A stretch of DNA of 64,000 nt from Helicobacter labetoulli (GCF_003670275.1 NZ_QXJF01000004.1:63791-127790); one strand, 5' to 3'. Positions 1 through 64,000 are shown, counted from the stretch's first letter. A program made the numbers and translations. Notes: generated from the letters alone by a model not told the origin.

Positions 1-394
1 GAGCAAGATTAGTATCAATCTCTAATTCATAGGCAAGATGTGTCGCAATGGCATTTTGTGCTATCTTATCCTGCAAATCTTTTTGTATCAAATGGATTAT
101 TTCAGGGATTTGCTGATAAGAACCTACACCCTTATTTATCTCATAGGCTTTTTGCAAGTAGCCTTTCACATTTGCAGAGCTAGACAATGAGGTATCTTGC
201 TCTTTATTGCTAGGCTCATATACAACATAAGCTAGAATCCTATCCATAATACTCCTAAGATTATCATTAGCTTCAAGCTTTAGCTCGGGCTTGTGTGCTT
301 GAAGCTCTAAATCCTGTGCCTTTTGAGAATCATCACTACAAGCAAAAAGCCCAAACACCACAAGCACAAGCCCCAAGATTCTAAGTTTTCTCAT
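1..394 (-). CDS. Putative lipoprotein, C-terminus cut by window edge
   Basis: The reading frame starts at ATG 394 behind a good ribosome site (AAAGGAG) and runs off the left edge. The N-terminus (MRKLRILGLVLVVFGLFACS) is a lipoprotein signal peptide with a lipobox ending in Cys19, so the mature protein should be lipid-anchored. About 110 residues after the Cys are visible; they are charged, helix-prone and contain no motif I recognise. It is the gene downstream of the next lipoprotein, with an 18-bp gap, so probably co-transcribed with the sec genes. Function unknown. Confidence 0.7.
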   Translation of the reverse strand, partial: MRKLRILGLVLVVFGLFACSDDSQKAQDLELQAHKPELKLEANDNLRSIMDRILAYVVYEPSNKEQDTSLSSSANVKGYLQKAYEINKGVGSYQQIPEIIHLIQKDLQDKIAQNAIATHLAYELEIDTNLA

Positions 395-412
395 TTTTAT
401 CTCCTTTCTGCC

Positions 413-1105
413 TTATTTCTTCAGCTCTAGCTCAAAGCTATGTATCTCCCCATTCACATTCACACTTACTTGAATCAAGCCCTCCTTGAATCCACTAGGT
501 GCATAAAGCATAAAACCGCCCTTTGGTATCCCCTTTGGCTCTAGGGTATTTTTTTGCAAAACACTCGCAAGAATAATCGCTCTCTTTGCCCGATTTTCAT
601 CAAGTCGCATTTGCTGTTGCATTCTCTCTCGTGCGGAAATAATCACATAATCATACACATAAAATCCGCCCATATACCCCCTATACACAAAAGGTATTCC
701 CACAGGCACATCAGGCATAGGAGCTGGAGGCAAATACAAATGATAAGATTCTATCACACTCCCAAAATCATAGCTATCAGTCTTTAGCTCACCCTCGCTT
801 AATGCAGGAATTTCTTGATTATTTTGATATATACGCACATTAGTTTTATCAAAGATTGTGGGCTGATTGGCAAGATTCTGTGCTAGGATAAAAATAGCTA
901 GGGGGATACCGCTTGACCCACCGACTTTGCCTTGCCCCACTTCAATACGCACCTTACTCTTTGGCTGTGTAGAATCTAAAATCTTCACGCCCTCATTGTA
1001 TAGGCTTACATTCTTAACCTCAAGCGTGTAACTTGCACATCCACTCCACAAAACCACGATACCAATAAGCACAAAGCCATATAGTAGCCATAATGCAGCT
1101 CTCAA
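413..1105 (-). CDS. Putative lipoprotein of unknown function
   Basis: A 230-residue protein with an N-terminal hydrophobic segment (about residues 4-21) ending in the lipobox WSGC (Cys23), so probably exported and lipidated. The remainder is rich in beta-prone stretches, with a Pro-rich segment near residues 126-137 (LPPAPMPDVPVG) and a Gly/Tyr-rich segment after it (YRGYMGGFYVYDY). I recognise no enzymatic motif. It follows a DUF6394-like membrane protein gene by 9 bp and precedes another lipoprotein gene, at the end of the yajC-secD-secF operon. A cell-envelope role is inferred only from the signal and context. Confidence 0.7.
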   Translation of the reverse strand: MRAALWLLYGFVLIGIVVLWSGCASYTLEVKNVSLYNEGVKILDSTQPKSKVRIEVGQGKVGGSSGIPLAIFILAQNLANQPTIFDKTNVRIYQNNQEIPALSEGELKTDSYDFGSVIESYHLYLPPAPMPDVPVGIPFVYRGYMGGFYVYDYVIISARERMQQQMRLDENRAKRAIILASVLQKNTLEPKGIPKGGFMLYAPSGFKEGLIQVSVNVNGEIHSFELELKK

Positions 1106-1114
1106 GCCAAACTC

Positions 1115-1456
1115 CTAGTAATCGCTCTCCTTTGCCTTTGCACCAGCAATACAGAGCAAAATAATTGAAAAAAGATTCGCCACAACCGCACCCACAACAA
1201 GTGCCGTAGCAATCTCAATATCACCAAAAACCTGCAAAAACACAAATGCAGGAATCAAATGAAAATCAGCCACTAAAGAGCTTGCAAAAAGCTCGGCAGA
1301 AAGGCTATTTTTCACACCAATACGCAAGGTTGTAGCGATAAAATTAATCGCTGTTGCAATAAACAAAATGACAATATTGCTCTCATACAAAAAGCCTAAT
1401 GTAAAAGTCAAGCTCATCAAACTAAAAAATACAAAAAATACCCTACCCCAATCCAT
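1115..1456 (-). CDS. Small integral membrane protein (DUF6394-like)
   Basis: A 113-residue protein with about four hydrophobic helices (around residues 5-22, 26-43, 55-75 and 82-105) and a short charged C-terminus. It has the size and layout of the DUF6394 membrane proteins that sit next to secF in Helicobacter; I place it there by context and general appearance, not by a motif. The stop lies 9 bp before the 230-residue lipoprotein gene and its start 9 bp after secF, so it is in the sec operon. Biochemical role unknown. Confidence 0.7.
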   Translation of the reverse strand: MDWGRVFFVFFSLMSLTFTLGFLYESNIVILFIATAINFIATTLRIGVKNSLSAELFASSLVADFHLIPAFVFLQVFGDIEIATALVVGAVVANLFSIILLCIAGAKAKESDY

Positions 1457-1465
1457 ATTTTCTCC

Positions 1466-2437
1466 TTACAAGCGACCTTTCTCATACATTTCACGCAAAC
1501 GCTTCTTCTCTTCCTTGCGTTTGAGCTTTTTAGCTTCCTTTTGATAATACTCCTCAAGGCTAAAGCCAAACATTATCGCCAAACGCGGAGCAACAAAAAT
1601 TGAACTACAAGTCGCCACAATCACACCCACAAGCATAGGGAGTGAAAATCCTACAATAATCTCTCCGCCAAAAAGATAGAGTGTCAGCACCACAAAAAAC
1701 ACCGTGAGTGAAGTAAGCAAGGTGCGTGAGAGTGTGCGAGAAACCGCTTCATTAATCACATATCGCATATCTTTTTGACACTTTATGAGCATTTGCTCAC
1801 GGATTCTATCAAAGATAATAATCGTATCATTAATGGAATATCCAATAAGTGTAAGCAAGGCTGCTAAAACATCAAGATTAAAATCCACTCCTACAAGAAT
1901 CACCACACCAGATACAATCACCACATCGTGTATCAATGCCAAAACACCAGCTAAAGAGAATCTCCACTCATACCTAAAGGAAATGTAAATCATCATTGCC
2001 ACAAGTGCTAAAGTAAGTGCAATAATACCATTTTGTTTAAGCTCATCACCCACCTTTGGACCAACAGAATCTAGCCGTCTTAGCTCAAAATCCCCACTTG
2101 GCTTTAAAAGTGTAATAATATCCTGTGCCATATCCTCATTTACACCTGTTGGGATATATGGAATCTTAAGTAGCACTTCTTGCTTAGAGCCAAACTCGCT
2201 CACTTGCGAATTCTTAAACCGCTCATCTTTGGCAAGCAATTCCCTAATCTCCGCTAAGGGAGCGTCTTTACTATATTGCAACTGCACCACAGAGCCACCA
2301 GCAAAGTCAATCCCTAAATTAAAGCCTTTCACACCCAAAAGCACAAAAGAAGCTATAATCAAAACAATTGAAACAACAAGCCCATAAGAACTATACTTGA
2401 CAAAATCATACACTTTTACTTTCTTAAAGACTTCCAT
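1466..2437 (-). CDS. secF: Protein translocase subunit SecF
   Basis: SecF works with SecD and YajC as the proton-driven accessory complex of the SecYEG translocon and pulls exported proteins out on the periplasmic side. The 323 residues are the normal size. Visible signatures: an N-terminal membrane helix followed by the NLGIDFAGGSVVQLQY motif (near residues 40-55), a periplasmic domain, and the five-helix RND-type membrane domain with YSINDTIIIFDRIREQM (near residues 196-212). The C-terminus is Lys/Glu-rich and cytoplasmic. secF follows secD by 5 bp and is the second half of the SecDF pair, kept as separate genes here. Confidence 0.97.
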   Translation of the reverse strand: MEVFKKVKVYDFVKYSSYGLVVSIVLIIASFVLLGVKGFNLGIDFAGGSVVQLQYSKDAPLAEIRELLAKDERFKNSQVSEFGSKQEVLLKIPYIPTGVNEDMAQDIITLLKPSGDFELRRLDSVGPKVGDELKQNGIIALTLALVAMMIYISFRYEWRFSLAGVLALIHDVVIVSGVVILVGVDFNLDVLAALLTLIGYSINDTIIIFDRIREQMLIKCQKDMRYVINEAVSRTLSRTLLTSLTVFFVVLTLYLFGGEIIVGFSLPMLVGVIVATCSSIFVAPRLAIMFGFSLEEYYQKEAKKLKRKEEKKRLREMYEKGRL

Positions 2438-2442
2438 TCTTG

Positions 2443-4221
2443 CTATCCTTTTATGCTTTGTGCTTGAGTGCTTGGTAGCTTAATCCCAAACCACAAACTC
2501 ACATTACCACTTTTCACAATCCTCGCCAACATTGCTTGGTAAATGCCGTGAGTGCCAACAATAGCGGTCAAAATAGAGGCTGTGATACCAATCCCCATTG
2601 TAATGGCAAAGCCCTTAATCGCACCACTTCCAAAGGCATAGAGCAAAATAGCCGCAATAAGTGTTGTGAGATTTGAATCAAAAATCGCCCTTGAAGCATT
2701 TGCATAGCCCATTTCTATGGATTTAGCAATGCCAAATCCCTCACGCAAGGCTTCGCGGATTCTCTCATTAATGATAATATTTGCATCAACTGCCATTCCC
2801 ACCGTAAGCACAATTCCAGCCATTCCCGGCAGTGTCAAAGATGCCCCAAAACAAGCCATAACTGCAATGATTAAGACAATATTGACAAACAATGCCACAA
2901 CAGCAACAACACCAGCCAAAGAATAATAGACCATCATAAATAACACCACAAGCACAAAGCCACTTACAAGAGCAATAAGCGATGCTTTAATAGAATCTTC
3001 CCCAAGACTTGGACCCACACTGCGTTTTTCAAGCACTTCCATAGGGGCAGGTAATGCTCCACTTTTTAACGCAATAGCCAAATCACTCGCTTCTTCTACA
3101 CTAAAGCCACCGCTGATTTGCCCGCTCCCACCGCCGATACGCTCTCGTATCACAGGTGCGGAATACACCTTACCATCAAGCACAATCGCCATTCTTTTGC
3201 CAACATTAGCACCAGAAAAATCCCCAAAGATTCTAGCACCCTTTGAATCTAGGCTAAAGCTCACGATGGGTTGATTATTTTGATCAAATGCTGCTCTTGC
3301 ATCTGTGAGCATTGAACCATCAAGGATTGGTACAGCTTTGAGCAAAATGACTTGATTGCCCCTTGCTTTTTGAGATTCTAGCTCCGCACTTAGACGCTTT
3401 ATTTCATTTACGAGATTCTCCTTTTTTTGCATATCAGTTTGAGAAAGTGCATTTTCTAATGCATTAAGCTGAGATTGAAGGGAGGCGAGATTATTTTCCA
3501 ATGCCTGTATAGTGGAATTTGCAAAGGGTAAAATCACATCATTATATTTTTGTGCCTCAAGCTCACTCATCGTGCTTACGCGCACATTTCTCTCTTCATC
3601 AACAGCCATCATTTGCAAATGTGCGGGTTTAGCTATCAAATCCCTTGCTCTCTGCTCTTCTTCCACACTCTTTATGCCCGGTAGCTGCACCAAAATATTA
3701 TCTTTACCCTGTTGAGTAACACCTGGCTCGGCTAGCCCAAACTCATCTAAACGATTACGAATCGTGCCAATGGCTTGTTTTAACGCACTATCTTTGATTT
3801 CCTCTTTATACTCCGGAGCAAAAACAATGGTATAAAAGCCTTTACTCTCACTCACCTGCAAACCATTAATCGCAGAGAGAATCCGCTCAATCTTTGACTT
3901 CTCATCGCTATCCACAAGCTCAAAACTTACATATTCTTCAAGCACTTTAAGATTATCAATTAAAACATTCTCTTTTTTGGTGTCAAAGACAATTTGTGAA
4001 GCAAGAGAAGAGAATCTTGCCTTAATCGCCTCCTCGGTTTTCACGCCAAGCAAGAGATTTAGCCCCCCTTGCAAGTCAAGCCCTAAGGATATTTTACGCC
4101 CTTGAATATCTGTAAAAGAAGGTAGGCATAAGGCAATGCCAAGCACTGCTGCTACAATAAGCGACCATAAACGATAATTAAAGCCTTGAGTATTTTGAGG
4201 CTGAAATGACGACTTTGCCAT
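2443..4221 (-). CDS. secD: Protein translocase subunit SecD
   Basis: SecD is the larger partner of SecF in the proton-motive-force-driven export complex. The 592-residue length is usual for the family, slightly long because of a coiled-coil-like Gln/Leu-rich insert near residues 235-285. Signatures: the [14 protein letters not shown] motif near residues 47-60, the periplasmic head domain with [13 protein letters not shown], and the C-terminal membrane domain with [18 protein letters not shown]. The start codon directly abuts the yajC stop (TAG then ATG), implying translational coupling in the order yajC-secD-secF. Confidence 0.97.
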
Positions 4222-4515
4222 CTATTCTTGAGCTTCACTCTCATCAAGTTTATAGGCAATAAACTCTCTTGAAAGCCTCACAATCGTATCATCATTTAAA
4301 CGCACACTAAAAAATGTCTTTTCTGCTTTGACAACCTCACAAATCAGCCCGCCAGTAGTGATAATCTTATCGCCCTTTTGCAACGCATTAATCATATCTT
4401 GATGTTTTTTGCGTTTGACATTTGCTGGGCGAATCAGCAAAAGGTAAAAAATAGCGATAAAAAAAACAATAGGGAGTAATGAGATAAGCGTTTCTTGCAT
4501 TCCACCTTGTTCCAT
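4222..4515 (-). CDS. yajC: Sec translocon accessory protein YajC
   Basis: YajC is a small membrane protein that copurifies with SecDF. This 97-residue protein has one N-terminal membrane helix (about residues 10-30), the family signature LLIRPANVKRKKHQDMINAL just after it, and the conserved GDKIITTGGLICEV stretch. ATG 4515 has an AAAGGA ribosome site; an in-frame ATG five codons on (4500) is a possible alternative. It is the first gene of the yajC-secD-secF operon. Confidence 0.95.
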   Translation of the reverse strand: MEQGGMQETLISLLPIVFFIAIFYLLLIRPANVKRKKHQDMINALQKGDKIITTGGLICEVVKAEKTFFSVRLNDDTIVRLSREFIAYKLDESEAQE

Positions 4516-4563
4516 AACAATCCTTTAAGAGTAAATTAAAGTGCGGATTCTATCCAAAAATAG

Positions 4564-5895
4564 TTAAGATTTGGCTTTGCTGATTTGATGATAAATGAGC
4601 AAAAATAATGAGCCAACAATCCCAGCAATACTTGAAGCAAGTAAAATTGCCACCTTAGCTACATCTGCAGAGCCCGGATCATCAAAGGCGAGATTACTTA
4701 CAAACATTGACATTGTAAAACCAATACCTGCAAGCATTCCAGCTCCAAAAATATGACTCCAAGTTACACCCTCTGGACGCGAGGCAATTTTGAGTTTTTC
4801 ACACACAAAGCTCAAGCCCAAAATCCCCAAAGGCTTACCAACAACGAGCCCAAGAATAATGCCAAGCATAATATGGTCAATGTGAAAATTCACTTCAGCT
4901 TGTATATTTACCCCAGCATTTGCAAATGCGAAAAGCGGCATAATGATATACGCACATAGCGGTTGCAAGGCGTGTTCTAGCCGCAAAAGAGGGTTTTGCA
5001 CCTTTGTAAAATCGTGTGAAAGCTCATTAATGGCACCCATCTGCTCCGTATCAAGCAAAATATTTTTTCGCTCCTTTTCCTTATCCACAAACACCTGCAT
5101 AAGTTGTCGCACAACTTCAATAAAATCTTTGCTTTGAATCTTAGGCTTCACAGGAATACAAAATGCCAATGCCACAGCAGCTATTGTCGCGTGAATCCCG
5201 CTGTGATGCACACAAAACCATAAAACAATCCCAACACCCAAATACACATCAAGTCGCCTTACCCCAAAGCGATTTAAAATCACCAAAAATGCCACAATGC
5301 CAAATGCCGCAAAAAGATAAGTAAAATGCAAACCTTCAGGTGAAGGATAAAAAATCGCAATCACGGCAATCGCACCCAAATCATCTGCCACAGCCAAAGT
5401 TACAAGAAAAACTTTCAAAGCCAAAGGCACACGCTTCCCAAGGAGTAAAATCACACCCAAAGCAAAGGCGATATCCGTTGCCATTGGAATCCCAAAGCCG
5501 TGATATGATGGTGTGCCAGCATTCATCACATAATAAATCACACCCGGCACAACCATACCACCAATAGCCCCAATCACAGGAAAGGCAGCCTTAGCAAACC
5601 CCGATAAATCCCCAAATAATAACTCACGCTTAATCTCCAAGCCTACCATAAGAAAAAATACAGACATCAATACATCATTAATCCAATCGTGTATGCTAAA
5701 GCCATAAAAATTCCCTGCAAAACTAAAGCCAAAGGACTGCTCCCAAAAGTTTTTATACAAATCAGCCAAGGGTGAATTTGCCACAATCATCGCACTCACA
5801 GCACAAAAAAACAAAAAAATACCACTAAAAGATTCTGCACGGATAAAATTACTCAACGCTTCTGAAATCTTATTCTGCCTTGCTTGTTTTGTCAT
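4564..5895 (-). CDS. nhaA: Na+/H+ antiporter NhaA (copy 1)
   Basis: NhaA exports Na+ in exchange for two protons and controls internal pH and sodium. The 443-residue protein shows the conserved [19 protein letters not shown] motif with the ion-binding aspartate pair at Asp171-Asp172, the MATDIAFALG motif near 138-147, and [15 protein letters not shown] near the C-terminus. A long hydrophilic loop (about residues 255-310) interrupts the membrane segments, as is usual in Campylobacterota NhaA. It lies 22 bp downstream of a second nhaA and upstream of yajC, matching the nhaA-yajC-secD neighbourhood of Helicobacter. Confidence 0.96.
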   Translation of the reverse strand: MTKQARQNKISEALSNFIRAESFSGIFLFFCAVSAMIVANSPLADLYKNFWEQSFGFSFAGNFYGFSIHDWINDVLMSVFFLMVGLEIKRELLFGDLSGFAKAAFPVIGAIGGMVVPGVIYYVMNAGTPSYHGFGIPMATDIAFALGVILLLGKRVPLALKVFLVTLAVADDLGAIAVIAIFYPSPEGLHFTYLFAAFGIVAFLVILNRFGVRRLDVYLGVGIVLWFCVHHSGIHATIAAVALAFCIPVKPKIQSKDFIEVVRQLMQVFVDKEKERKNILLDTEQMGAINELSHDFTKVQNPLLRLEHALQPLCAYIIMPLFAFANAGVNIQAEVNFHIDHIMLGIILGLVVGKPLGILGLSFVCEKLKIASRPEGVTWSHIFGAGMLAGIGFTMSMFVSNLAFDDPGSADVAKVAILLASSIAGIVGSLFLLIYHQISKAKS

Positions 5896-5917
5896 TCCTA
5901 TTCCTTAAAATTTAATA

Positions 5918-7429
5918 TCAAATCACACTTTGCGTATTCTTAAGCCTTTGAATCTCATCTTCTTCGCTTAACATCTCCATTTGCTCTTGCTTTTTTATTG
6001 TGCTCAAATACACCGCAACTAGCCCAAGCAATGCTGCAATAGATGATGCCACAAGAATGGAAATTTTAGATAGATCAATACTCATCATATCATCTTTGTA
6101 AGCGAGATTTGCTACAAACATTGACATTGTAAAGCCAATACCCGAGAGCATACCAACAGATAGGATATGTCCATAGTTTAAGTCCTTTGGACGCGTAGCA
6201 AGATTGAGCCTTTCTCCCACAAAACAAAATAGCACAACACCTATTGGCTTCCCTACCACCAAACCCAAAATTGTCCCGATCATCACGCTATTAAGACTAA
6301 TCTCAACGCCATCTTCAAGCGACACTCCAGCATTTGCAAAAGCAAAAAGCGGCACGAAAAAATACGCACATAATGGCTGCAAGGCGTGTTCTAATCGCAA
6401 AAGAGGGTTTTGTGCGTAGCGTGAGTATGTCCCTATGGTGTCAAGCATATGCACGAGTTGTGAAGTCTTTGCCATATCAATCTTTTTTTCCACATCTTGT
6501 GTGCCAAACACAAAATTTTTAACATTCTTAAAGCTCCCCCTCCAGAATCCAAGCTTTTCTGCCTCATTTGTATGGATAACATCACTCCACTCATTTGTAG
6601 CAGTTTTCATTTTATCAAACTCTTTAAGCATATTGATAAAATACCGCCTATTTACACGCGTCCGCCCCGGAATTGCCATAGCTAGAATCACTGCCGCAAT
6701 CGTTACGTGAATCCCACTATGATGCACACAAATCCACAGCAAGATTCCAACCAAAAAATACAATGACAAATGCTTTGTATCACGATAATTAAGATACACC
6801 AGCACTGCTATGAGTGCCAAAGAAGCATAAATCCACTCTAGATGAATTGTATCTGAATAAAAAATAGCGATAACAGAAATAGCACCCAAATCATCTGCCA
6901 CAGCCAAAGTTACAAGAAAAACTTTCAAAATCTTTGGCACCCTATGACCAAGAAGCATAACAAGCCCTAAAGCAAAAGCAGTATCAGTACTCATCGCTAC
7001 GCCAAAGCCATTTTCGTATGCCGTGCCAACATTAAAATACAAATAAATCATCACAGGACATACAATCCCGCCAAATGCCGCCAAAAATGAAAAGCTCACT
7101 TTCTTAAATCCTGCTAACTCTCCATACAGCATTTCACGCTTCATCTCTAAACCCACAAGCAAAAAGAAAAACGACATCAGCACATCATTGATAAACTCTT
7201 GCAAATTGGTCTTTAGGCTTGAATCTGCAAAAAAGACCCCAAAATCGGTATGAAAAAACTCAAAATACATATCCGCATAAGGAGAGTTTGCCACAAGCAT
7301 AGCCGCTGCCACACAAAATGCAAGCAAGATTCCACCAAAAGATTCGTGTTTGATAAAGGCATTAAGATTTTCTTGCAATTTATCTTTGATATATGAGTGT
7401 TTGGTGAGCTTTAGCTTTGCCTCTTGCAT
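5918..7429 (-). CDS. nhaA: Na+/H+ antiporter NhaA (copy 2, tandem paralogue)
   Basis: A 503-residue NhaA with the same signature ([17 protein letters not shown], Asp179-Asp180), the [16 protein letters not shown] motif and [15 protein letters not shown]. It is about 60 residues longer than copy 1 because of a larger central hydrophilic loop (about residues 255-345) and an acidic C-terminal tail. The two copies are clearly related but diverged, so this is an old tandem duplication, not a recent one. It is the promoter-proximal gene of the pair, behind a leader with two short hairpins. Confidence 0.95.
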
Positions 7430-7451
7430 AGAATCTCCTCTAAAAATAATG

Positions 7452-7491
7452 CCAAATCAGTTTGGGTTCTAGGTTTTGAGTATAGAAACCT
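7452..7491 (-). promoter_or_regulatory. Leader of the nhaA pair with two short hairpins
   Basis: Between the predicted promoter and the start codon of the upstream nhaA lie two perfect inverted repeats: CCAAA/TTTGG (7452-7456 with 7461-7465) and AGGTTT/AAACCT (7471-7476 with 7486-7491). Both would form in the transcript, ahead of the AGAGGAG ribosome site. They could be a regulatory leader responding to sodium or pH, but the stems are only 5-6 bp and a chance origin is possible. Confidence 0.3.
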
Positions 7492-7518
7492 TAAAAAAGT
7501 GGGGCGTTGAAAGTCCGC

Positions 7519-7524
7519 ATTATA
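7519..7524 (-). promoter_or_regulatory. Promoter -10 box for the nhaA pair
   Basis: A perfect TATAAT lies on the minus strand about 90 bp upstream of the upstream nhaA start. There is no clear -35 box, which is normal for Helicobacter sigma-80 promoters. It is the only good -10 match in the 217-bp gap between addA and nhaA. Confidence 0.5.
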
Positions 7525-7646
7525 CTTAATTGAAAGACTCTAGTCAAGGGGAACTAAGCGACTTTTTAGACTTACTCTCATTAATTTCATACTTGTTTTA
7601 AGATAAAATCTACCCAAAGATTCTGCTCTTACAAATAGAATCCAAC

Positions 7647-10601
7647 TTATGCTTCCACCTCATCAAACAACACTTCCTCAAACTGCTCATCTTGCTTTTT
7701 CAAAGGATAGACAACAAAACCTCGTATAGTTTTACACTCCTTCTTGGCAAGGTATTTTTGCTTTAAAAACTCCATATACCCACGCACTTGCTGCTTTTGT
7801 GAATCTACATCACCCGCTGCACTTTTATAATCTAGCACAATCCATTCTTGTTTATCATACAAAAGCGTATCCATACGATAAAGATAATTATCCATCATAT
7901 AGCTCACTTCACACGCAATATGCTTTGCTCCAAGCAACTTTTTAAACACCACATTTTGTGTGCAATCCACAGCCTTTTGAATGGACTGCTCTATATTTTC
8001 TAATGACAATACAAATCCATAGCGGTTAAACAAAATACTTTGTATATCCTCTATTGCCATTTTATAGCCTAAATACAGCTCAAACACGCTATGCAAAGCA
8101 CTTCCAAAAATGATATTACGCCAACTTTGTATGTCTAAGACTTCACGGCTTTGCTCCACTCGTATAAAGTCCTCCTGCTCCCCAAGCTTTGGCATTGTAT
8201 GAAAGAGATATTGGCAGTTCTGCAAACTCTGCTCTTTATGTGCCTTTGGTAAGAGTGAAATCTCATCAAGACGATGAGGAAGATTTAAAATGTCAAATTT
8301 TCCCTTAGGCTTCATCAAAACACTTAGCCCATATTTTGCCCGTGTAAAAGCCACATACAAAACATTGCGTTTTTCTTGATTTGTATGCAATGTGTGGGTT
8401 TGTAATGCTTGCTTATATGCCTCATCAAAAACCTCTCTATGCTTCATTTTATAATAAAGCCCTTTGATGTGAATCTTATCATACTCGGTAATAAACTTAT
8501 CCTTGCTATGATTTTCCCCACCTAGTTTATCGCACAAAATCACATACTCAAACTCCAAGCCCTTTGATTTATGGATAGTCATAATTTTCACACCATAATT
8601 GCTTTGAGTTGGGGCTTGACACAACATCGTAGGCAATTCCTGCAAAAACTCCTCAATGCTCCTATACTCGCAGCTTATCTCCAAAAATCGCCAACTCACA
8701 CTTTGAGCAAGCTCCAATGCCTCAATAAGCGATAAAATCGCCTTTGAAGGTGGCGTATCTATGCGAATACGAAGTGATTTGATAGTATTCACCACAGAAT
8801 GCGAGTAAGATTCTCCAAGAAGCTTTGAGATATTTTTTTCATACAGCTTTAATGCACCTTTCATTTTGAAATAACTCTCTTCATATTCCACACTTTGTGC
8901 ATATTCTTGCGTTTGCATTTTAGAATCTAGAGCAATATATTTAAGAGCATTAAGCAGGATTTTCACCTCCTTTTTTTCAAGCAATTGAGAATTTGTCTCC
9001 GTTACAATATTGAGCTTAGGCATTTGTGCTTGAATATACTCTTTGAGACTCAAAATATCTTTATTATCAAAAACCAAAATAGCTATCTCATCTTCACTTG
9101 CTCCGCGTTGTAAGAGTGTCTCTAGCTCATTATAAACCTGTGTGATGAGAGATTGTCTATACTCTGCTGATTCTTCTGTGATAGATTTTTTTGTATATTC
9201 GCTATCTTTAGATGGCATAGATTCTATAATCCGCACAAAACCATCATTATGAGTAGAAGCAAATGGATACTGCTGGTTAATATATTGCTCAAAACATTGC
9301 GAAAACACTTCATTATTAAAATCAATCACGCGTTTGCTTGAGCGGTAGTTATAGCCGAGATTCTCTTGGGTAAGATTTTTTGTCGCCTCTTCAAAAATCC
9401 CCGCATAGCTTCCACGAAACATATAAATACTCTGCTTCTCATCACCCACCATAAACACACTTCTATCGCCTATGCGTCCATTCCCAGCTAGAATCTCCTC
9501 AATAATGGGTTGCAAGATTTGATACTGCATACAGCTTGTGTCTTGAAACTCATCAAGCAAAATATGTGTAATTCTCTCATCTAAACGAAAATAAAAAAAA
9601 TCCCTGTCTATATTTTGCGCAAGTAGTTCATAATTTTTCATACCTATGGTATCAAAATCAAGCACATTATCTCTTTGCATTACTTTGTGCTGAGCTTGTT
9701 GATACCGAGCAAGATAATGCAAAATCTGCGTAAGAATCTGCCCTTGCTTTTGACTATAATACATCGCAAAAAGCTCATAAATCTCATCACGCACACAATC
9801 CATAGAGGATAAATCACTCTTTGTAAGATAGCTATGCTCACTCCATTGTGCCAACATATTGACTTTAACTTCTTTTGTTTGCATAAGATCATCAAAAGTC
9901 TTATCAAATAGCTTTATAGCCCTTGGGGCGGCATTTTGCCTTATTAGCTCATCACGAATCTTAGCCATATTCTCACTAATTTTTTGAGCTATCTGCTCTA
10001 GATTCAAATGTTTAGCATTTTGTTTGGTAGAACAAGAATGTTTAAGCACATCATTTGGCAAAAAAGAAAATCTATCTAACATACTCAAAAAGCCTTCCAA
10101 ACTTAGCCCTTGAGCAAAACAGAATCTTGCAATCTCTTGTATCTCTTTATGCGATAATGCTCCTAAAAACATCTCATAAATTTCATTTTTATTTCTCTCG
10201 CCTACATCAAATTTTAGCGAAACACCCACATACCAACAAAACTTTTTCAACACTGAATAAAAAAATGAATCAATAGTCGCAATGCGTGGATTGCTCTGTA
10301 TAAAGTTTGCATACACATCGGCAATATTTTCACTGATATGTTTAGCACTTAGCCCATTTTGTAGCAAAGCTTTGTAAATGTCATTGCTCTCAAAAGTGCC
10401 TTGCTCAAAGCTTTGCAAAAGACTTTTCAAATGCTCATAGATTCTATGGTGCATTTCAATTGAAGCTTTTTTTGTAAAAGTAAGTGTAAGAATCTGATGC
10501 GGATTTGCCCCTTGAAAAAGCAAATAAATAAAACGCAATGAAAGATTAAATGTCTTTCCACTTCCCGCAGATGCCTTTAATGCCAAAAACTGCTCTTGCA
10601 T
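7647..10601 (-). CDS. addA: AddA-like helicase-nuclease (RecB family)
   Basis: AddA is the helicase-nuclease subunit of AddAB, which resects double-strand breaks for RecA-dependent recombination. The 984-residue protein starts with the UvrD-family Walker A ALKASAGSGKTFNLSL (residues 7-22). Next come the Walker B region THILLDEFQDTSCMQYQIL, motif IV-VI elements including IMTIHKSKGLEFEYVILCDK and YVAFTRAKYGL, and a C-terminal RecB-type nuclease motif with EWIVLDYKSAAGD (DYK catalytic triad). In H. pylori the gene next to nhaA encodes AddA, supporting this name over RecB. It has its own divergent promoter facing cbpA. Confidence 0.93.
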   Translation of the reverse strand: MQEQFLALKASAGSGKTFNLSLRFIYLLFQGANPHQILTLTFTKKASIEMHHRIYEHLKSLLQSFEQGTFESNDIYKALLQNGLSAKHISENIADVYANFIQSNPRIATIDSFFYSVLKKFCWYVGVSLKFDVGERNKNEIYEMFLGALSHKEIQEIARFCFAQGLSLEGFLSMLDRFSFLPNDVLKHSCSTKQNAKHLNLEQIAQKISENMAKIRDELIRQNAAPRAIKLFDKTFDDLMQTKEVKVNMLAQWSEHSYLTKSDLSSMDCVRDEIYELFAMYYSQKQGQILTQILHYLARYQQAQHKVMQRDNVLDFDTIGMKNYELLAQNIDRDFFYFRLDERITHILLDEFQDTSCMQYQILQPIIEEILAGNGRIGDRSVFMVGDEKQSIYMFRGSYAGIFEEATKNLTQENLGYNYRSSKRVIDFNNEVFSQCFEQYINQQYPFASTHNDGFVRIIESMPSKDSEYTKKSITEESAEYRQSLITQVYNELETLLQRGASEDEIAILVFDNKDILSLKEYIQAQMPKLNIVTETNSQLLEKKEVKILLNALKYIALDSKMQTQEYAQSVEYEESYFKMKGALKLYEKNISKLLGESYSHSVVNTIKSLRIRIDTPPSKAILSLIEALELAQSVSWRFLEISCEYRSIEEFLQELPTMLCQAPTQSNYGVKIMTIHKSKGLEFEYVILCDKLGGENHSKDKFITEYDKIHIKGLYYKMKHREVFDEAYKQALQTHTLHTNQEKRNVLYVAFTRAKYGLSVLMKPKGKFDILNLPHRLDEISLLPKAHKEQSLQNCQYLFHTMPKLGEQEDFIRVEQSREVLDIQSWRNIIFGSALHSVFELYLGYKMAIEDIQSILFNRYGFVLSLENIEQSIQKAVDCTQNVVFKKLLGAKHIACEVSYMMDNYLYRMDTLLYDKQEWIVLDYKSAAGDVDSQKQQVRGYMEFLKQKYLAKKECKTIRGFVVYPLKKQDEQFEEVLFDEVEA

Positions 10602-10673
10602 AGCCCTATCCTTAATTAAATACTCGCAGAATCTTATTATCCCTAAGTCTTATCTAAAATATAGCAGATAGAA

Positions 10674-10679
10674 ATTATA
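10674..10679 (-). promoter_or_regulatory. Promoter -10 box for addA
   Basis: Perfect TATAAT on the minus strand, 73 bp from the addA start, in the divergent addA/cbpA gap. No -35 box is evident. The left arm of an 8-bp inverted repeat lies just upstream of it. Confidence 0.5.
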
Positions 10680-10683
10680 CCCC

Positions 10684-10724
10684 AAGTGTAAAACTTTTTG
10701 CAAATTTTAACCTTGATTACACTT
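10684..10724. promoter_or_regulatory. Inverted repeat between divergent addA and cbpA promoters; possible HspR operator
   Basis: AAGTGTAA (10684-10691) and its perfect reverse complement TTACACTT (10717-10724) flank a 25-bp centre. The left arm sits in the upstream region of the addA promoter and the right arm in the -35 region of cbpA. In H. pylori the repressor HspR binds the cbpA promoter and represses its own operon, and hspR is the second gene here. The arms do not match the classical HAIR repeat closely, so operator function is inference. Confidence 0.3.
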
Positions 10725-10737
10725 TGCTAAACTTTTA

Positions 10738-10746
10738 TGATACAAT
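10738..10746 (+). promoter_or_regulatory. Extended -10 promoter for cbpA-hspR
   Basis: TGATACAAT is an exact extended -10 element (TGN plus TACAAT) on the plus strand. It predicts a transcript start near 10753, about 40 bp before the cbpA ATG at 10794. This is the form typical of vegetative promoters in Helicobacter. Confidence 0.55.
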
Positions 10747-10793
10747 TACGCTTAAATTTAACTATAAATCACTATAAACTTAAGGAGTTATAT

Positions 10794-11687
10794 ATGTCAA
10801 AAAGTCTTTATGATACACTTGAAATCAGTGAAAATGCCTCACAAGAAGAGATTAAAAAAGCCTACCGCAAGCTTGCAAGAAAATATCACCCAGATATCAA
10901 CAAAGATTCTGGAGCGGAAGAAAAATTTAAAGAGATTAATGCCGCGTATGAAGTTTTAAGCGATGAGAATAAAAAAGCACAATATGACCGCTTTGGCGAT
11001 GCGATGTTTGGCGGACAAAACTTTCACGATTTTTCACGCTCACAAGGCAATGGAGCAAATCTTGATGATATTCTTTCCTCAATTTTTGGGCAAGGTGGAT
11101 TTAGTGCAGGCAATGGAAGTGGATTCTTCGGTGGAGGATTCAGCGGATTTGGTGGTGGCGGGGATTTTGGCTTTTCAAACTTCAATGCCCCAAATCTTGA
11201 TGTGCAAGAAAATATTCAAATTCCATTTGAAAATGCCGCACTTGGTGGGAGCTATCATTATAGCGGGAGAAGTGGGGGCTTTGATATTAAGATTCCCGTA
11301 GGACTAAAGGATAATGAAACAATCCGCCTAAAAGGCAAAGGAAACTCACACAATGGACGCTCTGGGGATTTGCTCCTTAAAGTCAAGGTGCTAGATTCAG
11401 CAGAATATGAGCGAATAGATGATGATCTCTATAAGAATATTGACATTTCACTAAAAACCGCTCTCTTTGGCGGCAAAGTCTCACTTGAAACACTCTATGG
11501 GCAAGTTACTCTCACAATCCCGCAAAATACAAAAAATAATCAAAAATTCCGCATTAAAGGCAAAGGGATTAAAAACCGCAAAAGTGGGATTTTTGGGGAT
11601 TTGTATGTGAAAAGTAATGTCATCTTACCTCACACAGATGAGCTAAGCAAAGAGGCACAAGTTGTGCTTAAAACACAACTTCCATAA
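10794..11687 (+). CDS. cbpA: DnaJ-family co-chaperone CbpA
   Basis: Type II J-domain co-chaperone that stimulates DnaK ATPase. The chosen ATG (10794) follows AAGGAG at 10782-10787; a longer reading frame upstream has no ribosome site. The J domain occupies about residues 1-66 with the catalytic HPD in YHPDINKD, followed by a Gly/Phe-rich linker (about 95-135, [15 protein letters not shown]) and the two DnaJ C-terminal beta domains ([15 protein letters not shown] and [17 protein letters not shown]). No zinc-finger cysteines, so CbpA rather than DnaJ. It is the first gene of the cbpA-hspR-rarA operon, the heat-shock regulatory locus of Helicobacter. Confidence 0.93.
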
Positions 11688-11708
11688 ACCAAGTAAGGAG
11701 CAAACAAA

Positions 11709-12071
11709 ATGTATGGCTATGATGAACCTGTATATCTTATCAGTGTTGTGGCAAAGATTCTAGAGATTCACCCACAAACTTTGCGTCAATATGAAAAAGA
11801 GGGTTTAATCCAGCCCGGACGCACCGATGGCAAAATGCGTCTTTACTCACAACGCGATATTGATAAGATTAAAACCATACTCAAGCTTACACGCGATATG
11901 GGAGTAAATCTCGCAGGAGTGGATATTATCCTACGCTTAAAGGAACGACTTGATGAGCTTGATAAAATGGCAGGAGATTTGCGTGAGGATCTTGCCAAAC
12001 ATCAAGGCAAAACAAATGTTTTACAATCACATCAAAGCTCTTATGAAATTATTTTGTTTCAAAAAAAGTAA
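11709..12071 (+). CDS. hspR: Heat-shock repressor HspR (MerR family)
   Basis: A MerR-type winged helix-turn-helix repressor of chaperone genes. The 120 residues contain the typical start EPVYLISVVAKILEIHPQTL and the wing segment QYEKEGLIQPGRTDGKMRLY (about residues 29-48), then a helical dimerisation region (LDELDKMAGDLREDL). In H. pylori, HspR with HrcA represses groESL, hrcA-grpE-dnaK and its own cbpA-hspR operon. The gene starts 21 bp after cbpA behind AAGGAG and most likely controls the promoter region at 10684-10746. Confidence 0.93.
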   Translation: MYGYDEPVYLISVVAKILEIHPQTLRQYEKEGLIQPGRTDGKMRLYSQRDIDKIKTILKLTRDMGVNLAGVDIILRLKERLDELDKMAGDLREDLAKHQGKTNVLQSHQSSYEIILFQKK

Positions 12072-12080
12072 AGTCTGCAT

Positions 12081-13310
12081 TTGTTAAATCTCGCTTCCAT
12101 ACTCCGCCCAGAATCTTTGCAGGACTTCATCGCCCAAGAGCATATTCTTGCCTCCAATACCCCACTTTTTAAAATGTTAAAACACAATGCTGTGTCGCAT
12201 TGCTTTTTCTATGGACCGCCAGGTAGTGGCAAGACCACCCTTGCTACGCTTATTGCCAAAGAGCTGAATAAGCCTTTTGCTACTTATAATGCCACAAGTT
12301 TTAAAATAGAAGAGCTACGGCAATTTGTCAAAAGCTATGAAAACACATTGTTCCAGCCTATTATCTTTATTGATGAAGTTCATCGCCTCACCCGCACACA
12401 GCAAGAGGTTTTGCTCCCTATTATGGAATCTTATAGTGCTATCATCATAGGTGCTAGCACTTACAACCCCTTTCATTCCCTGACGAATGCTATCCGCTCT
12501 CGTAGCTTCATTTTTGAGCTAAAGCCCCATTCCGCAACGCATTTAGATTCTATTTTAGATAAGGCACTCACCTATTTAAAAGATAATAGAAATATGCACA
12601 TAGAGCTTGAATCCCAAGCAAGAGATTATCTCATTTCCTCAAGTGTGGGTGATGCTAGAGCTATGCTCAACCTCCTTGATGCCGCGATAAGCAGCGGAGA
12701 ATCAACAATCTCTCTTCATACTCTAAAAGCCCTGCGTCCTTACGCACTCCACGATGGAGCCAGTGAAAGCCAAAGCCACTACACACTTATAAGTGCATTA
12801 ATCAAATCCATACGCGGAAGCGATGTCAATGCGAGTGTATATTACCTTGCGCGTCTTATTGCTGCAAATGAGAATCCGGAATTTATCGCGAGGCGACTTG
12901 TGATTCTAGCAAGTGAAGATATTGGCAATGCCAACCCAAATGCGTTAAATCTCGCCACTAGCACAATGATGGCTGTGAGTAAAATCGGTTATCCTGAATC
13001 CCGCATTATCTTGTCTCAATGTGTGATTTATCTCGCCTCTTCACCCAAAAGCAACACCGCCTATAATGCCATAAATGCCGCACTTGCCTCTATCAAACAA
13101 GGCTGTGTGCTAGAAGTGCCTAAGCAGATTTTGCCTGATTCTAGCTCCTATCTCTATCCACACGATTTTGGTGGCTGGGTAGAGCAGAGCTACCTTACAC
13201 AAGATTTGGATTTTATAGAATCCACAAACAAAGGCTTTGAAAAAACGCTCAATGAATGGCTAGAAAAAATCAAAGGCATAAGCAAGAATAAAGGGGCGGA
13301 GAATGCCTAG
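12081..13310 (+). CDS. rarA: Replication-associated recombination protein RarA (AAA+ ATPase)
   Basis: RarA/MgsA is a AAA+ clamp-loader-like ATPase acting at stalled replication forks. Signatures: Walker A FYGPPGSGKTTLATLI (about residues 43-58), Walker B IIFIDEVHRLTRTQQE, sensor region RSRSFIFELKPHS, and C-terminal RarA domain (VYYLARLIAANENPEFIARR, ASEDIGNANP). The start is a TTG at 12081, 9 bp after hspR; it gives the expected family N-terminus (NLASILRPESLQDFIAQEHI), and there is no suitable ATG. The ribosome site is weak, so coupling to hspR translation is likely. At 409 residues it is normal in length. Confidence 0.92.
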   Translation: MLNLASILRPESLQDFIAQEHILASNTPLFKMLKHNAVSHCFFYGPPGSGKTTLATLIAKELNKPFATYNATSFKIEELRQFVKSYENTLFQPIIFIDEVHRLTRTQQEVLLPIMESYSAIIIGASTYNPFHSLTNAIRSRSFIFELKPHSATHLDSILDKALTYLKDNRNMHIELESQARDYLISSSVGDARAMLNLLDAAISSGESTISLHTLKALRPYALHDGASESQSHYTLISALIKSIRGSDVNASVYYLARLIAANENPEFIARRLVILASEDIGNANPNALNLATSTMMAVSKIGYPESRIILSQCVIYLASSPKSNTAYNAINAALASIKQGCVLEVPKQILPDSSSYLYPHDFGGWVEQSYLTQDLDFIESTNKGFEKTLNEWLEKIKGISKNKGAENA

Positions 13311-14202
13311 ATTCACGCTTAGTTTCACACTTATTGTCTTGTATATGCTGTGTGCTATGCCTTATGCTTTTGGAGCGGGTATTGATGTCAATCCCGATAA
13401 ACGCGGTTGGCATATCGAGCTAAAGCGTATCTCAACAAATCTTAGCTCCACTACCATTAGCGGGCAAGATGAGTATGTGAAGTTTTCAGATAGCCGTATT
13501 AAGGGTGATTCACAGCTTATTACACAAGGACATTTTGATTTGGGACTTGACTTTTACGCACCGCGTTATGTTGTGTTTAACTCCGCTCTTGCAGAGTATG
13601 GACGCACAATCCTTGTAAGAGAAAATGAAAAAATCAGCAACACCACACTAGATAGAATCTTAATATCCACAGACTATACACACAGAATCTGGTATATCCC
13701 CACATTTGCCGGAGGCTTTGAAATTGGTCCATCTATCAAGGCAAACTATCAAACCGGCTTTGAAAACAAACGGCAAATTACGCGGTTGAATGCTGGAATC
13801 AAGCTCTTTGATGGGGTGTATGTCAAAGATTTACATCTTAATGCCTTTAGCGAAAAGGACTTTGCCCTAAAAACAGAATCTGAAAACTACGGCTGGGAGG
13901 GTGGCATCAAGCTTGAATATAAATTTCAACAAGGCTCAAAGTTTTATTGCTTCACAAGCTTCCGCTATTACCTTTATAGCTCCGCTCCAAAAGAATATAA
14001 TCCACTCTATCAGCTAGAGGTGGAAGTCCGTTTAGATACAAAATTTTATAAAAGATTAGCCATTGCTCCATTTGTGAAGTATTATGCCCTGCAAGGACGC
14101 AATATCCCAACAAAAGGCGATAACCTTCTACTTGGATTCTCACTCTCATTTGGGCATATTTTCCTTGATGCAACAAGAAAGCAGGAACTAGCCCCACTAT
14201 AA
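13303..14202 (+). CDS. Putative outer-membrane beta-barrel protein
   Basis: A 299-residue exported protein with a signal peptide (about residues 1-24, ending YAFGAG). The mature part alternates short beta strands with aromatic ends and turns (for example GHFDLGLDFYAPRYVVF, FYCFTSFRYYLY, LLLGFSLSFGHIFLDA), the pattern of an outer-membrane barrel. The last strand-like segment is followed by a short charged tail instead of ending in the classical terminal Phe. It overlaps the rarA stop by 8 bp, so is co-translated with rarA. Substrate or function unknown. Confidence 0.7.
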   Translation: MPRFTLSFTLIVLYMLCAMPYAFGAGIDVNPDKRGWHIELKRISTNLSSTTISGQDEYVKFSDSRIKGDSQLITQGHFDLGLDFYAPRYVVFNSALAEYGRTILVRENEKISNTTLDRILISTDYTHRIWYIPTFAGGFEIGPSIKANYQTGFENKRQITRLNAGIKLFDGVYVKDLHLNAFSEKDFALKTESENYGWEGGIKLEYKFQQGSKFYCFTSFRYYLYSSAPKEYNPLYQLEVEVRLDTKFYKRLAIAPFVKYYALQGRNIPTKGDNLLLGFSLSFGHIFLDATRKQELAPL

Positions 14203-14439
14203 AGCTTAAATTTACAAGAAAACTACAATGATATAAAACAAAGCACGATAGGAAAGCTTAAAATATTTTTACAAAATCTTACTTTATAGAATTTTGTAGT
14301 CTTGTATTTATATTATATAAATTGCAAAAGTCTTTTAGATTCTAAATCCTAGCACCTATTACCGCTATTTGTCTTAAAGCAATACAAAATGGAAAAAAAT
14401 GCTAAAAATGATAACTATCTTGATAATAAAATTTAAAAT

Positions 14440-15771
14440 CTACAACCCATATCTAGCGATTTTATGACGCAAAACCTCTATATTCATACCAAGCATATCA
14501 CTTGCTTTTTGTAAATCATTTTGAGATTGCAAAAGCGTTTGGGCAATAAGCTGTTTTTCTAGCTCGCTTATGCCCTGCTTTGGTGAAGTGCCTCCACCAA
14601 AGGCTTGATTGCGAGATTCTAAAAACAAATCTTTAGGACTTATCTCTTCACTTTCACTTAAAATCCCAGCCCGCTCCACGACTGAAAGCAATTCTCGCAC
14701 ATTACCATACCATTCATATGAGAGCAACGCCTCTTTTGCCTCTTTGGAAAATCTCTTTTGCCCTAAGCCATACTGCATACATACAGATTCTAGCTTCCAC
14801 TCACTTAAAGGCAAAATCTCCTCTTTTCTTTCTTTGAGTGGAGAGACAGGCAAAGGAATGGTCTGCAAACGGAAAAACAAATCTTCCCTAAACTCATTTT
14901 TGGCAATTTTAGCCTGAATATTAGCATTTGTCGCGGAAATAAAACGCACATCAATTTTAATGGGCTTTGAGCTCCCTAAGCGTGTAACACTCTTTTCTTG
15001 CAAAACACGCAAAAGCTTTGCTTGAAGAGCTAAAGGCATTTCACCAATCTCATCTAAAAACACACTTCCACCATTAGCGTCTTCTAAAATACCCGGTTTT
15101 GTGCTTGTAGCGTCTGTAAAAGCTCCCTTTTCATAGCCAAAAAGTTCAGATTCTAATAAATGCTCGGGGATTGCTGCCATATTAATGGCGATAAATGGTG
15201 CATTAGCACGGGAAGAGTTTTTATGAATAAAGTTAGCAAATACATCTTTACCAACCCCGCTTTGCCCCAAAATCAGCACACTTGCATCTGTTTTAGCTAC
15301 TTTAAGTGCAATATTTTTTGCTTCCTCTAATTTTGGAGAAGTGGATATAAAGTCTTTAGTAAGATTCTGTGATTTATGAGAATGCGTAGAATCTTGAGCT
15401 TTTGTGGGGCTTTGCGTGATTGTATGTACGCGGTGGCTTCGCTCTATGGCTTCAATAAGCGCTTCTATCTCAAAACCTTTCACAAGAAAGTCTTTCACGC
15501 CCAAGCGGATAGACTTAATTGCATTTTGCACGGAGGCGTTACCTGTGATGACAATGGCTTCATATCGCCCATTTAGCTCTTGTAAAAAGCTTAATCCATC
15601 CATTTGAGGCATATTAATATCAGTAATCACAAGATGAAAACTATCATCAAGCTTTTTTAGAGCATCTTTTGGATTCTTAAAACTTACAATCTCATATTGC
15701 GGATAGTCTTCAAACGCCGTTTCAAGCGACTTTCTATAATTAATATCATCTTCTATAATGGCAATTTTCAT
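14440..15771 (-). CDS. flgR: Sigma-54-dependent response regulator FlgR
   Basis: FlgR, phosphorylated by FlgS, activates RNA polymerase with sigma-54 at flagellar rod and hook genes. Receiver domain, residues 1-115, with phosphoacceptor Asp51 (VITDINMPQMDG), acidic pocket Glu7-Asp8-Asp9 and Lys98. AAA+ domain with Walker A GQSGVGKD (Lys175), sigma-54 contact loop GAFTDA (216-221, in place of GAFTGA) and Walker B VFLDEIGEMP (Asp240-Glu241). A Fis-type helix-turn-helix, residues about 400-443 (KASDMLGMNIEVLRHKIARY), is present; H. pylori FlgR lacks it, C. jejuni FlgR has it. Its partner flgS is at 34712-35770. It overlaps the upstream gene by 4 bp. Confidence 0.93.
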   Translation of the reverse strand: MKIAIIEDDINYRKSLETAFEDYPQYEIVSFKNPKDALKKLDDSFHLVITDINMPQMDGLSFLQELNGRYEAIVITGNASVQNAIKSIRLGVKDFLVKGFEIEALIEAIERSHRVHTITQSPTKAQDSTHSHKSQNLTKDFISTSPKLEEAKNIALKVAKTDASVLILGQSGVGKDVFANFIHKNSSRANAPFIAINMAAIPEHLLESELFGYEKGAFTDATSTKPGILEDANGGSVFLDEIGEMPLALQAKLLRVLQEKSVTRLGSSKPIKIDVRFISATNANIQAKIAKNEFREDLFFRLQTIPLPVSPLKERKEEILPLSEWKLESVCMQYGLGQKRFSKEAKEALLSYEWYGNVRELLSVVERAGILSESEEISPKDLFLESRNQAFGGGTSPKQGISELEKQLIAQTLLQSQNDLQKASDMLGMNIEVLRHKIARYGL

Positions 15772-16241
15772 CTCTCCCCCTTAGCTAAAATATACATCAC
15801 TATACTTTTATCAACAAGCTTTGCTCTAACTCTTGTGGGAGCTATCTCAAGGCTTACTTTTGAGCTTATGGCGTTATTTCTACCTTTTGTGCTTTCACGC
15901 ACATTGACTTCGTGCGTATATAAACACTCAAGCACCTGCTCCTTTTCTTGCTTCAAAATAGATGAGATAAAATAGGGCATATCGTCCATAATAAGATAGC
16001 TACTCGCATCAATCTCGCATTCTTTTGTGATATGATACCCGCTCTTTTCCTGCATTACTTGCGACACGCGGTAACGCTCACGCTGAGCTAGATTGTCTTG
16101 ACTAACAATCTTGTATGAGATAAGTAGCTCAACTTCAACTCCATCAAACCGCTCATCATAAGGGAGCAAATCAAGCTTGTTTGCCCCAAATGCATAAAGC
16201 CAAGTGCCAAGCATAAACCACGCTACAAGTTTATAACGCAT
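15768..16241 (-). CDS. Conserved hypothetical exported protein between gyrA and flgR
   Basis: A 157-residue protein with a cleavable signal peptide (MRYKLVAWFMLGTWLYAFGA, residues 1-20). The mature part has a beta-rich look (VEVELLISYKIVSQ, RVRAKLVDKSIVMYIL) and one Cys pair (Cys85 in KECEIDA region and Cys in LECLYTHE). The position between gyrA and flgR is the same as an uncharacterised gene in H. pylori. It starts 19 bp after gyrA and overlaps flgR by 4 bp, so all three are one transcript. A flagellar or envelope role would be a guess. Confidence 0.75.
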   Translation of the reverse strand: MRYKLVAWFMLGTWLYAFGANKLDLLPYDERFDGVEVELLISYKIVSQDNLAQRERYRVSQVMQEKSGYHITKECEIDASSYLIMDDMPYFISSILKQEKEQVLECLYTHEVNVRESTKGRNNAISSKVSLEIAPTRVRAKLVDKSIVMYILAKGER

Positions 16242-16260
16242 AGAATCTCCTATTCTTGCA

Positions 16261-18738
16261 CTAATCTTCTTGTGTTAATCCCTCTTGCTCTTCTTCATCT
16301 TCTTTTGGCTCTTTAGGGCAAACATTAGCATAAGCCACCTTATCATTGCCAACATTGACAATTTTCACGCCACTTGTATTACGCCCTGCTTCGCGTATAG
16401 CTTCAGTATCTACGCGTATCATTTTCCCTGAGCTTGTCAGCACCATCAAATCCATATTTTCATCATTAATATTCACTACACTTACAAGCTTACCTGTTTT
16501 TGGTGTAAGCTTCATTACAATCACGCCTTTGCCCGCACGACTTTGGAGACGATACTCTCCTGCTAGTGTTTGCTTGCCGATACCTTGCTCACTCACGGTT
16601 AAAAGCTTATCTGTATCACTTGTGATTGTTGTCGCCGCAATGACACAATCTTCACTTGCTTTAAACTTAATACCCGTTACCCCTCGGCTCGCACGCCCAA
16701 TTTCGCGTAGTTCATCAATGCCAAAACGGATACACATACCTTGGAAAGTAGCGATAAACAACTCTTTGACAGCAGAATCCACAATATGTGCAGTTACAAG
16801 TTCATCGTTCTCATCAAGGTTAATCGCCCTTACACCCACGCTGCGAATATTACTATATTCTTTAAGATTTGTGCGTTTGACAATACCATTTTTGGTAAAG
16901 AATACAAGCGATTTATCATCGTTAAAATCAGTCGTTGTGATGGTTGCCATAATCTTTTCATCAGGGGAAAGATTAATAAGATTTACAACTGCCTTACCAA
17001 TAGCTGTGCGTCCTGCTTCTGGAATCTTATAGACTTTGAGCCAATAGAGCTGTCCTTTATTAGTAACAAACATAATCGTATCGTGCGTATTTGCCACAAA
17101 GAAAGATTCAATAAAGTCATCTTCGTGCGTATTCCCGCTAATCTTACCTTTACCACCACGATTTTGCTTTTCATAAGTTTTAAGTAGCACTCGCTTGACA
17201 TAGCCGCGATGACTCATTGTTACCACAACTTTTTCATTTGGGATTAAATCCTCTATATCAATGCTGTCATAGTCCTCTTCAATCTGTGTTTTGCGTTTGG
17301 AGCTAAACTTTTCTTTTATCTCTAAAAGCTCATCTTTTACGATACTTTTTAACTTTTCTTCACTTTTAAGGATAGATTCTAAATATGCGATTTGTTCTTG
17401 TAGCTCGGCATATTCCGCATTAATCTTATCTCGCTCTAACCCTGTCAAGCGTTGCAAACGCATTTCAAGAATAGCTTTAGCTTGCAATTCACTGAGCTTA
17501 AATCTCTCTACCAAAGCATTTTTTGCTTCTTCTGAATCTTTTGATGAGCGAATAATACGGATAATCTCATCAATATTATCAAGTGCGATGATTAAACCCT
17601 CTAAAATATGTGCTCTAGCCTTAGCCTTTTCAAGCTCAAAAATGCTTCTACGGATAATAATAGTCTTACGATGAGAGATGAAAATCTGCAATAGCTCAAG
17701 AAGATTAAAAATCTTTGGCTCTTTATTATTAATCGCAAGAAGTATGATTCCAAAGGTGCTTTCCATCGTTGTGGATTTAAAAAGATGATTCAGCACTATC
17801 TCACTCATCGCATCGCGTTTTAGCTCAATAACTACGCGTATCCCTTCCCTATCGCTTTCATCTCGCACTTCAGCAATACCCTCAATAATTTTCTCTTTAG
17901 CAAGTTCGGAGATTTGCTCTACAAGCTTGGCTTTATTGACTTGATAAGGCACTTCATCAATGACAATCACATCTTTTGTCTTTGTTTTTTCAATATGCAC
18001 TTTAGCGCGCACACGGATTCTGCCTCGCCCAGTGCGGTAAGCCTCTAAGATACCCGCCTTACCATAGATAATACCACCTGTTGGGAAGTCTGGTCCTTGA
18101 ACAATATCAAGCACATCATCAACATTTTGTGTATTATTATCAATCACAAAAATAAGCGCGTCAATAATCTCATCAATACGATGTGGCGGAATAGAAGTCG
18201 CCATACCCACAGCAATACCGCTTGAACCATTTACAAGCAAATTGGGGATTCTACTAGGCAGGACATCTGGCTCACTTAGCGTGTTATCATAGTTTGGCAC
18301 AAACTCCACCGTGTCCTTATCAATATCGCGTAGCATTTCTTCACTCGCACTTGTCATACGCGCTTCTGTATAACGCATAGCCGCCGCACCATCACCATCA
18401 ATAGAGCCAAAGTTCCCCTGCCCATCTACAAGCTCAAGTCGCATAGAAAAGTCCTGTGCCATACGCACAAGCGCATCATACACAGCTATATCGCCGTGCG
18501 GGTGATATTTACCAATCACATCGCCAACAATCCTAGCACTTTTCTTATAAGGGCGGCGGGGAGATAGGCTTAGCTCATTCATTGCATACAAGATTCTTCT
18601 ATGCACCGGTTTAAGTCCATCTTTAGCATCTGGTAATGCCCGCCCCACAATAACACTCATTGAATAATCAAGATAACTCTCTTTAATAGAATCATCAATC
18701 TTTACTTCTATGCTTTTATTTTCTAGCAAGCTATCCAT
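16261..18738 (-). CDS. gyrA: DNA gyrase subunit A
   Basis: Type IIA topoisomerase subunit that cuts and rejoins DNA; with GyrB it introduces negative supercoils. At 825 residues it is full length. The catalytic tyrosine is Tyr123 in AMRYTEARM. The C-terminal beta-pinwheel contains the GyrA box QNRGGKGK. The quinolone-resistance region reads [16 protein letters not shown]: residue 84 is Ile (codon ATA at 18489-18487), at the position of E. coli Ser83, C. jejuni Thr86 and H. pylori Asn87, while Asp88 is unchanged. Ile here is a known quinolone-resistance substitution in relatives. First gene of gyrA-ORF-flgR. Confidence 0.97.
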
Positions 18739-18818
18739 TCTCTCTCCAAAATGATTTTTTAAGGCAGGATTCTAGCCCAAATTGACTAAAAATAGGCTTA
18801 CTTCTAAGCAAAAAGAAC

Positions 18819-18824
18819 TATAAT
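18819..18824 (+). promoter_or_regulatory. Promoter -10 box for the LysE-family gene
   Basis: A perfect TATAAT on the plus strand, 30 bp before the start codon at 18855, in the divergent gap between gyrA and the exporter gene. Confidence 0.5.
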
Positions 18825-18854
18825 AACCCATTTATCTTTTCCCAAAGGTTTGTT

Positions 18855-19466
18855 ATGGATAGTATAGAAAAAATCGTTATTCTTTGCCTTATGGGCTTTT
18901 TTGGTGCAATCACACCCGGACCTGATATTTTACTCACACTCAAAACAACTCTTCGGTATGGAATTTTGCAAGGATTTAAAGTGCTTTTTGGCATAGCAAG
19001 TGGGTGGTTTTTGTATCTAGGGATTATTTATGTGGGGCTAAGCCATTGGCTTAATACCCCCATTACACAGCTTATCCTTAGCTTTGTTGGTGGAGGCTAT
19101 TTGCTCTATCTTGCTTTTGCTATGCTAAATGCCACGCCCTACACACTAGATTCTACGCACAATGTCAAAAAAGATGGCTTTTTGCAGGGCTTAATCCTTA
19201 ATGTCTCTAATCCTAAGGCTATTTTGTTTTTTATCTTTTTGGTTACACCTTTTGTTGATGAAAATATCAAACTTGGACTTGTGGCGTTGTGGTGTTCGCT
19301 TTTTGCCGCTTTTGTTTTTGTGATTTTGAGTGCAAACATAGCAAGAAGTTACATTAATGCAAAGACTTTTTATGTGATTGATAGAATCTGTGGCGTTTTA
19401 TTTGCTATTTTTGCGTGGCTTTTGTGCTTTGAATGTGGAGAGATTGTTGCTACATTATTGCTTTAA
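18855..19466 (+). CDS. LysE/RhtB-family amino-acid exporter
   Basis: A 203-residue inner-membrane protein with about six hydrophobic helices, the size and shape of LysE/RhtB exporters. The family signature is at the N-terminus: GFFGAITPGPDILLTLKTTLRYG (consecutive part near residues 14-36), with the TPGPD motif conserved. A second conserved patch is GLILNVSNPKAILFF near the middle. The family exports amino acids such as lysine, threonine or homoserine; which one cannot be told here. It is a single plus-strand gene between gyrA and a convergent ankyrin gene, with its own promoter. Confidence 0.88.
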   Translation: MDSIEKIVILCLMGFFGAITPGPDILLTLKTTLRYGILQGFKVLFGIASGWFLYLGIIYVGLSHWLNTPITQLILSFVGGGYLLYLAFAMLNATPYTLDSTHNVKKDGFLQGLILNVSNPKAILFFIFLVTPFVDENIKLGLVALWCSLFAAFVFVILSANIARSYINAKTFYVIDRICGVLFAIFAWLLCFECGEIVATLLL

Positions 19467-19503
19467 TTTCACGAGATTCTATAACAAGATTCTAGGGCTA
19501 GAT

Positions 19504-20346
19504 CTACCACAGCCGCAATTCTGTATTTGTCTTTTTATACAGGCTATCGCCCTTTCCATCAAGGTCATATTCCACTGCAAAGCCATATTTTATATCCGTA
19601 ACACCTGATTTTTTAATGCGGATATTCTCATAAGTATCAGTTGGGATTTTTAAGCTCCCCACAGATGCATTTGAACGCGGTGGAATCTTTTTGCTCACTT
19701 CCGCTTCGCTGATTAAATCTCCATTGATATACAATGCAATGTAATTAATAGTAGCAAACTTATCGCTTGTATTGTTAATGCTGATATTCACGCTTCCTTG
19801 CCCAAGATTAAATGAAGAGGCATTGAGCGTAATATCAGCATTTTTAATACTCACAGTAGGCAGAGAGCGAGTAGCTAAAATATAACGCGCAGGTGTATCG
19901 CCCTTATGATTTTCCGCATACATATCCGCACCATTAGAAAGTAAAAGGCTTATCATTTCAGGATTCTTTTTCATCACTGCATAATGCAGGGGCGTATTTC
20001 CCAAATGCTCATCGGCAACTTTGACTTTAGCCCCCTTGCTAATCAATGCTTTAGCAAATTTGAGATTATTCAAAGCCACAACCTTAAGCAATGGTGTCTC
20101 GCCGTGAGAGACCGCATTGACATCAGCTCCGCGTTCAATCAAAAGATATAAAATCTCTAGATTCCCTTTCCTTGCCGCATCATAAAGCGGTGTGCTTCCA
20201 CGCAGTCTAGCTTCAATGTCAGCCCCAAGATTTATGCCCTTACGCACCTCTGTGTAGTCATTGCTAAAAAGCAAATAATTATATCTATCATTTGCTCCAT
20301 AGCTTAGACTTACAATAATGGCTAATATTGCTAAGTAGATTCTCAT
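19504..20346 (-). CDS. Exported ankyrin-repeat protein
   Basis: A 280-residue protein with a signal peptide (MRIYLAILAIIVSLSYGAND), about four ankyrin repeats between residues 28 and 160 (GSTPLYDAARKGNLEILYLLIERGA-type units; TPLHYAVMKKNPEMISLLLSNGA), and a C-terminal beta-sandwich-like domain (about 165-275) with extracellular-type spacing (NTSDKFATINYIALYINGD). Ankyrin repeats mediate protein contacts; the signal peptide places it in the periplasm. It precedes the convergent exporter gene and follows the HIT gene by 11 bp, so it is the last gene of the uvrA-ddl-murF-HIT series. Partner unknown. Confidence 0.85.
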   Translation of the reverse strand: MRIYLAILAIIVSLSYGANDRYNYLLFSNDYTEVRKGINLGADIEARLRGSTPLYDAARKGNLEILYLLIERGADVNAVSHGETPLLKVVALNNLKFAKALISKGAKVKVADEHLGNTPLHYAVMKKNPEMISLLLSNGADMYAENHKGDTPARYILATRSLPTVSIKNADITLNASSFNLGQGSVNISINNTSDKFATINYIALYINGDLISEAEVSKKIPPRSNASVGSLKIPTDTYENIRIKKSGVTDIKYGFAVEYDLDGKGDSLYKKTNTELRLW

Positions 20347-20357
20347 TTTTGCTCCTT

Positions 20358-20855
20358 TTATTTTCTCTCTATATTCAAATGCTTTTTGCTTAAAGCTTTA
20401 ATCTTTTGATAGATAGAATCAAAATCCATTCCATAAGTGCGAGTATCAGCTATGCTTGTAATAAAATTTGTATCGCCTACATATCGTGGCACAAAATGTA
20501 TATGTAAATGCTCGGGGATTCCAGCTCCAGCGGCTTTTTTGATATTTATCCCCATATTTACCCCTTGTGCACCATACTCATACAGCACAGACATCGCCTT
20601 ATGTGAAAGTGTGTGTAGATGAAGCCACACTTCAAGAGGCAATTTCTCTGGGGAATCGCAATGTGCCAAAGGCAAAAGCATAAAATGCCCGGGTGTGTAG
20701 GGGTAAAGATTCATAACACCAAAGACAAAATCATCACGATAAATCACGCGATTCTTCTCATCATCTTGTGGATTCTTAGCAATTTGACAAAATACACACC
20801 CATCAATGCAAGAGCCAAAATATTCACTCCTCCAAGGTGCGTAGATTCTCTGCAT
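20358..20855 (-). CDS. HIT-family nucleotide hydrolase
   Basis: Histidine-triad protein that hydrolyses or transfers nucleotidyl groups from dinucleoside polyphosphates or similar substrates. The triad is HLHIHFVPRY in the C-terminal half, preceded by GMNIKKAAGAGIPEH; a CxxC-like CIDGCVFC pair near the N-terminus fits the zinc-binding branch of the family. The ATG at 20855 follows GAGGA with 5 bp spacing and gives the start MQRIYAPWRSEYF; an upstream in-frame TTG lacks a ribosome site. The gap to murF is 8 bp. The substrate in vivo is not defined. Confidence 0.9.
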   Translation of the reverse strand: MQRIYAPWRSEYFGSCIDGCVFCQIAKNPQDDEKNRVIYRDDFVFGVMNLYPYTPGHFMLLPLAHCDSPEKLPLEVWLHLHTLSHKAMSVLYEYGAQGVNMGINIKKAAGAGIPEHLHIHFVPRYVGDTNFITSIADTRTYGMDFDSIYQKIKALSKKHLNIERK

Positions 20856-20863
20856 TCTAATCC

Positions 20864-22342
20864 TCAAATATAACTTGGTGCATCATTACTAAATAACACC
20901 AAATCGTATGGTTGAGAGCAGGATTTAAGCATATCTTCAAGCATAGATTTATCTTTAATAATAATTTTTTGCGTGTTGTGTATGTTGTCAGCAAGTGTCC
21001 TAGCATTCAACTCTCCCGTGATAATCGCAATATCAAAGACTTCATCAATGGCTTTTGCAAGTTCAATATTTGCCTCCTTTGTGCTTTCCACAATGCCGGG
21101 TGTTACGATGATCTTGCGTCCTTCATAGAGTGAAGAAAGCCTTATAGCTTCCTTCATACCCTTAAGATTCCCATTAAAGCCATCATCAATAATGAGCTTT
21201 TGATTTGTTTGAATCTTATTGAGCCTATGCGGGATTGGCTCAATTCTCCTCACCGCCTTTTGAATCTCCTCTACCCTTAGCCCAAGCTCAATCCCCATAT
21301 AAATCGCCGCACTAAGATTGATAACATTAAATTGCCCTAGCACCATCGTTTCAAAACGATGCCACTCATTATTGATAAAGAGTTCAAAGCTTGTGCCTTC
21401 AAGGTTTGCCTCTACATTTCGCACATTTTCAGGAAAATATATGATTTTTTTAGCAAGGGCATTATCAAGATTCTGCGGTTTTAGATTATCTTTAAACACA
21501 AAAGCTTTTTTGAGCCTTTTGCTTTGCAATAACTCAAATTTTGTCTCAACAATATTTTCTAAACTTTTAAAATACTCTAAATGCTGCTCCCCTACTTCGC
21601 CTATCACAGCATAATGCGGATTAATAAACTCACTAATCAAAGCAATATCACCTTTCAAACGCGCCCCAGCTTCAGTGATGTAAATCTCTGTGGTGTAATC
21701 AAGGTTATTATTAATATCAGCCACAATGCCTGTGTGCGTATTGACACTACGCGGCGTGGCATACACACGATACTTTTCTTTTAGAATCTGGACAAGAAAG
21801 TTTTTCATACTTGTTTTGCCATAGCTCCCTGTTACGCCGATGATAATAAGACGCGACATAATATCAAGCTTCTCTTTCGCAAGGACGATATAGCGATTAA
21901 GCAAAACATTTTCATATATTTTTGAAATCACACTCGCAAAGATGAGAGGCATTAAATCAAGCAATCCACTCTCAATATCAAGCATATAGCACAAAGATTC
22001 ATTTAAAGCCATAAAGATAAAAAAGATCACAAAAAATTTTACAACACGAGGCGTGAAGTTCAACCTCTTATCAAGCTTAATCGCCCAAACCACAAGAGAG
22101 ATAAAATACACTAGACTTAAACTCACAAGGATATAATCACCAAAAGGGCTAGGCACAAAGAATCCGCCAACATAAATCAATAAAGGAATAATAAAATAAT
22201 ACAAATGCCAAGAGCGTTTATGATGCATAAATAACACTCTTTTAAAACTATAATTATACCATTGCAAATTTGTCATTCCATAATATGCTAGACACAGCAC
22301 AAACACCCATTGTGCTATTGTATCAATGATGTGCATATCCAT
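20864..22342 (-). CDS. murF: UDP-N-acetylmuramoyl-tripeptide--D-alanyl-D-alanine ligase MurF
   Basis: Cytoplasmic ligase that adds D-Ala-D-Ala to UDP-MurNAc-tripeptide, the last soluble step of peptidoglycan precursor synthesis. Unusually for MurF, the first 150 residues are hydrophobic, with about five membrane-like segments (for example YYFIIPLLIYVGGFFV, FFVIFFIFMALN), a feature of Campylobacterota MurF. The ATP-binding motif GVTGSYGKTSMKN follows, then TEAGARLKGDI and the Mur ligase C-terminal domain (IDDGFNGNLKGMKEAI). At 492 residues it fits that form. It is near ddl, which makes its D-Ala-D-Ala substrate. Confidence 0.93.
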   Translation of the reverse strand: MDMHIIDTIAQWVFVLCLAYYGMTNLQWYNYSFKRVLFMHHKRSWHLYYFIIPLLIYVGGFFVPSPFGDYILVSLSLVYFISLVVWAIKLDKRLNFTPRVVKFFVIFFIFMALNESLCYMLDIESGLLDLMPLIFASVISKIYENVLLNRYIVLAKEKLDIMSRLIIIGVTGSYGKTSMKNFLVQILKEKYRVYATPRSVNTHTGIVADINNNLDYTTEIYITEAGARLKGDIALISEFINPHYAVIGEVGEQHLEYFKSLENIVETKFELLQSKRLKKAFVFKDNLKPQNLDNALAKKIIYFPENVRNVEANLEGTSFELFINNEWHRFETMVLGQFNVINLSAAIYMGIELGLRVEEIQKAVRRIEPIPHRLNKIQTNQKLIIDDGFNGNLKGMKEAIRLSSLYEGRKIIVTPGIVESTKEANIELAKAIDEVFDIAIITGELNARTLADNIHNTQKIIIKDKSMLEDMLKSCSQPYDLVLFSNDAPSYI

Positions 22343-22351
22343 ATTTACTCC

Positions 22352-22639
22352 TTATCTTAGAATCTCAAAGCCATCAAATTCTGCCTTCGCAACATCACTT
22401 ACTTCTATATGCGACACTTCACTTTTAATCGTGCCAACACTCAAAATCTCATAGAGTTTTTGTAAATCTTCCTTGCTTCCTTGTGCGACAACACGCACAC
22501 TGCCATCAGCAAGATTGCATACATAGCCACTTATTTTTATTCCCTCTTCATTGATGGCATCAACCTTTGCCTTTACAAAACGGCGAAATCCCACACCCTG
22601 CACCTTGCCAAAAACTAAAAACTGCCTACTTATTTTCAC
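22352..22639 (-). CDS. acyP: Acylphosphatase
   Basis: Small enzyme that hydrolyses acyl phosphates. The signature is FLVFGKVQGVGFRRFVKAKV, with the catalytic Arg in GFRRF, followed by ISGYVCNLADGSVRVVAQG with the catalytic Asn in the CNLADGSV motif. I take GTG 22639 as start because AGGAG lies 5 bp before it; a longer frame begins at ATG 22672 inside the hydrolase gene without a comparable ribosome site. With this start it has 95 residues, the normal size, and overlaps the hydrolase gene by 14 bp. Confidence 0.87.
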   Translation of the reverse strand: MKISRQFLVFGKVQGVGFRRFVKAKVDAINEEGIKISGYVCNLADGSVRVVAQGSKEDLQKLYEILSVGTIKSEVSHIEVSDVAKAEFDGFEILR

Positions 22640-23402
22640 TCTCACTCCTATATAATCGCTCCACTTCTGCACCTTGCTTTAAGAAGAAATAGTGATCACC
22701 CTGCATTACAAAAAATCTATTGTGTTTTATTAAACTTGCGATCTTCTCTCCGCAAAAAAGCGGTGTGGCACTATCAGATTCACCCCAAAAAATACTTACC
22801 ACCCCATTATATGAGCTAAACTCCTTTGAAAAATCCTCATCAACAACATTTTTAAAAGTTTGATACATACTTTCGTTCATTGTATTCACATCACTTGAAC
22901 GAAACATCTTGCCAACACTCCTAAGCCCTAGTTTTCCCATTATCTTAGTTAAAGCGATTTTAAAACGCACTTTAAAAGGCTTTGACACTACAATTCCAGC
23001 AGATGAAAGCAAAATCATCTCTTTTGGCTGACACAAAGTCGCCACCTTGCCGCCAAAACTATGCCCAACAATCACACATTCACTCGCTTTTCTCCCGCTC
23101 ACTTCATACACAAACTTTTGTATAATAGCAGCATAATCTTGTGTCTGCAAAGCCACTTCATTAGGGCTATTGCCAAATCCCGGCATATCCACATAAATAT
23201 GACAAAACTCCCTAAAACACTTGCCAAAGGCAATTTTCATTAAATCCTTATTACTCCCCCAGCCGTGTAAAAACAACAAAATAGGCGGTGAATCTTGAGA
23301 TTGCAAAGGTTGAGAATTTGGGGCTAACTCCAAATTGGGCTTTACTATCTCATAGCTTATATCAAATGATATGTTTTGATACTCTATCCGCCTTTGTGCC
23401 AT
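22626..23402 (-). CDS. Alpha/beta-fold hydrolase
   Basis: A 258-residue alpha/beta hydrolase. Visible elements: LFLHGWGSNKDLMK (oxyanion-hole HGWG motif, about residues 43-56), the nucleophile elbow VIVGHSFGGKVATL (GHSFGG, Ser in the middle), an acidic residue in FWGESDSATPLFC and a late His in MQGDHYFFLKQG, giving a complete Ser-Asp-His triad. Substrate unknown. It lies between ddl (3 bp gap) and the acylphosphatase gene, in the same murF-hydrolase-ddl order seen in H. pylori. Confidence 0.88.
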   Translation of the reverse strand: MAQRRIEYQNISFDISYEIVKPNLELAPNSQPLQSQDSPPILLFLHGWGSNKDLMKIAFGKCFREFCHIYVDMPGFGNSPNEVALQTQDYAAIIQKFVYEVSGRKASECVIVGHSFGGKVATLCQPKEMILLSSAGIVVSKPFKVRFKIALTKIMGKLGLRSVGKMFRSSDVNTMNESMYQTFKNVVDEDFSKEFSSYNGVVSIFWGESDSATPLFCGEKIASLIKHNRFFVMQGDHYFFLKQGAEVERLYRSESENK

Positions 23403-23405
23403 AGA

Positions 23406-24443
23406 CTATTTTCCTTTTGCGTGATGAATGCGTTCAATATATTTATAGCTTACCTTGATAGAATGTTTTTTTGGCAAATTGTCAGCCAAAGATTCAAGCA
23501 CACAAGCAAAATCTTCAAACAAATAATTCGCCATAGACCCAGGAATAGGGTTAATCTCATTCAAATACACCTCATCATCAATGACAAAAAAATCGCAACG
23601 GATTAAGCTCCCCTCAAAAGCATTTTCATAAAGTTTGGCAAAATTTTTCTGAATCTTCTGCTCAAGATTTTGACTAATATCAGCTCTCAAAACCTGTGCT
23701 GTGCGAGAAAAGTCCAAATATTTGTTCTCAAAATCTAGCAGTTCTTTCTTACTTGGCTCTTCTACAATAGAGTATTTAAACTCATCTCCTATTTTACAGC
23801 CCGCCAAATTGTATTCTTTCACACCGCTTTTAAAGCATTCCACCACAATGCTATCATCATACTCAAAAGCCAAATCCTTAGCATATTCTAGCTCATCTTC
23901 TTTATTTACTACACTTACACCTATAGAGCTTCCAAGACGAGAGGGTTTTAGAATCAGCGGATAGGGCAAAGTGGGGTTAGGACTATTGCGAGTGAGAATC
24001 TCATAATCTAGCACTTTTACACCTCTTGATTTTGCATAAATCTTTGTCAAAGCCTTATTGAAGCTCATTACACTAGATTCTAGACGCGGACCAATGAAAG
24101 GAATGTGATAAAAATCAAGCAATGCACTTATACTTCCATCTTCTCCATCTGCGCCGTGTATAAGGCTAATAAGTGTATTTGGGATAATTGCCTTGAAGCC
24201 AAAGAGCGTTTTTTTTACAAATGCACCTCTTTGCAAAAAAATCTCTGTGCATTTTTTATACTCACCTGAACTAAAAGTTTTAGACTTCATTAGCGCAGAG
24301 GGAATAAGATAGAATCTATGCGAAGAATCTAAAAAAATAAAGTTTGAAATCTTTTCCCCTAGCACCTTCTTTACTGCAACAGCACTCACTATACTAATCT
24401 CGTGTTCAAAACTCACACCACCAAAAATTACATCAAACTTCAC
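23406..24443 (-). CDS. ddl: D-alanine--D-alanine ligase
   Basis: ATP-grasp enzyme that joins two D-alanines for peptidoglycan. The N-terminal motif FGGVSFEHEISIVSAVAV, the ATP-grasp stretch YPLILKPSRLGSSIGVSVV (Lys and SIGVS), and the metal-binding end YLNEINPIPGSMANYLF are all present. The 345 residues are typical for the Helicobacter enzyme. The start overlaps the uvrA stop by 4 bp (ATGA type), so translation is coupled. It works one step before MurF, encoded 1 kb downstream in the same operon. Confidence 0.95.
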   Translation of the reverse strand: MKFDVIFGGVSFEHEISIVSAVAVKKVLGEKISNFIFLDSSHRFYLIPSALMKSKTFSSGEYKKCTEIFLQRGAFVKKTLFGFKAIIPNTLISLIHGADGEDGSISALLDFYHIPFIGPRLESSVMSFNKALTKIYAKSRGVKVLDYEILTRNSPNPTLPYPLILKPSRLGSSIGVSVVNKEDELEYAKDLAFEYDDSIVVECFKSGVKEYNLAGCKIGDEFKYSIVEEPSKKELLDFENKYLDFSRTAQVLRADISQNLEQKIQKNFAKLYENAFEGSLIRCDFFVIDDEVYLNEINPIPGSMANYLFEDFACVLESLADNLPKKHSIKVSYKYIERIHHAKGK

Positions 24444-27274
24444 TTTTTCTCCTTGTGTTTTTTAGATTTTTTATCACGCTCTAATTCCAAGGCTAAATAT
24501 TTGCCCGTGTAACTTCCACTTTTTGAATGATTTTTAACAATCTGTTCCACAGAGCCACAATCTACGACCTTTCCGCCACCTGCTCCACCCTCTGGACCAA
24601 TATCAAGGATATAATCAGCGTTTTTAATCATATCTAAATTATGTTCAATAACAATAACAGAATTGCCCAAATCCACCAAATGGTGTAGCACTCTTGTGAG
24701 CCTATCCACATCAGCAAAATGTAGCCCTGTGGTTGGCTCATCAAGCACATAAAGTGTCTTGCCCGTGTCCTTACGGCTAAGCTCTTTGGCGAGTTTTATC
24801 CTTTGAGCCTCGCCACCACTTAATGTAATGGCATTTTGTCCCAATGTGATATAGCCTAGCCCCACATCTTGCAGAGTTTGCAAACGCGAAGCAATCTTTG
24901 GCACTTTAGCAAAAAATTCCAACGCACAATCAACACTCATACCTAGCACATCAGCAATGTTTTTACCCTTATAAGTAATCTCCAGCGTTTGGGGATTATA
25001 TTTTGCACCCTGACACATATCGCATTTCACCATAATATCAGGCAAAAAGTGCATTTCAATCTTAATCTCCCCCTCCCCTTGACACTTCTCACATCGCCCA
25101 CCTTTGACATTAAAGCTAAAACGCCCCGCACCATAGCCGCGAATCTTAGATTCTTTAACTTCAGCAAACAATGTGCGTATATCGTCCATTAGGTGCGTGT
25201 AAGTAGCTGGGTTACTACGCGGTGTGCGTCCAATAGGGCTTTGGTCTAAATAAATTACCTTGTCTAAATGCTCCAACCCCACAATCTCAACGCCATCGCA
25301 TTTTTGCACTTTTTTAGCATTGTTTAAAAGCTCTTGTGCCACAGGCAAAAGTGTTTGCAAAATAAGAGAGCTTTTGCCACTCCCGCTTACACCTGTTACA
25401 CACACAAACTGCGATAATGGAATCTTTGTGCTAAGTGCGTGGATATTATTAATATTTACATTTTTGATACCAAGCCAATGTTCAATCTTACGCTTATGCG
25501 GATACTCAATAATCCGCTCACCCTTGACATATTCAGCTGTGAGTGTGTGAGATTCTAATAAAGCTTTAACATCACCACTAAAGACAACCTCCCCTCCACG
25601 AAGCCCTGCTTCTGGTCCAATATCTACAATATAATCCGCATTTAAAATCGTCTCTTTATCGTGTTCTACCACAATAACACTATTACCTTTTTCCTGCAAA
25701 CTCCGCAAGGTTTTAATAAGCCGCAAGGTATCTCGCTCGTGCAGTCCAATACTAGGCTCATCAAGCACATACATCACGCCTGTAAGCCCACTGCCGATTT
25801 GACTAGCAATGCGAATGCGTTGAGATTCTCCCCCGCTAATGCTTCTTGCATCACGCCCCAAACTCAAATAGCCTAGCCCCACATCATAGAGAAAAAATAA
25901 CCTTTCTCTTATCTCTTTTAAAATAGGCTCTGCGATGAAGCTTTTTTGAGAATCTAAATAGGCAAAATGTGAGCTATCATTAAAAAACTCATACACCTTT
26001 TCAATAGGCAGACTGATAATATCCCCTATACCAAACCCTGCAACTTTTACACTCAAAGATTCTGCCCTCAAGCGATGTCCGTGGCACTTTTGGCACACCT
26101 TCTCTGTTGTATAGTCTCCTAACTCCTTATCATCTTTAAACATATCATACGCAATTTGCAGAATCCCTTTCCACGGACGCTTTAATTTACTTGAACGCCA
26201 AGTGATTTCCACTTCCTCTTCTCGCCCATAAAGGAGTATGCTTTGTTGTGTGCTACTTAGCTCTTCAAAGCTTGAATCTGGATTAATCTTAGCACTCTTA
26301 CATAGGGCATAAAACAGCTCGGCATAATAATTGCGATTAAAGCCAAAAATAATTTTTATTCCACCTTTGTTCAGTGGCTGAGACTTATCAAGAATCTTTT
26401 TAATATCAATGGCATACTTTGCACCAAGCCCTGAGCAGTCCTCACACGCACCTTTTGGAGAGTTGAAAGAAAAGCCAAGTGGCTCTAGCTCTTCAAAGCT
26501 CACCTTACATTTAAAACACGCAAAATGCTCGGAATAGTGCAAGAACTTCTTCTCATCAACAAGCTCTACTTCCACTTCACCATAAGATTCTTTCAACGCT
26601 TTTTCCACACCTTGTGCGATACGCGTTCTATTTTCTTCTGTATTGACTACCCTATCTATCACAACCTTAATCGTGTGCTTTTTATGCTTGGCAAGCTCAA
26701 ACTCCTCATCAAGCCGCACCATCACGCCATCTATCATTGCGCGTACATAGCCTTTTTGACGCAAAGATTCTATTTTATCCGCAAAACTCCCCTTTTTCTC
26801 TTTCACAATAGGTGCTAAAAGTATGAGTTTTGAATCTTTAGGTAAAGATAAAATTTGCTCAATAATATCTGTTTGACTCATTTGCGAAATCTGCTCACCA
26901 CACAAATGGCAATGCTGAATCCCAACCCTTGCATACAAAAGTCGCAAATAATCATAAATCTCTGTAATTGTGCCAACCGTGGAGCGTGGATTTTTACTTG
27001 TAGTTTTTTGATCAATGGCAATAGCAGGTGTTAGCCCCTCTATCTTATCAACATTTGGTTTGCCAACCTTATCTAGGAATTGTCGTGCATAGCTTGAAAG
27101 CGATTCTATATATCGCCTTTGCCCCTCGGCATAGAGCGTATCAAATGCGAGTGTTGATTTACCAGAGCCTGAAAGCCCGGTAAAAACGACAAGCTGATTT
27201 TTGGGAATACTCAAATTGATATTTTTAAGATTATTTTCCCTCGCACCTACAATGTGGATATGATCATTTTTCAA
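24440..27274 (-). CDS. uvrA: Excinuclease ABC subunit A
   Basis: DNA-damage recognition ATPase of nucleotide excision repair. Two ABC modules are visible: Walker A GLSGSGKSTLAFDTLYAEGQ near residue 33 and GVSGSGKSSLILQTLL near residue 625, with signature motifs SISGGESQRIRIASQIG and TLSGGEAQRIKLAKELS. Zinc-binding Cys clusters CHLCGE and CFKCK...CEDCSG lie in module 1 and CEKCQGEGEIKIEMHFLPD...CDMCQG in module 2. Length 944, normal. First gene of a probable uvrA-ddl-hydrolase-acyP-murF-HIT-ankyrin run with 3-10 bp gaps or overlaps. Confidence 0.97.
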   Translation of the reverse strand: MKNDHIHIVGARENNLKNINLSIPKNQLVVFTGLSGSGKSTLAFDTLYAEGQRRYIESLSSYARQFLDKVGKPNVDKIEGLTPAIAIDQKTTSKNPRSTVGTITEIYDYLRLLYARVGIQHCHLCGEQISQMSQTDIIEQILSLPKDSKLILLAPIVKEKKGSFADKIESLRQKGYVRAMIDGVMVRLDEEFELAKHKKHTIKVVIDRVVNTEENRTRIAQGVEKALKESYGEVEVELVDEKKFLHYSEHFACFKCKVSFEELEPLGFSFNSPKGACEDCSGLGAKYAIDIKKILDKSQPLNKGGIKIIFGFNRNYYAELFYALCKSAKINPDSSFEELSSTQQSILLYGREEEVEITWRSSKLKRPWKGILQIAYDMFKDDKELGDYTTEKVCQKCHGHRLRAESLSVKVAGFGIGDIISLPIEKVYEFFNDSSHFAYLDSQKSFIAEPILKEIRERLFFLYDVGLGYLSLGRDARSISGGESQRIRIASQIGSGLTGVMYVLDEPSIGLHERDTLRLIKTLRSLQEKGNSVIVVEHDKETILNADYIVDIGPEAGLRGGEVVFSGDVKALLESHTLTAEYVKGERIIEYPHKRKIEHWLGIKNVNINNIHALSTKIPLSQFVCVTGVSGSGKSSLILQTLLPVAQELLNNAKKVQKCDGVEIVGLEHLDKVIYLDQSPIGRTPRSNPATYTHLMDDIRTLFAEVKESKIRGYGAGRFSFNVKGGRCEKCQGEGEIKIEMHFLPDIMVKCDMCQGAKYNPQTLEITYKGKNIADVLGMSVDCALEFFAKVPKIASRLQTLQDVGLGYITLGQNAITLSGGEAQRIKLAKELSRKDTGKTLYVLDEPTTGLHFADVDRLTRVLHHLVDLGNSVIVIEHNLDMIKNADYILDIGPEGGAGGGKVVDCGSVEQIVKNHSKSGSYTGKYLALELERDKKSKKHKEKK

Positions 27275-27290
27275 AGATTATCCTTGTATC

Positions 27291-28871
27291 CTACACATTT
27301 ACAATCTTCACACCAAGACACGCAGGAATTGCCTCAAGCTCATTAATCGCCTCACTTGGCACATCTAAATCCACAAGAATAACCGCCATTGCCTCTTTAT
27401 TTTGCCTAGCAAGGCGAAAATCTGCGATATTAACCTTATAATTCCCCAAAATGCTTCCCACAAGCCCCACAACACCCGGAACATCGGTATTTTTGAAAAA
27501 TATCATCTTGCCCTTTGGCTCAATATCAAACTGAAACTGATTAATAGAAGTGATACGCAAATGCCTATCCTCAAATACTGCTCCACTTAAGCTAATAGTT
27601 TCACTTTGTGTGCTAAGCGTAATAGCAATATGATTTTTATAAGTCTCATTCTGCTTTTTGCAGATTGTCTTTATCTCAATGCCACGCTCTTTAGCTACAA
27701 ATGGAGCATTGACATAATTTATCTTATCTCCCAAACTCGCATTTAACGCCCCAACAAGCCCAAAAGTTTGTAACGAATCCGCATACTCACTTATCTCACC
27801 CTGTGCCTCTATACAAATGGAAGTAATCACTCCCTTATTTGCTTGCACAGCTAAGAATCCAAGCTTTTGCATAAGCTCAAGATATGGCTTTACCATTTTT
27901 GGTAGCTCATTTTCTTTAACCGGGAGATTCAGTGCATTAGGATAGCTTGAGCCTCGTGCAGCTTCAATGGCCGCTTGGGCTGCCTGAATGGCAATTTGCT
28001 CTTGAGATTCTAAGGTGTTAGCCCCAATATGTGGTGTTACATACACATTTGGTAAATCAAGCAAGGCATTATCAATCGCCGGTTCTTTATCAAACACATC
28101 AATCCCAGCCCACTTGATTTTACCAGATTCTAGCCCTGCATATAAATCCTTTTCATTATACAACCCACCTCTGGCACAATTTATTAAAATCACACCATCT
28201 TTCATTTTTTCAATTTGTTGAGATGTAATCATATTTTTTGTTTCAGTATTTTTTGGTGTATGGATAGTGATAATGTCGCAGGAGAGAATCTCATCAAAAT
28301 TTGTCGTGTAATTGATACCCAAATCCGTAGCCTTTGATGGCAAAATATAAGGGTCATAAGCCAACACTTCCATTTCAAAGGCTTTTGCCCTAATGCCTAC
28401 ACGACTTCCAATATTGCCAAACCCTATAATACCAAGCTTTTTGCCCTTTAGCTCAATACCATACCAATCTTCGCGTTTCCATTTTCTTTCATTTTTGAGC
28501 TGGGCATTTGCTCCGGGAAAATTACGCACAGCATTAATCAAATGTGCCATTGTAAGCTCCACCGCTGCAATAGTATTTGCCGTAGGCACATTCATCACAA
28601 CAATACCTTTGCGTGAGCAGCCATCAATATCAACATTATCCACACCTACGCCAGCACGCACAACCGCCCTTATCTGCCCAGAAGATTCCAAAAATCTTTC
28701 ATCAACATCTGTTGAACTTCGTGTAATGACAACATCGGCATTTGCTATTTTACCCAACAACTCATCTTTTGGAATGGAAGCAAGATTCTCCATTTCAATA
28801 TCACTTTGAGCCAAGAGCAAATCAAGCCCACTTTGATGAATATGATCGCACACAATGATTTTATACTTCAT
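27291..28871 (-). CDS. serA: D-3-phosphoglycerate dehydrogenase SerA
   Basis: First enzyme of serine synthesis, oxidising 3-phosphoglycerate with NAD+. The NAD-binding motif is LGIIGFGNIGSRVGIRAKAF; the substrate/catalytic elements VGVDNVDIDGCSRKGI, INCARGGLYNEKDL and VYVTPHIGANTLESQEQ (catalytic His) follow. A C-terminal intervening and ACT domain (IFFKNTDVPGVVGLVGSILG) make this the long form of about 526 residues. I start at ATG 28871, which has AAGGAG 7 bp upstream; an upstream in-frame start overlaps the neighbouring gene and lacks a site. Confidence 0.95.
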   Translation of the reverse strand: MKYKIIVCDHIHQSGLDLLLAQSDIEMENLASIPKDELLGKIANADVVITRSSTDVDERFLESSGQIRAVVRAGVGVDNVDIDGCSRKGIVVMNVPTANTIAAVELTMAHLINAVRNFPGANAQLKNERKWKREDWYGIELKGKKLGIIGFGNIGSRVGIRAKAFEMEVLAYDPYILPSKATDLGINYTTNFDEILSCDIITIHTPKNTETKNMITSQQIEKMKDGVILINCARGGLYNEKDLYAGLESGKIKWAGIDVFDKEPAIDNALLDLPNVYVTPHIGANTLESQEQIAIQAAQAAIEAARGSSYPNALNLPVKENELPKMVKPYLELMQKLGFLAVQANKGVITSICIEAQGEISEYADSLQTFGLVGALNASLGDKINYVNAPFVAKERGIEIKTICKKQNETYKNHIAITLSTQSETISLSGAVFEDRHLRITSINQFQFDIEPKGKMIFFKNTDVPGVVGLVGSILGNYKVNIADFRLARQNKEAMAVILVDLDVPSEAINELEAIPACLGVKIVNV

Positions 28872-28896
28872 AAACGCACTCCTTTTTTTGTTTTGG

Positions 28897-29358
28897 TTAC
28901 TGCACACTAAAACTAAGGCGATAATACTTTAAATCTGCCAAAAGCTTTTCATACATAGCCTCATCTGTCAAAAAAACCATAAGCCTAAGGCTATCGCCTG
29001 ACTTATAATAGGCAGATTCTATATTATTTTGTCGCAACACCTGCTTAACACAAGCAAATTTATACTCATCTAAATCATTAATGCTAATTGAGGAAGGCAT
29101 ACCACGCTTAGAATCCTTATCAGCAAAATCAAATCGCACACTAAGCTCCGTAGCAGGGTAAGCATAAGGCAACTCATCGCGATCAGCAAGAGAGTTGAGC
29201 CAACTCTCTTGCTGAATCTGATTTGTGTGAGTTTGTGGAAACTCAATAGGCTGAGCTTGGAAGCTTGGGGATATAGAAATTTTATCTAAATACAAAACAC
29301 CATAAATCGCCCCACTTAAAACCGCCAAAAGCCCTGCAACAAATGCTAGCTTTTTCAT
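28897..29358 (-). CDS. Conserved hypothetical membrane-anchored protein between rpsA and serA
   Basis: A 153-residue protein with one N-terminal membrane segment (about residues 4-23) and a soluble remainder, probably periplasmic. The C-terminal 60 residues (NDLDEYKFACVKQVLRQNNI; LLADLKYYRLSFSV) look like a small alpha/beta domain. No enzymatic motif. The same position between rpsA and serA holds a hypothetical gene in H. pylori. Gaps of 14 bp to rpsA and 25 bp to serA indicate one transcript. Confidence 0.75.
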   Translation of the reverse strand: MKKLAFVAGLLAVLSGAIYGVLYLDKISISPSFQAQPIEFPQTHTNQIQQESWLNSLADRDELPYAYPATELSVRFDFADKDSKRGMPSSISINDLDEYKFACVKQVLRQNNIESAYYKSGDSLRLMVFLTDEAMYEKLLADLKYYRLSFSVQ

Positions 29359-29372
29359 TGCCTAGCTATCTC

Positions 29373-31028
29373 CTAAAGGCGATTTTTAAGCTTATCGCCA
29401 AGTGTGATTTTTTCTTCCGAGTTAAAGGCTTTGAGCGTTTCTTTTTCTTTTTGTCGCTCAAGTCGCTTGATAGAAGCTCTCACTTTATTGTTTTCTTCAT
29501 CAATGTGAGCAATAACGCACTCCATCTCCTGTCCTGCAGAAATATCCTCTTTCTTAAGCGGATAAATATCATCATTACGGATAAGTGCTTCCATCTCATC
29601 AATCTTAACAAAAACACCAAAATCCTTTACATCAATAACCTTGCCAATGACAACATCATCAACCTTATGAGACTTTGCAAATTCTTTTGCAGGAGAGTGG
29701 TCTAAGAGCTTTTTGGATAGTGAGATACGCTCATTTTCTTGATCAATCTTAATGATTTTCACCTCAATCTCATCGCCAACCTTAAATTCATTTTTGCACT
29801 TAAGCTCTTTATCCCAAAACGCATCTTCATTATGAAGCAATCCATCAACGCCATCAAATTTTACAAATGCCCCAAAATCAGTAAGTGTAACTATCTTACC
29901 TTTGACAATTTCGCCCACTTGATGTGTTTTGGTAAATTGTGTGAAAGGCTTATCAAGTAGTCGTTTAAGAGAGACACGAAGTTTTTTATTTGTCGTATCA
30001 ATCTCAATAATCTCAACATCAATCTCTTGTCCTACGCTCAAATATTGCGAAGGGTGCTTAATATTCTTATTCCAAGAAATTTCAGAGATATGCAAGAATC
30101 CCTCAATATCATTACCCAAATCTACAAATGCTCCATACGTCTCAATATTACTCACCATAACCTTGATGGCATAGCCTACCTCAAGCTCTTTTTCTATCTC
30201 TTTCCAAGGGTCATCACCAAGTGCTTTCATAGAGAGAGAAAGTCTGCGTTTCTTCTCATCATAGCCTAGCACCTTAACAACAACCGCATCACCTTTCTTA
30301 AAATTCTTTGCTGGATTCACAGGTCCCTTATGACTAAGCTCTGTGTAATGCACCAAGCCTTCAATGCCACCAATATCAACAAAGATTCCAAAAGGAGCAA
30401 TTTTTGCCACCACACCATTTTGCACACCATCATTTTCAAGGAGCTTACTACTCATATTTTGACGATTTGCATCATCTAGCTCAAAAAATCTCTTGCGTGA
30501 AACCACAATAGAGTTATTCTCTTTATCTAGATTCACAATAGCTACCTTATAAGTCCTACCAATAGCCTTGTCATCTTCACGCACCGCAGAATCTCGGCGA
30601 GGCATAAACACATCTACGCCATCATATTCCAAGATAAAACCACCCTTATTCTTCTTAATCACCTTGGCTTCAATAATTTTATCCTTATAATCATCTGCTA
30701 GTTCTGCAATTTTCTCAACAATTTTGTGCATTTTCAATGCTTTCTTATAAGATGCACTTGGTCTGCCACCGCGTCCAGAAGTTACAAAAACTTCAATCTT
30801 ATCACCCTGTTTAAAGAGTAGATTCCCATTTTCATCTTGAATCTCACTTAATCTCAACGCAGCCTCTGATTTTTCATTAGGCACAGCCACCATAGCATAC
30901 TCATCATTTATCGCTACAATCTCTCCAGTCTGTATTGCTCCGCTAACAGCCCTACGCTCACTCGCCTCAAGCAAAGCTGCGAAATCTTCCTCATCGTTCA
31001 AGACTACATTATCCAAATTCACTAACAT
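29373..31028 (-). CDS. rpsA: 30S ribosomal protein S1
   Basis: S1 binds mRNA and helps unfold it for initiation on the 30S subunit. The 551-residue protein consists of six S1 (OB-fold) repeats; the central ones are clear, for example GVVAKIAPFGIFVDIGGIEG, MVSNIETYGAFVDLGNDIEG, GKIVTLTDFGAFVKFDGVDG and GKVIDVKDFGVFVKIDEMEA at about 85-residue intervals. The first repeats are degenerate, as usual for domains 1-2, which contact the ribosome. It has its own promoter (31065-31073) downstream of ispH. Confidence 0.96.
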   Translation of the reverse strand: MLVNLDNVVLNDEEDFAALLEASERRAVSGAIQTGEIVAINDEYAMVAVPNEKSEAALRLSEIQDENGNLLFKQGDKIEVFVTSGRGGRPSASYKKALKMHKIVEKIAELADDYKDKIIEAKVIKKNKGGFILEYDGVDVFMPRRDSAVREDDKAIGRTYKVAIVNLDKENNSIVVSRKRFFELDDANRQNMSSKLLENDGVQNGVVAKIAPFGIFVDIGGIEGLVHYTELSHKGPVNPAKNFKKGDAVVVKVLGYDEKKRRLSLSMKALGDDPWKEIEKELEVGYAIKVMVSNIETYGAFVDLGNDIEGFLHISEISWNKNIKHPSQYLSVGQEIDVEIIEIDTTNKKLRVSLKRLLDKPFTQFTKTHQVGEIVKGKIVTLTDFGAFVKFDGVDGLLHNEDAFWDKELKCKNEFKVGDEIEVKIIKIDQENERISLSKKLLDHSPAKEFAKSHKVDDVVIGKVIDVKDFGVFVKIDEMEALIRNDDIYPLKKEDISAGQEMECVIAHIDEENNKVRASIKRLERQKEKETLKAFNSEEKITLGDKLKNRL

Positions 31029-31064
31029 TGACGCCCTTTACCTCTTTAAAATTAAAATTCGCTT

Positions 31065-31073
31065 ATTCTACCA
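31065..31073 (-). promoter_or_regulatory. Extended -10 promoter for rpsA
   Basis: TGGTAGAAT on the minus strand is a TGN-TAGAAT extended -10 element, 37 bp before the rpsA ATG, in the 94-bp gap after ispH. Confidence 0.5.
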
Positions 31074-31122
31074 AAGCAAACCTTGCCATAGCTTAAGAAT
31101 AGCATTGTGTATCAAAAGATTC

Positions 31123-31944
31123 TTAAATTTGTTCTATTTTTGCCACAACATTTTGAATAATCCAATCCGGAGTGGAAGCCCCAGCTGTAACTCCACATAA
31201 ATTCTTATTTGCAAACCATTCTTCTTGCAGCTCCTTTTCATCTTCTACTAAATAGCTATCTTTGCAGTATTTTTGTGCGATTTTTAAAAGCTGCTTTGTG
31301 TTTGAGGAGTTTTTCCCACCAACAACAATCATCACATCTACTTCCCTACTTAGCGCATCAACCGCGGATTGATTATCAAAAGTCGCATTGCAAATAGTAT
31401 TAAACACACGACATTCATTCACGCGTGAAGCCAAAAATGCCGCAATCTCTCCAAAAAGCTTAGGCTGTTTTGTTGTTTGAGACACAAGGGCGACTTTTTT
31501 CTTAAACTTCACATGTTCTAGCTCCTCCACATTTCCCACAATCAACACATCTTCACCATAGCTTGCCACGCCCATTACCTCCGGGTGGTTACTATCGCCA
31601 AAAATCACAATTTGATAGCCCTCATTTGACATTTTTTCTACAATATTTTGTGGCTTTGTTACAAAAGGGCAAGTTGCATCAACGATATGAATCTTTTGAT
31701 TTTGTAATGTCTGCAAATCACTCTTTGTAATTCCGTGTGTGCGGACAATCACACTTTGAAACTTTTGAGCTTGACTAAGGCTTTCGCTTAAGTTCACATC
31801 AAAATCCCTCTGCAAACGCTCAATTTCCTTTGCATTGTGGATAAGCGGACCAAAAGTTGTGGCGTGTTTATTTTTTTCAGCAATATCAATCGCTCTTTTC
31901 ACGCCAAAGCAGAATCCATATTTTTTTGCAAGTTTTACTTCCAT
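31123..31944 (-). CDS. ispH: 4-hydroxy-3-methylbut-2-enyl diphosphate reductase IspH
   Basis: Last enzyme of the MEP isoprenoid pathway, making IPP and DMAPP, with a [4Fe-4S] cluster. The three cluster cysteines are visible: Cys12 (KKYGFCFGVKRAI), DATCPFVTKPQ near residue 93 and FNTICNATFDNQ near residue 188. The substrate-binding histidines THGITK and SNHPEVMGVASYG are also present. Length 273, normal. The start shares its A with the aroA stop (TAATG), so translation is coupled; the order ispH next to aroA and rpsA matches Helicobacter. Confidence 0.96.
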   Translation of the reverse strand: MEVKLAKKYGFCFGVKRAIDIAEKNKHATTFGPLIHNAKEIERLQRDFDVNLSESLSQAQKFQSVIVRTHGITKSDLQTLQNQKIHIVDATCPFVTKPQNIVEKMSNEGYQIVIFGDSNHPEVMGVASYGEDVLIVGNVEELEHVKFKKKVALVSQTTKQPKLFGEIAAFLASRVNECRVFNTICNATFDNQSAVDALSREVDVMIVVGGKNSSNTKQLLKIAQKYCKDSYLVEDEKELQEEWFANKNLCGVTAGASTPDWIIQNVVAKIEQI

Positions 31945-33257
31945 TATATATTCTCCACATCAGTAATTTGTGCCAAAAGCTCTAAAAAGTTTGGAAACGA
32001 CACATCAATACACTCACTATTCTCAATCTCTCCGCCACACACAAGCTGGGCAATAGCAAAACTCATTGCAATACGATGATCACCAAAAGAGCTAACCCTT
32101 GCTCTTTTTAGCTCTCCGCCACACACACTAAAGCCATCTTCAAACTCCTCACACTCTATCCCCATAGCACGCAAATTTGTAATGGTAGCTAGGATTCTAT
32201 CACTCTCTTTTACCCTTAGCTCTTTTGCATTTCGCACTTCACTGCGTCCTTTAGCTAAAGCAAAACACACCCCAAGTGCTGGAAGCTCATCAATAAGCCA
32301 CGCGATATTTTTATCCACTTTTACCGCTTTTAGTTGCCCACCTTGCACCTCTATATCCCCAATCTCCTCATAAAGTGAGCTTTTTACATTATATGTTACC
32401 TTAGCCCCCATAGATTCTAGAATCTTAAAAGCCTCAATACGCGTTTTATTTAATAATACATTTTTTAAAACCACTCTTGATTCTAGCACACACGCCCCAA
32501 GAGCAAAGAAAAATGCACTTGAAGGATCAGCTGGAACTTCAAGCTTAAAAGATTCTAATTTTTTACAAGAGCCTTCAAACTCCACTTCATAGCCGCTTTG
32601 CCCGTTTTGCCCACTTTGAATCTCACGCCCTTGTATTTTGACACCCATACCTTTGAGCATTTTCTCCGTATGATCTCGGCTCAAAAATGGCTCATAGAAT
32701 CTACTTTTACCCTCTGTATGTAGTCCTGCTAAAATCATCGCACTTTTAACTTGTGCTGAAGCAATCTTGCTTTGATAGGTAAAGCTCTTAAGTCTCGCTC
32801 CTTGTATGCTTAGTGGAGCATACCTATTCCCATCTCTCCCCCTAATATCCGCCCCAATGGCACTCAAAGGCTCAATGATTCTCCCCATAGGACGCACATT
32901 CAAATACTCATCACCACTTAAGACAAAATGTCCATTTATCCCGCTCAAAAGTCCAGCATACAGACGCATTCCCGTCCCTGCATTACCACAATCAAGCACT
33001 TCTCTTGGCTCTTGTATGCCATCTTTTGGTGGAATAAGATAGAGACTTTCACCCCTTTTTTCCACTACAAGCCCAAGATTCTTAGCAATCTGCAAAGTAT
33101 GCAGTGTATCCTCACCTTCTAAAAATCCCTTCATCTCGCAAGGTGCATTTGCCAAAAGAGCAAACATCGCCCCACGATGAGAGATTGACTTATCCGTGGC
33201 AATCTTATCAAGCTCTAGTTCAAATCTCTTTGCCGCTGCAATTTTTGTAATACGCAT
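31944..33257 (-). CDS. aroA: 3-phosphoshikimate 1-carboxyvinyltransferase (EPSP synthase)
   Basis: Shikimate-pathway enzyme transferring enolpyruvate from PEP to shikimate-3-phosphate. Signatures: DKSISHRGAMFALLANAP near residues 22-39 (Lys and Ser substrate contacts), LDCGNAGTGMRLYAGLL near 88-104, the SAQVKSAMILAGL patch, and the C-terminal RVKESDRILATITNLRAMG and FGDHRIAMSFAIAQL. The first motif and GNAGTGMR suggest a class II-like variant of Campylobacterota. Length 437, normal. Coupled to ispH downstream. Confidence 0.95.
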   Translation of the reverse strand: MRITKIAAAKRFELELDKIATDKSISHRGAMFALLANAPCEMKGFLEGEDTLHTLQIAKNLGLVVEKRGESLYLIPPKDGIQEPREVLDCGNAGTGMRLYAGLLSGINGHFVLSGDEYLNVRPMGRIIEPLSAIGADIRGRDGNRYAPLSIQGARLKSFTYQSKIASAQVKSAMILAGLHTEGKSRFYEPFLSRDHTEKMLKGMGVKIQGREIQSGQNGQSGYEVEFEGSCKKLESFKLEVPADPSSAFFFALGACVLESRVVLKNVLLNKTRIEAFKILESMGAKVTYNVKSSLYEEIGDIEVQGGQLKAVKVDKNIAWLIDELPALGVCFALAKGRSEVRNAKELRVKESDRILATITNLRAMGIECEEFEDGFSVCGGELKRARVSSFGDHRIAMSFAIAQLVCGGEIENSECIDVSFPNFLELLAQITDVENI

Positions 33258-33298
33258 ATTCTCCCCTTAAGATTCTATCTCTCGCATAAAGCCACGCA

Positions 33299-34660
33299 CT
33301 AGCACACGCTTGAAAGCGTTTTTGCTAATCCACCAAGCGAGGTTTCCTTGTATTTGCGATTCATATCTTTGCCTGTTTGATACATTGTAGAGATAATCTC
33401 ATCAAGTCCAACAATAGGCTTAGAAGTCCTGCTCATCGCAATCCGCACCGCACTAATAGCCTTAATCGCCCCAAAGGCATTGCGTTCAATACAAGGCACT
33501 TGCACAAGCCCACCCACAGGATCACAAGTTAATCCCAAATGATGCTCCATTGCAATTTCTGCGGCATTACACGCCTTATTTGCATCTGCTCCAAGGGTTG
33601 TTGCCATAGCGGCTGCTGCCATAGAGCTAGCCGAGCCAATCTCCGCTTGACACCCAGCTTCCGCACCGCTAATTGACGCATTCCTTTTATACAATGAGCC
33701 AATCAGCATTGCGGAAAGCAAAAAATCTTCAATCAATTTGTCATTAAAGCCTATGGTATGATTTTTAAGATATAAAATGACAGCAGGTATCACCGCACAA
33801 GCCCCATTTGTCGGTGCGGTAACAACCTTGCCCCCCGCAGCATTCTCTTCAGCAATAGCAATAGCATACAATGAAACATAATCAATAATCCCAAAAGGAT
33901 CGGTCGTTGGTTTTAATCGCTCACTTAGCCCCTTTGCCCTGCGGTGCAAGTGCATTTTGCCCGGCAATTCTAAACTTTGTGGATTACACCCACGATGATA
34001 AGAATCTTCCATCACCCCCCAAATCTCTTGACAATAGCGTGAGATATGCTCCTGTGTGTGAAACTGCAACTCATACTCTAGCGATATTTGAGCAAGATTC
34101 TTCTTTTTCTTTTCACACAGCTCTAATAAATGTGAAGCATTATCAATCTGCAAGGCAATCTTGCACTCCTGCCCCTTGACACCTTGCATTTGCTTTTCTA
34201 GCTCCTCTTGTGTAGCAACAAATCCACCTCCCGTGGAGTAATACACTTGAGCTTCTACAATCTTGTCATTTTCATCAAACGCAGTGATTTTTAGGGCGTT
34301 TTCGTGCAGCGGCAAAAACTCTTGTGAAAAAACCAAATCCTTTCCATACACAAACCTTATCTGCTTTTTTCCACATAGACTTAGAATCTGCTTTTCTAAG
34401 CAATCATTTATCACCTTGTGTTGAGAATCTGCTGTGATATTTTGTGCTTTGAGATTACTTAACCCCCAAAGGATAGCCTTATCACTCAAATGCCCCTTAC
34501 CTGTCAATGACAAAGAGCCATAGAGAATAATCTCTACTCTACTCACAGGTTCTATTTTAGAATCCACAAGCTCACAAAATAGATTTCCAGCCAACATTGG
34601 ACCAAGCGTGTGAGAGCTTGAAGGACCTACACCGATTTTAAAAATACTAAGATTGCTCAT
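33299..34660 (-). CDS. sdaA: L-serine dehydratase
   Basis: Iron-sulphur L-serine ammonia-lyase that makes pyruvate and ammonium from serine, a main carbon source for this group. The N-terminal motif [19 protein letters not shown], the cluster region [20 protein letters not shown], and [20 protein letters not shown] with two further cysteines are present. Beta and alpha domains are fused in one 453-residue chain. I use ATG 34660 because AAGGAG lies just 5 bp upstream; an in-frame ATG six codons earlier has no such site. It stands alone between aroA (41 bp) and flgS. Confidence 0.94.
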
Positions 34661-34711
34661 TACCACTCCTTGTCTCATTGCTACATCTCACGCATTATAG
34701 CAATATAACTT

Positions 34712-35770
34712 CTAGTTTTTAGCAATCTTAACAAAAAAGGTTTTTTTTGTCTGTGAATCTTGTAACTCAATGCTTCCATTGTGTGCAGCCACTATTTGCT
34801 GACACAATGCCAAGCCAAGCCCATTACCTTTTAATTTTGTTGTCTTAAATGGCTCAAAAAGGATATTTTTATCATCAATTGCCACACCATTATCACTTAT
34901 GCTAAAGCACCAAAACTCACTCTCATCAATAAAGCCAATATTCACCTCTCCAGCTTGACACTCCCCCTCCTCAATAGCATCAATAGCATTTGAGAGAAAA
35001 TTTTGCAGCACAATGCTTAGTAAATCAAAATCCGCTAGAATCTCGCTAGTCTCTCCGCTACAAAGCTTAAAACTAAACTCAATAGGCTTTGAATAAGTAT
35101 AATACCCCACGCTATCATACAAATCAGATTCAAAATCAATAAGTGCGTGAATCTGCTTATTTGGATTCACACCTTTTGTAAAAAGCAAAGTCGCATTAAT
35201 AAGTCGCTCCACTCTCCACAAAGCCTTTTTCATCTCAAACACAAGCGACTTTACCTGCTCATCGCCCCTTTTAAGTAGGCCTGAAGTTAAAAGCGAAATT
35301 GAGCCAATTGGGTTGCGTATCTCGTGTGCTAAATGTGCGGAAACCTGCCCCATAGAAGCTAGTCGCTCTTGTCGCTTTTGGTTAGTTATATGTGTAGCAC
35401 TCATCACTTGTTTGTCATTTTTTCTATTATTTTGCAAAAGATAAAACTGCCCCTCAAACTCCACCTCGTGTTCGCCTTCTTGCAGATTAATAATGCTTGG
35501 TAGCATAGATTCTAGCTTATTGGCGTGCTCGTTTTGATAAAACACACTCTTATCAGCTTCCAGCACCCACACCGCCTGTGGGATAAGCTCTAAAACCCAC
35601 TCATACAAAGCTTTAAGTGCATTAAAATCGCTTTGAAGTTTTTTGAACTCTTGCTCCGTGCCATAGGTGCTTTGGATAAGTGTGGCTAAAGATTCAAGCA
35701 GGACACTTTTATCATCGCTGCTTAAGTGCTGTAAAATCTCTGGGCTTATGATATTATTTTGATTCTCCAT
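34712..35770 (-). CDS. flgS: Flagellar sensor histidine kinase FlgS
   Basis: Cytoplasmic kinase that phosphorylates FlgR in response to flagellar export-apparatus assembly. No membrane segments. A PAS-like region (about residues 50-130: LELIPQAVWVLEADKSVFYQ) is followed by the dimerisation helix with the phosphoacceptor His in SAHLAHEIRNPIGSISLL (residue about 148) and the ATPase domain: NFLSNAIDAIEEG (N box), SISDNGVAI (G1), GNGLGLALCQQIVAAHNG (G2). Length 352. It overlaps the rod-binding gene by 17 bp, in the same flgI-rod protein-flgS order as H. pylori. Confidence 0.93.
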   Translation of the reverse strand: MENQNNIISPEILQHLSSDDKSVLLESLATLIQSTYGTEQEFKKLQSDFNALKALYEWVLELIPQAVWVLEADKSVFYQNEHANKLESMLPSIINLQEGEHEVEFEGQFYLLQNNRKNDKQVMSATHITNQKRQERLASMGQVSAHLAHEIRNPIGSISLLTSGLLKRGDEQVKSLVFEMKKALWRVERLINATLLFTKGVNPNKQIHALIDFESDLYDSVGYYTYSKPIEFSFKLCSGETSEILADFDLLSIVLQNFLSNAIDAIEEGECQAGEVNIGFIDESEFWCFSISDNGVAIDDKNILFEPFKTTKLKGNGLGLALCQQIVAAHNGSIELQDSQTKKTFFVKIAKN

Positions 35771-36149
35771 AAGGATTCTTTACTCCATTGGTAAATTTTG
35801 CCATAGGCTTTGAATTTGCCTTGTCTTGATTTTGCTGCTCTTTAAGAAAGTTAAACAATAGCTCACTATATCCAAAACTCCCACTTAGCTCTTGGCTTAG
35901 GCTATCAATATACATTGAATGGTAAATATCACTCCCAGCCTGTTTGGGATAGAGTATATCATCATTTTTTATCGCTTGTTCTAACATAATCTTTAAAAGC
36001 AAAGATTCAAAGTTATCTGTCTGCTCTCTTAACTTTGCATCCTCTTTTTGCTCATCTAAACGCATTCTAGATTCTGCTTTAAGGCTAAGTTTATGAGAAT
36101 CTTGAGCTTTATTAAAATTCATTAATGCCATAGAAGTATCTACATTCAT
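35754..36149 (-). CDS. Flagellar rod-binding (FlgJ N-terminal-like) protein
   Basis: A 131-residue soluble protein whose central part (EQTDNFESLLLKIMLEQAIKN, about residues 41-61, and DIYHSMYIDSLSQELSGSFG) resembles the rod-binding domain of FlgJ. FlgJ helps cap and assemble the rod; this version lacks the C-terminal muramidase domain, as in other Campylobacterota. It sits 10 bp after flgI and overlaps flgS by 17 bp, so is made together with the P-ring protein and the kinase. Confidence 0.82.
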   Translation of the reverse strand: MNVDTSMALMNFNKAQDSHKLSLKAESRMRLDEQKEDAKLREQTDNFESLLLKIMLEQAIKNDDILYPKQAGSDIYHSMYIDSLSQELSGSFGYSELLFNFLKEQQNQDKANSKPMAKFTNGVKNPYGESK

Positions 36150-36159
36150 TTTACATTCC

Positions 36160-37197
36160 TTACATTACTTCAATATCTGCACGCAACGCACCAGATTTTT
36201 TAATATTTTCAAGAATGGAAATGATATTTTTAGGCGTTGCACCCATTTTTTGCAATGCCTTGACCACGCTTGAAACCGTGGGTTTTGTGCCATTTGCACT
36301 AGCGATTGTGCCTTGAGACTTACTCATTAAAATATCACCATCAAGCTTTGTCGCTTCTGGATCTTCTAAAATCTCATCAGAAATTTTAATCGTAATATCT
36401 CCGTGCGTTACCACCACAGGATCAATCCTAATGCCAACTCCAGCCACAATAGTGCCGGTTTTCTCATCTATAATGATTTTTTCCTTGCGTGAGTAGTCAA
36501 TCTCCACTTCCTCCACAAGTGCTAAAAATTCCACCATACTAAGATTTTCAGGCTTTTTAAGCTTAATAGTTCGTGCATCTACTGCCACAGCTATCGCATC
36601 AGAAAATACGCTATTAAGTGTTTGCTGAATCTTTATCGCATTTTGCAAATCCGAGCTTTTAAGACTTAAAGTTGCATTTTCTTGATTATAAAGATTGTAG
36701 TTTATCTCACGCTCCACACTTGCCCCACCTACGATTCTACCTGATAACGCACTCCCGCTCTCCCCCATTGTGATATTACCTTGAGCTAGGGCATAAATAT
36801 TACCATCAACCCCTGTAAGTGGTGTCATTACAAGTGTTCCACCATTTATGGACTTTGCATCGCCGATTGATGAGACTAAAATATCAAGCTTATCGCCCTG
36901 TCTTGCAAATGGAGGCAAAGAGGCAGTTACCATAACCGCAGCGACATTTTTAGACTTAATATCATTTGCTGAAAGCTTAACATTAACGCTTTCTAGCATA
37001 TTTGCAACACTCTGCATTGTGAATTTTGACCCACTCTTATCGCCCGTGCCATTAAGCCCTATCACAAGCCCATAGCCCACAAGGCTATTATCTCTAATGC
37101 CAACAATTTGAGCGATTTGACTAATTTTTTGCCCGTGTAGAGCCGAGATTCCAAACACAAGCCAAAAAGCTATAACGGCTAATTTCATCTTTCTCAT
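36160..37197 (-). CDS. flgI: Flagellar P-ring protein FlgI
   Basis: FlgI forms the periplasmic P ring around the rod. Signal peptide, about residues 1-22 (IAFWLVFGISALHG). Family motifs: IAQIVGIRDNSLVGYGLVIG, GLNGTGDKSGSKFT, NVAAVMVTASLPPFARQGD, VGGASVE and the C-terminal VVKALQKMGATPKNIISILE. At 345 residues it is normal. It is the first gene of flgI-rod protein-flgS and has a sigma-54-type promoter about 50 bp upstream. In related bacteria rod and ring genes belong to the sigma-54 class, activated by the FlgR encoded at 14440-15771. Confidence 0.95.
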   Translation of the reverse strand: MRKMKLAVIAFWLVFGISALHGQKISQIAQIVGIRDNSLVGYGLVIGLNGTGDKSGSKFTMQSVANMLESVNVKLSANDIKSKNVAAVMVTASLPPFARQGDKLDILVSSIGDAKSINGGTLVMTPLTGVDGNIYALAQGNITMGESGSALSGRIVGGASVEREINYNLYNQENATLSLKSSDLQNAIKIQQTLNSVFSDAIAVAVDARTIKLKKPENLSMVEFLALVEEVEIDYSRKEKIIIDEKTGTIVAGVGIRIDPVVVTHGDITIKISDEILEDPEATKLDGDILMSKSQGTIASANGTKPTVSSVVKALQKMGATPKNIISILENIKKSGALRADIEVM

Positions 37198-37245
37198 TTC
37201 GCGTCCTTGCTACTTAAGATTCTCTAACAACTTCGCATACTTCAA

Positions 37246-37262
37246 AGCAATTTGTATTCCTA
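37246..37262 (-). promoter_or_regulatory. Sigma-54 promoter of flgI, bracketed by an inverted repeat
   Basis: On the minus strand TAGGAATACAAATTGCTT has the invariant GG and GC of a -24/-12 promoter with exactly ten bases between (GG 37260-37259, GC 37248-37247) and the TTGCT half intact. The -12 element is about 50 bp from the flgI start. An 8-bp perfect inverted repeat, ACTTCGCA (37230-37237) and TGCGAAGT (37276-37283), brackets it. This promoter is the last chromosomal landmark before the mobile element. Confidence 0.55.
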
Positions 37263-37313
37263 GATTCTAAAAACCTGCGAAGTCCATCATTTGTTTGCAG
37301 TGTTTATGATTGT

Positions 37314-37907
37314 TTATTTGAATCTGCATTCACTTGTATATAATGTCTCAATCCAATAAAATACAACAATAAGATTGATCGAACCACTAGCACACTTGCC
37401 ACTTTTATTGTTCTTTCTACATTTAATTACCTCTTGACTTTCATTAACCAATCCCTTCCATTTGAGCTTGACTTTCTCATCAAAATTCATTGTAGCCATA
37501 AATGTAAGTACTTCAGTATGTGCTTTTGCCATACCAAACAATATTTTGGTGGAATACAACTCAATCTGCCCGCCCTTTCCTCCTTTCAAAAGCTCATTGA
37601 TAAGCTGCTCTGGAGACTTTGCTGGCTGTCCCGAATAAGCAGATTTAAATAAATCTGCGTTAGAATTAGCCTTGGTAGTTTCTCCTTTTGCCTCTGCCCT
37701 CCCTTCTTTGGCTAAAAGATTTTTTAACGCCTCAGTTTCTTTGTCTTTACCCTTCAATTCTCCTTTAGCTATCCACTCTGGTATATTTTTTCCTTGTGCA
37801 TCATTGCCATCTAAAAATCTATAAAAATCAGGACTCATTGTTTCTGGAATACCAAAAATATTAACAGCAAAAAGATACATTATCTCGCTCACATCTGTTC
37901 CGCGCAC
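37314..37907 (-). pseudogene. Gene fragment, possibly a central piece of traH
   Basis: A 197-codon frame that lacks a credible start: the GTG at 37907 has its Shine-Dalgarno-like AAGGAG only 2 bp away and the frame continues upstream (GFHNFQQGE) to a stop near 37930. The end (INLIVVFYWIETLYTSECRF) looks like read-through into unrelated DNA. The middle has a hydrophobic segment (SEIMYLFAVNIFG), a charged low-complexity stretch, and a late Cys pair (IKCRKNNKSGKC). The hydrophobic segment followed by a Cys pair, and the element context, suggest a central part of TraH, whose N-terminal part is truncated at 53.99 kb. Identification is tentative. Confidence 0.4.
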
Positions 37908-38005
37908 TTCTCCTTGTTGGAAATTGTGGAACCCCTAATGCGTATTGCTGAAGTGTTACAACCTTTTTGTGAATATCGTTGAAACAAGAGACCGAACCAT
38001 ATTCG

Positions 38006-38095
38006 TTAGTTGGGTGATTCACGATTAGTAAGCTTTGCTACTTCTTTGGCAGCTTTTAAAAAATCTTTATTTGCATTTTTAATTGTAATTGTCAT
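38006..38095 (-). CDS. Tiny ORF (29 residues), antitoxin-like start
   Basis: ATG 38095 follows AAGGAG with 7-bp spacing, a very good ribosome site, and reads MTITIKNANKDFLKAAKEVA then ends after nine more residues. The first residues resemble the beta-strand-then-helix opening of small antitoxins in Helicobacter, which are usually two to three times longer, so this is probably a truncated remnant. No toxin gene follows. It may be translated but I cannot assign a function. Confidence 0.35.
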   Translation of the reverse strand: MTITIKNANKDFLKAAKEVAKLTNRESPN

Positions 38096-38175
38096 TATGC
38101 CACTCCTTACGCTGAAAATATTATCGTGTATTCCAACACAACTTTGTCCATTTGAATCTGAATCATAGATTCTAT

Positions 38176-38181
38176 TATAAT
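38176..38181 (+). promoter_or_regulatory. Promoter -10 box for the orphan gene at 38221
   Basis: TATAAT on the plus strand, 39 bp before the ATG at 38221, followed by an AAAGGAG ribosome site. It indicates that the plus-strand orphan gene has its own transcription independent of the transfer operon. Confidence 0.45.
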
Positions 38182-38220
38182 CTCCCTAAATAAATCTAAA
38201 AATATAGAAAGGAGTTTATT

Positions 38221-38655
38221 ATGGGTTTTGGAGATTTTGCAATGGGATACCTAGTAGGACAAAGTTTTAGTGGTCCAAATCATATTCCAGATGGCAGCGC
38301 ACCTTATAGTGAATGGAGTAGCCAAGCTAAAAAGGATTGGGACAAGAAGTGTGATGAAGTATATTGGGAGGCTTGGGATAGGGCTTTTAAGGAAAAAGTG
38401 ATTGAGAGGTTGAGGAATCACGAGGAGGGAGCTATCTTTTACACATCCATTTATCCAAATATGACACAAGATGAACAAGCAGACCTTATTGAGAGGGGAG
38501 AATGGAAGATTGTAGCTCCTACACAAGGAGCAGGAAATCTTTCTATAATTTGGGCTAATGAAAATAGGAAAGAAGCAAAAGATCCAAAATATTTAGAAAA
38601 ACTTGCGGAGTGTTCAGCAAATATTAAAAATCACGGGTATAGGATTATTAACTAA
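38221..38655 (+). CDS. Orphan cargo gene of unknown function
   Basis: A complete 144-residue gene with a good ribosome site (AAAGGAG, 7 bp) and a TATAAT box upstream, on the strand opposite to the integrase. The N-terminus is Gly-rich and weakly hydrophobic (MGFGDFAMGYLVGQSF), then the protein is strongly charged with many Trp, Glu and Lys residues (SEWSSQAKKDWDKKCDEVYW; WEAWDRAFKEKVIERL). No signal peptide, membrane helix or motif that I recognise. It lies among gene fragments, yet is itself intact, which suggests selection. Its last codons overlap the stop of the fragment on the other strand by 8 bp. Confidence 0.6.
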   Translation: MGFGDFAMGYLVGQSFSGPNHIPDGSAPYSEWSSQAKKDWDKKCDEVYWEAWDRAFKEKVIERLRNHEEGAIFYTSIYPNMTQDEQADLIERGEWKIVAPTQGAGNLSIIWANENRKEAKDPKYLEKLAECSANIKNHGYRIIN

Positions 38656-38957
38656 AGCCATTTACTCCTCCCGTTACTCCCCCTCCAGCATCGCCACCAA
38701 GCTCTTTATCCACATGTTTTCTAGCTTGTGGGCTTAGAGCATTGTATTGCCTACTCAAACTATTCTGCGTTGCTAATCCTTTATTATAAGCTTTGCGTGC
38801 TTTGTCCATAGCCATTCTTGCATTCATTACTTCTCTAGGACTACCGCTTAATGCAATATTATTGAATCCTCTCTCAGCTAATTCATAATTTGCCTTTAAT
38901 TGTCCTAAACCACCACTAGCATTAAATGAACCTAGTTTATCTCTATTTTTGTTTATT
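38648..38957 (-). pseudogene. C-terminal remnant of an element gene
   Basis: About 100 codons ending in TAA at 38650-38648, open on the upstream side only to a stop near 38959, with no start or ribosome site at a sensible place. The residues are Ala/Arg/Asn-rich and helical (LGQLKANYELAERGFNNIAL; MNARMAMDKARKAYNKGL) and end in a Gly-rich tail (ELGGDAGGGVTGGVNG). Gly-rich tails after a helical segment occur at the ends of large conjugation proteins such as TraG, but this is not enough for a name. The 5' part is missing from the window. Confidence 0.5.
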
Positions 38958-39325
38958 TATAAAAGAAATGGTGGAATGTAGGACTACCGCATAAACTTGG
39001 GTATTATAGCATATAAAATAGAATAAGAGAATAGCACATTTAAATTTGTTCCAAATTTGTTACCATTTATTTTTATTCCCATTTTTTTGCTGGATTTTTT
39101 ATATCACTTTGTGATGTTGGTTTTATTGTCTATGAAATTATGGAGCATATAATTAGGAGGAGATGAAAGAAAACTGGTTTTGCTGGAATCTTTTGGGCTT
39201 GAGATGGTTTCTTGTATTGCCTCTCAAATATGAGAACAAAATATACCCAAAAAAAAGATTATAGCAAAAATAGTGAATGATTTTTTAAGTAGAGTTTGCT
39301 GTCAAAGGAGAAAATATTCTCTCGC
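38958..39325. other. Non-coding gap downstream of the integrase with short repeats
   Basis: No gene is seen in these 368 bp. The stretch has a tandem AAATTTGTT (39042-39050 and 39053-39061) and the second copy of TAGGACTACCGC (38979-38990), whose first copy (38836-38847) lies inside the neighbouring remnant, 143 bp away. A weak palindrome GAGAAAATATTCTC (39308-39321) follows the integrase stop. The composition is very AT-rich. An attachment site would be expected near here because P4-type integrases sit next to attL, but no tRNA end is present. Confidence 0.4.
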
Positions 39326-40576
39326 CTACCGCTCTTTGAGCTCATCTAAGTAATCAGCCCACCATTGCAAAAGTGGTCTCATCTGCTCTACATAATCAGC
39401 TTTATGTAGATAGGCTTGTGTAACATTATTCCCTACCCTATGATCCAACACAGCCTCTTTAATCTCAAATGGCATGTTGTGCTTGTCTTGGTGCGTATCA
39501 CAAAGGCTTCTAAAAGTTCCCCTAAAAGAGTGAAGTGTTTGCTTCCTGCCTCTTTTGGCATCTGCAAACCCCATAGAACGCAAAGCTTTATTAGCACTCT
39601 CTGACACCATCGGTTTATGTATTTTATTGTGTCCGTGGAATATCCAAACACCCCAACCTGTATTTTTTTTAATTTCCTTTAGAATCTCAATAGCTTGCGT
39701 AGGTAAAGGAAGAGAAAAATCCGGGAATGATTTCTTTTTGACTTTCATCTCGCTTCTTGGAATGGTGAGTATCTTTTTCTCAAAATCAATATAACTCCAT
39801 TTAAGCGTAGCAAGGTTTTCAGCTCTTAAGGGAATAATGCTAACAAACTTTAATGCCGATCGTATAATAGGAGAATGAATATATCCATCAATAGCTCTCA
39901 AAAGCTCTCCCAGCGTTGCTTCATCTGTAATCTTCTCATAGTGATTTGTTACTTTAGGTAAAAGAAGTTGTTTTGTGTCAATTTTGAATAGGCAATTTGT
40001 TTCTATATATCCGCGACCAAGGGCGAATTGCCATATATTGATACAATGAGTAAAAAGCCTTCTAGCAAGCTCTACCCTATAGTCTTGAATCTTTGCGATA
40101 ATATGCGTAATGTCTAAATGTGCAATATCCTCAATGTGCGTGGAACTTACAATTTTTCTATCAGAATCATATTCTGAAAAATGCGGTAAAAGGTGTAGAT
40201 CCATCATTTGCCTATTTTTTTTGAGTGTGGAATAGGTAACCTGCTTTTCTTTGAATTTAAGCCATGCTTCTACCACTAGGTGAAGTTGCCCCTCTTTCAT
40301 TTTTATTTTGGCTGCTTTGTCTAGCTTTTTATTTTCTTGTGGATCGGCTTCTGCTAGAATAAGTTTTTTGTAGCCAATAACTTTCTCTCTTGCCTGCTCC
40401 AAGGAAACAGATGGATATTGCCCAATAGTAATAAGTTTTCTTTTATCCCCAAAAGAATATCGCATTTGAAATGTTTTTGAACCCGCAGGAGATACCCTTA
40501 AGCGCAATCCATCTCTATCATTTAAGAAGTAGTCTTTCTCTTTTGGTTTAGCCTTTTTAATTTCCGTTTCCGTCAT
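39326..40576 (-). CDS. int: P4-type tyrosine integrase
   Basis: Site-specific recombinase that inserts and excises the element. The 416 residues show the N-terminal arm-binding domain of the P4 family (DRDGLRLRVSPAGSKTFQMR, and GQYPSVSLEQAREK), a central core-binding region, and the catalytic domain with Arg251 (PLRAENLATLKW), His349-x-x-Arg352 (LHSFRGTFR), His379 (LDHR) and nucleophile Tyr389 (QAYL), so all key residues are present. It begins only 11 bp after the TraN-like gene with a weak AAAGGA site, so read-through from the transfer operon is likely. It is the only integrase in the window. Confidence 0.93.
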   Translation of the reverse strand: MTETEIKKAKPKEKDYFLNDRDGLRLRVSPAGSKTFQMRYSFGDKRKLITIGQYPSVSLEQAREKVIGYKKLILAEADPQENKKLDKAAKIKMKEGQLHLVVEAWLKFKEKQVTYSTLKKNRQMMDLHLLPHFSEYDSDRKIVSSTHIEDIAHLDITHIIAKIQDYRVELARRLFTHCINIWQFALGRGYIETNCLFKIDTKQLLLPKVTNHYEKITDEATLGELLRAIDGYIHSPIIRSALKFVSIIPLRAENLATLKWSYIDFEKKILTIPRSEMKVKKKSFPDFSLPLPTQAIEILKEIKKNTGWGVWIFHGHNKIHKPMVSESANKALRSMGFADAKRGRKQTLHSFRGTFRSLCDTHQDKHNMPFEIKEAVLDHRVGNNVTQAYLHKADYVEQMRPLLQWWADYLDELKER

Positions 40577-40587
40577 AAAAATCCTTT

Positions 40588-43500
40588 CTATTGCGATTCA
40601 TCAAGCTGGAATACGCTATTAACAATACCGCTTACAGCCTCATCTATACCTATGTGAGCTCCAGACATATAGGCGTTAGTGAGTTCTTGGAACTTGTCAG
40701 CTGGGAAGCAGTTATCCTTCTCCGGTTTTTGTCCTGCCTTGCAAGATTTGAACGAAACCTTGTTAAGGTCTTCAATACCTAGTGGGGCACAATTATCCTT
40801 TATGGCTCTTTTGCCAAGTTGAGCCATCATACCTTCAGCAAAAATACGAGTTGTTATTTGATCGTAGCAACAATGGTGTTTGCGCTTTCTCAAAACTATC
40901 TTGCCCACCTTTTCCATATCTTCACTAGAAACATGTGTGCAAAGTCCAAGCGAAATTCGTTTGTTTGTCCTGATATATTCTTGCCCTTCTGTAGGTGTTT
41001 TTTGCGCCCTTCTCTCTGCAAATTTCATATCGGTGCAAGTATCCCCATTTTCTTGCACTTGCTTAAAAAGATCAATGAGTAGGTTTGCAGCAAAATTCCA
41101 TGGTGGCGGAAGTGCTCCAGCTATCATTTCAGCAGCCTGAACAGCAACATCTACAGGATCAGTCTTTTTAGATGGGTCATTGCTATCTTCAGTCAAACCG
41201 GGCAATTCTTCTTTAAGCTCTTCTTCTTTTGGGGATTCGTTCTCTATTGTTGGGTTTGCAAGCTTTGGGTCTAAGAACCTTTTGCCATATTTATCCCTAA
41301 TAATATTAACTGTCTCTGGACCACCACAAATTGTTTCTGCAGCTATCAGCGCATCCTCGCCTTTTAGAGCGTATAGAGCATAAGTTGTTTTTTGATTTGC
41401 GTTGCCATATTCCTCAACATTATATCTTGCATAAAAATACTTGTCTATATCAGAAGCAGCCCCATCTTTGTTTTCCATAACTACCCTTAATATGCCTAGC
41501 TCATTGCCATCAACTATCATAGGCACTTTAAATGAGTAGTGAAGCTCATTTACTTCTCTTGTTCCCATTTGCCAAGCTAAAACAGCCTCATAGGTTAATC
41601 CAAAACGACCACTCATACAATTTGCATAATCCATAGCAACTTTGTCTTCCTCATCTGTTGCGCCATCAAGCTGTTCATTGGTCAAGATTCCATCAGTAGT
41701 TCCTGTTGTCCAAGCTGATTGTCTTTGTTTTTCTTTTTTATCACACAATCCCTTTATCCCCTCGGCATCACAATATTCTTGCAATGCTTTTGCTGCAATC
41801 TTTACAGCCGCTTGGAAAGCAATTTCTTTGGCAGCATGTTTAAGCGCCTCTTCGGTAGTTTTTTTTGCAAAATTACTAACAAACTTGTTAAAACCAGCCT
41901 TGAAGGCAGATGCAGCCGCCTGTGCAGACTTTGAAACAACATTTCCAGTTCCATTTGCAAAAGCCTTCCCTCCAGCACTTGTAGCATCATCCAATACTCC
42001 ACCACTTCCTGCTGCTAACCCCATAGCAGCATATTTTAGAGCCATAGATAACATTTCCATTCCAGTTGGCAAAAATTGTCCAACATCGCAATAGCTAGCT
42101 TCTGCTCCAAAGATATGTGTTGATGCCTCCATAAGTCCCATTTGCCCCAAAGCTTCTGTAGCCTTTGAGAAGTCGTGGTTTTGCTTATTTGTTTGGACTT
42201 TTGGGATTCCACCTAAAAGCTTTTCTAAATCTGGTGTCTCTGAAGTTTGCGTTGAATATTGTCGGCAACCTATTTGCTTATCAACAATAAGGGTGCATTT
42301 CTCAGTTACTTTTTTGCTTAAATAAATGGTCTTGCCATTTACATCCGTAATAGGATTAAGTAACTGAGAACTTAGCACTTGACATCCATTGTTGCTACTT
42401 CCACCTTGATTTATAGTAACACAAGCATTTGTAAGTTTGCATTGAGTAGAGCAAGCCTTTTCATCACTGAAGGCATTTTTGCCAAGATCTCCCGTAATTT
42501 TATCATTGCCTTGGCACATATATCTGTTACCTGTGGATTCGCTCATTATCTCAACTTCAAACTCTCCACTTACCCTATTGCCACTTATGTTACCTGCAAT
42601 TTTTTCAACGCTATATGTGACATTGTTTAAATCTTTAGGATCTTTAACGCTACTATTAAAAACAAGAGAATCTTGTCCTACCTGAATAGTATTTTTTGTT
42701 GTTCCTTCCACGGTGAATAAATGCTCACCCTGTCCGCTTCCATTAAGTGGGATAGTGATACTCTCTTTTTTGGTTGTTCCATCAACATTCATTACCTCTG
42801 TCTCTAAGCTTACTTGAGAAGCATTGTAATTTATATTTGCAAGTGGTGCTAATGGAATCCAACCTGCTTGTTCGCTTAGTTTTCCATTCTCTGCGGTAAT
42901 AAGCGTATATTGCTCATCTCCATCATCTTTTACAAATGCGCCTATTGGTTTATATGTGCTTTGTCCAGAATTGTAAGCCTCTAGAGCTTTTTGATAAGAT
43001 TCTTCATATTGAGCTATTTGTTTTGGTGTAAGCTTTTTAATTTCATCTTGTGTCATAGGCACTTTTTTCTTGCGAGTAAGATGTTCTGCTGTATATGTGC
43101 CATTTTCAGTGTTTTTGGTAAGCTTTGAGCTTGTTATCTCAATCAACTTGCTACCATCTCCAAGATCGGTAAGGGTTAGATTATTACCTGATACATTAGC
43201 CTTGATACCCTCTTTTTTAATATCACTTTGTCTTACAGGCACAAATAACTCTTTTACGCTTATACCATTCAAGTCACTTACTGACAGGGCTTCTACATTA
43301 GAGACAATAATTTTAATGCCTGTTACCTTCTTGATACCAGCTAGATCTTTATTTATTTTTGCTAAATCAAGCTTTTTCCCATCTGCAACTTTGGCAATAA
43401 CAATGCCATTGCTTTGAGCCCCAACAAACATACATTGCCCCTGCGAAAGGCATTGAGATTCACAAGTTTTTTCGTTTGTGAATGAAGGAATGGCTTCTAA

Positions 43501-43695
43501 TTTGCCATTTCCATTTTTATACTCCTTATATTCCTTGCTTACAGGGCAATAATATTTTGTTGGCTGTTGTTGCTGTCCTTGCCCTTGCCCCTGTTGATTT
43601 TGATTTGTATTTTGTGGGGACGAGTTGGTGTTTGCAGCAATAAGCCAAATAGGCAATAAGACTGATGTAATGATTAGTTGAAGTCTTGACAACAT
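40588..43695 (-). CDS. traN: TraN-like mating-pair stabilisation protein
   Basis: TraN is a Cys-rich outer-membrane protein that holds donor and recipient together. This 1035-residue form has a signal peptide (about 1-21), a Gln/Asn-rich linker, and two small Cys modules C-x3-C-x5-C (FTNEKTCESQCLSQGQC, Cys78/82/88; and FSDEKACSTQCKLTNAC near residue 415). The last 120 residues carry the TraN ending: HHCCYDQITTRIFAEGMMAQ, then DNCAPLGIEDLNKVSF. In F the family is about 600 residues, so this is large. An Ala-rich helical region (about 560-650) lies between. It overlaps the giant gene upstream by 22 bp. Confidence 0.75.
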   Translation of the reverse strand: MLSRLQLIITSVLLPIWLIAANTNSSPQNTNQNQQGQGQGQQQQPTKYYCPVSKEYKEYKNGNGKLEAIPSFTNEKTCESQCLSQGQCMFVGAQSNGIVIAKVADGKKLDLAKINKDLAGIKKVTGIKIIVSNVEALSVSDLNGISVKELFVPVRQSDIKKEGIKANVSGNNLTLTDLGDGSKLIEITSSKLTKNTENGTYTAEHLTRKKKVPMTQDEIKKLTPKQIAQYEESYQKALEAYNSGQSTYKPIGAFVKDDGDEQYTLITAENGKLSEQAGWIPLAPLANINYNASQVSLETEVMNVDGTTKKESITIPLNGSGQGEHLFTVEGTTKNTIQVGQDSLVFNSSVKDPKDLNNVTYSVEKIAGNISGNRVSGEFEVEIMSESTGNRYMCQGNDKITGDLGKNAFSDEKACSTQCKLTNACVTINQGGSSNNGCQVLSSQLLNPITDVNGKTIYLSKKVTEKCTLIVDKQIGCRQYSTQTSETPDLEKLLGGIPKVQTNKQNHDFSKATEALGQMGLMEASTHIFGAEASYCDVGQFLPTGMEMLSMALKYAAMGLAAGSGGVLDDATSAGGKAFANGTGNVVSKSAQAAASAFKAGFNKFVSNFAKKTTEEALKHAAKEIAFQAAVKIAAKALQEYCDAEGIKGLCDKKEKQRQSAWTTGTTDGILTNEQLDGATDEEDKVAMDYANCMSGRFGLTYEAVLAWQMGTREVNELHYSFKVPMIVDGNELGILRVVMENKDGAASDIDKYFYARYNVEEYGNANQKTTYALYALKGEDALIAAETICGGPETVNIIRDKYGKRFLDPKLANPTIENESPKEEELKEELPGLTEDSNDPSKKTDPVDVAVQAAEMIAGALPPPWNFAANLLIDLFKQVQENGDTCTDMKFAERRAQKTPTEGQEYIRTNKRISLGLCTHVSSEDMEKVGKIVLRKRKHHCCYDQITTRIFAEGMMAQLGKRAIKDNCAPLGIEDLNKVSFKSCKAGQKPEKDNCFPADKFQELTNAYMSGAHIGIDEAVSGIVNSVFQLDESQ

Positions 43696-46600
43696 GAGTA
43701 TCTCCTTGATTCTACTGATTGCGCATATCCATAGTAAATTCTATTTATGTATGGAAGCGGATATGTTAATTTTTTAGTTGTTGTGATTTTGGTGTCCAAA
43801 TCAATAATAGTTACGCTACCTATTGAATTTTTCAAGATAAAGTCTCTGTCTCTTGCAACAGGACAAACTGCCCCTGTTGTTGAATGAATACCATACATTG
43901 TGCCTCCACCAGCAGGTGAGAGATCATCTTCTGAACAACTTAACCTTTGATTTGTTTCTTGCCCATTTTCATAAAGCTTTGCCTTATCTCCAAGTCTAAT
44001 GGGTGTCATTTGCCCGGGAAGATTTGTTGTCATTTTAGCAGCAGCAATAACTTCCTTGTGCATTAATCCGCCCTCCGTATTAAAGAAATACACCTCATAG
44101 TTTGAAGGTGTGGGGAATAAAATAGAAAGTCCTGCTCCAGAGTTAAGGAATAGATTTACCTTGCTTATATTATGATGGCTCCAGTGAGAATTGAAAACTG
44201 ATTTGTGTCCGTCACAGTCATAGTAACCATACACTCCCCACCTATATGAATGAAGGTGCAATGTCCACCAGCCAGTATCCCAATACCCCTTAGTTGGGAA
44301 GTATCCTTGGGATAAAACATCATTAAAACTAGGCTCATCAATATTTGGAGCTCCACAAGATCTCCATCTAAGCTGGAAGTTTGGTGTTCTTAAGTCTGGT
44401 AACATCTCTATTCTGTTACTTCCAACACTCGCAGATACAGCTGTGGAGCTATACTCATTTGATGAGCCTAGAAGTTTGCCCGGCACTATGTCTCCAACAG
44501 CATTCCAAGTGGCGTTTGGATTGTCCTTTTGTGCCTTGTCAAAATCAGCCGTTCCTTTTTGGTATATGCCCTGTATAGTGAAACAATTATTTCCTCCAGT
44601 GGCTCCGACACCATTGCATATCTGCCCCTGCATTGCATCATTCTTTCCACCTGTTCCATACTCATAAGTCGCATCAATCCCTAGATTTTTGCTCCAGCCT
44701 CCTAAATCTTCTCCGCCATCTGTTCTTGTAATTTGCTCCGCGAATAAAATCTCTTGCGAATCTTTAAGCGTAGAGATGAAGTTCAATGTCTTCTGCCCTG
44801 AGTTGCTCGTGCAGTTTCCTTGCATCTTGCCTTGAGTCCCGTTATAAGTGCAGAACTCTACACTCTGTTGGCTTTCTTTGTTTTTGCTGATAAGTAAGCC
44901 TGTAACATTTACATCCTGTCTAAAATTAACGCTAATTGTGCCTTTTTTAGAATCTGCAGCTGTATTTGAGCGATAGCAAGAAGGATCATCTTTGTAAATA
45001 TCAGTCTCACCCTTTGCCACATTAACAAATACATCCTTACACACTCTTTCTTGCTCTATATTGTTAATTTTTTCTTCCTTTACTTTTTGGATAATGGGAT
45101 CGGTGCAAGTCTTAGTTGTAGTTTGCAATGAATCAAACTTACAAGTCACTTCTTGTCTTGTTCCCGGACAAGTTCCTCTAAATCCTTTTAGGGCTCCGCT
45201 TGCATCAATAACAGGATTGCCTGTATTGCAATACACAACATTGCTTTTTCCAGAAAGAATTTCATCCATTGTGGCGTGTTCTGTTGGGGCATCGCCTACA
45301 TCAAGTCCGGGCAAAGAAGGTTTTTGTCCGCTTCCGCTATTTCCACCTGCGTTATTGTTGCCTCCGCCTGTATTGCCATTGCTACCAGTGCCACCGCTTC
45401 CTCCGCCTGTTCCTCCTGTATTTCCTGCACTTTGACATACAGCAGGTTGCATCATCACGGTTTCCTCTTTAAGACATACTTGATTTAAGTCTATATTCAT
45501 TGTCTTAGGGCATTTATAGCCATAGGTTTTGACTTCAAGCTTGGTTTCTTTAAGCTGATTAATATCGCCCCCAGCTGCAGTTACATCATCAACTTGGACT
45601 TTTGTTTTTAAATCCCCAAACCCTATAGTATTTGTTAGGGTGCAGTTTTCTTTGACTTTTACAGGGCAGTTATCATAAAAACACTTCTTTTGGAATGGGT
45701 TTTGGAAGCAATCTTCGCCTGCGAGCATGTTATAGTAGCTAGTGCAAGTAATAGTCTGCCTTTCTTTATTGTAGATAGCATTTGCCATAGGATCTACTTT
45801 AGTGCAAACACTCACGACTTTTCCTTGCATTGGAAGCTTCATTTTACCCATTAACGCTCTAAAATCTGCGTTTGCAATGCTTTTATCTTTTTTCTCATCA
45901 TATTCACGCTCAATTCTCCACCAAGGCAAACAAATACGCTCTGACTTCCCACTTGTGGTGTTCATTACTTTACAATCTGCTTTTGCATCGTAATCCCCAG
46001 CCCCATAACCAAACTTGAGCGATTGAGTTTTGTTTTTACTGAAATCTTTGTCTGCAAAAATTTCATAATCTGTCAGCGTAGCAGGCATAAATTGCTTAAA
46101 TTCTCTTATTTCTTGAGAATCAGGCTTAAGGTTGGTGATTGAGCCTTTTGCTGGATCTGCTTTTGCATCGTGCCACCAATAAAAGAGATAGCCATTTTCC
46201 CCTACATCAGGTTCTCTTGAAGATACATTTGCATAGGCAGAAAGCTGTTTTGAATTACCCACAAGATAGACTTTAACTATTTCCTCACCCATTGTGCCAT
46301 CACTTTTTAAGTCAATAAGGAGATTCTTGTTGTCAATCTCTAAAAGGTTATAAATAGCGTGAGTTGGAGCAGTTGTCTTTTCTTTTACAATAAGCTCTTC
46401 TGCAATTTCTCTATGAGTAAGCTCTTTGTCGCTTAAAAGGGCGTAGATAACATAGTTATTTGGTGTTTCATAGCCTTTGAGTTTTGGCTCCTTTCCATTG
46501 TTTTGAGCAATAATTTCAGCAGGAATATCCGCTTTTGTTTTTACTTGGACATATATCTCTCCAAGCATCGCCCTAAATGGATCTCTCAAAATAGGCTTAC

Positions 46601-48875
46601 CAGTATTAGGATCTATAATAAACTCACCGCTACCAGCAGCATTCCAATATGCTCTTACTTTTGGCAAACCTTTGATTTGCTCTAAAAGGGCATAGCTGTT
46701 GTTTGTGATTTCTTCTTCTAGGAAGTATTTATTTTTCTTTACAGAACCAAGCAAATCATTGTATCGCTTAAACACTGGAGCACTATTGCCTTCTCCGCCT
46801 TCAACCCATTTCTTACCATTGAATACTTGGTATCTATTTCCATTATTTATATATTCCGCAAGATTGAAACCTTGGTGTCTATAAAAACCTTTTGCTTGCT
46901 TATTTTCATCAAGCAAGAAGTAGTGGTAGCTTCTAAAAGCGTTATCTCTTTTTTTACACTCTTCGGTTCTTTTATCATACTCAGGTGTATTTGGGACAAG
47001 ATTGTCATAATTACAAGGTGGAAGCGTAATTAAATCCTTTGAAACGCTCTCAACCCTTACCATTACATACAAGTATGCGGGTTTATCATAGAGTGTATCA
47101 CTTGGTTTTACCCTTACAAAGAGTTTTTTATCTATCGCTGGTTTGCCATCAGCCGTTTTATTTGCCTCCGTTCTTATTGCATAAGAAGTTTCTCTTTTTT
47201 GATTGAGCGGTAAAGAGGCGTTATAGCTTTGGTTTTTAATCATATTGGCAAAGGCTAAAGATTTAGTTTCTTGTTGAATTTTGTTGTTGTAATCTCCACT
47301 TGCATCCGCCATAACTCTTGGGCGAACCGTTCCGGGAACAGCAATACCATTTTTAATGGTTTCTGTAACATTCCCTTCGCCATCATAAACCTTTTCGTTT
47401 AAAATGGGGGCATCTTGCTCTCTTGAAGTTCTGCAGCCTGTATTCGTGCAGCTCTTAGAATCTGTAAGACAGCCTTCTTGGAATCCAAAGAATTGAGCCG
47501 CATCAATGCTTGGATTTTTAAAGAGGCATTCCCCATTTGTTCTACAAGTTGCTCTACAGCCTTCTTCTGTGGAGAATGTGCCATCATCATTATCTCCAGA
47601 GCCAAATGCCTTACAAATCTCTATTGGACCTTCTGGGCTTTGGAGTAATACTCTATCAGATTTAGCACAATTCTTTCTCTTTTCATCTTTGAAGTAGAGA
47701 TTTTGTGAGCTACATGCAAATCGTTTAGTTTGAGGAATGACAAGCTCTATATCTTGGATTTCTATGAGCAAGTCTTCTTGTTTTTTATATTTTTCCTCAA
47801 CTTGGAAGCCTAGTTTTAAATCTTTTACCTTTTGAGTGAGAGTATAGCTTTTAGTTATTTGCTGGAGTGGCTTTTTATTGTTTTGGTTAGGCTTGCCATT
47901 TGTATTGCCTCCACTATTGCTGCCGGTGTTAGGTTTTTGGTTATTTTGATTAGGTTTGCCTGTATTGCCATTGTTGCTGTTGCCATTTTGATTTTTGTCT
48001 TCTTCCTCTCCAGTGGCTGTAATTTGTGTGCCATTTGCCATAACTCTTTTGTATCCGCTTTCATCAGTATATTCAAAGAAAAACAAAACAGGAGCATTGC
48101 TTTTTATCTTAAATGTAATGCCTTTTGCCTTTCTCAAGTCTGTAATGGTGCGTGTTACCTCAAAAGGCTTAGTATTGTCTTTGTTGAATGTTACCTTGCC
48201 AAGCTTTTCTATAGTGTCTTTTGAGTTAGTATCTTTAGCACTTTTTACCTCATAACATCTTCCAGCTGTATAACAATTTTTCTCACAAGCTTGCTTTGCT
48301 TTTGTTGGAGAATTGCCATTATCTGGGCTCCCATAGCTTACGCCATTAAGACTGCATTGATAGTTATAAAAAGATTGCCCTCTTGCAATATAGCAGTAAG
48401 CTCTACCTGTTGTAACAGCGGTGTTTCCTATGGATTGTGTTGCTGCCTTTACAGCCTTGTCTATTACGCCACTTCTTTTGACATCTACAAATGATTGAAT
48501 GCCCGGGTGTTTAATATTAGTGATTTTACCATCAACCATATTGCTAATATCCCCGGAGTTTGCTCTATCAGCGGCTTGTCCGCCAAACATATTTTGCATA
48601 ATCTCTTGCGTTTGAAATTCTCCGGGATTTTTTTGTTGCCCATAGATTTTAGATAAATCTTTTCCTGTTGAAATATTGCTTTGTGAGGAATTATTGCTGT
48701 TGTTGTTTCCACTGCTTCCATTATTACCTGTGTTTGGTTTTCCATTATTGTTTCCACTAGGCTTATTTGTGTTTTGTTGTTGATTTTGATTTTGTTGTTG
48801 TGCATTATTGTTTGCATTAGAGCTTGAGAACACCAAAGCTATAATACAAAGACTTGCATATAGAATCTTTTTCAC
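43674..48875 (-). CDS. Giant Cys-rich surface protein of the transfer operon (TraN-related)
   Basis: A 1733-residue exported protein (signal peptide, about residues 1-21) located between TrbC and the TraN-like gene, where F encodes TraN alone. It holds three low-complexity spacers of Asn/Gly/Gln (about residues 22-66, 290-340 and 1150-1195) and many cysteines, among them two C-x3-C-x5-C modules (CEKNCYTAGRC near 195; CRATCRTNGEC near 441) shared with the downstream protein. A central Cys cluster (about 1020-1130: AGEDCFQNPFQKKCFYDNCP) resembles TraN. The C-terminal 250 residues are aromatic-rich (TKGYWDTGWWTLHLHSYRWG), like a carbohydrate- or surface-binding region. Likely a donor surface adhesin. 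Confidence 0.6.
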   Translation of the reverse strand: MKKILYASLCIIALVFSSSNANNNAQQQNQNQQQNTNKPSGNNNGKPNTGNNGSSGNNNSNNSSQSNISTGKDLSKIYGQQKNPGEFQTQEIMQNMFGGQAADRANSGDISNMVDGKITNIKHPGIQSFVDVKRSGVIDKAVKAATQSIGNTAVTTGRAYCYIARGQSFYNYQCSLNGVSYGSPDNGNSPTKAKQACEKNCYTAGRCYEVKSAKDTNSKDTIEKLGKVTFNKDNTKPFEVTRTITDLRKAKGITFKIKSNAPVLFFFEYTDESGYKRVMANGTQITATGEEEDKNQNGNSNNGNTGKPNQNNQKPNTGSNSGGNTNGKPNQNNKKPLQQITKSYTLTQKVKDLKLGFQVEEKYKKQEDLLIEIQDIELVIPQTKRFACSSQNLYFKDEKRKNCAKSDRVLLQSPEGPIEICKAFGSGDNDDGTFSTEEGCRATCRTNGECLFKNPSIDAAQFFGFQEGCLTDSKSCTNTGCRTSREQDAPILNEKVYDGEGNVTETIKNGIAVPGTVRPRVMADASGDYNNKIQQETKSLAFANMIKNQSYNASLPLNQKRETSYAIRTEANKTADGKPAIDKKLFVRVKPSDTLYDKPAYLYVMVRVESVSKDLITLPPCNYDNLVPNTPEYDKRTEECKKRDNAFRSYHYFLLDENKQAKGFYRHQGFNLAEYINNGNRYQVFNGKKWVEGGEGNSAPVFKRYNDLLGSVKKNKYFLEEEITNNSYALLEQIKGLPKVRAYWNAAGSGEFIIDPNTGKPILRDPFRAMLGEIYVQVKTKADIPAEIIAQNNGKEPKLKGYETPNNYVIYALLSDKELTHREIAEELIVKEKTTAPTHAIYNLLEIDNKNLLIDLKSDGTMGEEIVKVYLVGNSKQLSAYANVSSREPDVGENGYLFYWWHDAKADPAKGSITNLKPDSQEIREFKQFMPATLTDYEIFADKDFSKNKTQSLKFGYGAGDYDAKADCKVMNTTSGKSERICLPWWRIEREYDEKKDKSIANADFRALMGKMKLPMQGKVVSVCTKVDPMANAIYNKERQTITCTSYYNMLAGEDCFQNPFQKKCFYDNCPVKVKENCTLTNTIGFGDLKTKVQVDDVTAAGGDINQLKETKLEVKTYGYKCPKTMNIDLNQVCLKEETVMMQPAVCQSAGNTGGTGGGSGGTGSNGNTGGGNNNAGGNSGSGQKPSLPGLDVGDAPTEHATMDEILSGKSNVVYCNTGNPVIDASGALKGFRGTCPGTRQEVTCKFDSLQTTTKTCTDPIIQKVKEEKINNIEQERVCKDVFVNVAKGETDIYKDDPSCYRSNTAADSKKGTISVNFRQDVNVTGLLISKNKESQQSVEFCTYNGTQGKMQGNCTSNSGQKTLNFISTLKDSQEILFAEQITRTDGGEDLGGWSKNLGIDATYEYGTGGKNDAMQGQICNGVGATGGNNCFTIQGIYQKGTADFDKAQKDNPNATWNAVGDIVPGKLLGSSNEYSSTAVSASVGSNRIEMLPDLRTPNFQLRWRSCGAPNIDEPSFNDVLSQGYFPTKGYWDTGWWTLHLHSYRWGVYGYYDCDGHKSVFNSHWSHHNISKVNLFLNSGAGLSILFPTPSNYEVYFFNTEGGLMHKEVIAAAKMTTNLPGQMTPIRLGDKAKLYENGQETNQRLSCSEDDLSPAGGGTMYGIHSTTGAVCPVARDRDFILKNSIGSVTIIDLDTKITTTKKLTYPLPYINRIYYGYAQSVESRRYSCCQDFN

Positions 48876-48885
48876 ATTCCCCTCC

Positions 48886-49449
48886 TTAGTTTGGATCTAT
48901 CATTTTGAAGTAATAATCAGTATAAGACTTATCTATGTCCCCTATACGCCTAAATACATCGCTGAGTGCCATATCGCCCTTGATGAGATATTTAATTTCG
49001 CATTCTTTAAAGGCAAAGTTTTCGCCTTCATGGCAATAGCCTAATGCGTAGGCAGGAACTCTTTTTAGTTTAAATTCTCTGAATATGAGTGGATGAATCT
49101 TAATGATTGCATCTGTGTTTTTAGCCTCTTTTATGGCATCTTGCAAATAGGTTTTAAAATCATCTGGAAAACCATTAAGCACAACAAAGCCTTGCACTTG
49201 AACCTTTTTGTCAATAAGCTTTTGAAGTGAATTGCTAAAGCCAGATGCCGCCTTAGCTCCCATACTTGAGGAGGTAAGATAGAAAATAGTAAATACCTTC
49301 TTCTGAGACTTAGCTAGGAGTTCTTTTTTCTCCTTATAGACTTGTAGCTGTTTTGGTGTCATTAATTGCTCTCGTATCTCCTGTATAGTTTTTCCTTGAG
49401 CAAATCCAAAACTACAAATGCAAGCTGTGAGTAATAGGTATCTTAGCAT
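48886..49449 (-). CDS. trbC: F-type TrbC pilus assembly protein
   Basis: Periplasmic thioredoxin-fold protein required for F-pilus assembly, usually working with TraW. The start is ATG 49449, preceded by AGGAG with 7 bp; a longer frame overlaps traU without a site. Signal peptide MLRYLLLTACICSFGFAQ, then a thioredoxin-like domain: VFTIFYLTSSSMG, VQGFVVLNGFPDDFK, IKIHPLIFREFKLKRVPAY with the cis-Pro at the family position, and GDMALSDVFRRIGD. About 187 residues. It overlaps traU by 7 bp, keeping the F order traW-traU-trbC-traN. Confidence 0.88.
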   Translation of the reverse strand: MLRYLLLTACICSFGFAQGKTIQEIREQLMTPKQLQVYKEKKELLAKSQKKVFTIFYLTSSSMGAKAASGFSNSLQKLIDKKVQVQGFVVLNGFPDDFKTYLQDAIKEAKNTDAIIKIHPLIFREFKLKRVPAYALGYCHEGENFAFKECEIKYLIKGDMALSDVFRRIGDIDKSYTDYYFKMIDPN

Positions 49450-50480
49450 TTTGTTGCTCCTGCACAGAAGTCTCTTTGTCTCCATATCCAAAAGAAAAAG
49501 GCATCTTTGTCCGCTGGAGTGCTTTTAAAATCGTAGTGAAAACGCATCGCTCCAAAACGCTTGGCACTTCCATAGGCAAGTTGAATATAGTATTGAGATT
49601 TTAAAAGCATTGGGAACATTTTATCTCCACACATTGTGTCTGGAAGCTCATTGCCTCCTGTGAATGTCATACTCGCATTACTTGTTTTAAACAAACGCAA
49701 TGTTTCATGTTGCGAAGCAATTTGTCTTAGGGCTATCATTTCGCTGTTTTCTATGGGATCGCCTAATCTAGTCCAGCCTGTATCACTTGAACCCATATTT
49801 CCCCTACAACCATCACAAAAATACAAAGAATTAAGCGGATAACCTGCTGTTGCTGAGGTGCAGTCTGCCACACAAGCCATATCAGCCACCATATTTGTGA
49901 AAAATGCCCTAGAAGTAGGTTTGGCTGAATTAGTTGAATTTGATAGGATTTCGTTATTGTAGAGTGGATCTACATCGCTGATATAATTTGCTGTGATTTC
50001 ACTATTCCTATCAAAACATACAATATCTGGCAAGGCAGCGGCTATCAAAGCAAGAATAGGGAAAGTTACAATATTGGCTTGGCGGAATCCAGAAGTATCT
50101 CCTTCTCCAGCGGCTCCTGACAAATCAGATCTGCTTGTGCCTCTTTTTGAAAGCACATCGCTATCTAATTCCATACCCAAGCCTACAAGGTGCATAGGCT
50201 GATTTGATGATGAGAATCCAAGTAATGGCTCAATAAGTGTCGCTGCGAAACCTACGGGTAATGGACCATCTCCTTTAGGACAAGTGCATACTTTAAAACT
50301 GATACTGAGCTTATCTAAGAAAAAAGACCAGTCTGCACTATTCATAAAATCAATCATAGGAGCATTTGAGCCTGTGCGATCTCCAAAGTTATTTCCGTGA
50401 TCGCTTCCATCTGTTCCAGTGCTATCTTGTGCTGCTGTCAAAAAAGAAAGGCTAAGGGCTAAAGCAAGTATATATTTCAT
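49443..50480 (-). CDS. traU: TraU pilus assembly / DNA transfer protein
   Basis: Periplasmic Cys-rich protein needed for DNA transfer in F-type systems. Signal peptide, about residues 1-17. Family features: KVCTCPKGDGPLPVGFAATL, AALPDIVCFDRNSEITANYI then SDVDPLYNNEIL, Cys-rich MACVADCTSATAGYPL and LYFCDGCRGNMGSS, and the ending FFFWIWRQRDFCAGATKC. Length 345, the usual size. Start and stop overlap the neighbours by 4 bp (traW) and 7 bp (trbC). Confidence 0.9.
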   Translation of the reverse strand: MKYILALALSLSFLTAAQDSTGTDGSDHGNNFGDRTGSNAPMIDFMNSADWSFFLDKLSISFKVCTCPKGDGPLPVGFAATLIEPLLGFSSSNQPMHLVGLGMELDSDVLSKRGTSRSDLSGAAGEGDTSGFRQANIVTFPILALIAAALPDIVCFDRNSEITANYISDVDPLYNNEILSNSTNSAKPTSRAFFTNMVADMACVADCTSATAGYPLNSLYFCDGCRGNMGSSDTGWTRLGDPIENSEMIALRQIASQHETLRLFKTSNASMTFTGGNELPDTMCGDKMFPMLLKSQYYIQLAYGSAKRFGAMRFHYDFKSTPADKDAFFFWIWRQRDFCAGATKC

Positions 50481-51085
50481 TTTTTCTCCTTTCTTTTAAG
50501 CTTAATTTCTGTGATACTAAGAGTATCTTTACTGACTTTAATAATGCTGGGTGTGCATCTAATTTCAAGTTGTTTGGCTAATGTGTCGCTGATAATGTAT
50601 CTTTCTTTAAAATGGGAAAGCCTCTCATCTCTCATATCTCCATTGGCGACTAAAACCATTGATGGGAGCCCTTTTGTTTTTGAATGCTCTATCTCTTCTT
50701 TTGCATCAAGATTAATGATATAGTATGAAATACTTGCATTTTTTAGCTTCTTTGATACCATATCACTAGCCTTGGTTCCTTTGGGGATAAAAATATCCCC
50801 TTCTGGAATGTCAATATCATATTGTGCTATAGCACTAATGTCTTTCTCTCGTATGTTGTTTTCTTTGCAATAAGGCAAATTCAATTCGCCTTGAAGCGAA
50901 GCCTTAACAGATTCTAAAACCTTATACCTTAGCTTATTGGTATCAATTTTAGCGGCTGCCTTATTCATCTCATCAAGCAAATCTTTTTCAACAATATCAT
51001 AGGTATTGCCAAATGTTCCCAAGTCCTTATAAGCAGCTTGGGCTAAAGCGCAAGAGATAAAAACACAGACAAGGATTTTTTTCAT
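50477..51085 (-). CDS. traW: TraW pilus assembly protein
   Basis: Periplasmic protein of the F-type assembly complex, partner of TrbC. Signal peptide, residues 1-17, followed by the family start YKDLGTFGNTYDIVEKDLLD, then a helix and the C-terminal thioredoxin-like region (DIPEGDIFIPKGTKASDMV; IINLDAKEE; TLAKQLEIRCTPSIIKVSKD). Length 202. Its ATG overlaps the stop of the truncated upstream gene (TAATG at 51087-51083), showing it was translationally coupled to that gene before the inversion. Confidence 0.88.
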   Translation of the reverse strand: MKKILVCVFISCALAQAAYKDLGTFGNTYDIVEKDLLDEMNKAAAKIDTNKLRYKVLESVKASLQGELNLPYCKENNIREKDISAIAQYDIDIPEGDIFIPKGTKASDMVSKKLKNASISYYIINLDAKEEIEHSKTKGLPSMVLVANGDMRDERLSHFKERYIISDTLAKQLEIRCTPSIIKVSKDTLSITEIKLKRKEKK

Positions 51086-51222
51086 TATTGTTCCTTCCCT
51101 TGCTCTTGAGTCTGCGACTCTGTGGCATTTACTTCCTGCTGTGTGTTTTGTGAGTCGCCTGCATTTGTAGCTTCAACTTTATATTCAGGGTTTTGTCCTT
51201 GAATAGCCTTCCCGGTGCAATG
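51085..51222 (-). pseudogene. Severed 3' end of the gene upstream of traW
   Basis: A short minus-strand frame, open from about 51222 to the TAA at 51087-51085, reading HCTGKAIQGQNPEYKVEATN followed by a Gln/Thr/Asn-rich tail to GKEQ. It has no start codon or ribosome site and its stop overlaps the traW start. If the block 51218-53993 is flipped, this tail is joined in frame to the 142-codon gene at 53566-53994, giving one 186-codon gene with a Gln/Asn-rich C-terminal region. Confidence 0.65.
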
Positions 51223-51618
51223 GATATGCTTAATACTATTGTTACGCTAGAAGGAATGGCTAAAAATACGGATTATGACCCACAACAGAGAGCTGAATTT
51301 ACGAATCAAGCTGCAGATCTTGAGCTTATTTTAGCAAAAAGTAATGCCTATTATTGCGCTCAATATTTCTTGGCAAATCTTCAAGCTCAGAAAACTGAAG
51401 GCGTAGCTCTTGTTACAGGAAAAGGCAGTATGACGACACAAGAAATGACAAGAACTATCAGTATCCTTGAGAAATATTTAAAGGGTCTATATGATGATCT
51501 TATGGGTAAAACAAAGAAGTTGCACGAATTTAAGACGCCTTTTGAGGCAGCTGATAAAGCCATGAAGGAAATGAGAAACAAAGCTTCTAGCGCTAAAGCA
51601 AAAGCTAAGGGGCAATAA
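51193..51618 (+). pseudogene. 5'-truncated gene at the inversion edge, possibly the C-terminus of traH
   Basis: A plus-strand frame to TAA 51618. A TTG at 51193 and ATGs at 51220 and 51226 are possible starts, but none has a ribosome site and there is no signal peptide, while all its neighbours are exported. This suggests that the 5' part was lost at the CAATGG junction (51218-51223). The visible part is helical: MDMLNTIVTLEGMAKN, ADLELILAKSNAYYCAQYFL, then a Lys-rich tail. Size, helicity and the position after traH in the restored order would fit the C-terminal region of TraH, though not in frame with the remaining TraH part. Confidence 0.5.
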
Positions 51619-52289
51619 TGTTAAGAGCGCTTGTTTGTTTTTCTTGTATTTTTGTCTTTGGACTTGCCCAAGAGATTCAGAATGTGTCTCAGCAGGAAAT
51701 GGATAAAATATTTTCCGACATTCGTCAAAATGTTGGCGGTGATGCGGAGATTGTTGAGGCAATAACTTATGAGGCAGGTTCAGAGGCAGTGCCACAGGAT
51801 TTGCCTAGAGCTCTCAGCGTTTATGCAAGACTCTACAAAAAAGACTATAATCCTATTGCAGCCTATAAGCTTGGCATGTTTGCTTGGAACATTAAAAAGA
51901 AGCCTCAAGACATAGACAAAACGCTTGTTGAAATGCTAGAGCAAGTCGAAGGATTAAACCCACAAACCTATTTTTCTAGGGGCTCACAGCAAGCAAAAGA
52001 AATTCGATACCGCGAAGTCGCACGCCTGAATGGTATATTGCTAGGTATATATCTTTTTGATGCGGATAATATCCTAGAAAGCATCAAGGCATTAAACATT
52101 AGAAGTGATATTGCTAACCATTCTCTTTCACAGCTTTATCTTGCCTTTAACTATCTTAAACTCAAAGATACAAAAATGGCAAACTTTTATCTTAATAGAG
52201 TCTGCTTCCACGAGAATCCAGAGCCTAGTGTTGTAAATTTCTGCAAGAACTCAGATTCTCTAAAGCGAACAGCTGCATTAAGGCAATAA
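51618..52289 (+). CDS. Exported Sel1/TPR-like repeat protein
   Basis: A 223-residue protein with a signal peptide (MLRALVCFSCIFVFGLAQ) and helical pairs that resemble Sel1/TPR units (LPRALSVYARLYKKDYNPIA; AAYKLGMFAWNIKKKP; LSQLYLAFNYLKLKDTKMAN). Such repeats mediate protein contacts, here probably in the periplasm. The start overlaps the preceding stop (TAATG) and the next gene starts right after its stop, so it belongs to the same coupled set now on the plus strand. No match to a standard F transfer gene is obvious. Confidence 0.65.
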   Translation: MLRALVCFSCIFVFGLAQEIQNVSQQEMDKIFSDIRQNVGGDAEIVEAITYEAGSEAVPQDLPRALSVYARLYKKDYNPIAAYKLGMFAWNIKKKPQDIDKTLVEMLEQVEGLNPQTYFSRGSQQAKEIRYREVARLNGILLGIYLFDADNILESIKALNIRSDIANHSLSQLYLAFNYLKLKDTKMANFYLNRVCFHENPEPSVVNFCKNSDSLKRTAALRQ

Positions 52290-52922
52290 ATGAATAAAGT
52301 AGTGCTCATTGGAATTTGTCTTGCCTCTTTGGTAACATTGGGTTTTTCATCGCAATATAAATGCAAAATTCACTCTGATGTGCTTACAGCTATTGCAGCC
52401 ATAGAAGGGCACCCAAAGCGTGAAGTTGGCTACCCATATATCATCAGTTTTAATAAAAACAGCGATATGAATAAGCTCAAAAAAGACGAGCGATGGTTTG
52501 CCCTTGATAAGCGAACAATAGACTGCACGAGCTTAGAGAATTGCATTTCTGTTTATGATGAATTAAAACAGCTTAAGGTTACTAATATTGATTTGGGTCC
52601 TTTCCAAATCAACCCAATGTTTTTTCAATATGATTCCAGCGTATATTTCACGCTAGAAGAAAGCAAACAAAAAGCGTGTGAAATTCTTACTGAAATCAAA
52701 AACACAAAGGGTTGGAGCTGGGAAAGTCTGGCTAGCTATCATTCAAGCACAAAAAAGCATAATGAGGCTTACCAGAATAGACTAAAGCAATATGTAGCCA
52801 AAAAGCAAAACACAAAACAGCAACAACAGCAAGTCGCCGCAGAAAACAAGGTTTCACCCAAAGCTGAAAAAACCTTGAGATTCAAGGTGAATGTTAGAGT
52901 TGCAAGCAACGAGGAGCTTTGA
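52290..52922 (+). CDS. Lytic transglycosylase-like protein of the transfer system
   Basis: A 210-residue exported protein (signal peptide, about 1-21) with an SLT-type lysozyme fold. The candidate catalytic Glu39 lies in VLTAIAAIEGHP; the family patch GPFQINPMFFQY (like G-x-x-Q-I-N-P) and the late SWESLASYHSSTKKHNEAYQ (like the Y-N-A-G-x-x-x-Y region) are present. It would open peptidoglycan for the pilus channel, as Orf169/P19-type enzymes do in F and R1. A Gln-rich C-terminal tail follows. It overlaps the next gene by 4 bp. Confidence 0.8.
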   Translation: MNKVVLIGICLASLVTLGFSSQYKCKIHSDVLTAIAAIEGHPKREVGYPYIISFNKNSDMNKLKKDERWFALDKRTIDCTSLENCISVYDELKQLKVTNIDLGPFQINPMFFQYDSSVYFTLEESKQKACEILTEIKNTKGWSWESLASYHSSTKKHNEAYQNRLKQYVAKKQNTKQQQQQVAAENKVSPKAEKTLRFKVNVRVASNEEL

Positions 52923-53569
52923 TGAAAAAAATATTAATACCCATAGCTATTATTGTAAGTGTTTGCGGGCTTTTTGCGAGTGTGCCTCAAAAACAAAAGC
53001 CAAAAAAGCTTTATGGATTTGAGCACTTCTATATTGCTTCTCTGCCAGATGGCGCGAGCAAAAATATACCGCAAACACCTCTTTATCAAGAAGCTTTGTC
53101 CTTGTATTACAATACAGACAAACACAAGCCTGAAAAATTCACATACAGGGAAAATGGCAAAAGGGTGAGTAAGCAAGTTGCCTTTCCAGACTTTGAAAAG
53201 GTGAGAAAAACATTTTTGAAAAGTTACATAGAGGAAGGCAACAAAGCGGCTGGTTTTATGGCTGCGTATGTCCATAAAAACTATGGAGATACCTACAACC
53301 TTAAGGGACAGCTTGAATACTTCAATAATGTGGCTGCCTTAGCAAAAGATGGAAATTGCTTTGGCTATGTTGAGAGTGCGAAGTATTTTTCTGAAGGAAT
53401 TGCAGATATTTCCTATAACGAAAAGCAAGCACTCAAAATTTTAAGAATCGCAGAGAAAAAATGTGCCAACAACCCTGATTATTCTAAGCGAATTGCTAAG
53501 GAGTTGTTGATACACAAAAATGGGTTCTACAAAGAAAAATATGAGGCAAAACAAAAGGAGAAAAAATGA
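52919..53569 (+). CDS. Exported Sel1-like repeat protein
   Basis: A 216-residue protein with a signal peptide (MMKKILIPIAIIVSVCGLFA). The second half has Sel1-like helical pairs: GNKAAGFMAAYVHKNYGD, CFGYVESAKYFSEGIADISY, KQALKILRIAEKKCANNPDY. It overlaps both neighbours by 4 bp (ATGA type). Together with the protein at 51618-52289 it makes a pair of repeat proteins around a transglycosylase. The role is not known; a scaffold for the periplasmic part of the transfer channel is a guess. Confidence 0.65.
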   Translation: MMKKILIPIAIIVSVCGLFASVPQKQKPKKLYGFEHFYIASLPDGASKNIPQTPLYQEALSLYYNTDKHKPEKFTYRENGKRVSKQVAFPDFEKVRKTFLKSYIEEGNKAAGFMAAYVHKNYGDTYNLKGQLEYFNNVAALAKDGNCFGYVESAKYFSEGIADISYNEKQALKILRIAEKKCANNPDYSKRIAKELLIHKNGFYKEKYEAKQKEKK

Positions 53570-53994
53570 AACCATTTCAAAATACATTTCAAGAAAAGAT
53601 GGCTAACTTTAGCTTAAAATGGCAGCTTTGGATATTAAGAAAGGCATTTCAGCCTGAAGATCCTTATAAAGAGCAAAAACTAGAAGCCTTTATGCACAAG
53701 ACATTTGGCATTACAGAGCGAATTACATATTTTGCTTGTGGGCTCTTTATAGGCATACCTGACCCAAGAACATTTCTTGTTGCTTTGGTAAGTATTGCTA
53801 TTTTGTTTATTATTATGCAGGGCATCAAAACAAGAAAAGAAATGCTCGCTAGAATGAGCGCTCAGGCTAATGTTGCACCACAACAAGCTCAACCGCAACC
53901 ACAAGCACAAATGCAAGCTCAAGCACAACAACAAGAGCTAAATCCTAAACCTAAACAAAACAAAGCTAACTCTTTTGTTGAAAGTTGCCATTGA
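53566..53994 (+). CDS. Membrane protein of the transfer operon, 3' end severed by the inversion
   Basis: 142 codons ending prematurely at the CCATTG junction (final codons AGT TGC CAT TGA). The N-terminal 60 residues are cytoplasmic-looking (MKPFQNTFQEKMANFSLKWQ), then one strong membrane helix (about 68-86, FLVALVSIAILFIIMQG), then a Gln/Ala/Pro-rich linker. In the flipped arrangement the frame continues for 44 more residues into the tail now at 51219-51085 and couples to traW. F encodes TrbI, a small one-helix protein, directly upstream of traW; the position fits but the sequence is not clearly TrbI. Confidence 0.65.
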   Translation: MKPFQNTFQEKMANFSLKWQLWILRKAFQPEDPYKEQKLEAFMHKTFGITERITYFACGLFIGIPDPRTFLVALVSIAILFIIMQGIKTRKEMLARMSAQANVAPQQAQPQPQAQMQAQAQQQELNPKPKQNKANSFVESCH

Positions 53995-54734
53995 TTCGCA
54001 ACAGTTGTCGCTATAAGAGGCGTATAATCATAAAGCTTAAATATGCTACCAAACATTTTTTCAGCCTCTTTTTTCTTTTGGTCTTTTTCCAACCCAGAAC
54101 TTGTTGCCTTGTCAAGCCCATCCTTTATAGTCTGCTCCACTTTATCAGCACTCTTATTCAATATAGCCTGAGCATTGTCTATAGCTCCCTGCATTCCCCA
54201 TCCGGGTCTAACTTTAACCGTACTTAAAGCCTTGTTGCCCAATCCTTGCCCAATGTTACAAGCATTTGCCAGCAAGCCTTGAATTTGCTGAATCATACGC
54301 TTGATTCCAGAGAACACATGTTCTATGCTAGGCATAGAATTGACAAGTGCTATAAATAAACCATACACAATGGCACCGGAAGCATTGCCCAGCTGTTCTG
54401 CAATGTCTTCTAGTCCTAACAAGTCAATAAACCCGCCGTCAAGTGTAAAACTACCGCATGTCGCCTTCACTGAAGGCTCCTTGAAATCTGCCCAAGGTTG
54501 AAACACTGCAGAATTGGCATCCACCTTAAACTCGATACTGCCACCATAATAAGTGCCATCTATGGACTGTGGGCTAGTAATGTTTGAAAAATTTGCACCA
54601 AGGCTACCTATATCACTTGCCTGCCCAATAGGGCTATTACCCCACCCCTTTTTAAAAGCATCGATAAAACCTGCTTCAGCCGTGCTTCCAAACAAGCAAA
54701 GCGCTAAAGCTAAAGATATAGAATGTCTTTTCAT
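53919..54734 (-). pseudogene. traH: TraH N-terminal part, truncated by the inversion
   Basis: TraH is a periplasmic/outer-membrane-associated pilus assembly protein of about 460 residues in F. Here 271 codons remain. Signal peptide to AEA (about residue 22). Then the family pattern: YYGGSIEFKVDANSAVFQPW, KATCGSFTLDGGFIDLLGLE, a hydrophobic helix (GAIVYGLFIALVNSMPSIEH), IQGLLANACNIGQGLGNKAL. True traH sequence ends near residue 248 at the CAATGG junction (53993-53988); the last 23 codons are antisense to the neighbouring gene. The C-terminal half is absent here. Overlaps the traF-like gene by 4 bp. Confidence 0.72.
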
Positions 54735-55903
54735 TGTTGTCTCTCCTTTTTCAATAATTCTTTCATTGCGGGCGCTCTTTTCTTTTCTTCCTCATCATTA
54801 AGGAAGCTGCGATCATCGATTTGCCTAAGCAAATAGTCTGTTTGATATTTTTGAGCATGTGTTCCAGCCAACTCTTCTGGCTTGATAACCCCAAAAAGTA
54901 TCATGCTTCTAGTAATTGATTTAATTACAGTGTCCTTATTATCCCTTCCAATTCCGACAACCTGATTAAAGCTTTTGTTATTCTTTATATCAAGATACCT
55001 AAAGATATACATAGGTGTCATATATGTGTCAATTTTAGTGTCTTTAAAAGTATTTGGAGATATGACTTTTTGTGTGTCTGGAATACTTTCCCAAAGTTTT
55101 GCAGCATCTAAATTGATAGCGTTTTTGTGAAATTCATTGAAGCGATTGAGACTTTCTTGACTTTCAAATACAAATCTTGCCTTTGCTCCTATTCCGATTA
55201 TTTCATCATAAATGTCCCTAATGCTTTGTATATCTTCAACATCATAGCCATAATTTTTGCCCATAAGGATGGCAATTTCCATTTTTGTAGAATGTTTTTT
55301 AAGAATATCTTTAGTCATCTCTTCTCGTTGATCATGTGCCTCACCTGTTATTTTATTAAGGTGTCTAGGTGTCCCAGCAAATGGATAGCGTGTATTTTTG
55401 GCTGCCATTTCAAGCGAATACCCGGCATTGAGCGAGTGATTTAGATATTTTGATTGCCATTTGTAATATGCAAGGGCGTTTTCTACCGTTGGATTCTCAA
55501 GCCATTTTCTCATAACAGGGATTCTTGCACCATCGCCGATGATTGGCATCACAAAACAATCTTCTGATGAATTAGACAGGCATTTTTTGCCATTAACCTC
55601 AACCATTCGCGGTAAATCATGCACGACTTTCATTATCTCTAGCATTTCCATCTGTATTCTATTGGCTATTTTTTGTTCTTGCAATATTGCTATAAGTAAA
55701 TCTTTTTCAGTTGCTTTTGGGTTTATTTGTTGAGGTTGGTTTTGTGGTTGCTTTGATTCATCATCATATTTTAACCAACCCCTTCCATATTCTTGTTGTT
55801 GTGATTTTTGCCCTTGCTGTTGCATTTGTGTAGGCACACTTGTAGGTGCTGCATACAAAATTGCACACAGGGATAAACTCACACAAAGTATTTTTTTAGG
55901 CAT
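54731..55903 (-). CDS. traF: TraF-like pilus assembly protein
   Basis: A 390-residue exported protein (signal peptide, about 1-19). The family opening of TraF, a Gly-Trp motif, is seen as GRGWLKYDDE (residues 40-49). The helical middle resembles TraF (LENPTVENALAYYKWQSKYL, then NHSLNAGYSLEMA), followed by a thioredoxin-like part starting MEIAILMGKNYGYDVEDIQ. There is no C-x-x-C, as in F TraF. It is longer than the F protein (about 250) because of a Gln-rich linker and a C-terminal extension after about residue 300. It lies between the MoxR-type ATPase (2 bp) and traH (4-bp overlap). Confidence 0.7.
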   Translation of the reverse strand: MPKKILCVSLSLCAILYAAPTSVPTQMQQQGQKSQQQEYGRGWLKYDDESKQPQNQPQQINPKATEKDLLIAILQEQKIANRIQMEMLEIMKVVHDLPRMVEVNGKKCLSNSSEDCFVMPIIGDGARIPVMRKWLENPTVENALAYYKWQSKYLNHSLNAGYSLEMAAKNTRYPFAGTPRHLNKITGEAHDQREEMTKDILKKHSTKMEIAILMGKNYGYDVEDIQSIRDIYDEIIGIGAKARFVFESQESLNRFNEFHKNAINLDAAKLWESIPDTQKVISPNTFKDTKIDTYMTPMYIFRYLDIKNNKSFNQVVGIGRDNKDTVIKSITRSMILFGVIKPEELAGTHAQKYQTDYLLRQIDDRSFLNDEEEKKRAPAMKELLKKERQQ

Positions 55904-55905
55904 AG

Positions 55906-57198
55906 TTAATCCTTTTCCTTTGGTGTATTGTCTGACAATTTATTATAGAGGGCTTCTTGATACGCATAGGCATCGCCATAATTCTCTACAAACTGATTAA
56001 TTTTCTTTAGTCCAAAATCTATCTCTGCGAACAGCTTATCCATTAAAGACAATAAGTCTGGCGTGAAAGGAATATTTTTTACATCCCATAACAGAATATT
56101 GTTTTCAACTTGCTCTAATACTTTATTAGAGTGTTCATACAGGTTTATAATAGATTGCAAGGCATCAAAAGCTTGCTGTGCTTCTTGCTGAAAAGCAAGA
56201 CAATATTGTATATTATCATTGTAAATACTATGGGAGTAAGTGATTTGAAACTGAATGAATTTAAAGCATTTCGCATCCCAACGAGAAAAAGCCTCCTTGT
56301 AGAATCGTTCAATCTCTAGCAGCCTAGCCCTTATAGCATTTTCATCTCCAAAAATTACTCTTGTTACAACTCCAAACAATCTGTTTCGCTCATTATAATC
56401 CGTCCAGCTCATGTGCTTCAGCAAAAGCAAATCAGAATAGTCCAAATGTTTTCTATCATTAAGCACAGCACTTACACGCAAAGCTCTTACGATAAAATCA
56501 GGTCCAAACTTTCTGTCACTCGCCTTAATGTTATTTCTGCTGATTTCTGATTTTAATCTCAAATAGCAATCCACAATCTCTTCGCCTATTTCAACTTCTT
56601 CTGCCATTTCTTGGGCTTTTTGTATGTCAGCCATTGTGAATGTTTCGCCCATAGTCTTTGTTCTATCAAAGACACCGCGCACATAGTTTTTCATATTAGA
56701 TTCTTCTTGGATACGCTGAACCTCATACCACACTAAAATTCTGTCTGAAAAAGGCTCAATCTTTTCGCCAAATGGCAATTCGTTTGATGCTGAGAACAAA
56801 GAATTAAGTGGCACAGGAATACCTTTACCCCCTATAGTCCATCTTCTTTCATTTAAAAGTGCAAGCAAGGCTACAAGCAACTCATCTGTTGCTTTAAACA
56901 TTTCATCAAAGAATATAAAAGGATGCACAAGAAGCGTTTGTTCTTTGGGGGTATCCTCTGTTCCCACAAGCTGCTTTTCTTGCGTTTCTTTTGTCATAAG
57001 AATTTCCCAATAAGTTGCATCACTTATTGTTTTGCTGATAGTTTGAATCGCATAGGTTTTTCCAACACCGGGCTTCCCTATAAGAAACATGTGATGTCTT
57101 GCAAAGATGCAGAGCATAGTGAGGCGTATAAGCTCTTCTCTTTCAATGAGCTTACCCTCTAATACTTTGATGACATTGGCTACCTTTTCCTTAAACAT
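55906..57198 (-). CDS. MoxR/RavA-type AAA+ ATPase inside the transfer operon
   Basis: A 430-residue AAA+ ATPase. Walker A GKPGVGKT (41-48), Walker B FIFFDEMFKA (Asp98-Glu99), sensor 1 LFSASNELPFGEKIEPFSDR, and the MoxR/RavA hallmark LLALLNERRWTIGGKGIPVP. A C-terminal helical region of about 150 residues follows. MoxR ATPases act as chaperones that mature protein complexes, usually with a VWA-domain partner; none is encoded in the window. It sits directly between the coupling protein (no gap) and the traF-like gene. I know of no such gene in standard F-type operons. Confidence 0.87.
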   Translation of the reverse strand: MFKEKVANVIKVLEGKLIEREELIRLTMLCIFARHHMFLIGKPGVGKTYAIQTISKTISDATYWEILMTKETQEKQLVGTEDTPKEQTLLVHPFIFFDEMFKATDELLVALLALLNERRWTIGGKGIPVPLNSLFSASNELPFGEKIEPFSDRILVWYEVQRIQEESNMKNYVRGVFDRTKTMGETFTMADIQKAQEMAEEVEIGEEIVDCYLRLKSEISRNNIKASDRKFGPDFIVRALRVSAVLNDRKHLDYSDLLLLKHMSWTDYNERNRLFGVVTRVIFGDENAIRARLLEIERFYKEAFSRWDAKCFKFIQFQITYSHSIYNDNIQYCLAFQQEAQQAFDALQSIINLYEHSNKVLEQVENNILLWDVKNIPFTPDLLSLMDKLFAEIDFGLKKINQFVENYGDAYAYQEALYNKLSDNTPKEKD

Positions 57199-58989
57199 TT
57201 AGAACCCTTGCACTTGGATTTTCTTGTTGAGATCTAGCAATCGTGCGAACATTCTCTCTGTATCTACCTCATCCATAACAATCAAGCCTTCACTTGGATC
57301 TAAGTCTGGCACATAAGCAAATGAGATTTGATACCTTCTATGAAGGTTCTTCAAAAAACCTTCCGCTGGTCTTAGGTTGGAGATAGACTTGCTTGATAGA
57401 ATACTTTGTGTGTTAGAAGAGAAGTTAATGCGAGCTTCTCCCCCTCCATGCACGATATTGGTGTTAGTAACTGAAGTTTCCCCAAACATATCGTGTATCT
57501 TTCTAATAGAATCTGTTTCGTTCATCTTAAAGACAAAATATGTATTAAGAGAATCTTGAGATACCTTAGCTAAGGTTGTGCCTAGCCTTGCTTCTAAGTC
57601 TGCAAGAGATTGCGTATAAATAAAGAGTGTCATACCCAAACCTGCCATTTTATTGAGCACAGCTTCTATCCCTTGATACAATGAGCTTTCCCCTTCATCT
57701 AAATGCACATAGAGTCTTCTTTTGTTGATTTCACGCCCTGTAACTGAAGTTGTAGCATAGACAGATTCAAGCATCTTCATAAAGATTTTATTGACATTGT
57801 CAGCCACCTTTTTAAATCTCAAGGGTGAAGGGTGCATAAGAATAGCAAACCCCCTTTCAGAGTTCGCAAGCCTTGAAAGAAGTGGGTTAATACGCACCGT
57901 GCAGAACATTGAGCCCAAGAATCCATTTGCCACATCGGACAAGAAATTCACAAGCGAAACTGAGATTTTTGAGTGGTATTCTTTTGGTATCTCAAAGACC
58001 GTCTGTAAAAGCATCATAGCTTCAGTTTTCATTAGAGATAGCTCAGGTGTTCCAGCGATCGTGCTTTCAACCGTGCCTTTAAGTGCTGAAAGGTTTTCGT
58101 GCAAACAATAATGGAGCAAGTCTTTAAAAGTAACAAGTGTGCGGTTAAACATATTTTGTTTGCCAAGCTCCACATAGGACATATCTGCTGAAAATCGTTC
58201 AGCCACATCAGGGTTAGCTATGCTATTTTCAACATCAAAGCTTAAAAGCTCTTTGCCTCGCAAGTGCTTAATCTTAATATATTTTTCTTGCTCATATCTT
58301 TCTTTTTTTGCCACACCTTCCCCTGTTGGATCCATTGCTTTTTCAAGGAAGTTCAGCGAATAGAGTATGGTTTTTAGAATAGTAAAGGTATAGCCAGAAT
58401 AAAAGGCATTGTCACCCTGTGTGTTTGGATAAAGGATAGTGGCAACAAGGTTGGCAATATCATCATCACCTAGTCCATAGATAGGATTAAAATATTCTGT
58501 CGCATTAGGAAACACTGGATTTATATAAATCAAATCTGTTTCTCTGCCAGCTTCTCTTAGAAAATTCACTACTTGATTTAAAATTTCTTGATCTATACCA
58601 CCTTTTGGGTCGTTAATAATAACATTATCTCCATGGAGAAGGTTCTGTCGTATGATATTAAGCATAAGCTTTGTTTTACCCATACGAGTTGTCCCATAAA
58701 CAATCGCGTGGTTTATAAAGTCTCTCCAAGGCAAGACAATGGTGTGTTTATCAAATGTCTCAAGATTAATGCCTATACCCAAATACAAGCCGTCCTTGAT
58801 GTTCTTGTTGATAAACTTTGTTTCAAGCTCATACTTCTTGTTGAATAGAGAATTGATTTTTTTGTTAATCTTGTCCTCTTGCCACCTAGAAAGATGTCCT
58901 TTATCTTTCTTTGTGATAAGCTCTTTCCTTGCACTTTTGATTTCCTTATCGTTATTGATGATTTTTTCTTTCAGTGGTGTAAAAAACAT
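57199..58989 (-). CDS. traD: TraD-type type IV coupling protein
   Basis: ATPase that delivers the relaxase-DNA complex to the transfer channel. The 596-residue protein has Walker A YGTTRMGKTKLMLNI (Lys105), a following NDPKGGIDQEI motif typical of TraD/VirD4, the Walker B region RLYVHLDEGESSLYQG, and late TQSLADLEARLG. Unlike F TraD it has no obvious N-terminal membrane helices; instead the first 75 residues are highly charged (KEKIINNDKEIKSARKELIT), so membrane attachment would need a partner. This fits the SXT/ICE-like branch loosely. The ATG shares its A with the traC stop (TAATG). Confidence 0.87.
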   Translation of the reverse strand: MFFTPLKEKIINNDKEIKSARKELITKKDKGHLSRWQEDKINKKINSLFNKKYELETKFINKNIKDGLYLGIGINLETFDKHTIVLPWRDFINHAIVYGTTRMGKTKLMLNIIRQNLLHGDNVIINDPKGGIDQEILNQVVNFLREAGRETDLIYINPVFPNATEYFNPIYGLGDDDIANLVATILYPNTQGDNAFYSGYTFTILKTILYSLNFLEKAMDPTGEGVAKKERYEQEKYIKIKHLRGKELLSFDVENSIANPDVAERFSADMSYVELGKQNMFNRTLVTFKDLLHYCLHENLSALKGTVESTIAGTPELSLMKTEAMMLLQTVFEIPKEYHSKISVSLVNFLSDVANGFLGSMFCTVRINPLLSRLANSERGFAILMHPSPLRFKKVADNVNKIFMKMLESVYATTSVTGREINKRRLYVHLDEGESSLYQGIEAVLNKMAGLGMTLFIYTQSLADLEARLGTTLAKVSQDSLNTYFVFKMNETDSIRKIHDMFGETSVTNTNIVHGGGEARINFSSNTQSILSSKSISNLRPAEGFLKNLHRRYQISFAYVPDLDPSEGLIVMDEVDTERMFARLLDLNKKIQVQGF

Positions 58990-61900
58990 TAGAAATTCTC
59001 CTCTTCTTGCATTTGAAATTGATAACCTTGTCCTGCAAAGTTTTCTAACATATTGTTTGGCTCATTAATAAAGCGACCTTGGTAGAAGTTAAACTCAAGC
59101 TTTCTCGCTAGATTTAAAAGGCTTCTATTTTCTATGTGGGCTGCAAGAATATTGATATTTAAAGCTTTGGCTATAGGCGACATAGCTTTAAGCTCCATAA
59201 GCTTATCGTTGTCATTTTGAGCCGCCATAATAAGCTCTCCATCTATTTTAAGCACCGTGGGTTCAATAGCCTTAACAAGACCGGGCGTAAAGTTGTCAAA
59301 ATTCAAGTGATCTATAGCTATCATAAAACCTGCTTCTCTTGCCTTATTACAAAAATGCACAGAACGCTCTTTGTCTTCCCTGCTTTCAAAAGCAGAAGCT
59401 GGAATTTCAAGAATCACATTGTGTGCGTAATCGCCTAGAATGCTGATAAGATTTTTAAGATGTTCGTGGCTAATCTCTTCAATCATCACATTTATTGAGA
59501 ATACAAAATTCTTTTTAGAATAGAAGTCTAACGCTTTTTGGATACATTTTCTAGCAAGAAGAGGCATCATATCTTGCTCTAGTGCCACTTCTCCAAAGTC
59601 TTTAAAACCATAAAGTTCGTTTGTCCTAGCATCTCTAATGTAAAGATGCACTTCATAAAATGCTGGTGTTCCACTATCATCAATAATCATTTGAGATTGT
59701 GGCTCTACTAAGTCTTGGTTGATAGCATTCCTAATTTTCTCCATCCAGTATTTGACCGTGGAGCTTCTATCACCTTCCTTAAGCCTTGCAAGCATTGTTG
59801 CCTTATCAAGCCCTTCTTTATGGAAACCTAGCATTTTAGTGGCTTCTTGAGGGGTTAAACCAAACTCTTTTTGGAACTCAAGCTTGAGATTTTTGTCTTT
59901 TGGATTGGTTGTAAACATTGCCGCTTCCTGTGGGGTTGCTTTCAATAAAAGCACTTCGGAAACCTTATCGTTGTAGATATACATAACCTCAGAATAGTGC
60001 GGAGCTCTGTTTTTAACTGAAGTCATTTGTTTTTTTCTAAAATCTCCATACCCAAAGAATAAGCCATTTTCAGCAAAGTTTTGCTCAACCTTAGAAGCAT
60101 TAAGCTCTAGAATAAACTTATGGGTTGTATTCACCCATACAGCCTTTGAATTGACATTATGCAAAAAGTCTGCAGGGTTTTGTGTAATGACCGTGAGTGA
60201 GCCATTATACTTTCTTACACGCCTTGCAAAGTCATCGAGGTATTTTGCAAACATAAAGTTAGCTAGAACAGGAGCAGCCTCATCAATGATAACTGATTTT
60301 CTTTGCCCTTTACCATTGCTTGCAGAATCTAAGAACATTTCCTGTGCGGCTCTCTCTAGCATACTCATAAAGACGATAAAATACAACACGCCCTTTGGAG
60401 CGAGCTCTTCTAGCTCAATCACACAAAAGTCATTTTTGACATTGATGTTATAAGCCCCATTGTAATATGTGTAAAACTTACCGCCCTCTGTAATATAAGG
60501 TTCAAGGGCAAGAATCATATCTTGGATAAGATCCACAATCCTATCGTGTCTTCTTACCTCAGCCTCTTTGGCAAATCCTTTAAGAGCTTCACCAACATCA
60601 CGCATACCTGCGTCTCTACCTCTACGATAAAATGCTACTTGAATGGCTCCTTCTATGAGGGCTGCCATTTGGGCTTCAGAGCTTTCTTTGGCGACATCAT
60701 CTTTCATACTTAAATCTCTACCACACATTGCACCTACAATGATAACCATAGATGAGAAGGCATCTTCTTCTATCATCTCTACATAGCCATTTACAGCAAG
60801 CTCTGCCAAAGGGAATACCTCATAAATGGCTTGAATACTTTGTCCCTCAAATCCTTCTATATGCACTTTTTCGGTAACGATGTTTGTAAAGAAATTAAGA
60901 CATTTGGCATTAGCACTCCCATCAGAATTTTCTTTGGAGAAGTGGATAAATTCACCGCCTATTTCATCGCACAATGGCTTATAGCTCTTACCTATATCAA
61001 AAATCATACTTCTTACGCCTGCTTGTGCGTTAGAGGCTTGAATAGAGTTTGAAAGGAATGATTTCCCAGTTCCTGAAGGACCGATAATACAAGCATTGTA
61101 GTTAGAATCTGATGCCCATAAATCAAGTCCAACTACTTGTCCGCTTCTGCCTAAGAAACGCAAAATAGGAGAGCCTATACCCTTAAAGCTTCCTATGAGT
61201 GGAACAATGGCTGAAATATTGCTTGAGAACATAAGGTTGTATCGGTTAAGATAATTCTTTGTTTCCAAATCAAATTGAAAAGGCATACTCCACAATAAAA
61301 CCTGCAAAGCAACAATGCCATAGTCTTCTTGTGCGATTTCCCAACCTCCAAAATCAATAGAGGCAAATTTTGTCTTAATACGCCCTATAGCATTATCTAG
61401 CTTTTCAGGAGAATTTTCAAAGATAGTCAGTGAATACATACCTTCATAAATTGGCTCTTTATCCTCATCAATGTATTGGATAATATTGTGGGATTCCTGC
61501 ATAGTCTTTTTGATTTTTGGCATAAGTGCATAAGTGCCATCAGGTATCTTTTTCTCTGCTGATACATTAGCTCTTGCTCTTTTAAGTATTTTTTCTTTTA
61601 GTCTATCAGGGTCATCAATATGCACGGTAAGTGTTGTTAAAAATCTGCAAGGAAGCGGGTTTTGAAATTCCCCTTCTAAGTCAAAGAAAGCATTTTGCAC
61701 ATCAAGGGGTGTGGTATGCTTTGGAAACTTGTCTGTTGTCAGCACTTTAGCATAAGTCTTTTCGCCTATGTGGATAATACTATTTTCGTTATTTACCCTT
61801 ACTCTAGCCCCTTTAACAAGCTGGACATTCATTCTTTGGTGTGGATCATAATCTTTAAGTTTGAAGTCCTCTTTAAAAATTTCGCCATAAAGAGATACTA

Positions 61901-62582
61901 CAAGTTTTGGGCTTAAAGGCTCTGGGCTTAAATCTGTTAAAACCCCTTGGATTTGCCCATAAATACTTCTTATTTTAGCGATTGAAGTGTCTTTAGGGAA
62001 AATCACCGTCATAAAAGAAATAAGGTTTCTTGCTCTAAAATCAGCACCATTATCAAGCATTGAGCTTTTCGCCCATTTTTTCATCTTTTGGATTCTATCA
62101 TCACGCATCATTTTTAGGCTAGAAGCATTTAGGACATTAATGTCTTCTTGGGTATTAGCTTCAATAGCCTCAAGATATTCACTGATATTATCAGAAGCAT
62201 AGGTGCTTATTTGCACGGCAACATTTTTTATATCAATGGTTTTAAAAGCAGATTTGATAAGCTTGATTGTGCTATCTCCTACATGTGGAGGAGGTGTAAT
62301 TTTGAAGCCTATAGCCCTTCTCCCAGTGCAAAGATTATAAATTCCAAAATCATCACTTTTTTGCTCGTAAGAATGAAGGAGTATCATTTTAGACAAGGTG
62401 CTCGTGTCGTTGAGCGCCTTAATAACGCTTTTTGTTAAGCCACCTTGTTGCTCGTGCCATTCATCTGGTAAAAGCCAGTCCCAAAACTGCTTGAGATAAG
62501 GCATAATCTTTTGTAGTCGTTTTGGTTGTTTAACATAAAAGAATAAAGCAACAATAGCGACAATGAGAACTAAATAGAACAT
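58989..62582 (-). CDS. traC: TraC/VirB4 transfer ATPase fused to a degenerate EAL domain
   Basis: TraC is the cytoplasmic ATPase that powers pilus assembly; F TraC has about 875 residues, this protein 1197. Membrane helix at 2-16 (FYLVLIVAIVALFFYV), TraC N-terminal domain (GRRAIGFKITPPPHVGD), Walker A IIGPSGTGKSF (Lys507) and Walker B SVIIDEAAPVLANF (Asp767-Glu768). From about residue 972 a second domain matches the EAL fold in order: FSINVMIEE (Asn1031), VILEIPASAF (Glu1059), IAIDHLNFDNF (Asp1091), LKIDGELI (Lys1112, Asp1114), AAHIEN (Glu1151), FYQGRF (Gln1168). EAL itself reads KDF (994-996), so hydrolysis is unlikely. Confidence 0.85.
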   Translation of the reverse strand: MFYLVLIVAIVALFFYVKQPKRLQKIMPYLKQFWDWLLPDEWHEQQGGLTKSVIKALNDTSTLSKMILLHSYEQKSDDFGIYNLCTGRRAIGFKITPPPHVGDSTIKLIKSAFKTIDIKNVAVQISTYASDNISEYLEAIEANTQEDINVLNASSLKMMRDDRIQKMKKWAKSSMLDNGADFRARNLISFMTVIFPKDTSIAKIRSIYGQIQGVLTDLSPEPLSPKLVVSLYGEIFKEDFKLKDYDPHQRMNVQLVKGARVRVNNENSIIHIGEKTYAKVLTTDKFPKHTTPLDVQNAFFDLEGEFQNPLPCRFLTTLTVHIDDPDRLKEKILKRARANVSAEKKIPDGTYALMPKIKKTMQESHNIIQYIDEDKEPIYEGMYSLTIFENSPEKLDNAIGRIKTKFASIDFGGWEIAQEDYGIVALQVLLWSMPFQFDLETKNYLNRYNLMFSSNISAIVPLIGSFKGIGSPILRFLGRSGQVVGLDLWASDSNYNACIIGPSGTGKSFLSNSIQASNAQAGVRSMIFDIGKSYKPLCDEIGGEFIHFSKENSDGSANAKCLNFFTNIVTEKVHIEGFEGQSIQAIYEVFPLAELAVNGYVEMIEEDAFSSMVIIVGAMCGRDLSMKDDVAKESSEAQMAALIEGAIQVAFYRRGRDAGMRDVGEALKGFAKEAEVRRHDRIVDLIQDMILALEPYITEGGKFYTYYNGAYNINVKNDFCVIELEELAPKGVLYFIVFMSMLERAAQEMFLDSASNGKGQRKSVIIDEAAPVLANFMFAKYLDDFARRVRKYNGSLTVITQNPADFLHNVNSKAVWVNTTHKFILELNASKVEQNFAENGLFFGYGDFRKKQMTSVKNRAPHYSEVMYIYNDKVSEVLLLKATPQEAAMFTTNPKDKNLKLEFQKEFGLTPQEATKMLGFHKEGLDKATMLARLKEGDRSSTVKYWMEKIRNAINQDLVEPQSQMIIDDSGTPAFYEVHLYIRDARTNELYGFKDFGEVALEQDMMPLLARKCIQKALDFYSKKNFVFSINVMIEEISHEHLKNLISILGDYAHNVILEIPASAFESREDKERSVHFCNKAREAGFMIAIDHLNFDNFTPGLVKAIEPTVLKIDGELIMAAQNDNDKLMELKAMSPIAKALNINILAAHIENRSLLNLARKLEFNFYQGRFINEPNNMLENFAGQGYQFQMQEEENF

Positions 62583-62596
62583 TTATCTTCCCCTTC

Positions 62597-63169
62597 TTAC
62601 TTGATTTCGCTCTCTGGCAATCCACATTGACATTTTTTCATTTGTGCCTCTAGTTTTTTAAGTCTTTCCCAAATTTCATTCGAACCAGTGTTTCCTAAGC
62701 CACCATTTGCCATAAGAGCATTAGCCCTATCAGTGATGTCTTTTATGGATTTAAGCTCGTCTTTGACAAATTTTTGAAACTCTTCAAATTGCTTTTGATT
62801 GACATAGGTTTTTGATTTTAAATCATCATTGCCTGTAATGTTTGCATCAGGATCAAGGGCTTTGATTGCAGCTTGCAAATCAGTAATTTCACTTCTTAGC
62901 TTTTCTACTTCATTAGAAGAAACACTTTCCCCTGAAGCTGCTCCCGCATCTATGGCTGTATCTCCACCTGCACCTTCTTTATGAAACTCATTAGTAATGC
63001 CAAGCTTTTTTTCAATAAGCAAAAGCCTATCCTCTGCTCTTTTCTTGTGCTTAAGAAGGATTTGTATAACCTCTTTTAGATCTGAAATGGTCGCAATGTT
63101 CTGCGGAGATGCAAAGCCTACTTGAAGGCTTAAAGCCAAAGCTGTTGTGATGAGTGCTATTCTTTTCAT
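62597..63169 (-). CDS. Exported coiled-coil protein of the transfer operon
   Basis: A 190-residue protein with a signal peptide ending FASPQ (about residue 20) and two long heptad-rich stretches (about 25-55, DLKEVIQILLKHKKRAEDRL; and 85-150, EVEKLRSEITDLQAAIKALD), separated by a Gly/Ser/Ala linker. A C-terminal Cys pair is in MKKCQCGLPE. It sits 14 bp upstream of traC and 10 bp after the TraV-like gene. A periplasmic spacer or adaptor role is likely from structure; the sequence matches no transfer gene that I recognise. Confidence 0.65.
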   Translation of the reverse strand: MKRIALITTALALSLQVGFASPQNIATISDLKEVIQILLKHKKRAEDRLLLIEKKLGITNEFHKEGAGGDTAIDAGAASGESVSSNEVEKLRSEITDLQAAIKALDPDANITGNDDLKSKTYVNQKQFEEFQKFVKDELKSIKDITDRANALMANGGLGNTGSNEIWERLKKLEAQMKKCQCGLPESEIK

Positions 63170-63179
63170 TTAATGCTCC

Positions 63180-63680
63180 TTATTTTTTCTTGTTGTTTTT
63201 AGATTCTTCTTCTTCATTTTCCTTAAGAATCTTAGCCATAACGCTCCCGTCTGTATTCTTGTAGCTTTCATTGATGAATTTACCGATATTTTCATCATCG
63301 CTCAAGTCAGCCCTGTCTATCTCTTCTGGCGAGATGCTAAATGGTAGCTTACCTAGCTGTGTAGGAATACCTCTATTGCTTCCATTAACCGTTGGCACTG
63401 AGCTTCCCGGGATAAAGTCTGGGCGTTCTAGCCATACATAAATATCGTGTCCTGCTATAAGTGTGCCATACTGATCTTTGTAGGGTGCTACCCAAATTGT
63501 TGCCACAACACCAAAGTCAATAATTGTCCTTGCGGTATTGTTTCTACTTCCTATAATGGGCTTAAAGCGTGATTGATAAGCCTGTTGATCTACAACCGCT
63601 GTTTCATAAATAATCTTGCTCCCACAGCCTGTAAAGAGCAAGATAGATGCGCTTAAGAGTATAATTAGTTGTTTTTGCAT
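63180..63680 (-). CDS. traV: TraV-like outer-membrane lipoprotein (C-terminal-type domain)
   Basis: A 166-residue lipoprotein (lipobox LLFTGCGSK, Cys19). The middle matches the typical TraV segment IWVAPYKDQYGTLIAGHDIY (about residues 57-76), followed by VWLERPDFIPG. TraV forms the outer-membrane core with TraK and TraB. The acidic C-terminal tail (SYKNTDGS, KENEEEESKNNKKK) is unlike F. It overlaps by 16 bp a small upstream lipoprotein that resembles the other half of TraV. Confidence 0.65.
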   Translation of the reverse strand: MQKQLIILLSASILLFTGCGSKIIYETAVVDQQAYQSRFKPIIGSRNNTARTIIDFGVVATIWVAPYKDQYGTLIAGHDIYVWLERPDFIPGSSVPTVNGSNRGIPTQLGKLPFSISPEEIDRADLSDDENIGKFINESYKNTDGSVMAKILKENEEEESKNNKKK

Positions 63681-63865
63681 GCGATTCCTTTATAAGTTCT
63701 TTCTATGGTTTCCTCCCTATTAGAGAGAACCTCAAATGTTGGCTTACAAACACCAGCTTCTCTATAGTTACAGCCATTCTTTTCACAATACCCCTTGCTT
63801 GCACCTATAGAGCAAGCACTTAAAACAAGCATTTCAAATCCTAAAATCAAAGCCATTTTCCACAT
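63665..63865 (-). CDS. Small Cys-rich lipoprotein (TraV N-terminal-type)
   Basis: A 66-residue lipoprotein starting at ATG 63865, which has GGAGGA 8 bp upstream; an upstream in-frame stretch is part of the preceding gene region. Signal peptide ending VLSAC (Cys18). The mature part YCEKNGCNYREAGVCKPTFE carries three cysteines with the spacing of the TraV N-terminal region. Its 3' end overlaps the TraV-like gene by 16 bp. TraV may be split into two lipoproteins here. Confidence 0.55.
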   Translation of the reverse strand: MWKMALILGFEMLVLSACSIGASKGYCEKNGCNYREAGVCKPTFEVLSNREETIERTYKGIACKNN

Positions 63866-63866
63866 A

Positions 63867-64000
63867 TTAAAAGTCCTCCATAAACGCATTGTTGGTTTCT
63901 TGGTAATTGTATTTATCATCACCCATTCCTTCATCATCGCTAGAATCGATGCCTGCTATACCTTGCCCCTTATACGGAACAAGAGCTATCTTTTCTCCGC
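63867..64000 (-). CDS. C-terminal end of an upstream transfer gene (TraB-like by position)
   Basis: A frame entering from the right edge and ending at TAA 63869-63867: GEKIALVPYKGQGIAGIDSS followed by an acidic tail ending NNAFMEDF. In F-type operons traB precedes traV, which is why I suggest TraB, the inner-membrane part of the core complex. The stop lies 2 bp before the small lipoprotein start. Only 43 residues are visible, so the name rests on order alone. Confidence 0.4.
   Translation of the reverse strand, partial: GEKIALVPYKGQGIAGIDSSDDEGMGDDKYNYQETNNAFMEDF

Follow-up and report, generated by a model that had tools for sequence, protein, structure and literature searches.

A degenerate EAL domain fused to the conjugation ATPase TraC in an F-type transfer element of Helicobacter

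Gene and domain architecture

The window, by which we mean the whole 64,000-nt stretch of DNA that was analysed, lies on contig C36 of a 2.09 Mb Helicobacter assembly and carries part of a transfer element in which traC continues into an EAL domain. The following features were assigned, all on the minus strand.

39326..40576, (-): tyrosine integrase, at one end of the element (Pfam Phage_integrase, Arm-DNA-bind_3)
48886..49491, (-): F-type trbC (Pfam TrbC_Ftype, E = 5.2e-11)
49443..50480, (-): traU (Pfam TraU, E = 1.7e-35)
53919..54734, (-): traH (Pfam TraH, E = 5e-13)
55906..57198, (-): MoxR-type AAA ATPase, the gene after traD
57199..58989, (-): traD-like coupling protein (Pfam TrwB_AAD_bind, TraG-D_C), its start overlapping the traC stop by 1 nt in the ORF coordinates
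58989..62582, (-): traC-EAL gene, 1197 aa, F-type VirB4/TraC ATPase with a C-terminal degenerate EAL domain
59058..59741, (-): degenerate EAL domain, residues 948-1175 (Pfam PF00563, E = 5.6e-26; AlphaFold2 model and PDB matches)
60279..60296, (-): Walker B region, ending in D767 and E768, both invariant in nine fusions
61059..61082, (-): Walker A, GPSGTGKS, residues 501-508; G501, G504, G506, K507 and S508 are invariant in nine fusions
61272..62345, (-): TraC_F_IV N-terminal region, residues 80-437 (Pfam PF11130, E = 3.7e-23)

The region also encodes TraB-like (TrbI) and TraG_N proteins, with weaker Pfam matches to TraV, TraW and TraF, and the combination of an integrase with TraU, TrbC, TraH, TraG_N, TraB-like and TraD proteins points to a putative integrative conjugative element of the MPF_F type. 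The element extends past the window. No tRNA gene was found in the 64,000 nt, and no clear attachment repeat near the integrase. An AAA ATPase gene also follows traC and traD in plasmid pAMYT and in genomes G239 and G589.

From the ATPase to the EAL domain, TraC-EAL is read in a single stop-free open frame of 1,197 codons. On a contig of Helicobacter magdeburgensis, the protein is matched at 100% identity. The TraC_F_IV region and a TraG P-loop domain (P-loop_TraG; best stretch, residues 686-908), with Walker A and B motifs present, place the protein among the F-type TraC/VirB4 ATPases by Pfam and alignment. Against the NCBIfam equivalog TIGR02746 it scores 374 bits, under the cut-off of 567 bits, and on these profile scores it is a divergent branch, a relative within the TraC family rather than a strict equivalog. 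It shares its domains, its Walker motifs and its tra operon neighbours with the F-type TraC of MPF_F systems, but has approximately 250 extra residues, which make up the EAL domain.

The EAL domain scores 91.8 bits against a Pfam gathering cut-off of 31.3. An AlphaFold2 model of residues 924-1197 (pLDDT 83.6, pTM 0.80), from a run of seven sequences with homologues taken from viral EAL proteins, has the predicted fold of an EAL-type TIM barrel. All PDB matches listed by Foldseek are EAL domains, including the EAL structures of LapD and FimX, to which the target-normalized TM-scores are about 0.77-0.85, the highest among the matches listed being 0.85 to LapD. The full-length model has a pLDDT of 49, too poor to show where on TraC the EAL domain sits.

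The fusion is therefore real, as a reading of the sequence alone had proposed. That sequence-only reading had suggested a profile search and a structure prediction, both of which bear it out, and had named as grounds for abandoning the idea either a missing EAL match together with a fold other than a TIM barrel, or a TraC that ends before residue 960; neither was found. Its domain boundary needs correction, as the EAL domain begins near residue 945 and not at about 972.

Distribution and phylogeny of the fusion

Searches of Campylobacterota genomes and plasmids, which the earlier reading had also called for, gave 11 complete TraC-EAL fusions in four Campylobacterota families. Six are from the Helicobacteraceae (the window, G005, G371, G299, G162 and G284), where the fusion is present in 6 of 121 genomes; the copies in the window and in G005 are nearly identical. 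A second family contributes G047, G515 and G520, a third G239 and a fourth G245, which carries the same protein as plasmid pAMYT of Malaciobacter mytili and was counted with it as one member. One more copy, in G509, is interrupted by a contig end and stands outside the 11. Among 72,556 plasmids searched, pAMYT was the sole carrier, and in viral contigs scanned with TraC-EAL the match was only to an unfused TraC. The EAL parts of all 11 fusions match Pfam EAL, and the unfused TraC proteins compared end before this domain. Chance or misassembly was considered as a source of the fusion and ruled out by the independent homologues in several genomes and the complete plasmid pAMYT.

In the EAL tree, the 11 fused domains form one group (support 90/91) inside the stand-alone EAL proteins of the Campylobacterota (97/95), and the main subclades of the TraC tree match those of the EAL tree. 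Since the fused domains group together, a single capture from a Campylobacterota c-di-GMP enzyme, followed by inheritance with TraC, is likely, the support for the group being moderate. G589 encodes an unfused TraC on the same branch, which may fall inside or outside the fused group; one capture with later loss in G589 is possible, as is a capture after G589 had split off.

Motif residues and catalytic status

EAL positions follow RocR numbering, with the motifs as a check; for E352 and E355 the numbers also appear in PMC12943098. Four positions of the window protein are listed here.

59652..59654, (-): E977, Glu of the correctly aligned EAL triplet (EVH, residues 977-979), kept in 11/11 fusions
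59640..59642, (-): Y981, replacing the Arg of ExLxR, a c-di-GMP contact in known receptors (alignment)
59307..59309, (-): H1092, replacing the second Asp of DDFG, which is lost in 11/11 fusions
59139..59141, (-): A1148, replacing the first Glu of ExxE (RocR E352), which is lost in 11/11 fusions

In alignment with intact EAL domains, FYEVHLYIR of the window copy stands opposite KYEVLMRI, with the metal-binding Glu present at E977. The EAL triplet had earlier been read as KDF; this (residues 994-996) sits downstream of the true motif, F-Y-E977-V-H-L-Y981. The other assignments made at that time (N1031, E1059, D1091, K1112, D1114, E1151 and Q1168, with His1092 for the second Asp of DDFG and Ala1148 for Glu) agree with the alignment. 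The window protein thus retains E977, N1031, E1059 and D1091 at the metal site, and Q964, K1112, E1151 and Q1168 in the pocket.

Across the family, the D296 and E352 positions are lost in all 11 fusions, and E175, N233, E355 and Q372 are kept in all. D295 and K316 are each kept in ten, E265 in ten with Asp in the remaining one, Q161 in nine, and Arg179, the Arg of ExLxR, in only five. Four of the six invariant columns of the EAL domain are pocket positions (hypergeometric 5.6e-5, a value that leaves constraint by the fold out of account). Ten stand-alone Campylobacterota EAL proteins keep the full residue set except for E355, which is variable. With the catalytic carboxylates lost throughout while Glu175, Asn233, Glu355 and Gln372 are invariant, the TraC-fused EAL is, on its residues, a non-catalytic, receptor-like module; the view that the domain is not an active hydrolase extends to every fusion. 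In the window copy, H1092 and A1148 break the residue set of an active EAL phosphodiesterase (the DD of DDFG together with E352). The copy is degenerate in the manner of FimX- and LapD-type receptors, but has Tyr981 where these have an Arg after the EAL motif. FimX contacts c-di-GMP through Leu477, Arg479, Asp507, Glu654 and Tyr673 (PMC3527489), of which Arg479 corresponds to the Arg missing here.

YdiV (RflP), CsrD and BluF of E. coli K-12, EAL proteins that act through protein contact and for which we know of no c-di-GMP binding, served as controls. Like the fusions, they have lost the equivalents of D296 and E352 and they retain E175, E265 and Q372, so pocket retention must be partly structural, which weakens an argument for a ligand pocket from invariance alone. 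Unlike the fusions, all three have lost the Q161 and E355 positions, and none is fused to a secretion ATPase. As the fusions keep Q161 (9/11) and E355 (11/11), they appear more like nucleotide receptors than the controls do.

c-di-GMP enzymes in host genomes

The whole host assembly was searched. No canonical GGDEF protein was found, the sole GGDEF-like protein having a GGGRF signature, and by this measure the host shows no sign of making c-di-GMP; no PilZ protein and no EAL protein other than TraC-EAL were found in the assembly. The hosts of G005 and G371 are similar, with only a degenerate GGDEF-like protein and TraC-EAL as the sole EAL. G299, G162 and G284 each encode one canonical GGDEF protein, and G299 and G162 have a second EAL. 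Within Helicobacter, an active cyclase is reported to have been found in one species only (PMC9239204).

None of the fusions from the three cyclase-less hosts has Arg179, which is found in five of the other eight; two cyclase-rich hosts also lack it, G047 having Ser and G515 having Gln at this position. As the three cyclase-less hosts form one clade, this correlation can only be suggestive.

c-di-GMP enzymes in transfer operons

The transfer region of pAMYT encodes a GGDEF-EAL protein whose EAL domain is intact, and in G520 an intact EAL is encoded near traU by a gene of its own. In G239, the gene directly after traC-EAL, traD and moxR joins a topoisomerase to a canonical GGDEF domain, and in G589 a topoisomerase with two GGDEF domains occupies the same place. 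No gene for a c-di-GMP enzyme was found in the transfer region in the stretches read of G047 and G515, or in the Helicobacter elements. The hosts of these relatives' elements carry tens of GGDEF genes, so that a lone neighbour could be fortuitous; chance accounts less easily for a position after moxR that recurs.

Beyond the Campylobacterota, IncC, IncA, pAQU1 and pQBR55 resemble TraC-EAL in having an EAL domain within an F-type transfer operon, but it is encoded as a separate gene, between trbC and traU. The catalytic residues are intact in the two that were checked, IncC and pQBR55, except that an automatic alignment places Leu at Q161 in pQBR55; in the EAL tree the pQBR55 protein falls outside the TraC-EAL group. 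Separate cyclases are known from SXT-type elements (cited in PMC3915882), and among the polyvalent proteins that mobile elements encode, some contain GGDEF domains (PMC5512222).

The earlier reading had linked the fused domain either to c-di-GMP or to another EAL protein as partner. Both links gain from the intact EAL and GGDEF enzymes in the relatives' transfer operons. For the Helicobacter host, they fare less well: a c-di-GMP sensor is not supported where canonical cyclase, PilZ and other EAL proteins were not found and the Arg by the EAL motif is lost, and since the genome search gave no EAL besides TraC-EAL, an EAL partner cannot be chromosomal.

It is conceivable, if rather doubtful, that Campylobacterota F-type elements encode a c-di-GMP circuit of their own, comprising a topoisomerase-fused cyclase, a tra-operon EAL phosphodiesterase and a dead EAL receptor on the TraC motor. 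Such an element would both read and set the signal that switches transfer on or off, and the Helicobacter copies would be an eroded remnant.

Possible function of the fused domain

Our tentative preference, which falls a little short of being probable, is for an ancestral c-di-GMP-responsive dead EAL that regulated the TraC pilus ATPase, was most likely captured once, and is kept in this Helicobacter mainly as a docking or oligomerization surface. The dead EAL would be a regulatory module, one on each TraC subunit. In those hosts of the relatives that make c-di-GMP, binding of the nucleotide in the retained pocket could alter contacts between EAL domains or with a partner, and the altered contacts would switch the assembly or ATPase activity of TraC, a one-protein counterpart of FimX acting on PilB. 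Nucleotide binding, the position of the domain and its effect on the ATPase are all steps that we infer. In the window Helicobacter, the loss of the ExLxR Arg and a host without apparent c-di-GMP synthesis suggest a role chiefly in docking or assembly on TraC.

VirB4 forms hexamers of dimers with VirB11 beneath, and VirB11 is absent in F-type systems (PMC12624023). The face under the VirB4 hexamer is thus a possible site in F-type systems, and the EAL domains may occupy it beneath the TraC hexamer. The FimX EAL-PilZ-PilB complex (PMC8389850) provides a precedent for a dead EAL regulating a pilus ATPase, and the dimer state of the FimX EAL can change with ligand (PMC3527489). FimX resembles TraC-EAL in coupling a dead EAL, of similar predicted fold, to a pilus-assembly ATPase, but it acts on PilB via PilZ, whereas TraC-EAL is one polypeptide with an unrelated ATPase, lacks GGDEF, REC and PAS domains, and resides in a host in which no PilZ was found. 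LapD, among the closest PDB folds, keeps Arg450 by the EAL motif (PMC3032553), where the window copy has Tyr981 and no HAMP or membrane signalling part.

Alternatively, recruitment of the EAL fold may from the outset have served only protein contact, with TraC or a partner, independently of nucleotide, as in YdiV or BluF. The window copy is indeed BluF-like at key positions (D-H for DD, Tyr981 for the Arg after EAL, Ala1148 for E352), its host lacks c-di-GMP enzymes, and loss of catalytic residues is universal among the fusions. We consider this unlikely, in view of the invariant E355 and nearly invariant Q161, both lost in the three controls, the Arg retained in 5/11 fusions, and the c-di-GMP enzymes encoded in the same operons of three relatives.

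That the domain functions as a c-di-GMP receptor even in this host, the nucleotide coming from an unrecognized cyclase or being encountered after transfer to another species, is quite unlikely: the metal-site and pocket residues listed above would allow it, but canonical GGDEF, PilZ and further EAL proteins are missing from the genome, and Tyr981 replaces an Arg central to the c-di-GMP site of LapD (PMC3032553).

It is less probable still that the domain is a vestige, dead and removable without effect. The catalytic residues are gone, and divergence is more rapid in the EAL part than in the ATPase (49% versus 74% identity to the G371 homologue). Against this, frame, length and pocket residues are maintained between lineages down to 18% EAL identity, neither stops nor truncation were found in the EAL part of the 11 complete members, and the closest pair, the window copy (G000) and G005, differ in the EAL by seven synonymous and three nonsynonymous changes, only ten in all, with a ratio indicative of purifying selection (dN/dS 0.10).

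An active c-di-GMP phosphodiesterase, despite the EAL Glu, the Asn and one metal site being present, is highly improbable and was rejected on the loss of the Asp296 and Glu352 equivalents in all 11 fusions, mutation of the latter abolishing the activity of TBD1265 (PMC12943098).

No published TraC/VirB4-EAL fusion was found in open-access full text, in agreement with the sequence-only reading, which knew of none, and the same texts yielded no description of EAL genes within tra operons of the F type. Relative to that literature, a second-messenger domain physically joined to a conjugation ATPase is new. If an ancestral c-di-GMP-responsive EAL did regulate TraC, conjugation would be directly responsive to cell state, in parallel with FimX-PilB and with the c-di-GMP-binding type IV pilus ATPases of the MshE type. 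Conservation of the fusion in related elements of several bacterial families suggests a coupling of the transfer machinery to cell signalling in some mobile elements. IncC plasmids spread multidrug resistance, and the separate EAL genes in their tra operons suggest that the theme extends to clinically important elements.

EAL genes in transfer operons

In the F-type tra operons of the plasmids IncC, IncA, pAQU1 and pQBR55, a separate EAL gene is situated between trbC and traU (coordinates here and below are within each locus read, unless the window is named), and the catalytic residues are intact in those checked.

L088:7956-8627, + strand, IncC
L087:9001-9678, + strand, IncA
L090:5947-6651, + strand, pAQU1
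L077:17226-17906, - strand, pQBR55

Relatives of these genes gave matches in 1,347 plasmid records, not all within tra operons; 1,023 of the records are typed as conjugative.

Intact EAL domains are also encoded alongside the TraC-EAL fusion itself, in the transfer region of the Malaciobacter mytili plasmid pAMYT and in the Campylobacterota element G520. The pAMYT protein additionally carries a weak, degenerate-looking GGDEF domain.

L006:33723-34961, + strand, GGDEF-EAL protein gene, pAMYT
L095:4235-4975, - strand, stand-alone EAL gene near traU in the tra operon, G520

GGDEF proteins

In a further relative with TraC-EAL, G239, the fusion gene is followed by traD, moxR and then directly by a topoisomerase-GGDEF fusion, joining a conjugative topoisomerase and a signalling cyclase in one protein. 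The equivalent operon position in G589, adjoining an unfused TraC, encodes a topoisomerase with two GGDEF domains.

L043:13342-16335, + strand, topoisomerase with canonical GGEEF diguanylate cyclase domain, G239
L099:11651-15658, + strand, 1336-residue frame, G589

The sole GGDEF-like protein of the window's host has similar counterparts, of approximately 360–400 residues, in related Helicobacteraceae genomes.

L002:727-1905, contig C41, + strand, GGDEF-like protein with a GGGRF signature

Other genes of the window's tra region

Two very large exported-looking proteins occupy the expected place of TraN, and five small genes lie within the region on the opposite strand.

Window 40588-48875, - strand, proteins of 1035 and 1733 aa, without Pfam match
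Window 51193-53994, + strand, the five small genes, none with a clear Pfam family
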